NCBI RefSeq assembly: GCF_033568475.1
Contig: NW_027331831.1
Span: 3,596,001-3,660,000, forward strand
Length of the DNA: 64,000 nucleotides
Source of the DNA: Henckelia pumila
Lineage: Eukaryota > Streptophyta > Magnoliopsida > Lamiales > Gesneriaceae
Direction: 5' to 3'
Shown piece by piece: positions 1 through 64,000 of the stretch. Both the position numbers and the translations under genes were made by a program. Positions within the stretch are counted from its first letter, which is position 1. Every line of letters begins with the position of its first letter. The notes under the pieces were generated by a model that did not search any database, had not been told where the DNA came from, and was given only the letters and a program-made list of their open reading frames with translations.

Positions 1-2240
1 CCTACATTTCTCAGAAAGAGGTTTAATAGAGTGAAGCTTGGGTTTTTCCTCCACAGTCCGTTCCCATCATCGGAGATATATAGAACTCTGCCTGTAAGAG
101 TTGAACTTCTACGAGCACTATTGAACTCTGATCTTATCGGATTCCACACGTTTGATTACGCGAGACATTTCCTTTCTTGTTGTAGTAGGATGCTGGGGGT
201 ATCCTACCAATCTAAACGTGGTTATATAGGGCTCGAGTACTACGGCCGGACAGTCAGCATCAAAATACTTCCGGTTGGGGTACACATGCGCCAACTTTGC
301 TCGGTGCTGGCTCTTCAAGAAACCGAGTCTAAGGTAGCAGAATTACGCGATAAATTTAAGGGTCGGACTGTTCTTCTTGGAGTTGATGACATGGACATAT
401 TTAAAGGAATTAGCCTGAAGCTTCTGGCCTTTGAACAACTTCTTAACCAACATCCTGATAAAAGAGGAAAGGTTGTGTTGGTTCAAATTGCAAATCCTGC
501 TAGAGGCCGTGGAAGAGACGTGCAGGAGGTTCAGTCGGAAACTTATGCTACTGTTACAAGAATTAATGAGGGTTTTGGGGAACCAGGATATGAGCCAGTG
601 GTTTTGATCAATACCTCGCTTCATTTCTACGAGCGTTTAGCGTACTATGTTATTTCCGAGTGTTGTCTTGTCACAGCAGTGAGAGATGGAATGAACTTGA
701 TACCATATGAGTATGTTGTATGCAGACAAGGAACTGAGAAGCTGGATGAAATATTGGGCTTGAATCGGTCAGTGCCAAAGAAAAGCATGCTGGTTGTTTC
801 TGAATTCATCGGATGCTCCCCATCGCTCAGTGGTGCTATTCGAGTTAATCCATGGAACATAGATTCTGTGGCAGAATCCATGGATTCTGCTATGATATTC
901 CCTGAGCAAGAAAAACAAATGCGGCACGATAAGCACTATAAGTATGTTAGCAGTCATGATGTTGCTTACTGGGCTCATAGCTTTATGCAAGATCTCGAAA
1001 GAACATGTCAAGACCATGTAAGGAGGAGGTGCTGGGGTATCGGGTTTGGTTTAGGATTTCGCGTGATTGCCTTGGATCCAAGTTTCGGCAAGCTGTCCGT
1101 TGAACATATTGTATCGGCATATAAGAGGACCAAGAACCGTGCAATTCTTTTGGACTATGACGGCACAATGACGGTGCAGAGTGCTGTTGATATAAATCCA
1201 AACGTCGAGTCTATTCAAATTTTGAATAGTTTGTGCAGAGACCCAAAGAATGTGGTTTTTGTTGTCAGTGGGAAGAAGAAAGAGATCTTAACGCGATGGT
1301 TTGGTCCCTGTGAAAACCTGGGCATCGGCGCAGAGCATGGCTATCTTGTGAGGTAAAAAATTGTCATGTTATGTCTGGAAGGGAATTTTTCTTGTGTTCC
1401 AACTTCCAAATCAAAGATGCTTCCATATTTTAAGATAAAGAAACATGTGCTATAGAAACATTGAAAACTCAAAACTATTTCCTTTTCAGGAATCGCAATG
1501 CAGAATGGGAGACTTGTGTTGCTGTTACAGATTTCTACTGGAAGCAGATTGCTGAACCGGTGATGCAGTTATATACAGAAACAACTGATGGTTCTTTTAT
1601 TGAACCAAAAGAGAGTGCGCTTGTCTGGAACTACCAACTCGCGGACCCGGATTTTGGGTCATGTCAAGCTAAGGAGCTTCTTGATCATCTAGAAAGTGTT
1701 CTGGCAAACGAACCTGTTTCAGTCAAGAGTGGCCAACATATTGTCGAAGTAAAGCCACAGGTTAGCATACATGCAGTTTGTACTGTCTTTTTAGCATTCT
1801 TTATTATTTCCTTATAAACTTCATGTTAATTTGAGAAACCTTAGTACATTTGTTGAGGGAGATTTGCAGAAAACATGGGACAATCCCCTGTTCTTCGGAT
1901 CCCATATTATTTCCGGTTCTTTACGTTGCTTTTTCTTCGTCAGGGCGTGAACAAAGGCCTAGTAGCTGATAGAATGCTGGCAACAATGGGACAGCGGGAA
2001 GTGCTTCCTGATTTTGTGCTTTGCATAGGAGACGACCGGTCTGATGAGGACATGTTCGAGGTGATAACGAGTGCCATGGCTGATGCGTCTCTTTCTCCGG
2101 TTGCTGAAGTTTTCGCATGCACTGTCGGGCAAAAGCCGAGCAAGGCCAAGTACTACTTAGACGACACTGCTGAGATCTTGAGAATGCTTCAAGGTCTTGC
2201 GGATGCTTCTGAGCTATCTGCTAAAATATCTGTTAGCTAG
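1..2240 (+). CDS. TPS: Class II trehalose-phosphate synthase (TPS5-7 type), 3' part
   Basis: Partial gene; its 5' part lies before base 1. Frame 1 is open from base 1, and the spliced model has exons 1-1352, 1490-1760 and 1944-2240 with GT-AG introns and matching phases, giving 639 visible residues of the usual 850 or so. The first part is the C-terminal half of a GT20 glucosyltransferase domain (HSPFPSSEIYRTLP, GFHTFDYARHFLSCCSR, AVRDGMNLIPYEY). It is followed by a HAD/trehalose-phosphatase-like domain with box 1 LLDYDGT (about 1147-1167) and box 2 GDDRSDED (about 2028-2052). Class II plant TPS proteins of this type mostly lack proven synthase activity and are thought to act in sugar and trehalose-6-phosphate signalling in the cytosol; that role is inferred from the family. 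An oddity is SGKKKE after box 1, where relatives usually have SGR. The gene converges on the minus-strand gene ending at 3632. Confidence 0.95.
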
Positions 2241-2776
2241 TAGTCTCTTGAGATTGAAGTATTCTTTGTGAATGGAACGTTTTTCATGGAGATGTTCACT
2301 TTTGGGGTTCGTTTAGTCTGCTGCTGTAAATTGGAGTTGTTGTAGTGTATTTTGCTTGAATGAGTTTGTAATTTTTAGAGTGTAAATGATGCATAATAAC
2401 TACCAGCACTTCATATATGTCTACACCAATCACCTCCCAGTGAATGTTAATCGACTTTCATGTTTAATAATAAACAAAAAATATAAACTGAGATTGAAAA
2501 CTTATTACAAAGTTATTAATTTTTGCATTTATGAACTTAACAATGCATTGATTTAGAGGTTATAAAATTTATTTATTCATCTTGAATGGATAATTGTCTT
2601 TTATGAAAATGAATCTGATCTTTTCTAAAAAAAAAATAAAAAATGAATTTGATTTAAATTTAAAATGGATGAAGGAGTATTGGAAATTTGGAAACGGCGA
2701 AAGCTTTTTGGCTTCTCCTAAAATACTCCGTCTTCCACACTCTGTTAACTTTCAGTTCCTAATGGTTTTATTAGTA
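2241..2776. other. TPS 3' UTR and AT-rich spacer
   Basis: The bases after the TPS stop codon (to roughly 2450) are the probable 3' UTR, T-rich with TGTAA/TTGTAA-like motifs; no single polyadenylation signal can be chosen. The rest is AT-rich spacer up to the Stowaway-like element. The open frames here have no recognisable protein content. Confidence 0.5.
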
Positions 2777-3036
2777 CTTCCTCCGTCTCAATTATATAAT
2801 CCACGTTTCTTTTTTTGTTTATCCCAAATACATAATCATATACCATATTTAGTAATATTTTTTTATACTCATTTACTAATATACTCCTATTAACTACACA
2901 TTAAAAATTATGCAATTATTTTTTAATACATTAAATAGGGATAAAATAAAAAGTTTTTATAAAATTTACTTTTCCAATAATTTTTTCTTAATCTGTGTGA
3001 AAAAAAAATAAGACTATGTATTTGATACGAAAAAAG
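2777..3036. mobile_element. Stowaway-like MITE (260 bp)
   Basis: The left end reads CTTCCTCCGTCTCAATTATA and the right end, reverse complemented, is CTTTTTTCGTATCAAATACA, so the two ends form a degenerate terminal inverted repeat. TA dinucleotides flank it at 2775-2776 and 3037-3038, as expected of Tc1/mariner-derived Stowaway MITEs, whose ends typically start CTCCCTCCGT. The body is AT-rich with no coding capacity. The divergence between the ends suggests an old insertion. Confidence 0.7.
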
Positions 3037-3038
3037 TA

Positions 3039-3631
3039 TTATTATTAGGGTAAATAAATAATTATTATCTTGCATTCCATCTTCAGTTCATCACCCCCTC
3101 CATTTGAGGTGAACATCGAAAACATGAAGAGCCTTTGAAGTCCACAAACGGCTCGTGCGTTAAGGTTTAGACACATTGTTCACCAACCGGCCAAGCCTTG
3201 GCTCGTGTTGAGCTGCAAGGACTTAACCTCATCGGACCCAGGGATGCTACGGACACTATGCGTGCCTAAACCTTGTCGATTTGGCTCACTCAACATTATG
3301 CATCACAACACAGTTGACAAAGGAACACTACTAAACATAACCATTTCAACATGAAATACACAAAACGGACAAAAGAGAATACTACTGGTACCCTCTTAGA
3401 ATGATACAACACGAGAGAAGACTCTTTTTTTCACATGACATAATAACATAACAACAATTTATTTACCATTGATGCTCAATGTTGTCCATGCAAGTTTCCA
3501 GCCAATGTTAGAAAGTTCTTAACACCTCTTGTAGTTTTCATCAAATGGTGCTTACTCATCAGTCATCCGCGATTCCCAAGGTAGAGTTCATTGGAGCAAA
3601 CAATCGAGTGGATCCCAGCTGTCGGGTAGCA
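3039..3631. other. Spacer between convergent genes, with an unexplained GC-richer tract
   Basis: Bases 3110-3310 are clearly richer in G+C than the surroundings and contain words such as CGGCTCGTGCG and CCAACCGGCCAAGCC. No open frame or family was recognised. The part next to 3632 is probably the 3' UTR of the minus-strand VTT gene. The GC-rich tract could be an old transposon or gene fragment. Confidence 0.4.
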
Positions 3632-6600
3632 TCAAGATTCGCTTTTGTTGCCCAATAATGTGGGAGTGACTGTTATTACCCCGATGACGAACATGATGGC
3701 AATAGACTGGATGTCATAGAGATCACCAACTGATTGCAACTCACCTAGCGTAATTCCAGCCTACACAAGCCCAGATGGTTACTAATCCGTATGTGCTATA
3801 TTGAATATCGAAATTCAGATTTAAAAGAAACGCATATCAGCAAGTGGAGTGACAGTTAACGTTTGATCGACATTATTGTAACCAAGTTTTTGCCTTTGCA
3901 TCTCTTACACTTCTACACTATGTTGGATTCATGATTTTCTGGAGGAAAGTGAAACGGAGATGCAAAATCAATGAAGTACGATTATCATGTACTTCTTGCC
4001 AAGCAAAAACAACCTCAATATATATGGATATATTGAACTATAAAAGCGAACGAAGATTTAACAAAAGCATATTGCAGAAGATATTCATGAAAGAATTTGC
4101 TTCATATTTTCCTTTATCATGAAGCAAATAACATAGTTTCCTTATTTGTCATATGGAATCTGAAGAATCTCAAATTTCATTATTTTGTCAATCTCAAATT
4201 TCATTATTTTGTCATCAATTTCCTACCCTCTCGACAATCTTCACTATTTCCTACAAAGATGAAAGAGTATAATTATAATGCCAGAATTTTTTTTAAAAAA
4301 ATATTATGCCAGAATGTTAATATGTCCACCCAGAAGCGCTTCCAATAATAGAGATATGACTAAAAGCATCCAACTAAACAAGAGTAGTATAGCGAGAAGT
4401 GGAGAAGTGATACCCGAACAGTAACAAATGCTGCAGGGATGAGCCCAATGGAGGTAGCCAAGAAGAATATATGATATGGGACATCAACAATTGGTGAAGC
4501 AAAATTTATAAATGTATTTGGAAGCGTAGGGGTCACTCTAAGGAAAAGCATGTAGTTGAGCAACCGCTGACGTCTTTTAGCAACCTGAGCATGAAAAACC
4601 TTATTTATTCCAATAGATGTTACGAAGGAAAAGATAACTCAAGTGTGTCAAAAGTTACCTGGGACTGGAAAAAAGTTAATTTGTCAGGCCAAAGAGAGAA
4701 GACAAGTGGTCGGCCAACTAATTTAGATAAAAAGTAGCAAGAAGATGCACCGGCAGTAGCTGCGAATACAACAAGAACTACACCTTTGACGACCCCAAAA
4801 AGTGCACCAGCAAGCAAGGACATAAAAACTGTTCCTGGGATCATAAAGGTCTGCATAAAAATGTAGACCAGATTGTACCCCACAAGAACCTGTAAGGTGT
4901 AGTCCCTTGTATAACTCTCCAAGTCATCCCTTCGGAAAAAGGAGAAGTAAAAGTAATAAGCATCACACAGATCAGGAGTGTTATCCTTAAAAAAATTTAA
5001 ACAGTATTATTCAGCCAAAAAAAAAACTTAACCAAAATTACAACATAGAACAAAAGGCAAAGAAAATGAGCCAACAAATATAACAAGAAAATGAAAAATG
5101 ACTCAAATTACCAGACTGAGTCCTGAACAGAATGCATATTCCAGTGCATGTGCTCTCTACCAAATTTGTTCTGTGTATATGGGCATGCAGGAGCTACACA
5201 TTTTGCTCAGTTAACCAAAACTTTGAGCAAATACAGAACGAGTGTAACAAAAATCTGATGAGATTGATCACCGTTTTATTCCGATACAACCAACAAGCGA
5301 GACTAAATTATAGATATAACATGACGTAAAAATAAGCCAGAAGGTGAAATTGAAGCACAACAGAGAAATAGAAAATTGTTGAAGATGATTTTAACTTCTT
5401 GGTGATTGAAATTCAAATGAACCGTTATATCAAACCTTTTGAAGCTCACTGACACTCAAATTTCCAGAGTGACTAGTTGGAGTATATAAATAGAAATGAC
5501 AAAAAATTTTATGAAGGTGCTGATAGTCGTGCTTCATGATGCATCATTCAAGAAACTAGAAAGCACTTTAATTCAGTCTCAATGACATTCTCTTTCCTCC
5601 ATATCAACCAAATTGTAGTTACAGAGAAGCCATAAAATATTTCATATCGCTTTTCCTCCTCATTCTGACTAACAAAAGTAACTTCTGTGATATATTGCAC
5701 AAATTTCTGAACTTGACTTCATTCTTGATGCAATTACCAAGCTATATACCTTTACAGCATTTACCAATGTCCTTGCAAGGCTAATCCTTTATGCAGTTAG
5801 TGAGTGACTGGGACAAAAATATGTCCTCGTAATCCATTTCTCACAATTCACAAAAACTGCATCTAAACTACATTCTTTCAAACCCGAATTCATGCAAGTG
5901 ATTTCTTTGTTATTTTTTACTCCTCATTTGACATAAGGAAAAGTAAACCTGTAGCAACAAATGAAGCACACTTCTTTTAAAATATTTATGATTCATCACA
6001 CAAACAATGTGGAAGAAACTTCCAAGAAAGTCACCAATAATTTTATTCCATAAGTACATTTTTGTTCGAAGTTCCAACACCTGACTATGAGAAATCGCAT
6101 AGATTAGTCTCATACTGAAAATCTTGCAACCACACAACTATAAGTTACCATTAAAGGTTAGATGAAACCGAATAGACAGAAAGCACCAGCATGCATCTGT
6201 ATATCAAAATGGTAACTTCACCCTTATGTTGAAGCGGAAGAACACAAGATGGGAAATCAAAATATATATAAAAAAAACCTACTTCAAAAAGCAAAAAAAA
6301 AAAAAAGAAGAAAAAAAAGAACAGCCTCTTTTCAGCTAATGTAACCTGATCTCAAGTTCCCAAATGCATAATTATTTCCACAATTCAGATCAGATAAATA
6401 GCCAATCAATTTTACAAGTATACCAGCTTAACTAAATATAAGATCTAGACACCACCAACATTAATGAATAACAAATATCCCGATAATTTTTTATTTTTTT
6501 TAAAAGAAAAGAAAATAAAGCAGCTACTAAAAATTCTGAAAACCTGAGGATCTGGAGGTCTTCGAGAGTACGAGGAAGCTTAAGAAAGCTGTAATCAGAT

Positions 6601-6785
6601 GCGGGCATCGTCAAGTAAAGCCCCAATAGCCCCAAGACAAATCCCAACACGACGCCGCTCACCGCCATCACCTCCCACATCGTCAGCGGGAACTTCCCCG
6701 ATCTAGCTTCATTTCTCTCCCTAATTACAGCACTGACATTCCCAGATTTTGACAATGACACCGTCGTTTCCGATTCAGTTTCCAT
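3632..6785 (-). CDS. VTT-domain / SNARE-associated Golgi family membrane protein
   Basis: Four exons: 6785-6544, 4929-4659, 4584-4414 and 3760-3632, with phases that join exactly to 270 aa. The start METESETT is the first in-frame Met of exon 1. A membrane segment lies at about residues 37-60 (GVVLGFVLGLLGLYL), followed by the conserved plant stretch SDYSFLKLPRTLEDLQILR. The VTT core follows: IPGTVFMSLLAGALFG, AGASSCYFLSKLVGRP, LRVTPTLPNTFINFASP and GLIPAAFVTVRAG, ending in GELQSVGDLYD and a last hydrophobic segment. These motifs match the TMEM41B/DedA-like plant family, integral ER/Golgi membrane proteins; animal relatives are lipid scramblases, so lipid handling is an inference. Intron 1 is long (4930-6543). 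The last exon is short and is not visible as a long open frame. Confidence 0.93.
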
Positions 6786-7517
6786 ATTCTCGAACCCAAA
6801 AATTCAAACCAATCGAAAACAAAGCTCGGGCGTCGCTTTTTCTTATCTGGGTTGTTGAAAAGTACCGACTTTAGAAACAAGAAACTAAGAGACAATACAT
6901 TCAAACATACATGCACGTATGGGTAGCACAAATTATGTGAATTTGTTCAATTATTGAAAATTTTGTGAAAAATCAACGAAGAGGTGGAGAGGATGAGTGC
7001 TTTCTTCTTCGTTGCTTTCTAGACACTCTCCCTCCCACCCTTTATTCTTTCCATAAAATTTCAGGCGTGAGTTAAATGTGAGTTATTGTGCCTTTGTCCA
7101 TATATAGGCACTGGACAAGAGACGTGCTTCGAATATTCCTTCATTCCTTTACATACAAAGCAAGTAACAAATGACATTACTATATTATTCCTTGGCCTAA
7201 ACTCGTTTCATTTTTTTGGTAGAAAATGTGGGAAAAGATTTTGGGATGAATAAAAACTAATTTTGTTTTTGTTTTACGAGTGAATGTCTTAGGTTGAGAT
7301 ATTTGCTTAGTGTGGTTTACCGCTAACTTAGTTTGCACGCTATTGCATTAGTACGGGATTTATTCAGTGCGCACCGAAGGTAGCGGCTGCGGTTCCCAAG
7401 TAAAAAAAAAAAAAAACAAGAAATGCTGAAAAGAGTATAATTCGAACACAAAGCTTTGTCAAATATATCATGAGAAAAAGTATTAAGGACATATTTCGTA
7501 TAGATATTCTCTTGTGG
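6786..7517. other. Spacer between VTT gene 5' end and ABCB 3' end
   Basis: Both neighbours are on the minus strand, so this holds the 5' UTR and promoter of the VTT gene (nearest 6786) and the 3' UTR of the ABCB gene (nearest 7517). There is a poly(A)-like run near 7403-7416. No additional gene was seen. Confidence 0.5.
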
Positions 7518-10500
7518 TTAATGTTGTTGCTGTAAATTAATCAATTTAAAATAAGCCCCGTGTTTACTCTCCATAAGGCTAGAATGAGTCCCTCGCTCTA
7601 TAACCTTCCCATCTTGCAACACACATATTGTATCAGCATTCTTGATGGTCGACAATCTATGTGCCACAACAACTGTGGTCCTGTTCTTCATCAATCTATC
7701 CAAAGCATGTTGAACCACACGTTCCGATTCGACGTCAAGGGCACTAGTAGCTTCATCCAAGAGCAAGATTGAAGGGTCCTTCAGAATAGCTCTTGCAATG
7801 GCTACTCTTTGTTTCTGGCCGCCGGAGAGTTGAACGCCTCGTTCCCCAACTCTAGTCGAGTATCCCTCCGGAAGTGCGCTGATGAAGTTATGCGCGTCCG
7901 CCAGTTTCGCTGACTCGATCACCTCATCCTCTGATGCTCCCTCTTTGCCATAAAGAATGTTCTCGTAAATGGATGTGGCGAATAGGGCCGGTTCTTGTTG
8001 CACCAGGCCGATGTGTTTCCTCAGTGACTTGAGTTTTAGTGTCTTGATGTCTTTCCCTGTATGCAAAAGTAAAATATTTATAACTTGTAATATAAACTAG
8101 ACTTTAGTTTTAAGTACTCAAGACTTGCTAGAAAGTGAGTTAACTTACCATCAATCAAGATTTTGCCTGACGTGGGATCATAGAACCTTAGAATGAGTGA
8201 TATCACAGAACTTTTCCCGGAACCACTTTGGCCTACAAGTGCCATGCTTTTTCCAGAGTGCACCGTAAGGTTAAAGTCCTTGAAGATCAGAACATCTGGT
8301 CTCGAGGGGTAGCTAAACTCGACGTCGTGGAGCTCGATAGTACCATCCACCACATAAACATCTTCTCCAACATCGTTTACAATCTCTGTCTTTCGATCGA
8401 GTACTTCAAATATTGATTCCAGCATTTGGTTTCCCTTGAGAATGTCTGGTGCCATAGCTAGCGTCTCTCCCATCGATAAGGCGGTTATGATCATTACCAT
8501 GAATGTCTTCATGACCGATTTAAAGCTTGCAAGCTCCTTCTCCATGAGGATAGAACCATACCTAGGAAAAAGTTGTAGCTTGGTTATATTGTTTGATATG
8601 TTATAAGTATCATCATCCACATACACAGACTATCCATAACAAGGACATTTAACATACCACAAGGCAAGACCATAAGACGAGAAGATGAAAAATTGCGAAA
8701 CACCATAAAATATCCCAGCAGCCTGACCCCGTCGGAATGAATGTTTAGATGGTTCAAGAAGCTCGCCCTGGTAAAGATCTAGCACCTTCTCCTCCGCGCA
8801 AAATGCTGCGACCGTACGTATGTTACTCACAGCTTCACCAGCAAGCATGTTTGCTTTTAGATACGCTTTGCTCAAGTCACCGCCGAAGCCTTTCATGAAA
8901 ATTCTCTGAAATAAAATACCAAAATAGGAGGATAATTTTCATTTTCACTATACCAAAGGGTCATATATAGGCTTTCACAGCTCAGCCAAACAGAATATAC
9001 TGTATGTTGAGTAGAAATCATATCTACCTCGCTAATATGACCGCTGATAACTAGAGGATACATTGCTATGATGACGAGTGTGAGTCTCCAGTTCAAGATG
9101 AAGGCAATGATGAACGAAGTCACGACTAAACCGACATTCTGTAAAAGGATAGTGGATCGATCAACCACTACAGTTTGCAACAATGTAGCCTCACTCTCTA
9201 GCCGGGATGCAAGCATCGTGCTCGTGTTGTCCACATCATCAAACCATCCCATCTCATTTCTCAACATAGCTGCCAAGAAATAAACAAGTAAACTAAGTTA
9301 TGGAGATGTAGCCAAAATATATTAGCAGGGGACAACATCATATCAAACTGTTTATTAAGCATGAAATACAGTTAGTTTTCAGTTCAATGGAATGACTATT
9401 AACATAGCTGTTATCGTGATGATGAACATACTCTTGAACATTTTTTTTCTGAGGCGAAGAGTAAGGCGTTCTCCCATGATCCCGAAACAGAGATATGTGA
9501 GGCCATGAACAATGAGGGTTATTACACCACCTCCACAGAAGAGCAATGAGATTTTCTTGACTTCACGACGTGTTGTGTCCCAGTCCATGTAATATGATAC
9601 TAGAGCTTGAGTGACTCCGATAGCAAAAAGTGGCATCTGCGCTCCGACTATGAAAGCACCTATTGTTCCAAGTACGCCATAGAACCAATCGGGGCGAGCC
9701 ATGGAATATAACCTACTTAAAGAAATACTTGTTGCTTTGGCATTCTCATCACCACCATATTTGCTTACAGACTTCTCCGAATGAAAACTTGAGCCTAGAC
9801 TTCTTGTTGTCTTTTGAGATGATTCCCGTGACAATCTGATGCTCGCACCTCGTGAGTGCCTAATGAGAAAACAGGAAAAAAAATGAACATAAAGGAAATT
9901 AAAACAGTAGGATCAAATGCTTTTTGTTGCACCGAAATTTATATTTGATGGTAACGGTGTAATTAAAATTTTTGATAACTGTATAGCAATATTTTTTGTC
10001 ATATATATGTCGATCGTTGTGCCAGATACGTTGCCACACAGATGAATAAGGGCAGTTACTGCTCTGCTTCCACAAAAACATTAATGAATATTCATTCATC
10101 CAGAGATTGATAACAAGAACAATATTAATGCAACATATTCGTTAACACTCATCGAGTAAGTGAAAGTCTAACCTGATAGGTCTTACTGTTGCAGCGCGGC
10201 CTGATGGAAGGCGAGCTAATGGAGCGTTTTCGTGAAGCTGAATGAGTGAAGAGTATGCACTACCTGGTCTTGACATGAGGTCTTCATGGCTTCCGGTTTC
10301 TACTATAGCACCGTCTTGTACGACAGCTATGATATCAGCGTTCCTGATAGTTGACAGGCGATGAGCCACCACGATTGTCGTCCTTCCAACCATCACATGG
10401 TCAAGAGCCTCCTGCACGCTCTTTTCTGAATCAGCATCAAGTGAGCTAGTAGCTTCATCCAACAACAAGACTGATGGATTTTTTACTATGGCACGCGCTA

Positions 10501-13500
10501 TTGCAATTCTTTGTTTTTGTCCACCAGATAGTTGTATTCCTCTCTCGCCAACCTAAAACATCATCTTTAGTAAAGCATAACCAATCAACGGCCTAAAAAA
10601 ATGTTTTGAGTAAGGTAAAGTAGTACCTGTGTTTGAAATCTATCTGGAAGGTTGTTGATGAACTTAATGGCATCTGCAAGCTTTGCTGCACTAGTGATCT
10701 CTTCAATGGTAGCATCGTTTTTCCCGTAGAGAATATTGTCTCTTATCGTCGTGGCAAAAAGAGCCGGTTCTTGATTCACCAAACCAATCTGCTGTCTTAA
10801 CCACTTTAGATCCAACTCCCTAATGTCATTTCCATCTAATAGTATGTTCCCTTGTCGGGGCTCGTAGAAGCGTTCTATCAGAGATATGACCGTGCTTTTA
10901 CCGGATCCGCTTCCTCCCACGAGGGCTACAATCTTTCCTGCTGGAAAATCCAAACAGAGCTTGTCGAAAATCAGCACATCGGGCCTGGATGGATAGCTGA
11001 ATGTGACGTTCTTGAATTGGATGTGGCCTTCTACTTTGTGCAGTTTCCTTCCATTCTCAGAGCTGCTTTTACTCATTGTGTTCCTCTCAATCATCTGGAA
11101 AATAGAATAAGCCGACGCCTTGGCTCTAATAAAGGATGTGACATTAGGTGCTGCTTGCCCGAGTGATCTAAATATTAACACACAAGAATTTTAGTTTTCT
11201 TGCATGATTATAATACAATGTTATTATATAGCTTAAGCATGTATTCTCATTTCATTATATGACTAAACATCAAACTCTAAGTATGAGAATCGAAAATCTT
11301 ACAAGCCAGCTATAACAACATTGATCATAGTGGTGAAAGACTCTCCTCCATCCGCGATATTTTTATGAACCACCGTGCTAGTGAACCAAACAAGGAGCGA
11401 CCACGATAGGAATAGGACACAATGCAACGTCCCGAGTCCAAGTCCCTTGGCCAGCCCCGCTTTCTTCCCATATTTGTAAGTGTTCAGCAGAGACATTGAG
11501 TATGATTTAACCGCTCTATCTTCGCCAACAAATGCTTGCACTGTTCGGACATTGCCAATTGCCTGCATGCAAAATTGCATCAAAGGGACTTATTAATATT
11601 GCACATGTATCTCTTCTCCTAGCTAGGACATTAACATGCATGTGTACCATGCAACTGGTGCATGGCGTTACGCCATTACCACGTGTTTTATAGAATACGA
11701 CGTGAGTTATATGATCAACTTTCATGTACCAAACATGATCATTCAGCAGTAACACAAAAGTTTGAATTGTATAATTTGTAATGTATAACAAACCTCTTCA
11801 GCAATTTCTCCAGCTTTGACATATGATTTTCGGGCGCTAGCGATAAGGCCAGTTGCAACATAAGCATAGAGTCCACCAGCAAATGCAGTCATCGGCACTA
11901 TCGAAAGTGTTACCAAACTGATTTGCCAAACGCTGTGGAAACCAATCGCAAATCCTGCGATGAAACGGCTGAAATAATGCAAAAAGTTCCCCACCTGCAT
12001 TCATTTGTCATTTTACTAAATCAGCAATAATCATTCTTGATTTATATATTAACTCATGATTTTTTTTTTAAATGATGATGAATATGAATCCCAATAGCGA
12101 CTAGAGTTAATCATTATTCGAGAACTAATGATGGAGTAAAAATGAGTATATTAGAGTCTCGATTGAATTTTAGACCACGTAGGTGCACAGAATTGGTCCG
12201 ATATATATTTGTATATATTCTATACGGAAGATTGTCCTGCAAAGATAAAAGTATGAATTTTACGGTAGATGAGATTCTAGTATATGGGTAATACCCAAAC
12301 CATGCATCCAACGGTTCGTATTTTTAAACATAGGCGTAATTAATTATATATTGTTGACGTGACAAATCATGAGACATTAGATCTATCATTGGGGTATTAT
12401 CCATGTGGTAGGTTGAAATCTACCGAAATTTACATGCACTTGTGGAAATATTGAATCAAGCATTTAATTAAGCGTGATAAAGCATATACGAACAACCAAC
12501 AACACAAAGCATAAAATAAATGTAGGGAACATGATTGAAAAATGAAAAGGAAATTTATCTACTTTTTATGTTTAAGAGAATATATCAAACTCATACAGCG
12601 ATATTTTTTCAATTATTTGAGTTGGCCATTCATGCTTAATTAATATAATACCTATATATTCTACTATCACGTATTTATCGACGGGCCATGAATTATACGT
12701 TATGGTGTGACATGACGTGAATTTAAGGATACAAAACCATCAAGCTACTGTTACAGATCGAAGAGCCCGTCTGCCAATTTAATGTGTAAAAATATATTAT
12801 TCAGAGATTTGAAACAAATTTAAAATCTTTTCATCTAAACACGCGCGGTAAAAAAAATAAAAAAAAATCGGATACAATGAAAATATAATCGATGGATGCA
12901 ATCAAATCAATTGTGGACCATGTCGAATTCTTGTGTCTGTATTTTACAAGAATTTGTGTTAAAAATTAACGTTTGCAAGTATTTCAACGTCAAAGAACTT
13001 GGAGTGACAGGTGTCATCTAATAGACTTCCCGAGCAAATTTTTAGACGAGGCAGATTAATTTGTGGCGGCCCCGGCCCAACTATCTTAATTAATGCATGC
13101 ATTGGCAAAAGAGTCAACAGTCAAAGTAGCAGAGATTCATGAAAAGATTTAATTATCAATAGTTTAATCAAAACCAGCAGGTATTAAGTAAAAATATGGT
13201 ACGTATTTAGTACATTAAATTTGTATTAAACCGTCTTTGTTATCTAACATATGACCAAATTACATGTATGTATGCATGTATTCACTTACCTATTATTAAT
13301 GCGAGCTAGGCCACCCTTCTATGAGTTGTAACTTTTTGACAAGAGGTCTCCAGAATATAGTGACGTACCTATTTTATGTTCTTGTACACTACAATTAGGA
13401 CCACTTTTCAGCTACTAGAACTCATGATTTATATATACGAAAATAGTTAATCTAAGTTGTTATAAGATCGATGTTCATTTAAGTTATTTTATAAATTATT

Positions 13501-15151
13501 TTAGAAGCTTATCTTCAATCAACACCAGACAAAAACACCACATATATATTGGAAGGAAAAAAAAAATCAAGAAGAGACAGAGTGACATGAGAGAAGAAGA
13601 ACTCGAGAAATTTAAGAAAAAAAGTAGAATGCATGGACAAAACTAGAACCACGTAATCAATGAACTCAATGATAAAAACGAGGTAGCTAGCAAAGTTAAT
13701 TAATGTTACACGTACGTGGGGTCATTGTACGTTGAAAAAGAATATTTCCTCCCATCCCATGTAATAAATTTACATTTTTGTGCACATGCATACAAAATAA
13801 AATTAATATATTTATTATTGTAATTAACGTTTATCAGATATCGAGTACTACGAACCTTTTCAGAAATAGCATCTTGGACAACAATAATATCAGTTGTAAT
13901 GGCAGAAATGACCTCTCCAGTGGAAGCTTCAGTGTCAAAAAGGCTGATATCTTGATTTAGCATGGATCTTACATATGCCATTCTCATTTTGGCTGCTTGT
14001 CTCTCCCCTGAATGCATCCAAAATGCCACCTCTGCAACATATATATAAGAATATGCTAATTACTTTATTTGTAACATATATTTTTTAAAAAAAAATAAAG
14101 GAATTAAAATGTTTGTATTAAAGGGATCGGACAGATTAATTCGTTCGATTCCGATCCCCGCATGATTATCGTTGAGTAAAAATGTAATTATGTATAATAA
14201 GACTTGTATAATTATTAGTTACCTGTCCAAGATGAAAACAGTATGGCTATGCTCAGATATACAAAATCCAAGGCAAACTGCAAATTGAATCAGCAAATAT
14301 ATATAAATCACCCAATTTTATATTGTCCATCATGCATGCAACAAAGTTACAAATGACATCACAACAGATGACGTTAGGGCTAGGTAATTAGGACCCCCCA
14401 AATTATTTTTAATTTCACTCTTTTAAATGATCTAATTAGAGCATTCCTTAAATAAGGATAAACGAAAAACAAAAAGAATGTTCTTCTAAAAAAAAAAACT
14501 TTTTAAAATGAAGTATGTTCAAAATATAATAATGCATGGAAAATTATAATTTTGGTTCGGTAGTCTTCTATGTTTTTAGATTTCAGTTATAGTCCCTCAT
14601 GTTCCGATTTTTGACAATTTGTCATTTTTAGTAACACCACACGTACGTCGGTTCCACATCAGCACTGCATTAGTGCAACATCGTAAAAATGACTAAAATT
14701 GCCACACACAAAAACAAGGATATAAAGCTAAAACTGAAATCTGAAAACATAGAGGATCGAAATCGCATAGTCATGACAAACATAAAGACTAAATGCATAT
14801 ATGTTTACCCCGCTAACTAAACATGCGGATGGAATGATATATCATGGAAGAAGAGTAGTGTACGTGTAGGCATATACATACCATGCCAACTTGATGGGAA
14901 GCCTCTTTGGGGAAAAGGTAAGCCAGTCCGATGATATTGATCACCTTCCCGAAGAAGATGAAGAAGATGGGAACAGAAGCGCCATGGACGCAAGCACCCA
15001 CTGATCCCACGAACATCAGAAAGTAATCGTACGCATCTGCGAATGCGAAGAGTTTCAAGAATGGAACTTTCTGCTTCTTCTTCCTCCTACTTTTTTCATG
15101 TTCGCTGCAGCTGGACTCGTCCAAAGTTGGCGCAGAATGTTGATGGGTCAT
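7518..15151 (-). CDS. ABCB2: ABCB (MDR/P-glycoprotein) full-size ABC transporter, ABCB2/ABCB10-like
   Basis: Twelve exons spliced by hand, all GT-AG and phase-consistent: 15151-14882, 14277-14223, 14031-13856, 11994-11794, 11562-11303, 11167-10627, 10552-10173, 9859-9432, 9269-9028, 8905-8658, 8561-8149 and 8056-7518. They give 1250 aa, the normal length for a full TMD-NBD-TMD-NBD transporter. NBD1 has Walker [10 protein letters not shown] (about 405), signature LSGGQ (509-513) and Walker [12 protein letters not shown]2 has GQSGSGKSS (about 1044), LSGGQ (1148-1152) and ILLLDEAT. Both sites look catalytically intact. The N-terminal text ([35 protein letters not shown]) and the linker resemble Arabidopsis ABCB2/ABCB10. 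The product is a plasma-membrane ATP-driven exporter; the substrate is unknown, and auxin is transported by only some ABCBs. Intron 3 is 1.86 kb, and intron 1 contains a foldback MITE. Confidence 0.96.
14538..14808. mobile_element. Foldback MITE in ABCB intron 1, related to the one at 17336
   Basis: The two halves are imperfect inverted copies: left TTTGGTTCGGTAGTCTTCTA and ATTTCAGTTATAGTCCCTCA, right ending with TAAAACTGAAATCTGAAAAC and CATAGAGGATCGAAATCGC. The centre, GTTCCACATCAGCACTGCAT, also occurs (with changes) in the 17336-17651 element. No clear target-site duplication was found, and the boundaries are approximate. It lies wholly within intron 14278-14881 and so should be removed by splicing. 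Confidence 0.6.
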
Positions 15152-15265
15152 TTCTAAATCTTTTTTTTTTTTTTTTATTTTAAATCTTTTGTGTGTTGGG
15201 ATGATATTATTTTATAGAGGAATGGAGATAATATATAGTGATACTTTCTAGTGAATCTTTGCTGG

Positions 15266-15274
15266 ATTTATATA
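15266..15274 (-). promoter_or_regulatory. Probable TATA box of the ABCB gene
   Basis: On the minus strand the sequence reads CTATATAAATC, a good plant TATA box, about 115 bases upstream of the ABCB start codon. No transcription start is visible from sequence alone. Confidence 0.5.
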
Positions 15275-16606
15275 GACTTCAGTACTTTAGGGGGGGAAAA
15301 AAAGAAAGAAAAAAAAAAAAGAAAGATCAAGAACTAAGCTATCGGCCGTTTATGACTTTTTCTTGGGTATTATAATGTGAGCTAGGGACACATATATACG
15401 TTTTGTAGTTGTATGATGTATCTATGAATGCATGTACGTTATACACACATATATACACACACTCCACGGGTTAATTACTTAATTTCTTCTTTTTTTCTAC
15501 GTCTGGATTCAAATAATATATTTATTTTATGCTTTCTAAAATGGAATTATGAAGTATAACATATTAAATGAAAGATGGTACGTACAGAAAGTAAGCATTT
15601 TGGGGTAATAAATATGTCTTATTAGTATCTTACACACAATATATATACATATAATACAAAGAGTAACATTCCTATGAGACAGGTCAATCTTACCCATATT
15701 TATAATAATAAGTAATACTTTTGGCATAAAATGTAATATTTTTTAATGGATAACCCATATAAGAGATCCGTTTCAAAAAAATGACCTTTGAGACCGTTTC
15801 ATAGGAGTTTTTGCCTAATGCAATTGACCTAATTATAAATTGAACAAATTTGAGGGCTGATAAATATACATAAATTAGTTGGATTTGAACATCCACGTTA
15901 ACTATCAAATGGCTTTAAATATGTTTTTTGGAAACATTTTGGTTGTTTTTGGATAGAATGGTTGATTTCAAATCTCAATAATACCGTCAATTAGAATTCA
16001 TTCTATTTTATATAACTAAATATAAATAAGTAAGGTATGAATTTAAAATTTGATCTATTGTTTATAATTTCATTGTTAACAATTAAAATTAAATTATAAT
16101 CAGAATTCATAACGACGATCGGTATTAATTAATTCAAAAAAACCCGTAGAAATTAAATCATGTTCTAATTCATTTTAATTCCAAGAGTAGAAGATATACA
16201 GCATGCACCGCACCGTTGTATATATTGATAAGATGTCAGTATTCATTTAATAGAGGGTAAGGAGGAAGAGTATTATCCATCCAGCCCCCCATTCTTTCTT
16301 TGATTGCCAAATTTATGATGCAACTACTTCCCATCATCGGAGCCGTGACATTCGTCTTACCAATGTTTTTACTACAATTTATTCAACGTTACGTATGGAG
16401 TATTAATTCTTCATCGTTTTTGTATTAATTCTTCATCGTAAAAACGGAGAAAATACGCTAAAATGACCAAACCTAGAATTAATTCGGTAGAGAAATTAAT
16501 GAACTCTTGTATAGTTATAATTCAGAATAATTGATAATGTATAGAGTATGATTTAGAAGTTGTCAACGTGACTTGGCAAAAAGGTTATATAGTGTGGAGT
16601 GTGGGC
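15275..16606. other. AT-rich ABCB upstream region
   Basis: This is 1.3 kb of AT-rich DNA with poly-purine runs near 15295-15325. It is the distal promoter of the ABCB gene. No further gene or clear repeat was recognised. Confidence 0.4.
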
Positions 16607-16894
16607 GAGAGAGTCAAATATTAGCCCACATGGCATAGACGAGTTGGTAAGGCCTGAGGTGACGTGAGAAGAAATTCTCCAGCGTTGCGGGTTCGATCCT
16701 CGTGTGGAGCATATTCCTCATTGAAATATTTGGGGGTATGCTCTGAGGGTTGGACCATGTTGTTCTCTTCCTCAGGTCCCTGCCTACTCGTGCACATCCC
16801 TCGATTTAACCCCGCATAAGCCAATAGGTCTTTGACTCATGTGGGATGGGGTCCCCTTCGGAGTCAACCCTTTTGAAGAGAGAGTCAAATATTA
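16607..16894 (+). mobile_element. tRNA-derived SINE with 17-bp target-site duplication
   Basis: The body (16624-16877, 254 bp) is bounded by identical 17-bp direct repeats, GAGAGAGTCAAATATTA, at 16607-16623 and 16878-16894. The head has a pol III B box, GGTTCGATCC (16690-16699), and a plausible A box starting TGGC at 16631, as in tRNA-derived SINEs. The tail carries a hairpin built from TTGACTC and GAGTCAA and ends TTTTGAA. It is not a functional tRNA, because no cloverleaf forms. The family is not assigned. The perfect TSD indicates fairly recent insertion about 1.5 kb upstream of the ABCB start. Confidence 0.85.
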
Positions 16895-17326
16895 TCTTAA
16901 TTAGAGGGAAGGGGACAGATGAATGAAAGGAACGGTTGAGATATATGGTGATTTTTTTTTTTTTCGAAGAAGTGGCTCTCTTTGTGATTTACGTGTATGT
17001 GTGTGTCCCATATCTTTTGAATTTCAGTACTCGTTTTTTATGCAGTACTAAAGATTGGGAATAATTTTTTCTACAAATACTCTTTCCACGATTAAAATCT
17101 TACGATACCCGACCCATTTTATCTTAAAATCTTTTCTACAATTAAAAATCTTACGACAAAGATCAGTGAAAAGACGGTATTATTTGGTCTGAAAAAGAAA
17201 GTGTCGTTATTTCCCTTCTCTATCTCCATTGCGATGAACGAGCAAAGAGGAGTTTGGAGAAGTGAGGATAAACGACATAGTAACAATTATCGTCCAAGAT
17301 ACCAATCATGTTGTCATTCTTTATTT

Positions 17327-17660
17327 GACAATATATGGGAAAATTGATTTTATCGTCCCGTATGTTTGTCATTTTGCGATTTAAGTTCTTTATATTTTCA
17401 TATTTTAGTTTTAGTCCGCTATCTTTGTTTTTTTTTGATAATTTTAGTCTTTTTTTCGATGTGGCGCTGATGTAGCACCAATGCAGTGTTGATGTGGAAC
17501 TGACGTGTATGGTGCCACGTAAGCATTTTCGAAAAAAATAGACTAAAATTGTCAAAAATCAGAACATACATGACTAAAACTGAAATATGAAAATATAGAG
17601 AACCAAAATTGCAAAGTGACAAACATATAAGACCAAAATTGCAGTTTTTCCGACAATATT
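17327..17660. mobile_element. Foldback Mutator-like MITE with 9-bp TSD
   Basis: The element 17336-17651 (316 bp) is one long imperfect palindrome. The left arm (GTATGTTTGTCATTTTGCGA, then TTTTAGTTTTAGTCCGCTAT) reappears reverse complemented in the right arm (TGACTAAAACTGAAATATG, then TTGCAAAGTGACAAACATAT). Flanking 9-mers GACAATATA (17327-17335) and GACAATATT (17652-17660) match at 8 of 9 positions. A 9-bp duplication is characteristic of the Mutator superfamily. It has no coding capacity; the 111-aa and 67-aa frames across it come from the repeat itself. Confidence 0.8.
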
Positions 17661-19349
17661 TTATTTGAAGAATATCGAAAATTTGATTTGTGCTTTCTCT
17701 AGTTTGCAGAAAGATCTAATCTTTTCATATAACATGATTGGAACGAACAGGGTGGGAAAACTTAAAAATCGGTTTTTATTATCTTGTTATTTAATTTACT
17801 TGTGTTTTTCTTGATATTAGCGGATACAAACACACAAAATACTGTGTTTATTTAGTGAGATTACTTATATATAGATAAATGATATTGAGACTATTAAACT
17901 AATTTTATTGGATGTGAAATAATGATATGGATAATCAATAACACATTTACTTTTATTAATCAATTTTGTGATTGAAATTATGATTAAGTGACGAGTTACA
18001 ATTTTTTTCTTTAGTTATAAATATATAATATTATATTTAGTTTGTATTTGTAAAATTGATATTGTGATTGTTATTTAAAAATGTAAATTATTCTCGATCC
18101 ATATGTAAATTTTTTTAATTGACCAAAATTATTGAGTATAAATATTATTTATTTTTTAAAACAAAAATTAAAAAAATTAGTAAAAATAAGTTTTTCATGC
18201 ATAAGGATAAAATCAAATGAAATGTATTAATCATATCTTACATTATTATAATTTTTATTCATGTTTTATAATTTTTAAATAGATTTTTCATATATTAAAA
18301 AAAATAAAATGTATTAAATATATCTTAAAGTATTCGAAATTTCTATTCATATTTTATAATTTTTTTAAACGTGATTTTATATATTATTTTTTGGAAAATA
18401 AAGGATGTTAATGTATTTTTTCTCAATTGAAAAAATAATTAGTTAAAAATAATTATTTACAACACCTTTTATTTATGACAAATCATTAAAATTTAAAATT
18501 TAAAATAAATAAATATAAATAAACTTTATAATTTAATACGAGCCATAAAAAAACAAATAAACATAAACCTAATATAATTATTAATATAATCATATATTTA
18601 TCAAATAAACGTACCATAGCAATTGCGTGTGAATTGATTAAAAAAGTATATTCTACTATTGGGTCACTTTAATAAAAGCCCATCCCTTCTGTCGATTCAG
18701 TTGCAATTATTATTTACATATTTTATTCAATGCTATCTTAAGTATTTGATCTAATATATAGATAGAATTCTTCATTTATCAACAACATCAAACATATTAA
18801 ACATTCATAAAAAATTTCTATAAACAGTCTTATCCATAACAAAATATTATTTTTTATGTTAAAAGTATTATTTTCATTCCAAATATAGATTGACCCGTCT
18901 TATAAATATAAATTACTGATATCGTTTCACTATGGACTTACTCTTACACATTATATTATTATTCATAATAAGGGAGTCTGGCTTGTTTGCTAAAAAAAAT
19001 TAAAAACAACTTATAAATTATTAAAATAAGTTGTTTGACAGCTTATAAATTTTTTTAAAAAAAAAAAATTTACTGCGCCAACATAATTTTTAAAATTTTA
19101 TTTGAATATCAAAAAAATTATCCTTCTGTATTTTATAATATTTCAAACATGCACATGTATTAAATTATATATAAATTGATTAATATCTAATAATAATACT
19201 TAACAATAATAAATATTATTATTATCATTAATTCTATTAACATTGTTGATATTAATAATTATAATATAATTAATTAGATATCATTATCATTATACTATTA
19301 TTGTTAGTATTATAATAATAGTTAATACCAATAATTATTTAAGTATATT

Positions 19350-19399
<50 letters not shown>

Positions 19400-20048
19400 A
19401 GTAATTAATTTGTTACTATAAATTCAAAAATAATAGTTAATATGATTATTATTTCATAATGTTATGAGTTCTGACATTTTGATAATGATCATCATAACAA
19501 AAAAATCTTATCATATCAAATCCATCAACAATTTTAAACTTCGTTATTTTATAAGATCATGCAAGTTGTAATTTCATAAAACATCACAAGACACGAGAGC
19601 TTATAAACCGTTTTAAATAAATTAACCGAACACCCTTGTAGTCATACAAACCAAACATTTATCATTTATTTATAACTTATAATACGCATCATTCACTTAT
19701 CATATCAACGGACCAAAGGCTCATTGATTATCATATTTATCCAAAACTAATCTTTCAAATTGATCTTACGGTGCAGTACACTCATCAACTCTTATAGATG
19801 TTATAGCAGACAAATTTAGGCGATAGAAAAATGAGTCCATATCAGACACATTGTGAAACGTTTGATTGTCTTCCATACATGGATTTCACCTACATAATTT
19901 ATAGGCGGCACGCATACGGCCGTGAGGATGCGTTTCAACTGATTCATCGGAGTCTTATCCAACAAACAGTTGTTAAATCAAAAGTTTAGCTGCGAACATA
20001 ATCGATGGATACATGAATGAATAAATAAATAACGTTTTGACATGAAGC
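17661..20048. other. Very AT-rich intergenic DNA with a (TAA)n microsatellite
   Basis: Apart from low-complexity A/T runs and a TAA/AAT microsatellite at 19351-19391, nothing was recognised. No coding frame of note occurs here. The last few hundred bases before 20049 probably include the 3' UTR of the minus-strand V-ATPase assembly gene. Confidence 0.45.
19351..19391. repeat. (TAA)n microsatellite, about 14 units
   Basis: An uninterrupted run of ATA/TAA trinucleotides, visible directly in the sequence. Confidence 0.9.
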
Positions 20049-22724
20049 CTACTGATTTTTCTTTATCATTGTAGAAGTGGATGAAGAGGATCTGAGATCT
20101 TGACTGGTAGATCTTACTATAAACAGAAGGGTCTCCACCAACATGCCCAAAACCAGACCAAGGATGCCACCAGCAGCACTCTGGAGCATATAAAAAGTAC
20201 ATATATGGCCAATGTTAGCTGTATGTTAAAAATGAGCTAGAACACTGAAGCAAAGATGAACGCGAGAACTTGGTAAAAGGGCATTTGGAGTTCGGAAGCC
20301 TGAAATCTAGGTTTGTGACTCCAGGTGAGGTATGCATCATTATGACCAAAAGTGAGAGGCGCTACCGTACTTTATCTTGAGGGGGAAATTTGTTTCAGAA
20401 ACTCTCTCTCTTGTTCGCGGAAATGTTATAAGTAATCAACAAATTTATCAGACTGATCGAGTAGAGGAGTTACCATAGCAGGACTGTGGCTAAACAAGGC
20501 TCTGAATGCAGCATATCCGGCCAAGTATCCAGTAAACATTATGAGAACAACATGCAGCCCTGTTCGTTCACCAAATACAGTTCATTTTAAGTCACTTTTG
20601 TGGCATAGATACATGAAAGCAACACAGAATTTAAATGAATAAGAGACAAATTAACATTATAACCATCACCTACCCCAAAAGTTAGAATGTTCAGAGTCAA
20701 AGGGAGGAGGAATTAGGTACCAACGATAATGGCTTATATAACAGAATTTCTTCGAGGTTGTGTTAGGATCGAATGATTTGGGGAATTTGAATATATTTGG
20801 ATCTAAATAACTCTCTTATTTTACTCAGTTCCATTATAAACATTAATACACGAGGTCAAAACTGTAATGGAATAATTTGAAATCAATGTAACTAACAATT
20901 CCCATGTAACTGAAATAGTGAAATGTATTTAGTATCTCCTCAAAAAAATGAATTTCGTAGCATTAACATAAATACTTTACATTATAATCCTTCAATCCAA
21001 ATAGTCTAAAAATATAAAATTTTAGATGACAAAATCATTATGGTTTCAATAATCTCATTATAGCTAGAAATAATAGTTCTAAATTTATTTCTAGACCCAT
21101 TTTCCTTTCTTCAGAAAGCCAGAGAACTTCTAATGAATGATCTCACTAAGAATGATTTCCTATTTACATTTGGCTGAATGAGAGTCAATTCATCAAAATA
21201 TTTACAGACTATGCAAATAAAAAATGTTAAATTAGATAAGTAAAAATGTGAGTAAAAGAGAAACGACTGTTTCCGTTAGATAATCAGCTATCTTTTCTCT
21301 ACAACTCTCCCATCCATGGTCCTTGCAGTTACGAGTCTCTAAACTCGTGACTGCCATGAGGCAGAAAAACAAAAAAGGAACAGAAAAGACTAGATGATGT
21401 GTGAACAATGTCAGAAGAATAGGAAGCAGTATGCACCTCCTTCACAGCTAGACATTTCTAGCTGTCAAAAAAATTGTCAAGACCTATCTAAGAAGCAACT
21501 AAGTATCAAAAACAGTTACTCACAACCTAAATATAACCATGAGGACATTCATTACTAGCAAAACACTATACCAAATCTCTCTGGTTTGCCATCTTAACAA
21601 GCAGTGATTTGACATGACATAGAAATCCCAACATGTTCAGTTGCTGCATCCAAAGAGGTAGATGTCAATTTGAAATTAATTGTTGCCAAGGGAAAATCAT
21701 GAACAACATTCAGCAGGTCCCATATAATGAATTAAATTCCTTCACAGGCTTCTATGCTGTCAATTGAACATGTTCCATGATCATAAAAATTCTCGCGAAG
21801 ATTTTGATGCTAATTGCGGTTCGCAAACTAGAGAGACTGAAGAAGAGCTATAGAAGAAAAAAGGTGTACAGCGTGAAGTAAACTCTGAGCACAAAACTTA
21901 GTGGCAATCAGGGCAGTTCCAACAATAGCCAAGCAGAACAACCTCATTTCTCCAATAGCAAAAATATTATAATTCTTATAGGTAGTCCCTCTAAAAAATT
22001 GCAAGCTTTGCCTTCTTCGAATATTAGGATTTCTACCCTGGAGCTCGATTTAAGTTTAGAATTCAATACTAGCTCAAAATGAAAGAACCGGTGACAACAG
22101 TTTACAAAGAAAGTAATGCATATGGAAATAAAATTTACCGAAGCCTATTTGATCTTTGTAAGAAGAAAAAGGCTCCATTTCACTCTTTCTGGGAGTAATG
22201 TCCTTCACCAATTCTTCATACATCTTCTTTTCCGCCACCTCGGCTAGTTTTGCCAACCTCGCCTTCAACTCCTCACCCTATGAATTAATCACAAATAGCG
22301 GTATCTTCAAATTCAAAACTGTATCCAAGAAAAAATTATTTCGAACTAAAAGCCACGTAAAAATGATGCGATCATGACACATTCAAGTGAAAAAGAAACC
22401 ATCTCTAGGAGAGTGTACCTTTTCCCTGGGTTTGGGGCTGGCCAAGACAAAATTGCAACCGGAGAGGATAACTGATAAATCGGGACGGGTATCCGTCTCC
22501 GATCCGATCCAGATACTTTTCAGGGATTTATACGGTAGGGATGAATGAGCGATAAGAGAGGAGGATAGATCTCTGAGATCTTCGGACAGGTGACAGTCCG
22601 CGGAGGCCGCTTCGAGGAAAAAGCGGATAGCATCAGTGGTTGATATGATGAGGCCACCGGTAGTTATCTGCGGCGGAGAGGTGGTGGCGGGAGGATTCGG
22701 AGAGCTGTCGCCGTGTTCTGCCAT
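20049..22724 (-). CDS. VMA12: V-ATPase assembly factor, Vma12/TMEM199 family
   Basis: Four exons: 22724-22419, 22277-22139, 20559-20474 and 20180-20049, phase-consistent, giving 220 aa. The cytosolic N-terminal half is followed by the family core EELKARLAKLAEVAEKKMY and PFSSYKDQIGFGLHVV. Two membrane hairpins come next (about 150-170, VVLIMFTGYLAGYAAFRALF; about 180-199, AGGILGLVLGMLVETLLFIV), then a Ser-rich hydrophilic tail. In yeast, Vma12 is an ER membrane protein needed to assemble the Vo sector; the same role is inferred here. The start MAEHGDSS was chosen over an in-frame Met 44 codons upstream (22856), since the upstream stretch looks like UTR. Intron 3 (20560-22138) is long. Confidence 0.92.
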
Positions 22725-25717
22725 TTGTGAAACTTCATAGATGGGGACCGGGTATCGCACAACACAACTGAGTTTGAGAGTGGTGGGCTGGGCTCTACGT
22801 TTAGACCGAGTAGCCATATTTGGCCCGAACTTTCTTGATTGTTGAGTCCAGCCCATATAACCCCATGGAGCCCATTAAATTTTAATTCTTGTTGAAAAAG
22901 AGAGAATTTGGAAATAGACGGGATTATTCTACGCAATACCTGAAATATTTTTGCCCTCATGATGTGGTCAAATTACAAATATTGGATCATCAACACACAT
23001 GTCAATTTTCATACAAAATATAAGGGTATCACGTGATCTAATGATATTGAAATAAGGGAAAAAACACTTCTGGTATAACATAGACTAACCCGGATAAGAT
23101 GTGACTCCTCAGACTTCAAGTTTGAGGATTAAACTCTTTTGCTACTTTAATTATATTCATTTCAATTATATAGTTCTATTTTTCATTTGTTTCAAATATA
23201 TAATTCATTTTTCACATTCAATAAAATCTTTTGCTAATATTTATCTATTTTTAATGTGTATAATTTGTTTTCTCCTATTATAATATTATTAAATATAAGG
23301 ATGTATTAGAAATTTTGACTGAATAATTTGTTTACAAAATAGACTATATTATTGGGATGAATGAAATATTAAGTTCTAACAGGTATACTTTATATACATC
23401 AAGTGTGTGGTTTTTTTAAAAATAGCTTTCGAGTGGTTGGAGATAGATATCTCTATATTAGACATGCTACAATCAAACACGAGATTTATCCTAAATACGA
23501 GATTTATCCTAAATGTTGGAATTTGATATCATTTGAGGTATAACTCATACGTCTTTGTTTTTATTGAATGTTGGAATTTGATATCATTTGAGGTATAACT
23601 CATACGTCTTTGTTTTTATTGCTCATTAGTATGTAGTTAAATGATATTTATTTTATTTTATTATATTTTTAAAAAAATGCGTGCCTGCCAAACATGGTTG
23701 AAGCTTATCTTTTCTATATATTAAAATATATTATCTTCGACCTATTTTTTTTCTATGTACAAGTATTATTATTTTTTTCTTTTTTTTAAAGATGTACAAG
23801 TAGTTAAGATAAAAAATATCCAAAAAACTTCCAGATGTATCATTTCATAACAATTTTAACGTCCTCGTTTAAAAACAACATTACACAAATGGATAAATTT
23901 GTAAATCAAGGTTTTCAATATTCATTGTTTTAATTGCTTATTTAAATTTTAAACTGATAAAATATTATTTTCACTATCTTAATAATCCTTGGTCCTCCAA
24001 AAAAATTGTTAAAAAACAAAAACAAAAACAAAATTGACAAATCCGCAATCCAAGATAAAAAGCGAAAAAAATGATGATTTTTAAAAATACGATTACAATT
24101 TCGAGCACATATGAATAGTTATGCATACGCAATATACACACTATAGACAATTTTTTTTAAAAAAAAAATTGAAAATTCTTTAGAAATAAATGAAATAATA
24201 AGATAATAAAATTTACAGTGTGTATGTGTATCTGTGCGTTTGTGTGAATGGACTTGGACCAGCACTTAAATTCAACCGTATCGGACCCGTTTGTAGTCTA
24301 ACTTTGACTGTCGAAACAAAGCGTTGGAATAATTCAACAACGGGTGGCGATTTTATTAGTTTGGACCACTTCTAAATTCATTTGGACCTATTCATTTTGA
24401 GCCCAAAATAACAAAACAAGATCCATTCGATTTTTTTCTTTTAAAAGTTATTAATCATGTTTATAAAATTAAAACAAGTCTATCCATCTCATCTTATACG
24501 TTTACACAGTAATATTTCAGAAATCTTTAGAATTTTCAAAGGTGAAAAACAATGAGTATTTTAGAAATGCTATCGTTATTTACTCATTAGGAAAAGTAAT
24601 AATTTCATTAAATAAAAAGACACGAACACGAAATACATATAATTATTATTTGTCGTCGGCCCATTGACGCGACGCCATTTTACAAAGATAATCTACGACA
24701 AATTTGATGAGGTTTATTTGGTTGTTTCTTAGAAATTCCGATTCATATTCATACAAATGTACTCGAAAAAGGGGGGCCCCTACTTGTGTGACATGAATTG
24801 TTTGTTTTTTTCCTCGAAATTAACGTATTCCCGACCTTGAAGTAATTAATATAAAGTGTTGAAATTTGAACGCCACTCACCACTTGACCTTTTCAATTCC
24901 AACTTTGTCTCCTCATTGATTTTTTTTTTATTATGATTATTATTTCAATATTTATGAAAAAGAATACGAGATATATCTATTACTAACGCTTTTTATATAT
25001 ATAATAGTTTGATTACCGATAAACATGAACAGAAAAACGTCACAATTTGAAGAGAGATATTTTATTTGCCTGCCTTATCCCTTTACTATTTAATAAGAAT
25101 ATCATTTAACTTAATAATGCAATTCAATAAGGACCCCATGGCATTACCCAAAGAGCAACGTGATACGTGACATTGATTGTTGCAAAGCTAATGTCACCAA
25201 ACATGCCTTTTTAGAAAATCTAGTTCAATTTCATCAGTTTAAGTTTTTTATATACACTAAATTTATAGATTTTAGCATATTTTTTTTGAGTTGGGTTGTT
25301 ACAAACTCGAGATCTTAATGTCATGTGAATTAATAAGTTATAAGTTACTAAGAAATTACTTTTAAGTTACATTTCTAATTTATCAGTGTTGTATTTATGA
25401 ATTTGAGATTGGTAAGATTCTCTCCGTCTTTTAAAAAGTCAATTGGTATTGAGATTTGTTAATTCTCTTCATGCTTATGCCTCAAATGCCACTTTCTAAC
25501 CTTCTATGTCTTCTCTTATTGATCACATGATTTATAACGAATTTGAGGACAATTATGCTCTTAAATCAATCATAAGACTATCATTTAAAGAAGTTGAATC
25601 CTAAGATTATTTTAAACTATTTTAGGGATCATAATTTACCGTGTCTATTATTTCCCTATCATGGATTTTAGTCATAAATTGCTGTCTTGTATTGTCTTTG
25701 CCCGTTTAGAGTTAATC
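22725..25717. other. Intergenic DNA upstream of the V-ATPase assembly gene
   Basis: The first few hundred bases are the 5' UTR and promoter of the minus-strand gene. The rest is AT-rich with no recognisable gene. It contains short tandem duplications (listed separately) and ends in a degenerate partial copy of the start of the large tandem array: CTATTTTAGGGATCAT at 25618-25633 and again at 25717-25732. Confidence 0.5.
23479..23621. repeat. Short tandem duplications (18 bp and 55 bp)
   Basis: An 18-bp word, ACGAGATTTATCCTAAAT, occurs twice in a row at 23479-23514. It is followed by a perfect 55-bp tandem duplication, 23512-23566 and 23567-23621, each starting AATGTTGGAATTTGATATC. The perfect match indicates recent duplication. 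Confidence 0.9.
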
Positions 25718-27349
25718 TATTTTAGGGATCATCATAATTCGTCCCGAACTTCTCTGCATTGCTTATGTTGTCTTTGCCCGTTTAAATGTAATCACCATTT
25801 GCTAACGAACTAATTTTTTTCTGCATTAGAAATTTCGGGTATAAAGTTTTTTTTCTAAGTATAAGTAATTTTAGTTTTATTTCAAGTTTGAATCTCAATT
25901 ACGTTTCTTAATTTTATCCCCCACCATCTTCGAATTATTTAAGTAGATTAAAATAAAAATTCAGACTGAGAACTTTAAAGTTCAAAGCAAGCTGGTGTCT
26001 TTTATGGCAAATTCTATTTTACCTCGGAGTAACACTCTCAATGTAATTTACACAAAATGTTCATATCAACATCTGATTTAAAAGAAAAAAATATTGATAG
26101 ATTTCACATTATTTTTTTTTATAAAAAATGTTTGTAAAACTATTATTTATTTTTACTCTTAGAGTACGGGAACATTAGCATTTTGGTCCTGTATGTTGAC
26201 TTCTTTTTGGTTTTGGTCCTGTATGTTGGCTTGTTTTGGAAAAGATCCTGTAATTCGATTTTTTTTTGGATTTAGTCCTATATGTTGGCTTATTTTGGTT
26301 TTAGTCTTATAAGTTGGTTTGTTTTTTGGTTTTCGTCATGTATGTTATCATGTTTTGAAATTTAGAAGTTGATCTCTAATTATTTTTGTAATAAATATTT
26401 TTTATTCTTTCATGTTTTATCTGCTTATTGGTTTGAGATAATTACAACTAACTAATAAAAAAATATTTTTTTACGCTTAAACTTTTTTAAATCTAAATAA
26501 TTTAATAAAATCTAAAATATGTTAATTTAATGTATTAAATGTAACATACTTTTGTTCTTTTAAAAATTAACAAACAAACATTCATTTATATCGTTCTCAA
26601 CTTTAAGTTCGATTTTTTTATTTATTTGACACTAAGTGTTCGCCCACTTAGCACCTATTAATGATCATATAAATAAGTTCCAACCTAAATTAATAAAATT
26701 AACTAAAAAACTAAAAATATATTTAAAACATACTTTTGTTTTATTTAAAAGTAACACTCTAATATATTTTTTTATCGTTCTCAACTATGGTTGACTTTTT
26801 TTGTTCCGCTTTTCTCGAAAGCAGAGCTTTTTAGGTATGTTTCACTTTTATCACGCTTAATCGCCGCTTAAGCGTGCTTTTTAGAACACTGCAAATAAGC
26901 AAAATTTTGCTGCTCCCTCCAGTTTTGGCGACGGAGGAAAAATACAAAAAAAAAAAACCAAGTTATTGTACCTTTTAGAACATAATTATTATTTTAAAAA
27001 ATAATTAGAAAGTCAACATCTAAATTTTAAACCTAATTTATTTAATTATAAAATCATAAAAAAATACTTATTATAAAAGCTTAAGCGGTGAAGTTGGAAA
27101 GTCAACTTCTAAATTCTAAATTTAATTTATTATTTTCAAATAAAAAACATAGGCGCTTATTCTAACTTAATTACCGAGCTTAATTTGGTCAAAACCGTAT
27201 ATTTTTCATGACCAAAATAAAAAAATAAGTCAACTAATATGACCAAATCCAAAAAAAATCCAAATTCCTGTGCTTTTTTCAAAACATAACTTTGTATAGG
27301 ACTAAAATCAAAAATTAAGTCAACTTATAGGACCAAAACCAAAACAATC
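25718..27349. repeat. Tandem array unit 1 (founder-like)
   Basis: This unit carries private variants against units 2-5: CACTCTCAATG where the others have CACTCACAATG, GAGTACGGG for GAGTACGAG, TGTTGACTTC for TGTTGGCTTC, GTCTTATAAG for GTCCTATAAG, and TTTTATTTAAAAG where the others have an uninterrupted T run. It borders unique DNA on its left. The left transposon end is at 26168. Confidence 0.9.
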
Positions 27350-28980
27350 TATTTTAGGGATCATCATAATTCGTCCCGAACTTCTCTGCATTGCTTATGT
27401 TGTCTTTGCCCGTTTAAATGTAATCACCATTTGCTAACGAACTAATTTTTTTCTGCATTAGAAATTTCGGGTATAAAGTTTTTTTTCTAAGTATAAGTAA
27501 TTTTAGTTTTATTTCAAGTTTGAATCTCAATTACGTTTCTTAATTTTATCCCCCACCATCTTCGAATTATTTAAGTAGATTAAAATAAAAATTCAGACTG
27601 AGAACTTTAAAGTTCAAAGCAAGCTGGTGTCTTTTATGGCAAATTCTATTTTACCTCGGAGTAACACTCACAATGTAATTTACACAAAATGTTCATATCA
27701 ACATCTGATTTAAAAGAAAAAAATATTGATAGATTTCACATTATTTTTTTTTATAAAAAATGTTTGTAAAACTATTATTTATTTTTACTCTTAGAGTACG
27801 AGAACATTAGCATTTTGGTCCTGTATGTTGGCTTCTTTTTGGTTTTGGTCCTGTATGTTGGCTTGTTTTGGAAAAGATCCTGTAATTCGATTTTTTTTTG
27901 GATTTAGTCCTATATGTTGGCTTATTTTGGTTTTAGTCCTATAAGTTGGTTTGTTTTTTGGTTTTCGTCATGTATGTTATCATGTTTTGAAATTTAGAAG
28001 TTGATCTCTAATTATTTTTGTAATAAATATTTTTTATTCTTTCATGTTTTATCTGCTTATTGGTTTGAGATAATTACAACTAACTAATAAAAAAATAATT
28101 TTTTACGCTTAAACTTTTTTAAATCTAAATAATTTAATAAAATCTAAAATATGTTAATTTAATGTATTAAATGTAACATACTTTTGTTCTTTTAAAAATT
28201 AACAAACAAACATTCATTTATATCGTTCTCAACTTTAAGTTCGATTTTTTTATTTATTTGACACTAAGTGTTCGCCCACTTAGCACCTATTAATGATCAT
28301 ATAAATAAGTTCCAACCTAAATTAATAAAATTAACTAAAAAACTAAAAATATATTTAAAACATACTTTTGTTTTTTTAAAAGTAACACTCTAATATATTT
28401 TTTTATCGTTCTCAACTATGGTTGACTTTTTTTGTTCCGCTTTTCTCGAAAGCAGAGCTTTTTAGGTATGTTTCACTTTTATCACGCTTAATCGCCGCTT
28501 AAGCGTGCTTTTTAGAACACTGCAAATAAGCAAAATTTTGCTGCTCCCTCCAGTTTTGGCGACGGAGGAAAAATACAAAAAAAAAAAACCAAGTTATTGT
28601 ACCTTTTAGAACATAATTATTATTTTAAAAAATAATTAGAAAGTCAACATCTAAATTTTAAACCTAATTTATTTAATTATAAAATCATAAAAAAATACTT
28701 ATTATAAAAGCTTAAGCGGTGAAGTTGGAAAGTCAACTTCTAAATTCTAAATTTAATTTATTATTTTCAAATAAAAAACATAGGCGCTTATTCTAACTTA
28801 ATTACCGAGCTTAATTTGGTCAAAACCGTATATTTTTCATGACCAAAATAAAAAAATAAGTCAACTAATATGATCAAATCCAAAAAAAATCCAAATTCCT
28901 GTGCTTTTTTCAAAACATAACTTTGTATAGGACTAAAATCAAAAATTAAGTCAACTTATAGGACCAAAACCAAAACAATC
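27350..28980. repeat. Tandem array unit 2
   Basis: 1631 bp. It has the private change ATGATCAAATCC (others ATGACCAAATCC) and shares TTTTTCATGACC with unit 1, whereas units 3-5 have TTTTCCATGACC. Confidence 0.9.
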
Positions 28981-30613
28981 TATTTTAGGGATCATCATAA
29001 TTCGTCCCGAACTTCTCTGCATTGCTTATGTTGTCTTTGCCCGTTTAAATGTAATCACCATTTGCTAACGAACTAATTTTTTTCTGCATTAGAAATTTCG
29101 GGTATAAAGTTTTTTTTTCTAAGTATAAGTAATTTTAGTTTTATTTCAAGTTTGAATCTCAATTACGTTTCTTAATTTTATCCCCCACCATCTTCGAATT
29201 ATTTAAGTAGATTAAAATAAAAATTCAGACTGAGAACTTTAAAGTTCAAAGCAAGCTGGTGTCTTTTATGGCAAATTCTATTTTACCTCGGAGTAACACT
29301 CACAATGTAATTTACACAAAATGTTCATATCAACATCTGATTTAAAAGAAAAAAATATTGATAGATTTCACATTATTTTTTTTTATAAAAAATGTTTGTA
29401 AAACTATTATTTATTTTTACTCTTAGAGTACGAGAACATTAGCATTTTGGTCTTGTATGTTGGCTTCTTTTTGGTTTTGGTCCTGTATGTTGGCTTGTTT
29501 TGGAAAAGATCCTGTAATTCGATTTTTTTTTGGATTTAGTCCTATATGTTGGCTTATTTTGGTTTTAGTCCTATAAGTTGGTTTGTTTTTTGGTTTTCGT
29601 CATGTATGTTATCATGTTTTGAAATTTAGAAGTTGATCTCTAATTATTTTTGTAATAAATATTTTTTATTCTTTCATGTTTTATCTGCTTATTGGTTTGA
29701 GATAATTACAACTAACTAATAAAAAAATATTTTTTTACGATTAAACTTTTTTAAATCTAAATAATTTAATAAAATCTAAAATATGTTAATTTAATGTATT
29801 AAATGTAACATACTTTTGTTCTTTTAAAAATTAACAAACAAACATTCATTTATATCGTTCTCAACTTTAAGTTCGATTTTTTTATTTATTTGACACTAAG
29901 TGTTCGCCCACTTAGCACCTATTAATGATCATATAAATAAGTTCCAACCTAAATTAATAAAATTAACTAAAAAACTAAAAATATATTTAAAACATACTTT
30001 TGTTTTTTTTAAAAGTAACACTCTAATATATTTTTTTATCGTTCTCAACTATGGTTGACTTTTTTTGTTCCGCTTTTCTCGAAAGCAGAGCTTTTTAGGT
30101 ATGTTTCACTTTTATCACGCTTAATCGCCGCTTAAGCGTGCTTTTTAGAACACTGCAAATAAGCAAAATTTTGCTGCTCCCTCCAGTTTTGGCGACGGAG
30201 GAAAAATACAAAAAAAAAAAACCAAGTTATTGTACCTTTTAGAACATAATTATTATTTTAAAAAATAATTAGAAAGTCAACATCTAAATTTTAAACCTAA
30301 TTTATTTAATTATAAAATCATAAAAAAATACTTATTATAAAAGCTTAAGCGGTGAAGTTGGAAAGTCAACTTCTAAATTCTAAATTTAATTTATTATTTT
30401 CAAATAAAAAACATAGGCGCTTATTCTAACTTAATTACCGAGCTTAATTTGGTCAAAACCGTATATTTTCCATGACCAAAATAAAAAAATAAGTCAACTA
30501 ATATGACCAAATCCAAAAAAAATCCAAATTCCTGTGCTTTTTTCAAAACATAACTTTGTATAGGACTAAAATCAAAAATTAAGTCAACTTATAGGACCAA
30601 AACCAAAACAATC
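28981..30613. repeat. Tandem array unit 3
   Basis: 1633 bp. Private changes are TTGGTCTTGTATG (others TTGGTCCTGTATG) and TTTACGATTAAAC (others TTTACGCTTAAAC). It shares TTTTCCATGACC with units 4 and 5. Confidence 0.9.
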
Positions 30614-32246
30614 TATTTTAGGGATCATCATAATTCGTCCCGAACTTCTCTGCATTGCTTATGTTGTCTTTGCCCGTTTAAATGTAATCACCATTTGCTA
30701 ACGAACTAATTTTTTTCTGCATTAGAAATTTCGGGTATAAAGTTTTTTTTTCTAAGTATAAGTAATTTTAGTTTTATTTCAAGTTTGAATCTCAATTACG
30801 TTTCTTAATTTTATCCCCCACCATCTTCGAATTATTTAAGTAGATTAAAATAAAAATTCAGACTGAGAACTTTAAAGTTCAAAGCAAGCTGGTGTCTTTT
30901 ATGGCAAATTCTATTTTACCTCGGAGTAACACTCACAATGTAATTTACACAAAATGTTCATATCAACATCTGATTTAAAAGAAAAAAATATTGATAGATT
31001 TCACATTATTTTTTTTTATAAAAAATGTTTGTAAAACTATTATTTATTTTTACTCTTAGAGTACGAGAACATTAGCATTTTGGTCCTGTATGTTGGCTTC
31101 TTTTTGGTTTTGGTCCTGTATGTTGGCTTGTTTTGGAAAAGATCCTGTAATTCGATTTTTTTTTGGATTTAGTCCTATATGTTGGCTTATTTTGGTTTTA
31201 GTCCTATAAGTTGGTTTGTTTTTTGGTTTTCGTCATGTATGTTATCATGTTTTGAAATTTAGAAGTTGATCTCTAATTATTTTTGTAATAAATATTTTTT
31301 ATTCTTTCATGTTTTATCTGCTTATTGGTTTGAGATAATTACAACTAACTAATAAAAAAATAATTTTTTACGCTTAAACTTTTTTAAATCTAAATAATTT
31401 AATAAAATCTAAAATATGTTAATTTAATGTATTAAATGTAACATACTTTTGTTCTTTTAAAAATTAACAAACAAACATTCATTTATATCGTTCTCAACTT
31501 TAAGTTCGATTTTTTTATTTATTTGACACTAAGTGTTCGCCCACTTAGCACCTATTAATGATCATATAAATAAGTTCCAACCTAAATTAATAAAATTAAC
31601 TAAAAAACTAAAAATATATTTAAAACATACTTTTGTTTTTTTTAAAAGTAACACTCTAATATATTTTTTTATCGTTCTCAACTATGGTTGACTTTTTTTG
31701 TTCCGCTTTTCTCGAAAGCAGAGCTTTTTAGGTATGTTTCACTTTTATCACGCTTAATCGCCGCTTAAGTGTGCTTTTTAGAACACTGCAAATAAGCAAA
31801 ATTTTGCTGCTCCCTCCAGTTTTGGCGACGGAGGAAAAATACAAAAAAAAAAAACCAAGTTATTGTACCTTTTAGAACATAATTATTATTTTAAAAAATA
31901 ATTAGAAAGTCAACATCTAAATTTTAAACCTAATTTATTTAATTATAAAATCATAAAAAAATACTTATTATAAAAGCTTAAGCGGTGAAGTTGGAAAGTC
32001 AACTTCTAAATTCTAAATTTAATTTATTATTTTCAAATAAAAAACATAGGCGCTTATTCTAACTTAATTACCGAGCTTAATTTGGTCAAAACCGTATATT
32101 TTCCATGACCAAAATAAAAAAATAAGTCAACTAATATGACCAAATCCAAAAAAAATCCAAATTCCTGTGCTTTTTTCAAAACATAACTTTGTATAGGACT
32201 AAAATCAAAAATTAAGTCAACTTATAGGACCAAAACCAAAACAATC
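30614..32246. repeat. Tandem array unit 4
   Basis: 1633 bp. It has the private change TTAAGTGTGC (others TTAAGCGTGC), which breaks one arm of the conserved hairpin in the unit. Confidence 0.9.
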
Positions 32247-33879
32247 TATTTTAGGGATCATCATAATTCGTCCCGAACTTCTCTGCATTGCTTATGTTGT
32301 CTTTGCCCGTTTAAATGTAATCACCATTTGCTAACGAACTAATTTTTTTCTGCATTAGAAATTTCGGGTATAAAGTTTTTTTTTCTAAGTATAAGTAATT
32401 TTAGTTTTATTTCAAGTTTGAATCTCAATTACGTTTCTTAATTTTATCCCCCACCATCTTCGAATTATTTAAGTAGATTAAAATAAAAATTCAGACTGAG
32501 AACTTTAAAGTTCAAAGCAAGCTGGTGTCTTTTATGGCAAATTCTATTTTACCTCGGAGTAACACTCACAATGTAATTTACACAAAATGTTCATATCAAC
32601 ATCTGATTTAAAAGAAAAAAATATTGATAGATTTCACATTATTTTTTTTTATAAAAAATGTTTGTAAAACTATTATTTATTTTTACTCTTAGAGTACGAG
32701 AACATTAGCATTTTGGTCCTGTATGTTGGCTTCTTTTTGGTTTTGGTCCTGTATGTTGGCTTGTTTTGGAAAAGATCCTGTAATTCGATTTTTTTTTGGA
32801 TTTAGTCCTATATGTTGGCTTATTTTGGTTTTAGTCCTATAAGTTGGTTTGTTTTTTGGTTTTCGTCATGTATGTTATCATGTTTTGAAATTTAGAAGTT
32901 GATCTCTAATTATTTTTGTAATAAATATTTTTTATTCTTTCATGTTTTATCTGCTTATTGGTTTGAGATAATTACAACTAACTAATAAAAAAATAATTTT
33001 TTACGCTTAAACTTTTTTAAATCTAAATAATTTAATAAAATCTAAAATATGTTAATTTAATGTATTAAATGTAACATACTTTTGTTCTTTTAAAAATTAA
33101 CAAACAAACATTCATTTATATCGTTCTCAACTTTAAGTTCGATTTTTTTATTTATTTGACACTAAGTGTTCGTCCACTTAGCACCTATTAATGATCATAT
33201 AAATAAGTTCCAACCTAAATTAATAAAATTAACTAAAAAACTAAAAATATATTTAAAACATACTTTTGTTTTTTTTAAAAGTAACACTCTAATATATTTT
33301 TTTATCGTTCTCAACTATGGTTGACTTTTTTTGTTCCGCTTTTCTCGAAAGCAGAGCTTTTTAGGTATGTTTCACTTTTATCACGCTTAATCGCCGCTTA
33401 AGCGTGCTTTTTAGAACACTGCAAATAAGCAAAATTTTGCTGCTCCCTCCAGTTTTGGCGACGGAGGAAAAATACAAAAAAAAAAAACCAAGTTATTGTA
33501 CCTTTTAGAACATAATTATTATTTTAAAAAATAATTAGAAAGTCAACATCTAAATTTTAAACCTAATTTATTTAATTATAAAATCATAAAAAAATACTTA
33601 TTATAAAAGCTTAAGCGGTGAAGTTGGAAAGTCAACTTCTAAATTCTAAATTTAATTTATTATTTTCAAATAAAAAACATAGGCGCTTATTCTAACTTAA
33701 TTACCGAGCTTAATTTGGTCAAAACCGTATATTTTCCATGACCAAAATAAAAAAATAAGTCAACTAATATGACCAAATCCAAAAAAAATCCAAATTCCTG
33801 TGCTTTTTTCAAAACATAACTTTGTATAGGACTAAAATCAAAAATTAAGTCAACTTATAGGACCAAAACCAAAACAATC
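32247..33879. repeat. Tandem array unit 5
   Basis: 1633 bp. It has the private change GTTCGTCCAC (others GTTCGCCCAC). It continues without a break into the unique right end of the transposon (33880-34000). Confidence 0.9.
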
Positions 33880-36560
33880 AACATGTAGGACTAAATCCAA
33901 AATAAAAACAAAATTACAAGATCTTTTCCAAAACAAGCCAATATACAGGACCAAAACCAAAATAAAGCCAACATACAGAACTAAAATGCTAATTTTTCCC
34001 TCCGAGTATCCTTGACAAAGCCGTCTTTTTAATTACTAATAATAATAATTATTATTATATTAGCTACACTCTCTAGAAGTCAAAAGACTCTATAACTTCT
34101 TATGGTTAGGGATTTTGCAGCTATGGCGTCTGCATTCATTATGTTTGATAAATTCAAAAGCCACCAAATCACGAGTACTTTGGTAAGTAAGTAAGATCAA
34201 AACACACGTAAAACTCATTTATACTCATAAAGTTCTTTCATTTTCGAAGCCAACTGAAAATTTTTGACAATATAAAATGATTATGAAATAAATGATTAAT
34301 TTTTTTTAAAAATTCACAAACCATATCAAAAATTTTCTAGTGTGGAACATAAAGGAAAATTTGTAAAATATATCCGGTCAAATTTTTTTTTTTAGAAAAT
34401 GACATCCTCAAATGTATATTTTTTTTGAGAAAAAAATTATAATATAATTGAGGACGTCATTTTCCTAAAAAAAAAGTTGACCGAAGTTAAAAAAAAATTT
34501 ACCCCTAAACACAAATTATCATATCACTAACTTAACTATGGGCTTACATTATGATGCACATGAAATTTTTACTCTAGTGCATCATATTTTTTTGGATCTT
34601 TTTGTTGGGAGTGGACACATGATCCAACGGTTATGATGTACCTAAAATAAACCTCGTGCAGCATTACCCCATAGATGCAATCTGAAGATCATTGGTTGCA
34701 CTCGTTCTCTCAATTTTGTCTATTTTTTAATATACGAGCTTCTAAATTTACAATAACAGTTATTTTTTTAAATAATTTACTATATCGTTCTCTAATCCGA
34801 TAAAAAAATTATTTTGACTATCTTCACTTAAATTTCTTGACTCCGTCCCTTGTCAGAGCGACAAAGTTTGTTAATCCAACATAATAACAATGTGTTAGGA
34901 CCAACAACCAAATGTTTCTTCAACATATCGAGCGTACAAATCAGGGAGCTAGACAAGGAATGGGCTGTGGGCATGCATTGCCCGAATCCGTCTCATAAAT
35001 TTGTTTTAAAACAAATTTTTTTTACGGCAAACTTGTAAACCTTTTATTAAGATAAATTTGTTTTAAAACATTTAATTATACAAAAGTACAAAAAAAAAAA
35101 ACAAAAAACGAAAAATATTAATCGGAAGAGAATGGGAAATTTTTGTTATAAATGGGGTTGGGTTCATACATAGGTGGACCAGAAGCGTAATTTGACATAT
35201 TTTCATCGAATCGAACCGAACTTTCGTGTTAATTTTTGCACACCTAATGGTTCCAATCATATATAAACTCTAATGTATAAACTACTTACAATACATACAG
35301 AAAGTATATATATGTTAAATCGCACAACGCACCGTGCATTATTTGAAACGACAAATTAAGATATTGATATTGTAGAAGGAATTCCCAGGCAATTTCCCAC
35401 ACCGAAGTAGGTAATATTGGTGACCACACTCAATAACCAACCCATTAATATATGGATAAGTAGATACAAATACCTAAAAATAGTAGATAAAACTTTATTG
35501 CAACATCTTCTTTATTTTTTTTATCTTACATTTCATTACCATGTAATCGATTAAATTCTTACATGTCTTTTAATAATCGAAATGACGCAAGAATAACAAA
35601 CTGTAGCTAGTATGGAATACGTCGAGAATTGCTAAATCAAAAGGCAAGACATTTGGCATATATGGGGATATATATCAAGCGTAGAATTAATTTTATAATC
35701 GACAATAATTGAACAAAGTGTGGAGTTAAGTGAATGATTGCATTGAGGCTTATGCAACTTGACTGATGATTATGCCAATGCCCATCATTTTTTCAGTTTA
35801 AAGAAACGGAAAATGGGAGACTTTAAATTGGTGGAGAATATATTCAACTTCCCATATAATGCATAAGATATGTATTACTTTATGGGGTCTATGGCTTGGG
35901 CAGAAAAAGTGGCCAATCAACTGAAAAATGAGACTCACGATTCACAATTTCCCCCACTTTAAAGTGCTCCTACTTGGATTTTCACTTGCCATAAAGTGGA
36001 TCCAAATTATGTTTTCGGAATGAGTCATTTCATATTGGGCGGAATTACTTTATAATGCAGAAGAAATGCTAAGTGTGTTGATTTATAAATAATATCCTTT
36101 TTTAAGAAAAATAATATCCAATTTCATACCATTAATGATGGCAGGTTGTATTTTAAATTTAAATAAATAATGAAAAATTGACTTACAAAAATGAAAAGCT
36201 AGACCATGTAACACGTTTGAAGAGACATATAATGCCAATTTGGCTTTCCGACCATTACCATTATCACACGGGGGGGCGCACACGTTGTTCGCAATTTGAA
36301 CATGCTAATAGCAACCAAATCACTCTACCTTAACTTCTACATACATAAATATATACAATATATATGTATATAAAATAAAGAAAGTAACATAATTAATTGA
36401 TTGCAAGAAAGTTTGACTTAAATTTGTGTCAGATTATATATTTCCAAATTTCCACACCCAACCATCTCAATTAATGACCGAAAGTCTAAAGTAGAATACC
36501 ATAGGTATCTATAATGTGTCACAAAATTTTTACCCAAAAAAAATTGAAAATGTAATATGT

Positions 36561-36562
<2 letters not shown>

Positions 36563-36630
<68 letters not shown>
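36563..36630. repeat. Compound microsatellite (AT)21(GT)13
   Basis: A run of AT dinucleotides (36563-36604) passes directly into a run of GT dinucleotides (36605-36630). Likely highly polymorphic. Confidence 0.95.
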
Positions 36631-37584
36631 AACACAAACACACACAAAGAGGTTGATTGAGGAGTCAGTATATCTACCATTTTGTGATGTAGGGTGGTTA
36701 GGCTATTGAATAATTGAATTTGGAAAAACGAGGCATAGTTGTGTCATGTGTGAAAGAGGGAAGAAAAAAAAAAAGGTCAAGTCCCGTTCTTCGATATTAA
36801 TTAGGTTCGAAAAATAAAAAATATAATGGCATGAATTCTTGAATGAATGGAATAATAAAACTATAAGACATCGTTTGGTTTGAGCTATGATATAAGTAAT
36901 ATATAGATATATAGTATAATGTAATAAAAAATAAATAAGAAATTATAGTTAAAATTGTATTGGATTTGATTGATAGATTATGATTCATTTGATTTGATTG
37001 ATTAAATTTTATATAAAAATGTTAAATGACTATTTTGTCTTTTTAATAATAAATAAAATAAAAATTATATTATTTATAAGAGATAATATAGTAATTTGAA
37101 TTCAATGATTTGATTGATATGAGATAAATAATTAATGATTTGATTGATGCAAAATAAATAATTAATATATAGATAAATAATATGATAAGAAGAACGTGAG
37201 ATTAGATTAGATGCGTTATATATATATTAATAATATCGTGAAAAGAACGGTGCCTAAAAATACAGGAAATGGGATACGATGCAAAATGTGGTGTTTTGAA
37301 TACAATCAACATAAACATACAATTTACTAAAAAAAATAAAAATAAACATACAATAAAATATATCCAAATGAATAGTAGATTCTTTATCCTCAAAAATAAT
37401 AAAAAATAAAAATAAAAAAGAAGAAGATTCTCTAATCTTTATATATACACATAAATGAGAAATATCCACATCCGCGACAATTTACAACTTAATCTCCACC
37501 GTGAAAATAATCAATGGACCAAATCAATCGGGGCCCAGGCGAAAAAAACAACTAGAAAAACCCCTCCACCAAGAAACATTACCC

Positions 37585-37585
<1 letters not shown>

Positions 37586-37639
<54 letters not shown>
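37586..37639. repeat. (ATT)18 microsatellite
   Basis: An uninterrupted run of ATT trinucleotides. The Leu-only or Asn-only stretches in frames across it are artefacts of the repeat. Confidence 0.95.
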
Positions 37640-38643
37640 TGTATTCATCAAAGGACGGCTTGACCTAACACTTTGATTCCAATAACGAAAGGCACCTGGC
37701 TTTGCTGTGTCCAATTACGATTTGACACGTTCCACTTTCTAGAAACGACGTCGTCTACCGCCGGGCACACACGGCCGCCGCCAAACTGGAAGAACTCTCC
37801 ATAAGTCAACGTTCTAAATATAGCATTCATTTCCTTCTAAATAAATAAATAAATATTAGCATTCATCAACCACGGTTCGATTCCTGCCTCAACCCCCAAA
37901 AAATCACTTCTTCATCCTCATTCCAAATCCATCTCAAATTGGCAAAATCTTTTCCAAATTATAATTCAAACTAACTAATAATACCACACCCAATTTTCAA
38001 ATTACTAAATCACTTCATGTTATCTTTATTTTTGGTTCTCACATTTATTTAAAAAATTTATCTCCTCAACCCATGGAGCGTAATACCTGCACTTATTTCA
38101 CGGCTACATCAAATGTACAACTCGAAAACAATCGCAATTAGGCGAAAATATAATAACACAGATAATTTCCTTTCATTTCTAGAATACATGAACACAGCAG
38201 CCTAAAGGCACAAACTACACATTTACAGTTTTGTCCATTGACCGTAAGTAAACTAAGAGGCCAAAATTATAGAACAAAATCCCATAATCTACAACCACAC
38301 CGTAAGGCCTAAAAAGATGTATGTGGATTTCACAGACCAAACACTTGAATATGCTATTTTATGTTATATATATAATATCAAACTTAGTAATTGTTTTTAT
38401 TATTTCTACATACTTGGCTCCTGCCCAACAATATTTCACATTCTATAATTTTTATATTGCCTCTATTTACAATGTGGCACCCCCTAGATTGAAAGGAGAA
38501 GAAGAAGAGGAGCTAAATCAGCCACAGAGTGAGGTTTTGGGCTATCCTTTTTCTTCCTTTCCTTCTTTTTTTTTTTCTTTTTTTTTTTAATTGGTGATGG
38601 GGAGAAGGCCAATTTCAGTTTGTAAAGGGGCTATACGGGAATT

Positions 38644-39897
38644 TCATATTTCAACCAGAAGTCCTCCCATTGGGGCTCTATGGGGAATTCCCTTTCTTCG
38701 CTTGGCGGTTCGGTAACTAGCAGACGTAGGAGGCGGCGTCGATGGGACAAAGCTGGGAGGCTTGTTGGTGCTCCGGCCGTGGACGCGGCTGCTGCTGCTG
38801 CTTTGGGAGTCATCTGAATCCTCCGCCGCCGCCAGACGTGGCCTTCTCTTCTCCGGTGACAGCTTATTCTTTTGGATACCGACATTTGTCGATGTCCCAA
38901 CAATCTGAGGAAATAAATATAATGAAAAACCGAGTGAGTGAAGACACCAAATCGCCAAGAATCTGCAAAACTCACGATTAAAATGCAAGAGTTTAGGGGT
39001 CGGTGTAGAGTAAAAGAAATGGTGGGATTATCTGTACCTTGCAACCGAGCGAGCAGAATCTGAAGGAATCGAGAAGGCTACGCTCGCAGACTTCGCAGGT
39101 GTTGGTGACGCCTTTCCCAGGCCTAGGCTGTGGCCTCTCATTCAAGAAAACTACCTTAGCACTGTTGATTATGTATGTCTGAACAGAGCTGATGTCAAGA
39201 AACTTTTGGATTTCAGACACCCTGATAACATCGTGGTATGATGACCTCCTTATCTGATGAGAGCAAAAAAAGATAAATAAGTTCAAAATTACAAAACCCC
39301 TGAATTCTAACATCCAATTAGGCAATGCAATGTGAATGGGAAATGCGATACAAGGTAGACATTTCACAACTTTATCTCAGTTTGCAGGTCAACGCTATAA
39401 AAAGATGAAGGAATCTCGAAAAAAGAAGGGTAGCAATAGCATTGATAAGACCAAAACCAAATCTTCAAGAAACACATGAAACAGGGGAAACCACAAAGGG
39501 GCGGAAATGGCAGAAATCCACAGCCTGAAAACATTGAAAAAGGTGAATGAATTTTGAAACAAGAAATTATACCTGAATAGCGCGATGGTCCTTGTGGTAA
39601 GCCAAACAGAGTGAACAGAGAGGACCATTCATACAGTCCAAACAGTACATATTGCATTCACTCTTGTGTGAATCAACGTGAAATTTGCATTGAACAAAGA
39701 ATTGCTCCTTCAACAGAGGCTTCAGCCATGGCGGCCACCTGTTGTCCTCTTCATCGGGTCCTCCAGCTCCCTGAAAAAAAACCCAAAAACCCGCCATTCA
39801 AGAAACGAAAAAAACAAAAAGAGAGAAAGAAACCCACAAAAGAAAACAACCCCAAATGAACATATCAATCAACAGCTCATGAAATTACCATTACCAT
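38644..39897 (-). CDS. PLATZ zinc-binding transcription factor
   Basis: Exons 39897-39895 (start codon only), 39770-39573, 39253-39038 and 38904-38644 splice to 225 aa. The PLATZ signature is complete: C29, H32, C40, C44, C47, C53, C56, H60 and H63, then C120, C123, C134 and C138. Family text includes [38 protein letters not shown] and [19 protein letters not shown] basic tail, [15 protein letters not shown], may serve in nuclear import. PLATZ proteins bind A/T-rich DNA and mostly repress transcription; the targets of this one are unknown. The start is inferred: upstream codons are open back to a stop, but contain no other ATG, so the initiator Met sits directly at the splice donor. A start in an unseen upstream exon is possible. 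Confidence 0.93.
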
Positions 39898-40190
39898 GAT
39901 TCTCCTATTCTTGGGCTTGATTTCACGGACACCCGTTTCTTGATTATCGATCGCCAGCTTGAATGATTCGGCAATACACTGAGTGCTGAACACAACAGAC
40001 TTGTCCTCTCCTCGCACTATTTAGAGAAAAAAGTGTTGTGTGCGTGTGTTTTTCTACAATGGAGTAAAGGTCTTTTCTTGGAGAGAAAAGAAAAGGTGGC
40101 TGTGGGATGGAAAGTTTTTGTGTAGAAGTGGAGGCGAGGCGGTGAGAGAGAAACATAGAGGGGATGCATCGTTCTTATCCTCTCGTAGTC
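39898..40190 (-). promoter_or_regulatory. 5' UTR and proximal promoter of the PLATZ gene
   Basis: On the minus strand this is pyrimidine-rich (CTCTCTC, CTTTTC) with no in-frame ATG upstream of the chosen start, as is usual for a plant 5' leader. Exact transcription start not determinable. Confidence 0.4.
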
Positions 40191-43100
40191 TCATATACAC
40201 ATAAGCTGTGTCCGAACCTAAACCCGAGGCTGAACCTGTAGATACGTTGGATGCAAGGAACTGACCTCCTTCTTTCCTTTTATTTTAATGTCATTATTAT
40301 ATATTTTTATTTTATATATATATATTCTCTCTAATTTTACTTTATATTATATGTATCTCTCATTGCCTTTCCTTTTCATGTGTAACATATTCTTGCTTTG
40401 GTCTTATCAATTAGAGCATACGAGTTCTTTTATTGGGTAAAGATACATGATATGTATTAATTGTTGATGCCTCGTGTACATAAACTAAGTCGCGTTTGGA
40501 TGTCATGTCTAACGTTTTTTTACTTTCGAGATTCAATTATAAAAAACTAGTGTTTAATGTTAGTTTCATGTCTTAATACAGTCCAAATTCACAAGCTCGT
40601 TGATTGTGATAAATCGAAGAGGATTAGTCTAAATCTTGGCCATACCTTCTTGTACATATAATTTAGTGACAATGTAACCTGTCTTCGAGAATATGATAAA
40701 GCATGATCATTACGAATTAGGTAGAATTATTGTGTGTTTTTTATTAAATTAGGAAATTTTTAATCGTGGAGAGAACCAACCAACCAATAAATATGGGATA
40801 GTTCAATTTGATGTTGTTAATTAGATAGTGAAATTTATTTCCTTTAACAGTGTATATATAACTTAAAAGTGAAGAAAAGAAGATGAATTCAAAATATCCC
40901 TTTTTTGCAGTATCGTGAAGGCAGTAATAAAAAAATAATAATCATATAACAAATAAATAAACTCCTTGATTCGTATTCTCTATGCTATATTTTGATAAAC
41001 TACAATTCATATAATAATTATTTTACGGATTAGCATTTTTTTAAATAATAATCATGACACAGTAATGCATCATCATCCCATTTTTAGTATAATTTACACT
41101 CATCTTAACATTATCCTATCTTGTGAAAAAATGTAAAATTTATTAATCTTATGAGAATTTGTTTTATCCATTTAATTCAATTTCAAAACATCAAATTGTC
41201 TCGTACTGAGCAATAATTTAAATTTGTTCTATACGTAACACCGTAATTTAATTTAATTTTATAAAATTAATTTGGAACAGTTATCCTTCTTTCTTTCGTT
41301 TTTTATAAATTTTTTTTTGGGAGCAATTTCAAATAAATTTTTAATAAAATTCATATTCATACCCAAAAAAAAACATTATCTTTTTATATGAGAAAGTGAT
41401 TGGATTGGTCAAGATACCCCATCTTCGGGATGTGGTGCTGTTTAATTGATGCGCATCTTTTAATACCGTGAGGTTTAACTTGATTAACCTATTAAAAATT
41501 ATATGTATTACAAAAATAAATTTTATCTTTTTTCAAATTTTGATTTAATTTAATAAAAATGTAGTCGAAACTTAAAAGCTGAACAAAAACAACCAATGTC
41601 ACACATGACAGCATATGATCAGGTTCGAAATTTTAATGTCTACACTAAGTCCACACAATTCGTTATTCCCTTTTACAAAAATATAAAATCGACTATTTAA
41701 AAAAAAAATAAAAGAAGAAGAATAAGAAGAAGATAAATTTGATACAAAACGAAATTAATTCACCTTTCTCATTAATTTTTCCATCAAATTATGTTTGTAT
41801 TTATCGGCAATGCACTATATTTGTTTTCTTTTCTTGCTCTTTTTTTTTTTGGGTATTACCATCGCATTATATTTCTTGGTTATGGGAAGGACAAGAATCC
41901 ATGTAATCTTGATGTGGAAATCTACTTTTGCAAAAGTCCCAAATTTTTTTGTATTTTTGCTGCAAAATGATACGTTATCAGCATTTTTATTCCGCAATTT
42001 ATTATGGTTTCGTTTAATGACAATAAATTAATTAAATTCGTGAAAATAATTGATCAGTTTATTTTCAAATACATATGTTTTAGTCAGAAAAACTCCAAAA
42101 GAGATTGTAGACTAGGGTTAAATGAATCGAATCGAGTAGCATATAAATTTTTAAATTCGAAAAATTTGAATATGTCTGTGGACTATTCAAATTTTAAACT
42201 ATTATTTAAAAAAGAAATATTCAAAACACTCAAAATATATTTTTTAAAATTTATAATTGTGATATCTTTTCCTATATATAAAGAATTTTTCTCTACAACA
42301 TCTTTTGTTTTACCAAAATTGTCATTTATTTATTTTTTTTAAATTTCAATATTTTAAATTGCATTTTAGTCTCTCGATAATTTTTATAATTGTAATTTAG
42401 TCATTCGATAACTTTTATATCACATTAATAAAAAAATAATATACAAGTACGTATCGCGTGCATCAATATACTAATATTAATAAAACATTAAAATTCTTGA
42501 TTTAAAAAAAAATAGGCTAAAATTATCTTCAAAACAAGTTCAACTATTTTTGAGTCTGACTCAAGTTTGATAATTTCGAGTCTAAGACTCTAAATTACAT
42601 ATATTTTTAGTATGATCCATGGGTTTACACTTTACACTCCTAATGTGAAATTTCAAAGGTCTTATGATTTTCGGTTTATATTACTAGAAAAAATGACAAG
42701 ATGATTATAGTTATTTTGTGTTGAAAATTTATATTTGAAATCATTTCATGTAAGCGAAAACTTAAATAATTAAATAAATTTTAATAAATTTAAAAATATT
42801 TATAGTACAATGCACCAGAGTTTCCGCCCTTATGCTATGAAATTAGAAACACCCAAATTTCATTTATCACTTCATGCTGTTTATTTTCAGAATAATCTCT
42901 GTAAAGAATACACTCATCATGAAATAATTGGGAAAAAAAAGTATCAGTGGAAATTTCCATTGGATACAAAATCTTGTAGAAGATAATAGATATATACTTA
43001 CCCCAATATAGGGCACTGATATTTCTAGATCCATATATTTATGGTAAGTGATAGCATGCTGAATGCAGTGTTAAAAAAAGCGAAAATTATTAAGATATGT

Positions 43101-46100
43101 TCGATGTGGATGACTGAATGTAAATTATTCAAATTTAATATAATGAAAATTAATATTTTTTTATGATTTGAGTTAAATTACTTAAATAAAATATTTATTT
43201 CATAAAATTGATCACTAGATTGTCTCTAGAACTTTATGAACAAAAAAATAAAATACAATTAATCGGGCATATCCACAATACTATAAATAATTTTTTTTTT
43301 TTTTAAAAAAAAAGGAAAATGAACATACATTAATTTTAGGTTAGTTTGGTTGGAGTCATGACTCATGAATATGATCCGACCTTTTATTTTCGAAAAATAA
43401 ATTACAAATATTTTTGTGCAACCGCAGTTGTACTAAGTAAACTCTACTTCACATTGTTTTAAATTTTATTCAAAACCATATAAAAATTTCGTTCTGTCGT
43501 CCAAGAATTTCCCGATTCTTATATTTTAATTAACCAGTGCTTGTTATTAATTAATTAAATAAAAATTCAATGGGAAAAAAAGGCACTGATCTTAATGCAC
43601 ACAGTAATAAATAAAGTCACGTTGTATAATTGCGTGCTCGAATTGAGTATCTTTCTGAATTAATTAATTAGTCGCTAGTGAAAATATGGCAGATGGCTAC
43701 ATGTCGATTGTCGACGCACGATTTATTCTCATACATGTCCTCGGGCAACGCGTAATTTATTATTCATACCTGACGCATACACCCACGTGTTAAATTTATG
43801 GTAAAAACTTGAAATTATATAAAATGACGATATTAGTTAAATAGTACTCCTACCATAAATGATCTTTTTTTCAGACAACAGAATTTATAACCTAAGGTCA
43901 TTTGAGAAAATACTTGGATGGAGTATGAAATCTACCAAAATGACTTATAAATAATCAGTCGTGGATTTGAAATATGTTGTTGAATGGATTTCATTTACCG
44001 AACCAAACTTATTGTCGTCAGAAAATTGATATTATGCATTTGGAAGAAATCTGAGTAATTCGTGAAGTTCGGGTGAATGGTTATTAATCAAATGAATCAA
44101 ACGAGCTAACTTTGTGGGCTGTTAGAAACATCACAAAGCAAAATTGAGTAACGTCATAGTTTTTTGGCGAAGACACTCTTACGTACAAGTTAGTAGTTAT
44201 TTAGTAAATAAATCTAGAGATGTAGATCATAAGACTATAGAGAGTGTACCCTAAATATGGGAAGACAACTCGAGTTGTTTATAGATGACTGAACGTTTCC
44301 TTGCGTTTGAGTCACTTATGAGATTTTAAGATTTTATAGGTCTTATTCTAAAAATATATATTTTATGAGTCTTGATAAAATGTTTCTATACATAATAATT
44401 AAAATTAGATGGACATCCATTGAGTCGAGTCATTGAGTTTGAACTCATAAAATAATCGAATTGGATCATAACCAATCAAAACCAATGAATTTATTATCGT
44501 GAATTCGAAATCGTACGTAGAAAGAGTAGGGAGGGGTCATCTATTGATTTTCGAGCATCTAAAAAAGAGGACTACAAAATTTTGATCCGGAAGGCAGCCA
44601 ATTAGCTAACTTGTGGTGTATGTATGATCCATGTGTTAATGAAACATAAGATTAAAATAAATAAAAATAATAATTTGATGGGTATATTTAAGAATATAGA
44701 CATAAAACAAATAAGCCAACGCACTTTAATTCCAACGGATGTTTCCATGCATGATGCGAGAAATTTTAATCGATTAATGGCATTCTACATTATTCCTCGA
44801 TAAAATTAATCGTGAGTATATTATATATATGTCACTTGCCAAAAAGAACCATAGAACTCAATAATTGATAAGGCTTGGCTAAAGTGTCAAATAATAGAAA
44901 CGCAAAGGCATAATATACTAATGCTTTAATACCTGTGCAATGATGTGTACAAAGCAACAAATATTTGATTAAAAATTGATTCAAACACCCCAATTTAATT
45001 GTCAAGTGGGGCATTGTTCTTGTTACTTCTATGTCACATAATTTTTCTTCTATTCAAAGAGTTGTTTTTTTGGACCATACAGGCCAGCATCATACCTTTA
45101 CCCGATTTAAAATTAGGATTTATTACTTTGTTTTCCCTTTTTTGAGGATTTAAAATTAGAGGATGGAGATCAAGCCAGATCACTATCTTTACTATGATCA
45201 AACCTATGCATGCTCGAGTCAAACACACGAACGATTAACTCGATACCCAACCCCTACTCGTCGCCGAGTTTGTGTTAGGGTTTGATCAAGAAATGGCAGT
45301 GACAAGGGCTGGTATATGATATACCATTTCAGTCGCGCGCCCATATGTTGCGAAAAACTTTCTTCATTGGGTTCGGCTTGTCTTTGGTTGAGAAACTACA
45401 TATTGAGGGTGAATAACCTATTTTCAGCTATGAGTACCATATTTTTTCAGCATGTATAATAAATGTTAAAATGTATATATCTCCTTGAAAAGCAGCAACA
45501 ACTCCAAGTTTGAAACTGTATTTATTGAGTGTGGCTGTGAGGCCAGCTCAGAAGATTGTTTATTTATTTAATATTTAATAAAAGATGGGTATACATGTGA
45601 GAAGCTTAATACATAAGCCCATCAATTTAAACAAACATTGGGAGGCCCATAAATACGTATAATGCAAATCAATAATTGGGCCTCTCTAACGTCAAAATCT
45701 GCTGTTGGATTGGATCCATTTGAGCTGAAATCACCTCTCGCTTTTGGTCCATTTCCTATTTCATTGAGAGACGCCGAATGCTTGCCCCGAAATTAAAGAG
45801 AACAAAAATTCAACTTTAAAATAATATATGAAATAAATTAACAGCAATAATGTTAATATTTTAAATTAAAAAAATAAATATAATTAAAAATAGCAATATT
45901 AAGTAATAATATTTTCAAACTAGGGATGGATAAATTTTTTACTAAACTAAAATGATGGGCAATACCGATTTGATGTGAAAATCGAGTTTGTTTACGATTT
46001 GTTTTTTTTTTAAAAAAAAAAAATCATGTGAATCAGTTTATTCAGTTTGATTTTACATTATGTTTATAAAATGTCTTGTAAAATCCAATAAATTGAGTTT

Positions 46101-46828
46101 CAAAAATAAAATACGATATTTCTGTTTTCAAATTTTTATTAGATTTTAAAATAAAATTATAATACTGTCAAATTTATCTGAAATGTAAGTTGAAACTTGA
46201 AAGACATGCTAAAACAATCGATTTTAATTCAGTTTGATTTGTTTGAGTATAATTTTAGGAACTAAATCGGTTTCAAGAGTCATTTTGATTTAATTGAAAT
46301 TTTGTTTATCTCTAATTATGGTAATATTATTATTGTTTTTAATTTTAAAACTTGTAACACTATTACTGTTATTTGATATGATTTATCGTAATGATATTTA
46401 TCAATATTGTCGTTAACTTTTTAAAAAAATTAGTAAATAAGTGGGCCGCGGCCGCTGTTTGATCCCCGGCACCTTGAACATTTAAAGGAAGGGGCCTCTA
46501 ATTGATCTTATTCACAAAATTTTTTAAAAAGTTTATATAATTATTCACAAAAAGTGTTGACTGCCACACGAATATACATTGTAATCGAGTCATTCATGAT
46601 AAAATATTATTTTTGAGGTCAAAATTGTTATTTTATATCATAAATATGAGTATGATTGACGGTGTGAGAGACTTGTCCTTAATTATTTTGTGTTTTTTTT
46701 TAATATATAAAAAGCAGTATGTATATATATATATTTATATATTTATTTATGGTATAAAAATCATTCATTTCCGTTTTATGTATTCAACAAATAAATAGCA
46801 AAGAGAGAGAGTTCAGTGGCCAGCAGAA
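40191..46828. other. 6.6-kb AT-rich intergenic region
   Basis: Separates the divergently transcribed PLATZ gene (-) and the 46829 gene (+), so it holds both promoters. Open frames such as those at 41795-42342 and 44832-45228 are low-complexity, Leu/Phe- or Lys-rich, and not credible as genes. No intact transposon was recognised. Confidence 0.45.
46718..46748 (+). promoter_or_regulatory. TATA-rich promoter segment of the 46829 gene
   Basis: Repeated TATATAT/TATTTATAT lies about 80-110 bases upstream of the start codon, a suitable distance for a TATA box with a short leader. Which TATA word is used cannot be told. Confidence 0.35.
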
Positions 46829-47449
46829 ATGGCTAGTCATGTAGCAGAGGAAGAAGCATGGAAATGTCCAAAACACCCCTCGAAGAGCCGGCGCAACGGC
46901 GTCTGCGCCACCTGCCTCCGCGAACGCCTCGGCAGCCTCTGCCCCGTCTGCGCTAACGTACGCCCATGCGGTTGCGTCTCCAACACCACCTCCGCCTCCT
47001 CCTCATCCTCCTCCTCCTTCTCCTTCTTCCACAACGGCGGCGACTTCAGCCACGCCTCTGAAGAACCGTCCTTCCGACGGTCCAGATCCGTCGCGATCCC
47101 CTTCCTCCGTTCCGCTAGCCGTCGGATCAGCACGCCGTCGTTCCTGAGGAAAATCGCGACGAAGAAGACGAAAGAGAGCTGCGAATTCGATCATGGCGGC
47201 AACAACAACGGCGAAAATATCGATCGCAACGACAGAATCAGAGACTTGGCGAGGGTGGTTACGAGATCGAGGTCGGTTAGCACGGGGACGAGTAAGGCGG
47301 CGGTGGCGCCAGGTGTCCAGAGATCCGACCTCATCTCTTCGCCGGCGAAGTGGAAGCTGTGGCATTTCCCGAGCCCAATGAAGGTTTTCCGGAGCTCCAA
47401 AACTACCAAGTTTATGGTTCAAGATCGATCACCTTTGCATAGGGGGTGA
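46829..47449 (+). CDS. Intronless Cys-rich plant protein, function unknown
   Basis: A single open frame of 206 aa. The start MASHVAEEE has a good context (AGAAATGGCT). The N-terminus carries a Cys/His cluster: C13, H16, C26, C29, C38, C41, C47, C49 within KCPKHPSK, CATCLRERL and CPVCANVRPCGC. This resembles the small Cys module at the start of DUF740/OCTOPUS-like plant proteins, and could bind zinc. The rest is a Ser run, then a basic, Arg/Ser-rich region (RSRSVAIPFLR, RSASRRIS) and a C-terminal KWKLWHFPSPMKVFRSSK, probably disordered. The gene is strikingly GC- and CpG-rich compared with its surroundings. Membrane-edge or nuclear roles are both possible; no function is assigned. Confidence 0.85.
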   Translation: MASHVAEEEAWKCPKHPSKSRRNGVCATCLRERLGSLCPVCANVRPCGCVSNTTSASSSSSSSFSFFHNGGDFSHASEEPSFRRSRSVAIPFLRSASRRISTPSFLRKIATKKTKESCEFDHGGNNNGENIDRNDRIRDLARVVTRSRSVSTGTSKAAVAPGVQRSDLISSPAKWKLWHFPSPMKVFRSSKTTKFMVQDRSPLHRG

Positions 47450-47714
47450 TTTTTCGTGTTTTTTTTTTTTTTTTTTAATTTTTTTAAAAAAATTAAATTA
47501 TATTTATCTTCCTTTTTTAGTACAGTGATTTTGGATGTTGATAACAGGCAGGATCACTGACTGAATAATGTTGAAGAATTAAGTAATGTTCTTGGATATA
47601 CTGAGGAAATGAATATATATATATATCTAAAAACATGTTTTATTTTTCAAAAAAAATTGAGAATTATGAGAATGTTTTGTGGATGTGCGTGAGACAGATC
47701 CATCAATTTAAAAA

Positions 47715-48557
47715 GGGATAATAGCCAAAATAGTTTTGTAAGTTTATTGTTTTGTGATTTGATTCTGTAAGTATTTAATTTTGGGTTTTCGTCCTTTAAG
47801 TTTAGTTATATTTTGGTTTTTAGGTTTTTTTTCATTTTAGCAATGTTTTTTAATTTATAATCGGACCGGTAATTAAACCGATATAACTTAAAAAACGATA
47901 CAACTGATTGAAATGTTTTAACCGGACAGTCGGATTGAAAAATCATTTATATAATATAATTAATAATATATTTTAAATTTTAAAAACCTAAAAAATTTAT
48001 ATAAATAAAAAAATGTATGTATTTATCGTAGTTTGAAAACTAATTAACTATATAAATATATTTAAAAAAATTGTAAACTTTAATATTAATAAATAGTATT
48101 TTTAACAAAGAAAAAATTTCAAATAATGATGTATATATATAATAAAATATTAAATTAAAATTTTAAAATAAAAAACTAATTTTTCAAAAAAATTGAAAAA
48201 TTAATTTTTCGGTTCTTGATCAGTTTTGCCTGTTCAACCATTAAGACGATTTTTGGGAGTGTTTTTAATCAAATCAGTGATCGGTTTCGGATCGAACTGG
48301 TTGAACCAGTCGGTACAGTCCGATTTTGAAAACATAGAATTTAATCGTTGATGCCACAACAGACACACATCATCATTTTTCAGTGTCACTTAAGCATTTT
48401 TAGCTGTTACACCAGCATTTTCTGATGTCACGTCAACACTTTATGAAAAAATAACTAAAAACCAATTATAATTTAACTTATAGGATCAAAATCCAAAATT
48501 AAATACTTATAGGACCAAAACACAAAATAACATACTTATAAGGACCATTTTGACTAT
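47715..48557. mobile_element. Non-autonomous Mutator-like element, inverted sibling of 57238-58085
   Basis: The left end GGGATAATAGCCAAAATAG and the right end ATTTTGACTAT are inverted copies. The interior (CCGGTAATTAAACCGATATA, GGTTGAACCAGTCGGTACAG) matches the reverse complement of the element at 57238-58085 over about 840 bp. No clear target-site duplication remains, and the right terminus is degenerate. It begins 265 bases after the stop codon of the 46829 gene, so it may contribute to its 3' end. No coding capacity. Confidence 0.75.
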
Positions 48558-50698
48558 ATAAATTAATTTCACTAATTGATATCGTCTCATTAGTATTAGT
48601 TTTTGTGCAAATCGTTTTGATATATAATGGATGATGATTGTTGATTAGGATTTGGGACTTTAAAGATTTAAAATATGATATGATATGATTACTACTATTA
48701 TTAAATGTTACATGCCAATTATATATTATTCCACCCATAAAAAAATCATGAATAACAACCAAAATTGCCTTAAAAACATAAAAGTTATAATTTTACTTAT
48801 GATGAGCTTAAAAAAGTTTTCTTTTTTATTCGTTGTTTTAAATGAACGTGACGATGGGCAAAAGGTAATCCGTTGTCTGTTTTATACTTGGAGAAATCTC
48901 AAGGTTTGAACTTTTCAAGATTTGGTAACTTCTTTGTTGAGTAATTATTTTTTGTCGAAAAAAATTTAGGTGTGAATGAAACTCCTAACACTACTATTAA
49001 CAGCAATCGTTCACTTCGATTCCCAAGTGTCAAAATTAAATTGTTTAAATATGATTTTAGTCTTGGTCTCCAAAGATTTTAATCCTTATTTGGCAAAAAA
49101 ATTTGAACTGCTGAAGAATTCTAATACTGTGAATTCTTAAATTTTACTAGAAATTATAATAATAATTATTATTATTATTTACCTAAATCAAGTCGTTTAT
49201 TGTTCCAATGTTGTTCTGGTTATGATCTTGATTTAATATACACAAAATCTCATGTGAAACCGTTTTATATATCAATTTTATGAAACATGGCACCTATATG
49301 ATTCGATCCAACCTGAATTTTTTTAAAAATATATTATTTTTATATCATAAATTTTATTTTTACTATAAATATGAATCGAGTCTTACATCACGAGTATAAA
49401 TCCTTGAAATAAAACAATAGTACTGTTATACATAATAGAAAGAACCGTGTTGTAAGTTTTCGATTCCACCGAAACAATATATCGATGTACCCATAAAGTA
49501 TGTAGTTATTGCATGAAAATGTTCAATTTGAATCTATAATCAAGAGCAAATCGTATAGCAATGAATTTATGAGCTGTGATACTAAACAATATCATTTTAT
49601 TTTATCTCAACTAAAAACAAGTGGTTCCTAAAATGGGCAATTATTAAGGTGGTTTGATAATTAATGTTTTCATATAATTGATTATATTTCTTTAATATTG
49701 ATGGGGTCACCTAGTCGACGTGCTTCTTGTGTCTTGTTTACTGTTTGTGGTGCTACAGAAAAAAGCTTGATGTGTGCACATGCATGGCTTGTCCCTTAAT
49801 TATATGTATCTATTTAAATTCCTAGACAAAATGACACCGCAATTAGGTTGTATATCTTGTCTAATACAGTATCAATTTTGATGTATTATGAATATCATCA
49901 CTTACATTTTCTATTAGCGGGTATTAATATCATATTAGTGGATTGTCACACATATAATGAATGTGATCCATAGAAAAAATAGATCGAATAACGTGTGTAT
50001 ATATATATATATATATATTAGTAGGTTTCTTGTGAGAAATATTGATCCGTTCAATATCTGCATTGAAACATAGCATTTTTGACATAAAAATAATATTTAT
50101 ATTGAGTCATGTCAGGTCGAAAATCTTTCTCATAAAATTGATATGTAAAATCTCTCAGATGAGTTTTATAATATATATTTAAAAAATTAAAATTAAAGTT
50201 ATGAATATTTGAATTTGAAATGTCATGAAAAAATCTAGGATAGATTGAAAAACGTGGAATTTAGAGTTGTGTGGTTAAAAAGTTTTTTTTTTTTGGAGGA
50301 AAAAAAGAAAGAAACTTTACTATCATGTCAAAAGTTTGGTATTGTAGGTCAATTATAGTTTAGATTAAAGAACATGAAGACGAATTAAGTGATGATTTTA
50401 GCGCATAAAACAATGTCTCAAAACTCAAAAGGCCAAGGAATGAGATTGGAATTATTCGCATTTGTTTTGTAGCACATAGTCTATGGAGATCGATCGAATT
50501 GTTCAATGTAGAATACCGTTTATAACAAGAAGCTCTTTTTTGTACATTTGAAACCTTCCAAAAAAACTAACCAACTATTTAATTAGCTGGATATCCATAC
50601 ATCAAACCCCTCCACTCATCATATATATTTTGCATTTTCTTCACTAGCTAGACAACGTACACAAAAATTTGTGTGGAAAAAAAAAAGAGAGAAAAAAG
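48558..50698. other. AT-rich intergenic DNA upstream of the USP-like gene
   Basis: No gene recognised. A short (TA)n tract occurs near 49996-50019. The distal end is the promoter of the USP-like gene. Confidence 0.4.
50618..50632 (+). promoter_or_regulatory. Probable TATA box of the USP-like gene
   Basis: ATCATATATATTTTG lies about 70-80 bases upstream of the start codon, a plausible TATA position. Confidence 0.4.
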
Positions 50699-52047
50699 AT
50701 GAGTAGTTGCTTTTCGATACCTAAGACAAAATTCGCACAAGATGTGATTGTAGAGGAGTCGCCGGGAACATTGGACAACCCTAAACGAATCCTCATAGTT
50801 ATGGACGCTCTAAGGGAATTTTCAATCGACATCCTCGAGTGGGTTTTCAGGAATTTCACTCTCAAAGAATGCTGCACTCTTACTATTTTGGGGATAATGC
50901 CCTGGCTCAACATCCCATGTACGTTATTTTTTTGTGTCAAAATTATTACTTTTCATTTTATGTATGAACCGAATTGATCCATTTCATGTATACAGATTCA
51001 TGAGACTTGCATCACAAATGGAGACTTATTCATTATTATTTTTCTTGGTAGTGTCTTCAAAGACATGGAGTGACGTTTGGAGTATGAATCTGGAGAATTT
51101 GGACTGTATTCAAGAGAAAAGGGATGGCAAGAATGATCCCAAATGCCAAAAAGTTCAAAGTTTAATGGACCTCTGCGCAAAATATGGGGTATTGCATTCT
51201 GAAACCTTTCGACGTACCACATCAATTAAAATAGACAGTCGACCCTTCTTCAATGATTTATGACATTTAAATTTCCTTATTAAAAGAACATTTAAATTTC
51301 ATTTATATGTTAAAAAGAATATCAAGAATATATAAATTAAACTCGACTTGCTGATCAATCACAAACACATGAGACGATAACTATGAGACGATAACATGAG
51401 ACGATAGATTTCTAAGCATTAGTTTTTTGAGTTTTCTCTTTGTTTTTTCAGGTAATACCTGAGATCAGAACTGAAATGGGACATCCTTTGAGACTAGTTG
51501 TTGTCGAGCAAATCAGCAATCTTCATGCTACTTTGGTAGTATTTGATAGGTATATGATAACATAACTAGGAATGTAACTAAAAAGTTTCCACAAAAAATA
51601 ATTTTAACCAAATATTAGGGAAATGACGTGCATAAAAATATTGATATTTAGGGAAGATGACTTGAAACCCCGTTAAAAAATTGGTGTACCAAATCTCTAT
51701 TAATTTATGTGAGATTGATCGATATGATCCATATAAAGAACGTAAATTAATACTTTTTTTACATAAAAAATAGTGCTTTTTCATGGGGTTGGTCCATTAG
51801 AAAATTAGTCTAAAAAAATTAACGCATGAGTTTTTGTGTTTATTAAAATAGCTTGAAATCGATTTTTCCGAAGATAGTGCTCGAATCTTTTTGTCCATAC
51901 AACAGGTACCATGATAGAAAGAACCTAGAATACTATGCAGGAAAGGTTTCTTGCAACTTGGTGGTGGTGAATGACAATGGAAGTGTCGATCTCATCAAGA
52001 AACACAAGCCGTTGGATCGCGAAGTACAAAGTAGTCCAGCTATTTAA
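50699..52047 (+). CDS. Small USP-like (adenine nucleotide alpha-hydrolase-like) protein
   Basis: Exons 50699-50918, 51052-51188, 51452-51549 and 51906-52047, all GT-AG and phase-consistent, give 198 aa. The start MSSCFSIPK is the first ATG in the frame. RILIVMDALREFSIDILEW resembles strand 1-helix 1 of the universal stress protein fold, and LRLVVVEQISNLHATLVVFD with YYAGKVSCNLVVVNDNG resembles its last strands. In plants such domains occur alone or in front of a receptor-like cytoplasmic kinase; no kinase follows here before the stop codon and the downstream MITE. The nucleotide-binding G-2X-G-9X-G motif is not evident, so ATP binding is uncertain. The function is unknown. The exon 1-exon 2 junction is the least certain, because another AG lies upstream at about 50995. 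Confidence 0.8.
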
Positions 52048-52131
52048 TTCAAATCTTATGCTCTACCTATGTCTCCAGATTGATACGTAAAATAAACACA
52101 TCACTGGTGTATATATATGACAAATACATAG

Positions 52132-52245
52132 GTAGTGTTTGAGAGAGTTTTTATGAATCACTTATGAGCTTTTACTTGATAAAATTTTGAAATTTTGTTA
52201 AGAAAGTACTGATAAATACTTCCTAAAAACTCTCTCAAACACTAC
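52132..52245. mobile_element. Short MITE-like element with perfect 22-bp inverted ends
   Basis: GTAGTGTTTGAGAGAGTTTT continuing TA (52132-52153) is repeated exactly in inverse at 52224-52245, enclosing about 70 bp. TAGTGTTTG-type ends recall hAT MITEs, but no 8-bp target duplication is visible, so the superfamily is uncertain. It lies 84 bases downstream of the USP-like stop codon and could be within its 3' UTR. Confidence 0.7.
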
Positions 52246-53034
52246 AAAAGGATGTAACACCAAATGATGTGTAAAATTCGTGAGCATCTCCAACATTCTG
52301 TACATTGTTCGATTTGGTGTAAGGTAGCTTCATTATATTAGTACGTGAAAAAAAAAAGGCCCTTTACTTCCACCCACAGAAATTATGGTTTCCTAAAAAA
52401 TTAATTACCACTTATAACTATGAAGTCTCATATTTTCTTTTCTTCCTTTTTTTTTCAAATTCTAAAAGAAATTACCTTACCTTGAGCATAATAAAATTAT
52501 TCGTAAGTTTTTATTATATTTAATAACCTAAAGATTTATTAAAAATAATAATTAATTAAGTCAAAAATCCATGAAATCTATGCACATGATTGTGCGCGCG
52601 CACATGGCTACTATGAATTACACTTTCGTTATTTTACAATTCGTGCGGATCCATATAAATGCCATCCGAAACTTTCATATGCAAAGTTGTTCATCACATT
52701 TTACTTCCACTAAATATACAGTACAGAAATACAAATCCCTCGATAGATGACAGTCTAGAAATATCACAATTTACAACAAAAACACTAAAGAAATTATATA
52801 TAAAGCAAGCTGATTTCCCCCCCTAAAATTCCCAAAGGATCTAAAACCATTTCCGGGAACCAGCCAGCAAAAGAACAAGAGCATACACGTATACATTTAA
52901 TACCAAGGCAGCATCCAAGACCTTATCTTGTCTGTTTGAAAGAGTTTTTCGAACAATGTTTCGCACAAACTTCATGAAACATTCAAAATTACAGATGATG
53001 AACTAGCTTGTCTTTAAAATACCTGTGCGTATTC
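52246..53034. other. Spacer between convergent USP-like and ARF GAP genes
   Basis: AT-rich; the right-hand part is probably the 3' UTR of the minus-strand ARF GAP gene. A GCGCGCGC tract is at about 52593-52600. No gene was recognised. Confidence 0.4.
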
Positions 53035-56000
53035 TTACAAGACCCGGTCTTGAAAATCTGTTAATAATGTGGATGCCAAGGTGCTGATTTTCTTACCGGT
53101 TTCTCCTGCAATGCTCTTAAGAGAGGAAATATCTTGTTGTGCCTGAAAACCAACAAAACCAAGGAAGATAGATATATTGCAAAGAAACTGGAAACTATAG
53201 GAGGATAAAATTAACACGGAATAAATCAGATATATAACATGGGTGTTTAAAAACCACCTTTCCGTGAAGATTGAGCTCATGGGTGAATTGCCATACAAAG
53301 TTATATTTATACTTTTAACATGCCACCTCTCACCACGAATAATAAATATTTGGAATTAATGTCTATAAAAACTAAAGGCCTAAGACCAACATACTGAAAT
53401 ACGAAGTCTATGCACCAGGTTTTGGACCCATGACCCATCCATGGTTAGAAACCACTGGCACCAATGAGTTCATGAATCATGAGGTATGATCGCAATAGAA
53501 TTCAAACTTTACAAAGGAATGAAAGCCATATGAAGAAATAATTTTGAAGCTAAACTCGCAGAAGAGAAAAATATATGAAGTCAAATTTTAGGAATATGCG
53601 TACAATTGGATATGTTGCTGATGTATGTATACCTGGAAAGATAGACGGTTGATAAGATCAGATGCAGTAAGATCCAAAGAATCACTTGTATCTCGACCAA
53701 AGAAATCAGCACTAGAGATTGATGATGAACCCTACAGTGCATCGAAAGAAATATGTTTAGAACTTTAGATTCTGTAAATATCTTCATTTTAAATCTTTCC
53801 AGCATTTTATGCGACATACTCAGCGATATCAATTAAATCCAATCATTTGTATTAAAATTCAGAATAGATTTTTTATTCCCAAAGCTTATGTATGCATAAG
53901 TTATAATCATATAAACATGACAAGCAAGAAATATAGAACCACAATGGACAACTAACTTGATGACCATTTGTCCACTCGAAGCTCCAACAAAATTAAAGAG
54001 CAGCATTAACATAAAAATTGTGGAATGCACTGAGAAGCCTAGACGATAGAGCTTGGGAAGCAAAAGAAAAACAATGATCCCCCACGGTGCACCCAATGAT
54101 CAGAAACTGGAAAAGAAGATAAATGTAAGACTACATACAGAGAACTTCTGTAGCGAAATTGAAGAATCCAGGTCTTTGTTTTTGTTTTGAACACCGAAAA
54201 ACTGAGCCGATGATATAGATTTTGCATTGGAAAACTTCTTCCGTGCTTCATCCGTTTCCTCTACCTGATGGATGGATACCAATGTGAGACTTAATTGTCA
54301 TGAAAATATTTAATCAATCCTTAGAAGAAAAACAAAGTAATCTTATCAAAACTACAACCAGTGTCATTATCAAAAGCTTAATTAACATGCATGGAGCCAT
54401 GTTTTACTCTTCAATTTTTTACGGAATTATAAGCAGGTTTGTTCCATTCAGCAATCATAAATTTTTCTGTAATTTTAGCAAGAACTAAAAAAACATCACT
54501 CAATATTTGATTGGTACAAGTCAAATGAGAGCAACTGAACATATTTTGTGGAATGGATATTGCATTTTATCTGTTTCCCTATAAGCAGAATATGCATTTC
54601 ATGTTGAAGAGATAATCAACTAAATTAACAAACTTGTCACCCGTGATCCAGAAAATATTGATTCCTTCAGTTGCCAATGACAGTTTCTTACCTGAACTTT
54701 TGATGAAGTTGTGGTACCCTTCTTAGGAAGGCCAGTTTCCATCCCATAATCGGCAAAAAAGTTGGAGGATTTTGGTGGAGTTACATGGTTAATAACTCGA
54801 GCACCTCCAGAACCAATGTCTGTAGGCTGGTCACTGTCTGTAAACTCAAACCGAGATGGAAATGATGATCCAACTGTGGGGGTGCTACTATTTGATGAAG
54901 CAGCAGAATAAATGACCTTGGGTGGTTCTTCTGGCTTCTGCTCATAAAGGCTATCACTGGGCTAAAAACATGTAAAAAGCATTCGATTATTCAGTAGATA
55001 GAACATATGATTGTGATGGATAAGTAAAGAATATTCGACCATATCATACCAAAAATTCAAGAAATTACATTTACAGCATAAAGCTATATTTACCTTGGTA
55101 GTAAGTTTTCGAGCACCTAGACCCCCTGCCTTTCCAGGTTTTTTTGCACCAAGAGGCTTCTTAATTGTCGCCAAAGAAACAGTTTGAGAGGCTCTTGGAG
55201 AAGTATGAACCTCCGAAGTACCATTTTTTAGTGCACAATTATCCTTTGTAGCATTCTCTACAGCACTTCCTTTTGGGACTTTATTTATGTCATTGTTAAA
55301 ATTTGAAATTTTGTTAGAAGGCCTTGATGACTGAGAAGCTATGGGTGATGTAGGTAAACCAGCCTCTTCAGCATTGCTTTTAGCAACTTCTTTTGCAAGT
55401 AATTGCCTATATAATTCGGCAGCCTTTGAGGTATATTTGGCATCTACCTTGCCTCCATCACTCCATCCGTGCTGATTGAAGAAAACTTGAGCGCGAGTAT
55501 TTCCGCCGAAGCACATCAACTTCAACTGCTCAGGAGTCCAAGAATCCAAATTTGTTGACCTGCAATTAAAAAGTCAATTTCCACAAACCTACAAAAGAAA
55601 ATCTCTTTGCAAGATAAAATCAATTTCTCAAGTACAAGTTAGATAAATGAAATGAACTCTCGGAAAGCATATCCAAATACGTTTAAAAGACACCGCATCA
55701 CTCAAGCACATAAAAATTAAAATATGAGAGAGATATGACACTTTTAAAATAGAAAGCTGTAGCACAATTTCCATGTGCCAAACACCAATACTATTTTCTT
55801 TACAAAATTTAAAGTTAATCATGCTAAGCAGCCTGAAGATTCACAAGGTAAAGGAGTGTAGAGGAGAAAATATGACAATGCTATTGACACATATTCCTTC
55901 ATTCTTTAACCCCAACATTTTTATTTTCTACTTAAAACTTTTCTCCTAATTTATCTCTTTATAATTAACACTTTCACGTTTGTTGTCCATCAGCCTGCAT

Positions 56001-57023
56001 TCTGTACTACCTTTTCATCTTGGTGAGATGAACTTATGCTCATAGCATGGCTTCAATACCTGCACTAAGTTAATGAATTCTACATCTGCTCACAGAGATG
56101 TGATGAATGCGACGAAAGGTTCTCAAATGGAATTTTAAAAGGTTTAAGGATATGTCAAGCTATTTTTAAAATTTAACTTAGTAGCAACCTTAAAAACCTC
56201 AAAATTTATGAACAATATTGCCTATTTCACGTTATATGCTGGATTAAAGTGCTTGCATTGAATATACAAGGGAAAATAATCAAAAATGGACCGCATTGCA
56301 TATGAAAAGAGGTGGGCAATGTAACGATCACATCTCTGACAATACAAAAATTACAGCTTGGTCAGTAACTTTGGCATGATCCCCAATCTAAAACTCTAGG
56401 CTCGTGGTGAGAGCTAGTCCGGATATTTCCATGACCGGATATTTTGAGATAAATAGGAACTCAATTTCACATTGGTAGTCGGGTATCCTTCAGTATTCGA
56501 CTCATTGGCTCTTTGTAACATGCAAACCCCTTTCAAAAAGTTGGAATGCAGAATGAAATCGTAAACTGACATAAAAATCAAAACTCAAACCAGCAAATCA
56601 AGATATCAACGTCAAACAATGCGACAGTTGAAATTCAAATCGGTAAAAAGATCCACCTAACGAAGCTGATGTGCACACCGAGGCTTCGATGAACCGCCGA
56701 GCAATCAATACAAAGGAAGATCCCATACGTGACCGATGCCCAAGTCGGATTCTTCGCTTTGCAATCGAAACACATCTGAAATTGGATACATCAGCATCGA
56801 AACGAATGTCCAATAATAAAAAATAATAATAATTAAAAAAAAAAACAGCGCAGATCTGAATCAGATCTTGGTATTCCCGGTCAAAAATTGACAAATCGTG
56901 GTCCAAATATGTATATTAAAATAAAAAATACGCAAAGGACGAAGCAATTATCACCTTATTATCGGACTTCGCCTTGAGTTTGCGAAAAATTTGGTTCTTG
57001 TCATCGTAGTTGTCAAAAGCCAT
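53035..57023 (-). CDS. AGD8: ARF GTPase-activating protein, AGD8/AGD9 type
   Basis: Seven exons: 57023-56955, 56775-56657, 55559-55094, 54961-54692, 54264-54139, 53731-53633 and 53142-53035, phase-consistent, giving 418 aa, close to the family length. The ArfGAP zinc finger C-x2-C-x16-C-x2-C is at residues 25, 28, 45 and 48, with the catalytic arginine finger R53 in [15 protein letters not shown]; the domain continues through [16 protein letters not shown]. The middle is Ser/Thr/Pro-rich. The C-terminal motifs, [28 protein letters not shown] and [15 protein letters not shown], are typical of ARFGAP2/3-type proteins. These stimulate GTP hydrolysis by ARF1 during COPI vesicle formation at the Golgi; that role is inferred from the family. 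Intron 2 is long (55560-56656). The start [13 protein letters not shown] is conserved in the family. Confidence 0.95.
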
Positions 57024-57228
57024 GGTTCACTGGAAAAATTTGCTTGCGTATCGAAAATTACTGATATGGATTCACAGAGTGTATGTATGCATTTGTGTGA
57101 TTGACGATGAGAGGTTCCAAGAGAAAGAGAACCCGAAAGAAAATCGAGGGAGCTGAATCTTGTAGCCGTTAAATAGAAGAATCCCTTTCTGTACTATGTA
57201 TATTTTTTACTTACGGAATACGGATGGA
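57024..57228 (-). promoter_or_regulatory. Short promoter/5' leader of the ARF GAP gene, bounded by a transposon
   Basis: Only about 205 bases separate the start codon from the target-site duplication of the Mutator-like element at 57238. On the minus strand CTATTTAACGG near 57170 is a weak TATA-like candidate. Upstream regulatory sequence must therefore lie within or beyond the transposon. Confidence 0.4.
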
Positions 57229-58094
57229 TAAATAATAGGTAATATTGTCAAAATGATCCGATAAGTTTGCATATTTTGTGTTTTGGTCATGTAAGTATTT
57301 AATTTGTGTTTTGATCTTATAAGTTAAGTTATAATTGGTTTTTAGTACTTTCTTTATAGAGTCTTGACGTGACATCAGAAAATGCTGACGTGACAGATAA
57401 AAATGCTTAATTGGCATTGATAAATGATGATGTGTCTGTTGTGACATCAACAATTAAATGATATGTTTTTAAAACCGGACTGTACCGACCGGTTCAATCG
57501 GTTCGACCAGAAACCTGTCACTGATTTGATGCGAAACACTTCCAAAAATAGTTTTAATAGTTGAACCAGCAGAACTGATCAAAAACCGGAAAATTGGTTT
57601 TTCGATTTTTAAAAAAAAAAATTAGTTTTTTTATTTTAAAACTTTAATTTAATATTTTATTATATATATACATGATTATTTAAAAAATTTTCTTGGTTAA
57701 AAATATTATTTATTAATATTAGAGTTTATAATTTTTTTTGAATATATTTATATAATTATTTAATTTTCAAACTATGATAACTATATATAATTTTATATTT
57801 ATATACATTTTTTAAGTTTTTAAAATTTAAAATATATTATTAATTATATTATATTATATAAACGGTTTTCCGATCCGACCGTCCAGTTAAAACAGTTCAA
57901 CCAGTTGGATCGTTTTTTAAGTTAGATCGGTTTGATCATTGGTCCGATTATAAAAACATTGCTTAAATGAAAAAGAATTAAAAACAAAATATAACTAAAA
58001 TTAAGGACCAAAACACAAAATTGAATACTTACAAAACTAAATCACATAACAAGCAAACTTACGGAACTATTTTGACTATTATCCCTAAATAATA
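57229..58094. mobile_element. Non-autonomous Mutator-like element with perfect 9-bp TSD
   Basis: The element 57238-58085 (848 bp) is flanked by identical 9-mers TAAATAATA (57229-57237 and 58086-58094). The ends are inverted repeats: left GGTAATATTGTCAAAATGAT; right, reverse complemented, GGGATAATAGTCAAAATAGT. The inverted similarity continues inwards (TAAGTATTTAATTTGTGTTT against TAAGTATTCAATTTTGTGTT). The interior holds CCGGTTCAATCGGTTCGACC-type words. No transposase frame is present. The perfect TSD suggests recent insertion. Confidence 0.88.
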
Positions 58095-58647
58095 ATAATA
58101 GCATAACAAGAAATTTATTTCATTAATTCTGTCGTGAATTTATTACTATTATTATTGGGCCTTGAGATTTTTTGGGCCCAACTCAAATAATAGATTGCAT
58201 TTTGTTTTTATTTTTTTAAACAGTTTTTCAAAACTAAATTTGCTAAATATATGTGTACTCAACTATGGAATAAAAGATAAATAATATATCATATATTTAA
58301 AATATTTATTTATGATATATAAAATATTGTTAAAAGAAATTGGATTGATACGTTAAAAAGTCCGATCACAATAGGAGTATTCTAGTTTCTATAATTTATG
58401 TTGGCGATTGATTACAATTTGATGATTTTCCTTCTATTCTCTTGCTCAATTCCATTTCCTATCGTCAAACTTTTACCACAAACTCTTCTCTTGCTCAATA
58501 CCCTTTCCTATAGTCAAACTTTCACCATAAAATTTCTTATCGTGGTACAATTAATTATATATGAAAAAACTCGAGTGCATAAAAATGCAATATATTGTGA
58601 ATGATTTTTTTTTTCTATCTGTATATAACAATATATATGGGAAGATA
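58095..58647. other. AT-rich spacer
   Basis: No gene or clear repeat was recognised between the Mutator-like element and the nested LTR block. Confidence 0.4.
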
Positions 58648-59228
58648 TGATATTAAACACATCCAAGACCCTCCAAATCCTTTTAGATATCCTCCCATCC
58701 CTTCAAATGTACTATATGTGCCTCAAGCAGTCAAGCTCTGACTCCCAAGTCCCAGCTCGACCCCTACTTGGGAGCTCGGTCCACATTTGGGATGCTCTCT
58801 GGATCCTATATTCACACCACCAAACCCTGTGCCCGAGCACAAAACCTCGCCTATGTAGCTCGGCCTCTTTCCAAGATCTATTGGAAATCACATCATCATT
58901 GTCCAGGCACCTCAGGTCAACCTCACCTGAGCCCGAGATCATACTTCAACCTCTCTGATATCCCGAAAAGCCGAAGGCTATCATATAACCCAGGATAGAG
59001 GTATGGTTTCCCGGGTTCCGGGGATGGGGATCACAGGTCGGAGGTGAATATTCCTGAAAGGTAATATCGGGATATCGAAGTCCATGAAGAGCAAGGCAAG
59101 ACAAGGATGAGAGGCAGGGTGAAGGTCCAAGCCCAAACTGATCATCACAGAAGAACAAGTCAAGAAAGAGAGCTATGACCTTTTTCCTTCCCACATTTCC
59201 AAGGTCGAGATGAAGTGCCCGGGTAAGG

Positions 59229-60545
59229 AAGAGTGACCGCTTAATTTGGTATTTACTAACAATTGCACTAGGTCAAGTAATAGTAAAGTGAACAGAGAGA
59301 CCAAGTATCGATCCCACAGGGACTGTAGTCAATTTTCAAGAATTAATTATTTTACTTAATCTAGACAAAATAATAAAACGAGTGCTAAGAATTAAATAAA
59401 AAATTAATTACTAAAATAAAATAAGAATTAAAATAGAAGAAGAATAAATTCTAATTTATTTAACAGTCTATTTCTAGAATAGTTAAACCTATTCAAGTTA
59501 TGACGGATTAATTTTCATAATTCTAATCAAACATGAATGCATTCAATATTTGTGATAATTTAGTTTTCACCTAAAATCGCATACTGAAACCGAATATTAT
59601 TTCTAGTCGGTTTAACCATATGTCAATTGTTGGAGAGATCGAAATCAATTCCTCATCTATCGACTCAGAATCAATTAACATGCAAATAAATAATTGATCA
59701 GGTTTTTTCACAAGAACAAAATATAAATCCAACAATCAATAATTTGAAAAAATATCTAAAAATCCCAAATCAAAATCCACATGTTCGACATAAAATTGTT
59801 CGGCCCAATCTCGCCGTCTTGGTTGAAGAAAAGCAATCAATAATTGAAAATAATAATTCAAAAATAAAAAAAAGAAGAAACAAGAAACAAGAATGAAGTG
59901 TCTTCAATCTCCAATCTCCCACGCCCTAGCAGCCTCATGATCTCTGCGTTTTTGAACCCCAAATCTGCTCTTTTATCTTTTATTTATATGGCTTGAAAAT
60001 CCCATAAAATAAAGCCCGGCAAATCAATGATTTTAATTTTCAAAAATTCTATTTTTTCTGATTCTGCGACATGCACGGACCCTGGATAAGGGTCCGTGCA
60101 TTAAACTGGAACGCCGATTTTTTTACGAATATGAACGGACCCTTATCAAGACCCATACATGGGGTCCGTGCATACCTCTCTACAAGAGTGCAGTTTTCTT
60201 AAAAAATTAATATCTCGAGTTCTAGCCGTCGGATCAAGCCGAAATTTGGACAACAACTTTAAAGCATCTTGAATTTAAATTTGAACGGTGGAGACCGGAT
60301 TTGGATCTTTCTAGAATTATAAATAGATTTTGACCATTGCTGCTCCATAATTCATGCTTGCGGGACTCTTCTCTTGCTCCAAAAATAATGATTTCTTCAA
60401 TATTTCTACAAAAATCAACCCGAAGAGTGAAATGCACACACATGCAATAAATCATGAATAAAACTTATAAAACACTATGAATGCATGCAAAATAAATATA
60501 AAAAACAACACCAAAATATGCACACAAAATGCACTTATCAAAGAG
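59229..60545 (-). mobile_element. Solo LTR-like insertion with 5-bp TSD
   Basis: The body 59234-60540 (1307 bp) starts TGACCGCTTAATTTGG and ends AAATGCACTTATCA, giving the TG...CA ends of an LTR. AAGAG flanks it on both sides (59229-59233 and 60541-60545), the 5-bp duplication typical of LTR retrotransposon integration. No second LTR or internal domain is nearby, so it is best read as a solo LTR. The orientation is taken as minus because on that strand it begins TGATAAGTGCAT and ends with GGGATCGATACTTGGTCTCT text near the 3' end. Internally a G-rich word, GGGTCCGTGCAT, and relatives are repeated in both orientations (60075-60180). Confidence 0.78.
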
Positions 60546-60619
60546 TAAGAGCCCCGATCGAGGCGAAGGGCCCGGGTAGGAAGTAAGGAGAACTTACGGT
60601 ATCGGATAATCAAGTAAAA

Positions 60620-62785
60620 GCAATGATGCACAAACATGGACACCATCTGGGAATTACAGAGGAGCAATGATGCACAAGCATGGTCACCATCTGGGAATTG
60701 CAGAGGAACAATGATGCACAAGCATGGACACCATCCGGGAACTGCAGAGGAGCAATGATACACAAGCATGGTGTAAGGCCCGGGATTATTTAATTTTAAT
60801 CCGAGAATATTTAATTTGGGAATATTTAGAGTTTAGAATTAAATTCTAATATTCTTAAATGAATAAGGATTGAAATTGAATTAAATCGCTTTTTCGGGGA
60901 TTGAATTGCAAATAGCCAAAAGTTCAGAGACTAAACTGTAATTTGGCTAAGATATATCTCAACTTACCTTTAATATATCTGATTCCAACGTGTATCATCA
61001 GAAAAGAAAGGAAGGAAAAGCAGAGAAATCGATTTCACCCTCCAAGACACCATTTTCATCCGTAAAAGCTCTAATATCTTTTGATCCGACCGTCAGAATT
61101 TCGAAAGAAATATATATCTGCGATCATCGCTCCGATACCTTCGTTTTGGTACAAGTTTCATTCACTTTTCTCAGATTTTATTTTTGTGTTGAAGATGGGT
61201 TGTTCTTATTTCTGATTATATATGGGATTGGGCTAGTACTGATTACGTATTCGCAAACAATTCGGAAAAAGACTGTCATTTGGATTTTATATGAATTATT
61301 GAAGCAAATGCGAAATTCTTCCTTTTATGATATGTTGCTGGATGTGTATATATATATTGAAGATTATGGTTGGTATAGCTTAGTAGATTGATTGTGATAT
61401 TGGTTCGGATTGCCGGTTTTTAGCCGTTATGCCGTCGATTCGAAAAATGTCAAGACTTTGCTATTGTTGATTGAAAGAAGTATGGTTTGAGTTGTATCTG
61501 ATCTTGTTAGTCACATGCCATTTCTCAACTTTATATCGAAGTGCCGACTCGAGATCTTTGATTCGAACCGAGAAGGATTTGAAGAAGGTTTGAAGTTGTT
61601 GCATTGAACAAGTAGCCATGACTTGAGCAGATTTTAATATATGTTCATCATGTTATGTTTTCAGATTTGAAGCATTGTCAGACTCGACGTTGAAAGGTAT
61701 AAATGACAGCTAATCCAGATGGGATAGAACACTCGAAATATCTATTGTTTCGAGTATTCCCTTGTCAATCACATACTTGATTGCTTATGTACCTTATGTG
61801 ATTACGTGATTATGTTGCTTTGTTTGCTTATGTGATGAGATGTTCAAGTTGTTTTATCGTATTTAATGCATACAGATTATGTTGCATTCATCTTGAACTT
61901 CAGCCTGAAAAGCACAGAGGGTTGAAAGACCTAGAGTGCATATGACATTTGGAGGGTTGTAGTTGAGTGGCACGGAATGTAGACTTACTTCCAGAGCCAG
62001 AAGACTCACTATAGTTGCACCAAAGTCAGAGGAAATAAAGTATTTGACTTCACCTCGATTGGGTGAGTTGGTGTGCGTTGAAGATTTTATTTCCTCGGGA
62101 TCCCAAGAACTTATATTCTATTGATATCAGCTTGATAGCCTCTTTTAGCATATGCATTGCATTCACGTTTATTATCTTGCCCTTTATGTTGTTTATACTG
62201 GGATTATATTCTCACCGGAGGTATCCGGCTATTGCTTTGTTTTGTATGTGTGCATGGCAATAGGTGGGGCATGAGCTGGTCAGAAAAGACAGGGATAGCT
62301 CGAGATAGAGTCTTAGCATGTGTGGACACGGGTTTTAGCAGAATGTCTTGTACTTTGAATTGATGAACCATGTTAGAAATGATACAAGAACGTTGTATAT
62401 TGTTGTTGAATACATAATAGATTGTGTATCATGTGTATGGGAGTTTATATGATGATATGAGATAGCATCTATATTATTTTGTAGCTTGTACAAGACTAGA
62501 TGTTTTTATGTTCGAACTTTGACAGCAATATGTTTGCAGCAGAATTTCCAAAATTTGGAGCCCGCTCGATTGGGTGAATTTCACCGATCGAGCGAGGCCT
62601 GTATTTTACAAACAGAGAAATCGATTTTTCTTGCCCGCTCGATCGTTTGAAGTTCACCGATCGAGCGAGGCCAAATATACCTTGGACCCGAGAGGAACAA
62701 TGATGCACAAGCATGTGCACTATCCGGGAACTAAAGAGCAATGATGCACAAGTATGGGCACCATCCGGGAATTGCGGAGGAGTCC
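60620..62785 (+). repeat. 44-bp minisatellite, interrupted by an insertion
   Basis: Units beginning GCAATGATGCACAAGCATGG start at 60620, 60664, 60708 and 60752 (period exactly 44). The last is cut at about 60771, and further units start at 62697 and 62738. The unit includes CACCATCCGGGAATTGCAGA. The split shows that the 60772-62690 segment inserted into a pre-existing array within the LTR-like host element. Confidence 0.9.
60772..62690. mobile_element. About 1.9-kb insertion into the minisatellite, probable LTR-type element
   Basis: It starts TGTAAGGCCCGGGATTATTT directly after a truncated minisatellite unit; the right edge near ACCTTGGACCCG is approximate, and no target-site duplication was found. 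It contains no convincing gene: the 133-aa frame at 60990-61391 has no recognisable family. Near its right end two copies of an inverted motif, CGCTCGAT...CCGATCGAGCGAGGCC, lie 73 bases apart (62560-62598 and 62633-62672). Probably a solo LTR or non-autonomous element. Confidence 0.5.
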
Positions 62786-63110
62786 CTCCATTCCAAGGTC
62801 CTATAAATTCCCCACGACCAGGTATAACAAAGTGAGGTCAAATTCTGATTTTACTTATACTCTACACATTTTGATTTTCTAGACTATATATTTTGTTTTA
62901 CTGATTTAAACATCGGAGTGGTCACGTCAAAAACTTTCCGACGCCCCACTAACGTGCTTTTCGTTTAAGTGTGTGCAGAGCTTGTAACGCAAAGTACTCA
63001 CCATCCATCCATTAGGCCTATATCTGTCAAAACCTTCCCAACACCTGCCCGAGCAATCGCCAACCCGACTACTCGATTGTGCCTGTGCATCATCACCCTC
63101 TTTTCCATTT

Positions 63111-64000
63111 AGTGCATTTACATCATTCTAATATCTATGAATTAAGTGAGTCGATTTCTTCTTCATCATTCTACTAGTTCCTCTCGACAGGAGTTTAATC
63201 ATCTACTTCACTGTCCACTCACCCATCTCATATTAATGATAATCCACATTTCTCCCATGATGAAAGTCAACTAATCTTGTAGCTTTAAATCGGATCCATC
63301 TCCTCTAAGGTCGGGTAACCCCAAACTCGACATCTTACCTCAGCCCACACATAAAACCCAGTTCGAATTCAATGCAACTCGATTAATCAGCCCATGCCTA
63401 AAACCCAGTTCGAATTCAATCCAACTTGATTAATGTTTTGCCAACCCACCGGGGTATGAGTGGAAAATTCATGAAACTCAACAAGGTCGGTAGTTGATTT
63501 ACATGACCATAATGAAACAAAATGTACTTACATTTGAATGCTTGACATTTACTGAAAGATCATGTTGTGCACATGTCTTTTAAATTATTTTCTTATTACA
63601 TTCGATTTCTATCTTTGGAGTTTTGCCTTTCTTAGACAAGTGTTAAAGTTGGTAATATTGATTAAATCTGATACGAAATATTCAATATCTAATGATATTT
63701 TGTTTCCCTGATATGTAGGTTCTTATTTATGAAAACAATTTGAAGTTCTATTTAAAGGAGTGCATAGGATCGATCAAAGAAGACAATCAAGAGAGAAAAG
63801 AGTGAAATATAGAGAGCAAAATACATAGAGAAAGTACTGAAAAAATTCTAAAGTATTGAAGATCAATCGTTGAAGAATTTCTGAAGTGTTCATCGCTACT
63901 ACACTGTGTTGCCGAGTAGTGTTGGAAACACTGAAGAACACACGAGTGAAGTGTTGTTCAGAAAGTGTTTCTTTGGTTTTTGTTTTTTGGCTTAGTAATT
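63111..64000. other. Repeat-like DNA at the window end, possible second LTR start
   Basis: It contains a short tandem duplication, TAAAACCCAGTTCGAATTC, at 63352 and 63400. At about 63751-64000 there is TATTTAAAGGAGTGCATAGG followed by a purine-rich stretch with repeated GAAGTGTT/GAACAC words. That would fit the R-U5 part of another LTR running off the window, but no end is visible. No coding region was recognised. Confidence 0.35.

Follow-up and report, generated by a model that had tools for sequence, protein, structure and literature searches.

A tandem array of five 1.63-kb units in Henckelia pumila most probably arose, at a probability we put at roughly 80%, from one insertion of a Mutator-like element (MULE), followed by an AATC-mediated tandem duplication and then by unequal exchange or gene conversion that brought the array to five units. 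It lies in the window, by which is meant the whole 64,000-nucleotide stretch of DNA that was analysed (positions 3,596,001 to 3,660,000 of contig NW_027331831.1), and coordinates are counted from the first base of that stretch.

The array extends from 25717 to 33878 and consists of five head-to-tail units on the forward strand: unit 1 (25717..27348, 1632 bp), unit 2 (27349..28979, 1631 bp), unit 3 (28980..30612, 1633 bp), unit 4 (30613..32245, 1633 bp), and unit 5 (32246..33878, 1633 bp). Only 14 of the 1633 columns are variable, any two units differ at 2–9 positions (0.55% at most), and the occurrence of five such near-identical 1.6-kb units is, as judged without a formal test, far beyond chance. 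Each unit opens with ~451 bp of flanking DNA (unit positions 1–451 in units 1 and 2, and 1–452 in units 3–5), continues through the left end and interior of the element, and closes within an incomplete right inverted repeat that ends 122 bp short. All four internal junctions share one breakpoint, and the complete right end, reaching to 34000, is present only after unit 5, which runs into it uninterrupted. The initial annotation had described a five-unit array with precisely this composition of ~450 bp of flank, left repeat, interior and partial right repeat, and both the array and its make-up are borne out now that the units have been delimited; the span it gave, 25718–33879, is also correct, as the AATC found at both breakpoints allows the unit boundaries to slide by 4 bp. 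No ORF of at least 120 aa occurs from 22857 to 38630 (counting open frames, introns aside), which places the array away from long coding frames, and a scan of the window for Rfam families and tRNAs returned neither.

The element itself is best seen at the right-hand edge of the array, where a complete, non-autonomous copy of ~1.30 kb (32698..34000, forward strand) is made up of part of unit 5 and the right end beyond it, with both termini matching those of 25 dispersed copies. Its left terminal inverted repeat (TIR), at 26168..26360 on the forward strand in unit 1, is ~190 bp long and built of ~29-bp sub-repeats, while the complete right TIR, at 33807..34000 on the reverse strand, is 84% identical to it; in units 1–4, only the inner ~72 bp of the right TIR are retained. 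In unit 1 the element starts at 26168 with GGGAACATTAGCATTTT, and it is non-coding, the longest stop-free frame being 55 aa. Candidate target-site duplications on the forward strand border it on the left (TTAGAGTAC, 26159..26167) and on the right (TCCGAGTAT, 34001..34009), and as these are degenerate, matching at 6 of 9 bases (a match of at least 6/9 has a chance of ~0.02), a duplication at the array locus is suggestive only. Sub-repeats of the same ~29-bp TIR type ('GGACCAAAA') also occur elsewhere in the window, in fragments at 17546–17637 and 48454–48530 that are 73–76% identical and are perhaps the remains of related elements.

Genome-wide, a pattern drawn from the interior core of the element matched 137 times with at most 3 mismatches (67 forward and 70 reverse, with 0 for the control), a terminal pattern matched 262 times (135 and 127 by strand; control 0), and a narrower core pattern, specific to one sequence variant, matched 12 times, including 5 within the array. 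Target-site duplications of MULEs are 8–11 bp in length, typically 9, and duplications of this kind were found in the dispersed copies that were opened, which measure 1293–1315 bp. The duplication was 10 bp and exact in 12 of these 25 copies, 9 bp and exact in 6 (18/25 exact in all), and carried one mismatch in 4; among the remaining three, that of L022 is off by one missing base, as judged by eye, and L021 and L038 have none. Together with TIRs that well exceed 100 bp, the 9–10 bp duplications identify the element as a MULE, a combination that we take to fit the Mutator superfamily. Two of the copies (L032 and L036, at 207.72 and 206.54 Mb of G000:C4 and thus 1.18 Mb apart) are 98.8% identical over 4.3 kb that includes their flanks and are one insertion duplicated and not two insertions, so the 25 copies stand for 24 independent insertions. 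L013 and L015, which sit in different flanks, differ at just 0.5% of sites (6/1181), and the family may therefore have been mobile around the time when the array formed.

A search for an autonomous partner with the same ends covered 150 MULE (PF10551) domains scored out of 1188 candidates, and one paired candidate. No matching element terminus (at most 3 mismatches in 18) was present within ~1.5 kb of the domain at any of the 30 loci checked, and the sole long paired candidate opened (L071) proved to be a copy of the family interrupted by ~3.4 kb, with a longest closed stop-free frame of 101 aa; no such partner was thus found among the PF10551 loci and the paired candidate checked.

The case for a single insertion amplified together with its flank, as the initial annotation had proposed, is made by the flank, by the junction and by the phylogeny of the units. 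When the flank was used as a query (451 bp, 25717..26167 on the forward strand in unit 1), five full-length matches were recovered among the best-scoring candidates of a genome DNA search, all of them inside the array; the seven further matches were partial, covering 66–126 query bases at 69–85% identity, and all fell in query positions 310–438. Across the 884.7-Mb genome, a 32-mer spanning the unit junction was found at four places, each of them in the array, and further arrays in unrelated flanks, which the annotation had named as the finding that would speak against it, did not turn up in the genome search. When the 25 copies and the element-derived part of each unit were placed in one tree, all five units fell into a single clade, supported at 1.000. 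At 29 columns the five agree with one another against the majority of the family, and at 11 of those the shared state is absent from every one of the 25 dispersed copies. Moreover, the units lie at K2P distances of 2.3–2.4% from the family consensus, and the dispersed copies at 1.6–3.1%. Set against these values, the differences between units (at most 9 of 1633 positions) indicate that the array is younger than the insertion, or else homogenised, in agreement with the recent or homogenised expansion originally suggested.

The breakpoints offer a glimpse of how the duplication might have started. The left one, with AATC at 25714..25717 on the forward strand, shares a 4-bp microhomology with the right one at 33876–33879; compared across the boundary, three bases before it and one after it are common to both. 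At random breakpoint pairs in this region, at least 4 bp would be shared with a probability of 0.036, and the microhomology thus gives mild support for template switching. Immediately to the left of the array lies an older, diverged sequence of ~100 bp (copy A, 25616..25716, forward strand), a direct repeat of the ~76 bp with which unit 1 begins (copy B, 25717–25792). The A/B alignment scores 67, where 2000 block shuffles reached 44.5 at most, and two short pieces of it also appear in a blastn comparison of the sequence with itself. The left breakpoint of the array falls on the A/B junction, a coincidence that was spotted post hoc and carries no probability, and the same spot thus took part in two duplications.

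Taken together, these features are consistent with the following course of events. A ~1.3-kb non-coding MULE with 190-bp inverted repeats would have inserted once into a stretch lacking long open frames. Later, synthesis during repair or replication may have proceeded through the left flank and most of the element, come off its template within the right inverted repeat, and restarted at the AATC located 451 bp upstream of the element, where the landing point would have been the junction of the older ~100-bp duplication. Such a template switch would yield a tandem duplication of two units, and unequal exchange together with gene conversion between the 1.6-kb units could subsequently have raised the number to five and brought about partial homogenisation. 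The sequence itself shows the anatomy of the units, the single locus, the origin from a single clade, the microhomology and the conflicting variant patterns among units; from these, together with the one breakpoint at four junctions, the intact right end in last position only and the unique flank, we infer that the template was switched, in which order things happened and that units exchanged sequence. Against this account stand the shortness of the microhomology (just 4 bp), the confinement of the variant conflicts to two pairs of columns, one of them including a homopolymer-length column, and a target-site duplication that is degenerate here (6/9) despite being exact in most copies elsewhere. 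The array is probably a by-product of repair without any function in its own right, and individuals would be expected to differ in how many units they carry.

Variants within the array preserve some of this order. At element base 2, unit 1, the most divergent of the five, retains the ancestral G found in all 25 dispersed copies, and units 2–5 carry a derived A, which implies either common descent of these four from one unit other than unit 1 or homogenisation. Four-gamete conflicts at column pairs 131/751 and 751/1491 suggest that exchange or conversion may have taken place between units, though one column in these pairs is a homopolymer length, where homoplasy is possible. Support for branches inside the array is low, at 0.74–0.79.

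Another means by which the same anatomy could have been generated is gap repair that was interrupted after excision of the element. Here, the left broken end would copy the sister chromatid through the element, lose the template while inside the right inverted repeat, re-invade 451 bp upstream, and copy once more. This is in effect a transposition-linked version of the template switch, with which its odds overlap, and it accommodates a right breakpoint inside the right inverted repeat, an intact right end in the last unit only, and a family that was possibly mobile near the array's time, given the two dispersed copies 0.5% apart. However, nothing in the sequence requires an excision, and plain template switching during replication gives the same product; moreover, one strand around the right TIR, taken as DNA, folds in an ordinary fashion (z −0.43). 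As a specific account of this array, interrupted gap repair is accordingly unlikely, even if it is the foremost of the alternatives. Stalling caused by a hairpin in the right inverted repeat was also considered and set aside, given the unremarkable folding of that strand alone. A shade more doubtful still is the general proposition that post-excision gap repair yields arrays of element plus flank, and that cut-and-paste transposons with long TIRs can in this way seed satellites containing unique host DNA; were the gap-repair reading true, the array described here would have been caught at its five-unit stage.

An assembly artefact, in which one or two true units were over-expanded, is improbable to a greater degree. 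Near-identical tandem units are a classic problem for assemblers, and the scaffold that carries the window measures 16.255 Mb, compared with 183–234 Mb for four contigs of the assembly, and is thus perhaps unplaced. Private variants, however, occur in all five units, at least one in each, and the mixing of variants among them is unlike the stutter of one copy. Pure assembler stutter is thus unlikely, and the private variants are compatible with a wrong copy number. The scaffold (contig C77 of G000) is exactly 16,255,000 bases long, a figure that resembles a cut made on a binned contact map.

Far less probable than either of these is a rolling-circle array of the Helitron type, in which numerous 5′ ends would go with one 3′ end and the MULE would be a mere passenger. 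A series of left ends with just one right end does recall the Helitron arrays described in PMC12628747, and the left boundary reads A|TC. Nevertheless, one strict scan of both strands, of unproven sensitivity, gave zero matches to a CTRR end with a perfect, G+C-containing hairpin upstream of it, whether downstream of the array or window-wide, and the first ~300 bp of the unit had no match elsewhere among the best-scoring candidates of the genome DNA search; a Helitron origin was therefore rejected. Least credible of all is a double-insertion model, in which the transposon would have inserted again and again close to itself; this has a precedent within the family (L072, below) and is contradicted by the identical 451-bp flank and truncated right repeat of each unit and by their single clade, where independent insertions would differ.

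The initial annotation likened the array to the birth of a satellite DNA, and this holds for the amplification of a single insertion and not for satellite status. The head-to-tail arrangement of five units is that of a satellite; long arrays and/or many loci, and abundance in the genome, which would also be looked for, are absent, given five units, 8.2 kb and one locus, with a junction confined to its four occurrences here. Growth into a satellite is a possible future. By-eye inspection of 100 of the 137 core matches, those listed, revealed no other multi-unit array of the family, and the same 100 contained two same-strand pairs within 2 kb of each other outside the array. The first (L072, G000:C2:99306601-99309700) is a MULE copy nested in a second one, of which 10 bases are found again at each end of the inner copy, and reads as a self-insertion. 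In the second (L073, G000:C2:193012501-193014200), the left 343 bp are doubled in tandem at 92% identity. None of the 25 opened dispersed loci had a second tandem copy within its 1.5-kb flanks. Short direct repeats of 72–85% identity touch the flanks in 8 of these 25 loci, and at one of them (L027) the flank is paired with the element interior.

Satellites and tandem arrays are derived from nearly every kind of transposon, according to PMC12628747 and PMC9659126. For example, hobo elements of Drosophila form arrays of up to 16 copies (McGurk and Barbash 2018, as described in PMC12628747). As in the present case, these are DNA transposons in short head-to-tail arrays that may act as satellite seeds; hobo dimers, however, are ascribed there mainly to insertion-site preference, whereas the unit here includes 451 bp from outside the transposon and a right repeat that is cut short, so that the array arose by duplication. 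Xstir, miDNA4 and Tetris, all satellites of MITEs or other TIR elements, likewise present non-autonomous DNA transposon sequence in tandem (PMC9659126 and PMC12628747). In miDNA4 and Tetris, the repeat is a part of the element (internal and TIR, respectively), in contrast to the near-whole element plus flank in five copies seen here; the Xstir repeat is internal in PMC12628747 and given as TIR in PMC9659126, and microhomology is invoked for miDNA4 in the former. Tandem LTR-retrotransposons, which are frequent and polymorphic in plants according to PMC11899658, also produce a tandem structure from a single insertion, but do so as LTR elements sharing their LTRs and not as a TIR element with its flank. 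Finally, terminal sequence is duplicated in tandem in the multi-TIR MULEs (PMC3310237), and the doubled left end mentioned above looks like one of them. The extra TIRs of such MULEs occur within one mobile element that has its own target-site duplication, whereas in H. pumila whole units repeat together with flank. Among the titles and opening lines of abstracts covered by a literature search on transposon-derived arrays, no array of a MULE plus flank was met. The array is a fresh and clear example of the well-documented tandem arrays derived from transposons and leaves the general view unchanged; its new detail is that the left breakpoint coincides with the boundary between the two copies of a diverged 100-bp duplication that predates the array.

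Satellite origins often have to be read from old, homogenised arrays in which the first step has been erased. At this one locus, the two breakpoints and their microhomology can still be read, as can the founding insertion and the order of internal variants, and the array gives a view of the way in which longer arrays of repeats may begin. The locus could also serve to study whether, in a population, arrays of this kind expand, contract or vanish.

Elsewhere in the window, two smaller tandem repeats were noted, namely an exact 55-bp tandem duplication at 23512–23621 and a 44-bp unit repeated 3.5 times with 91% matches at 60619–60771. A weak match to ArfGap, below the cut-off, was seen at 54962–55549. 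Coding exons of the trehalose-phosphate synthase/phosphatase type occupy 31–1356, and exons of an ABC transporter (by Pfam on one ORF) are located on the minus strand at 7518–11181.
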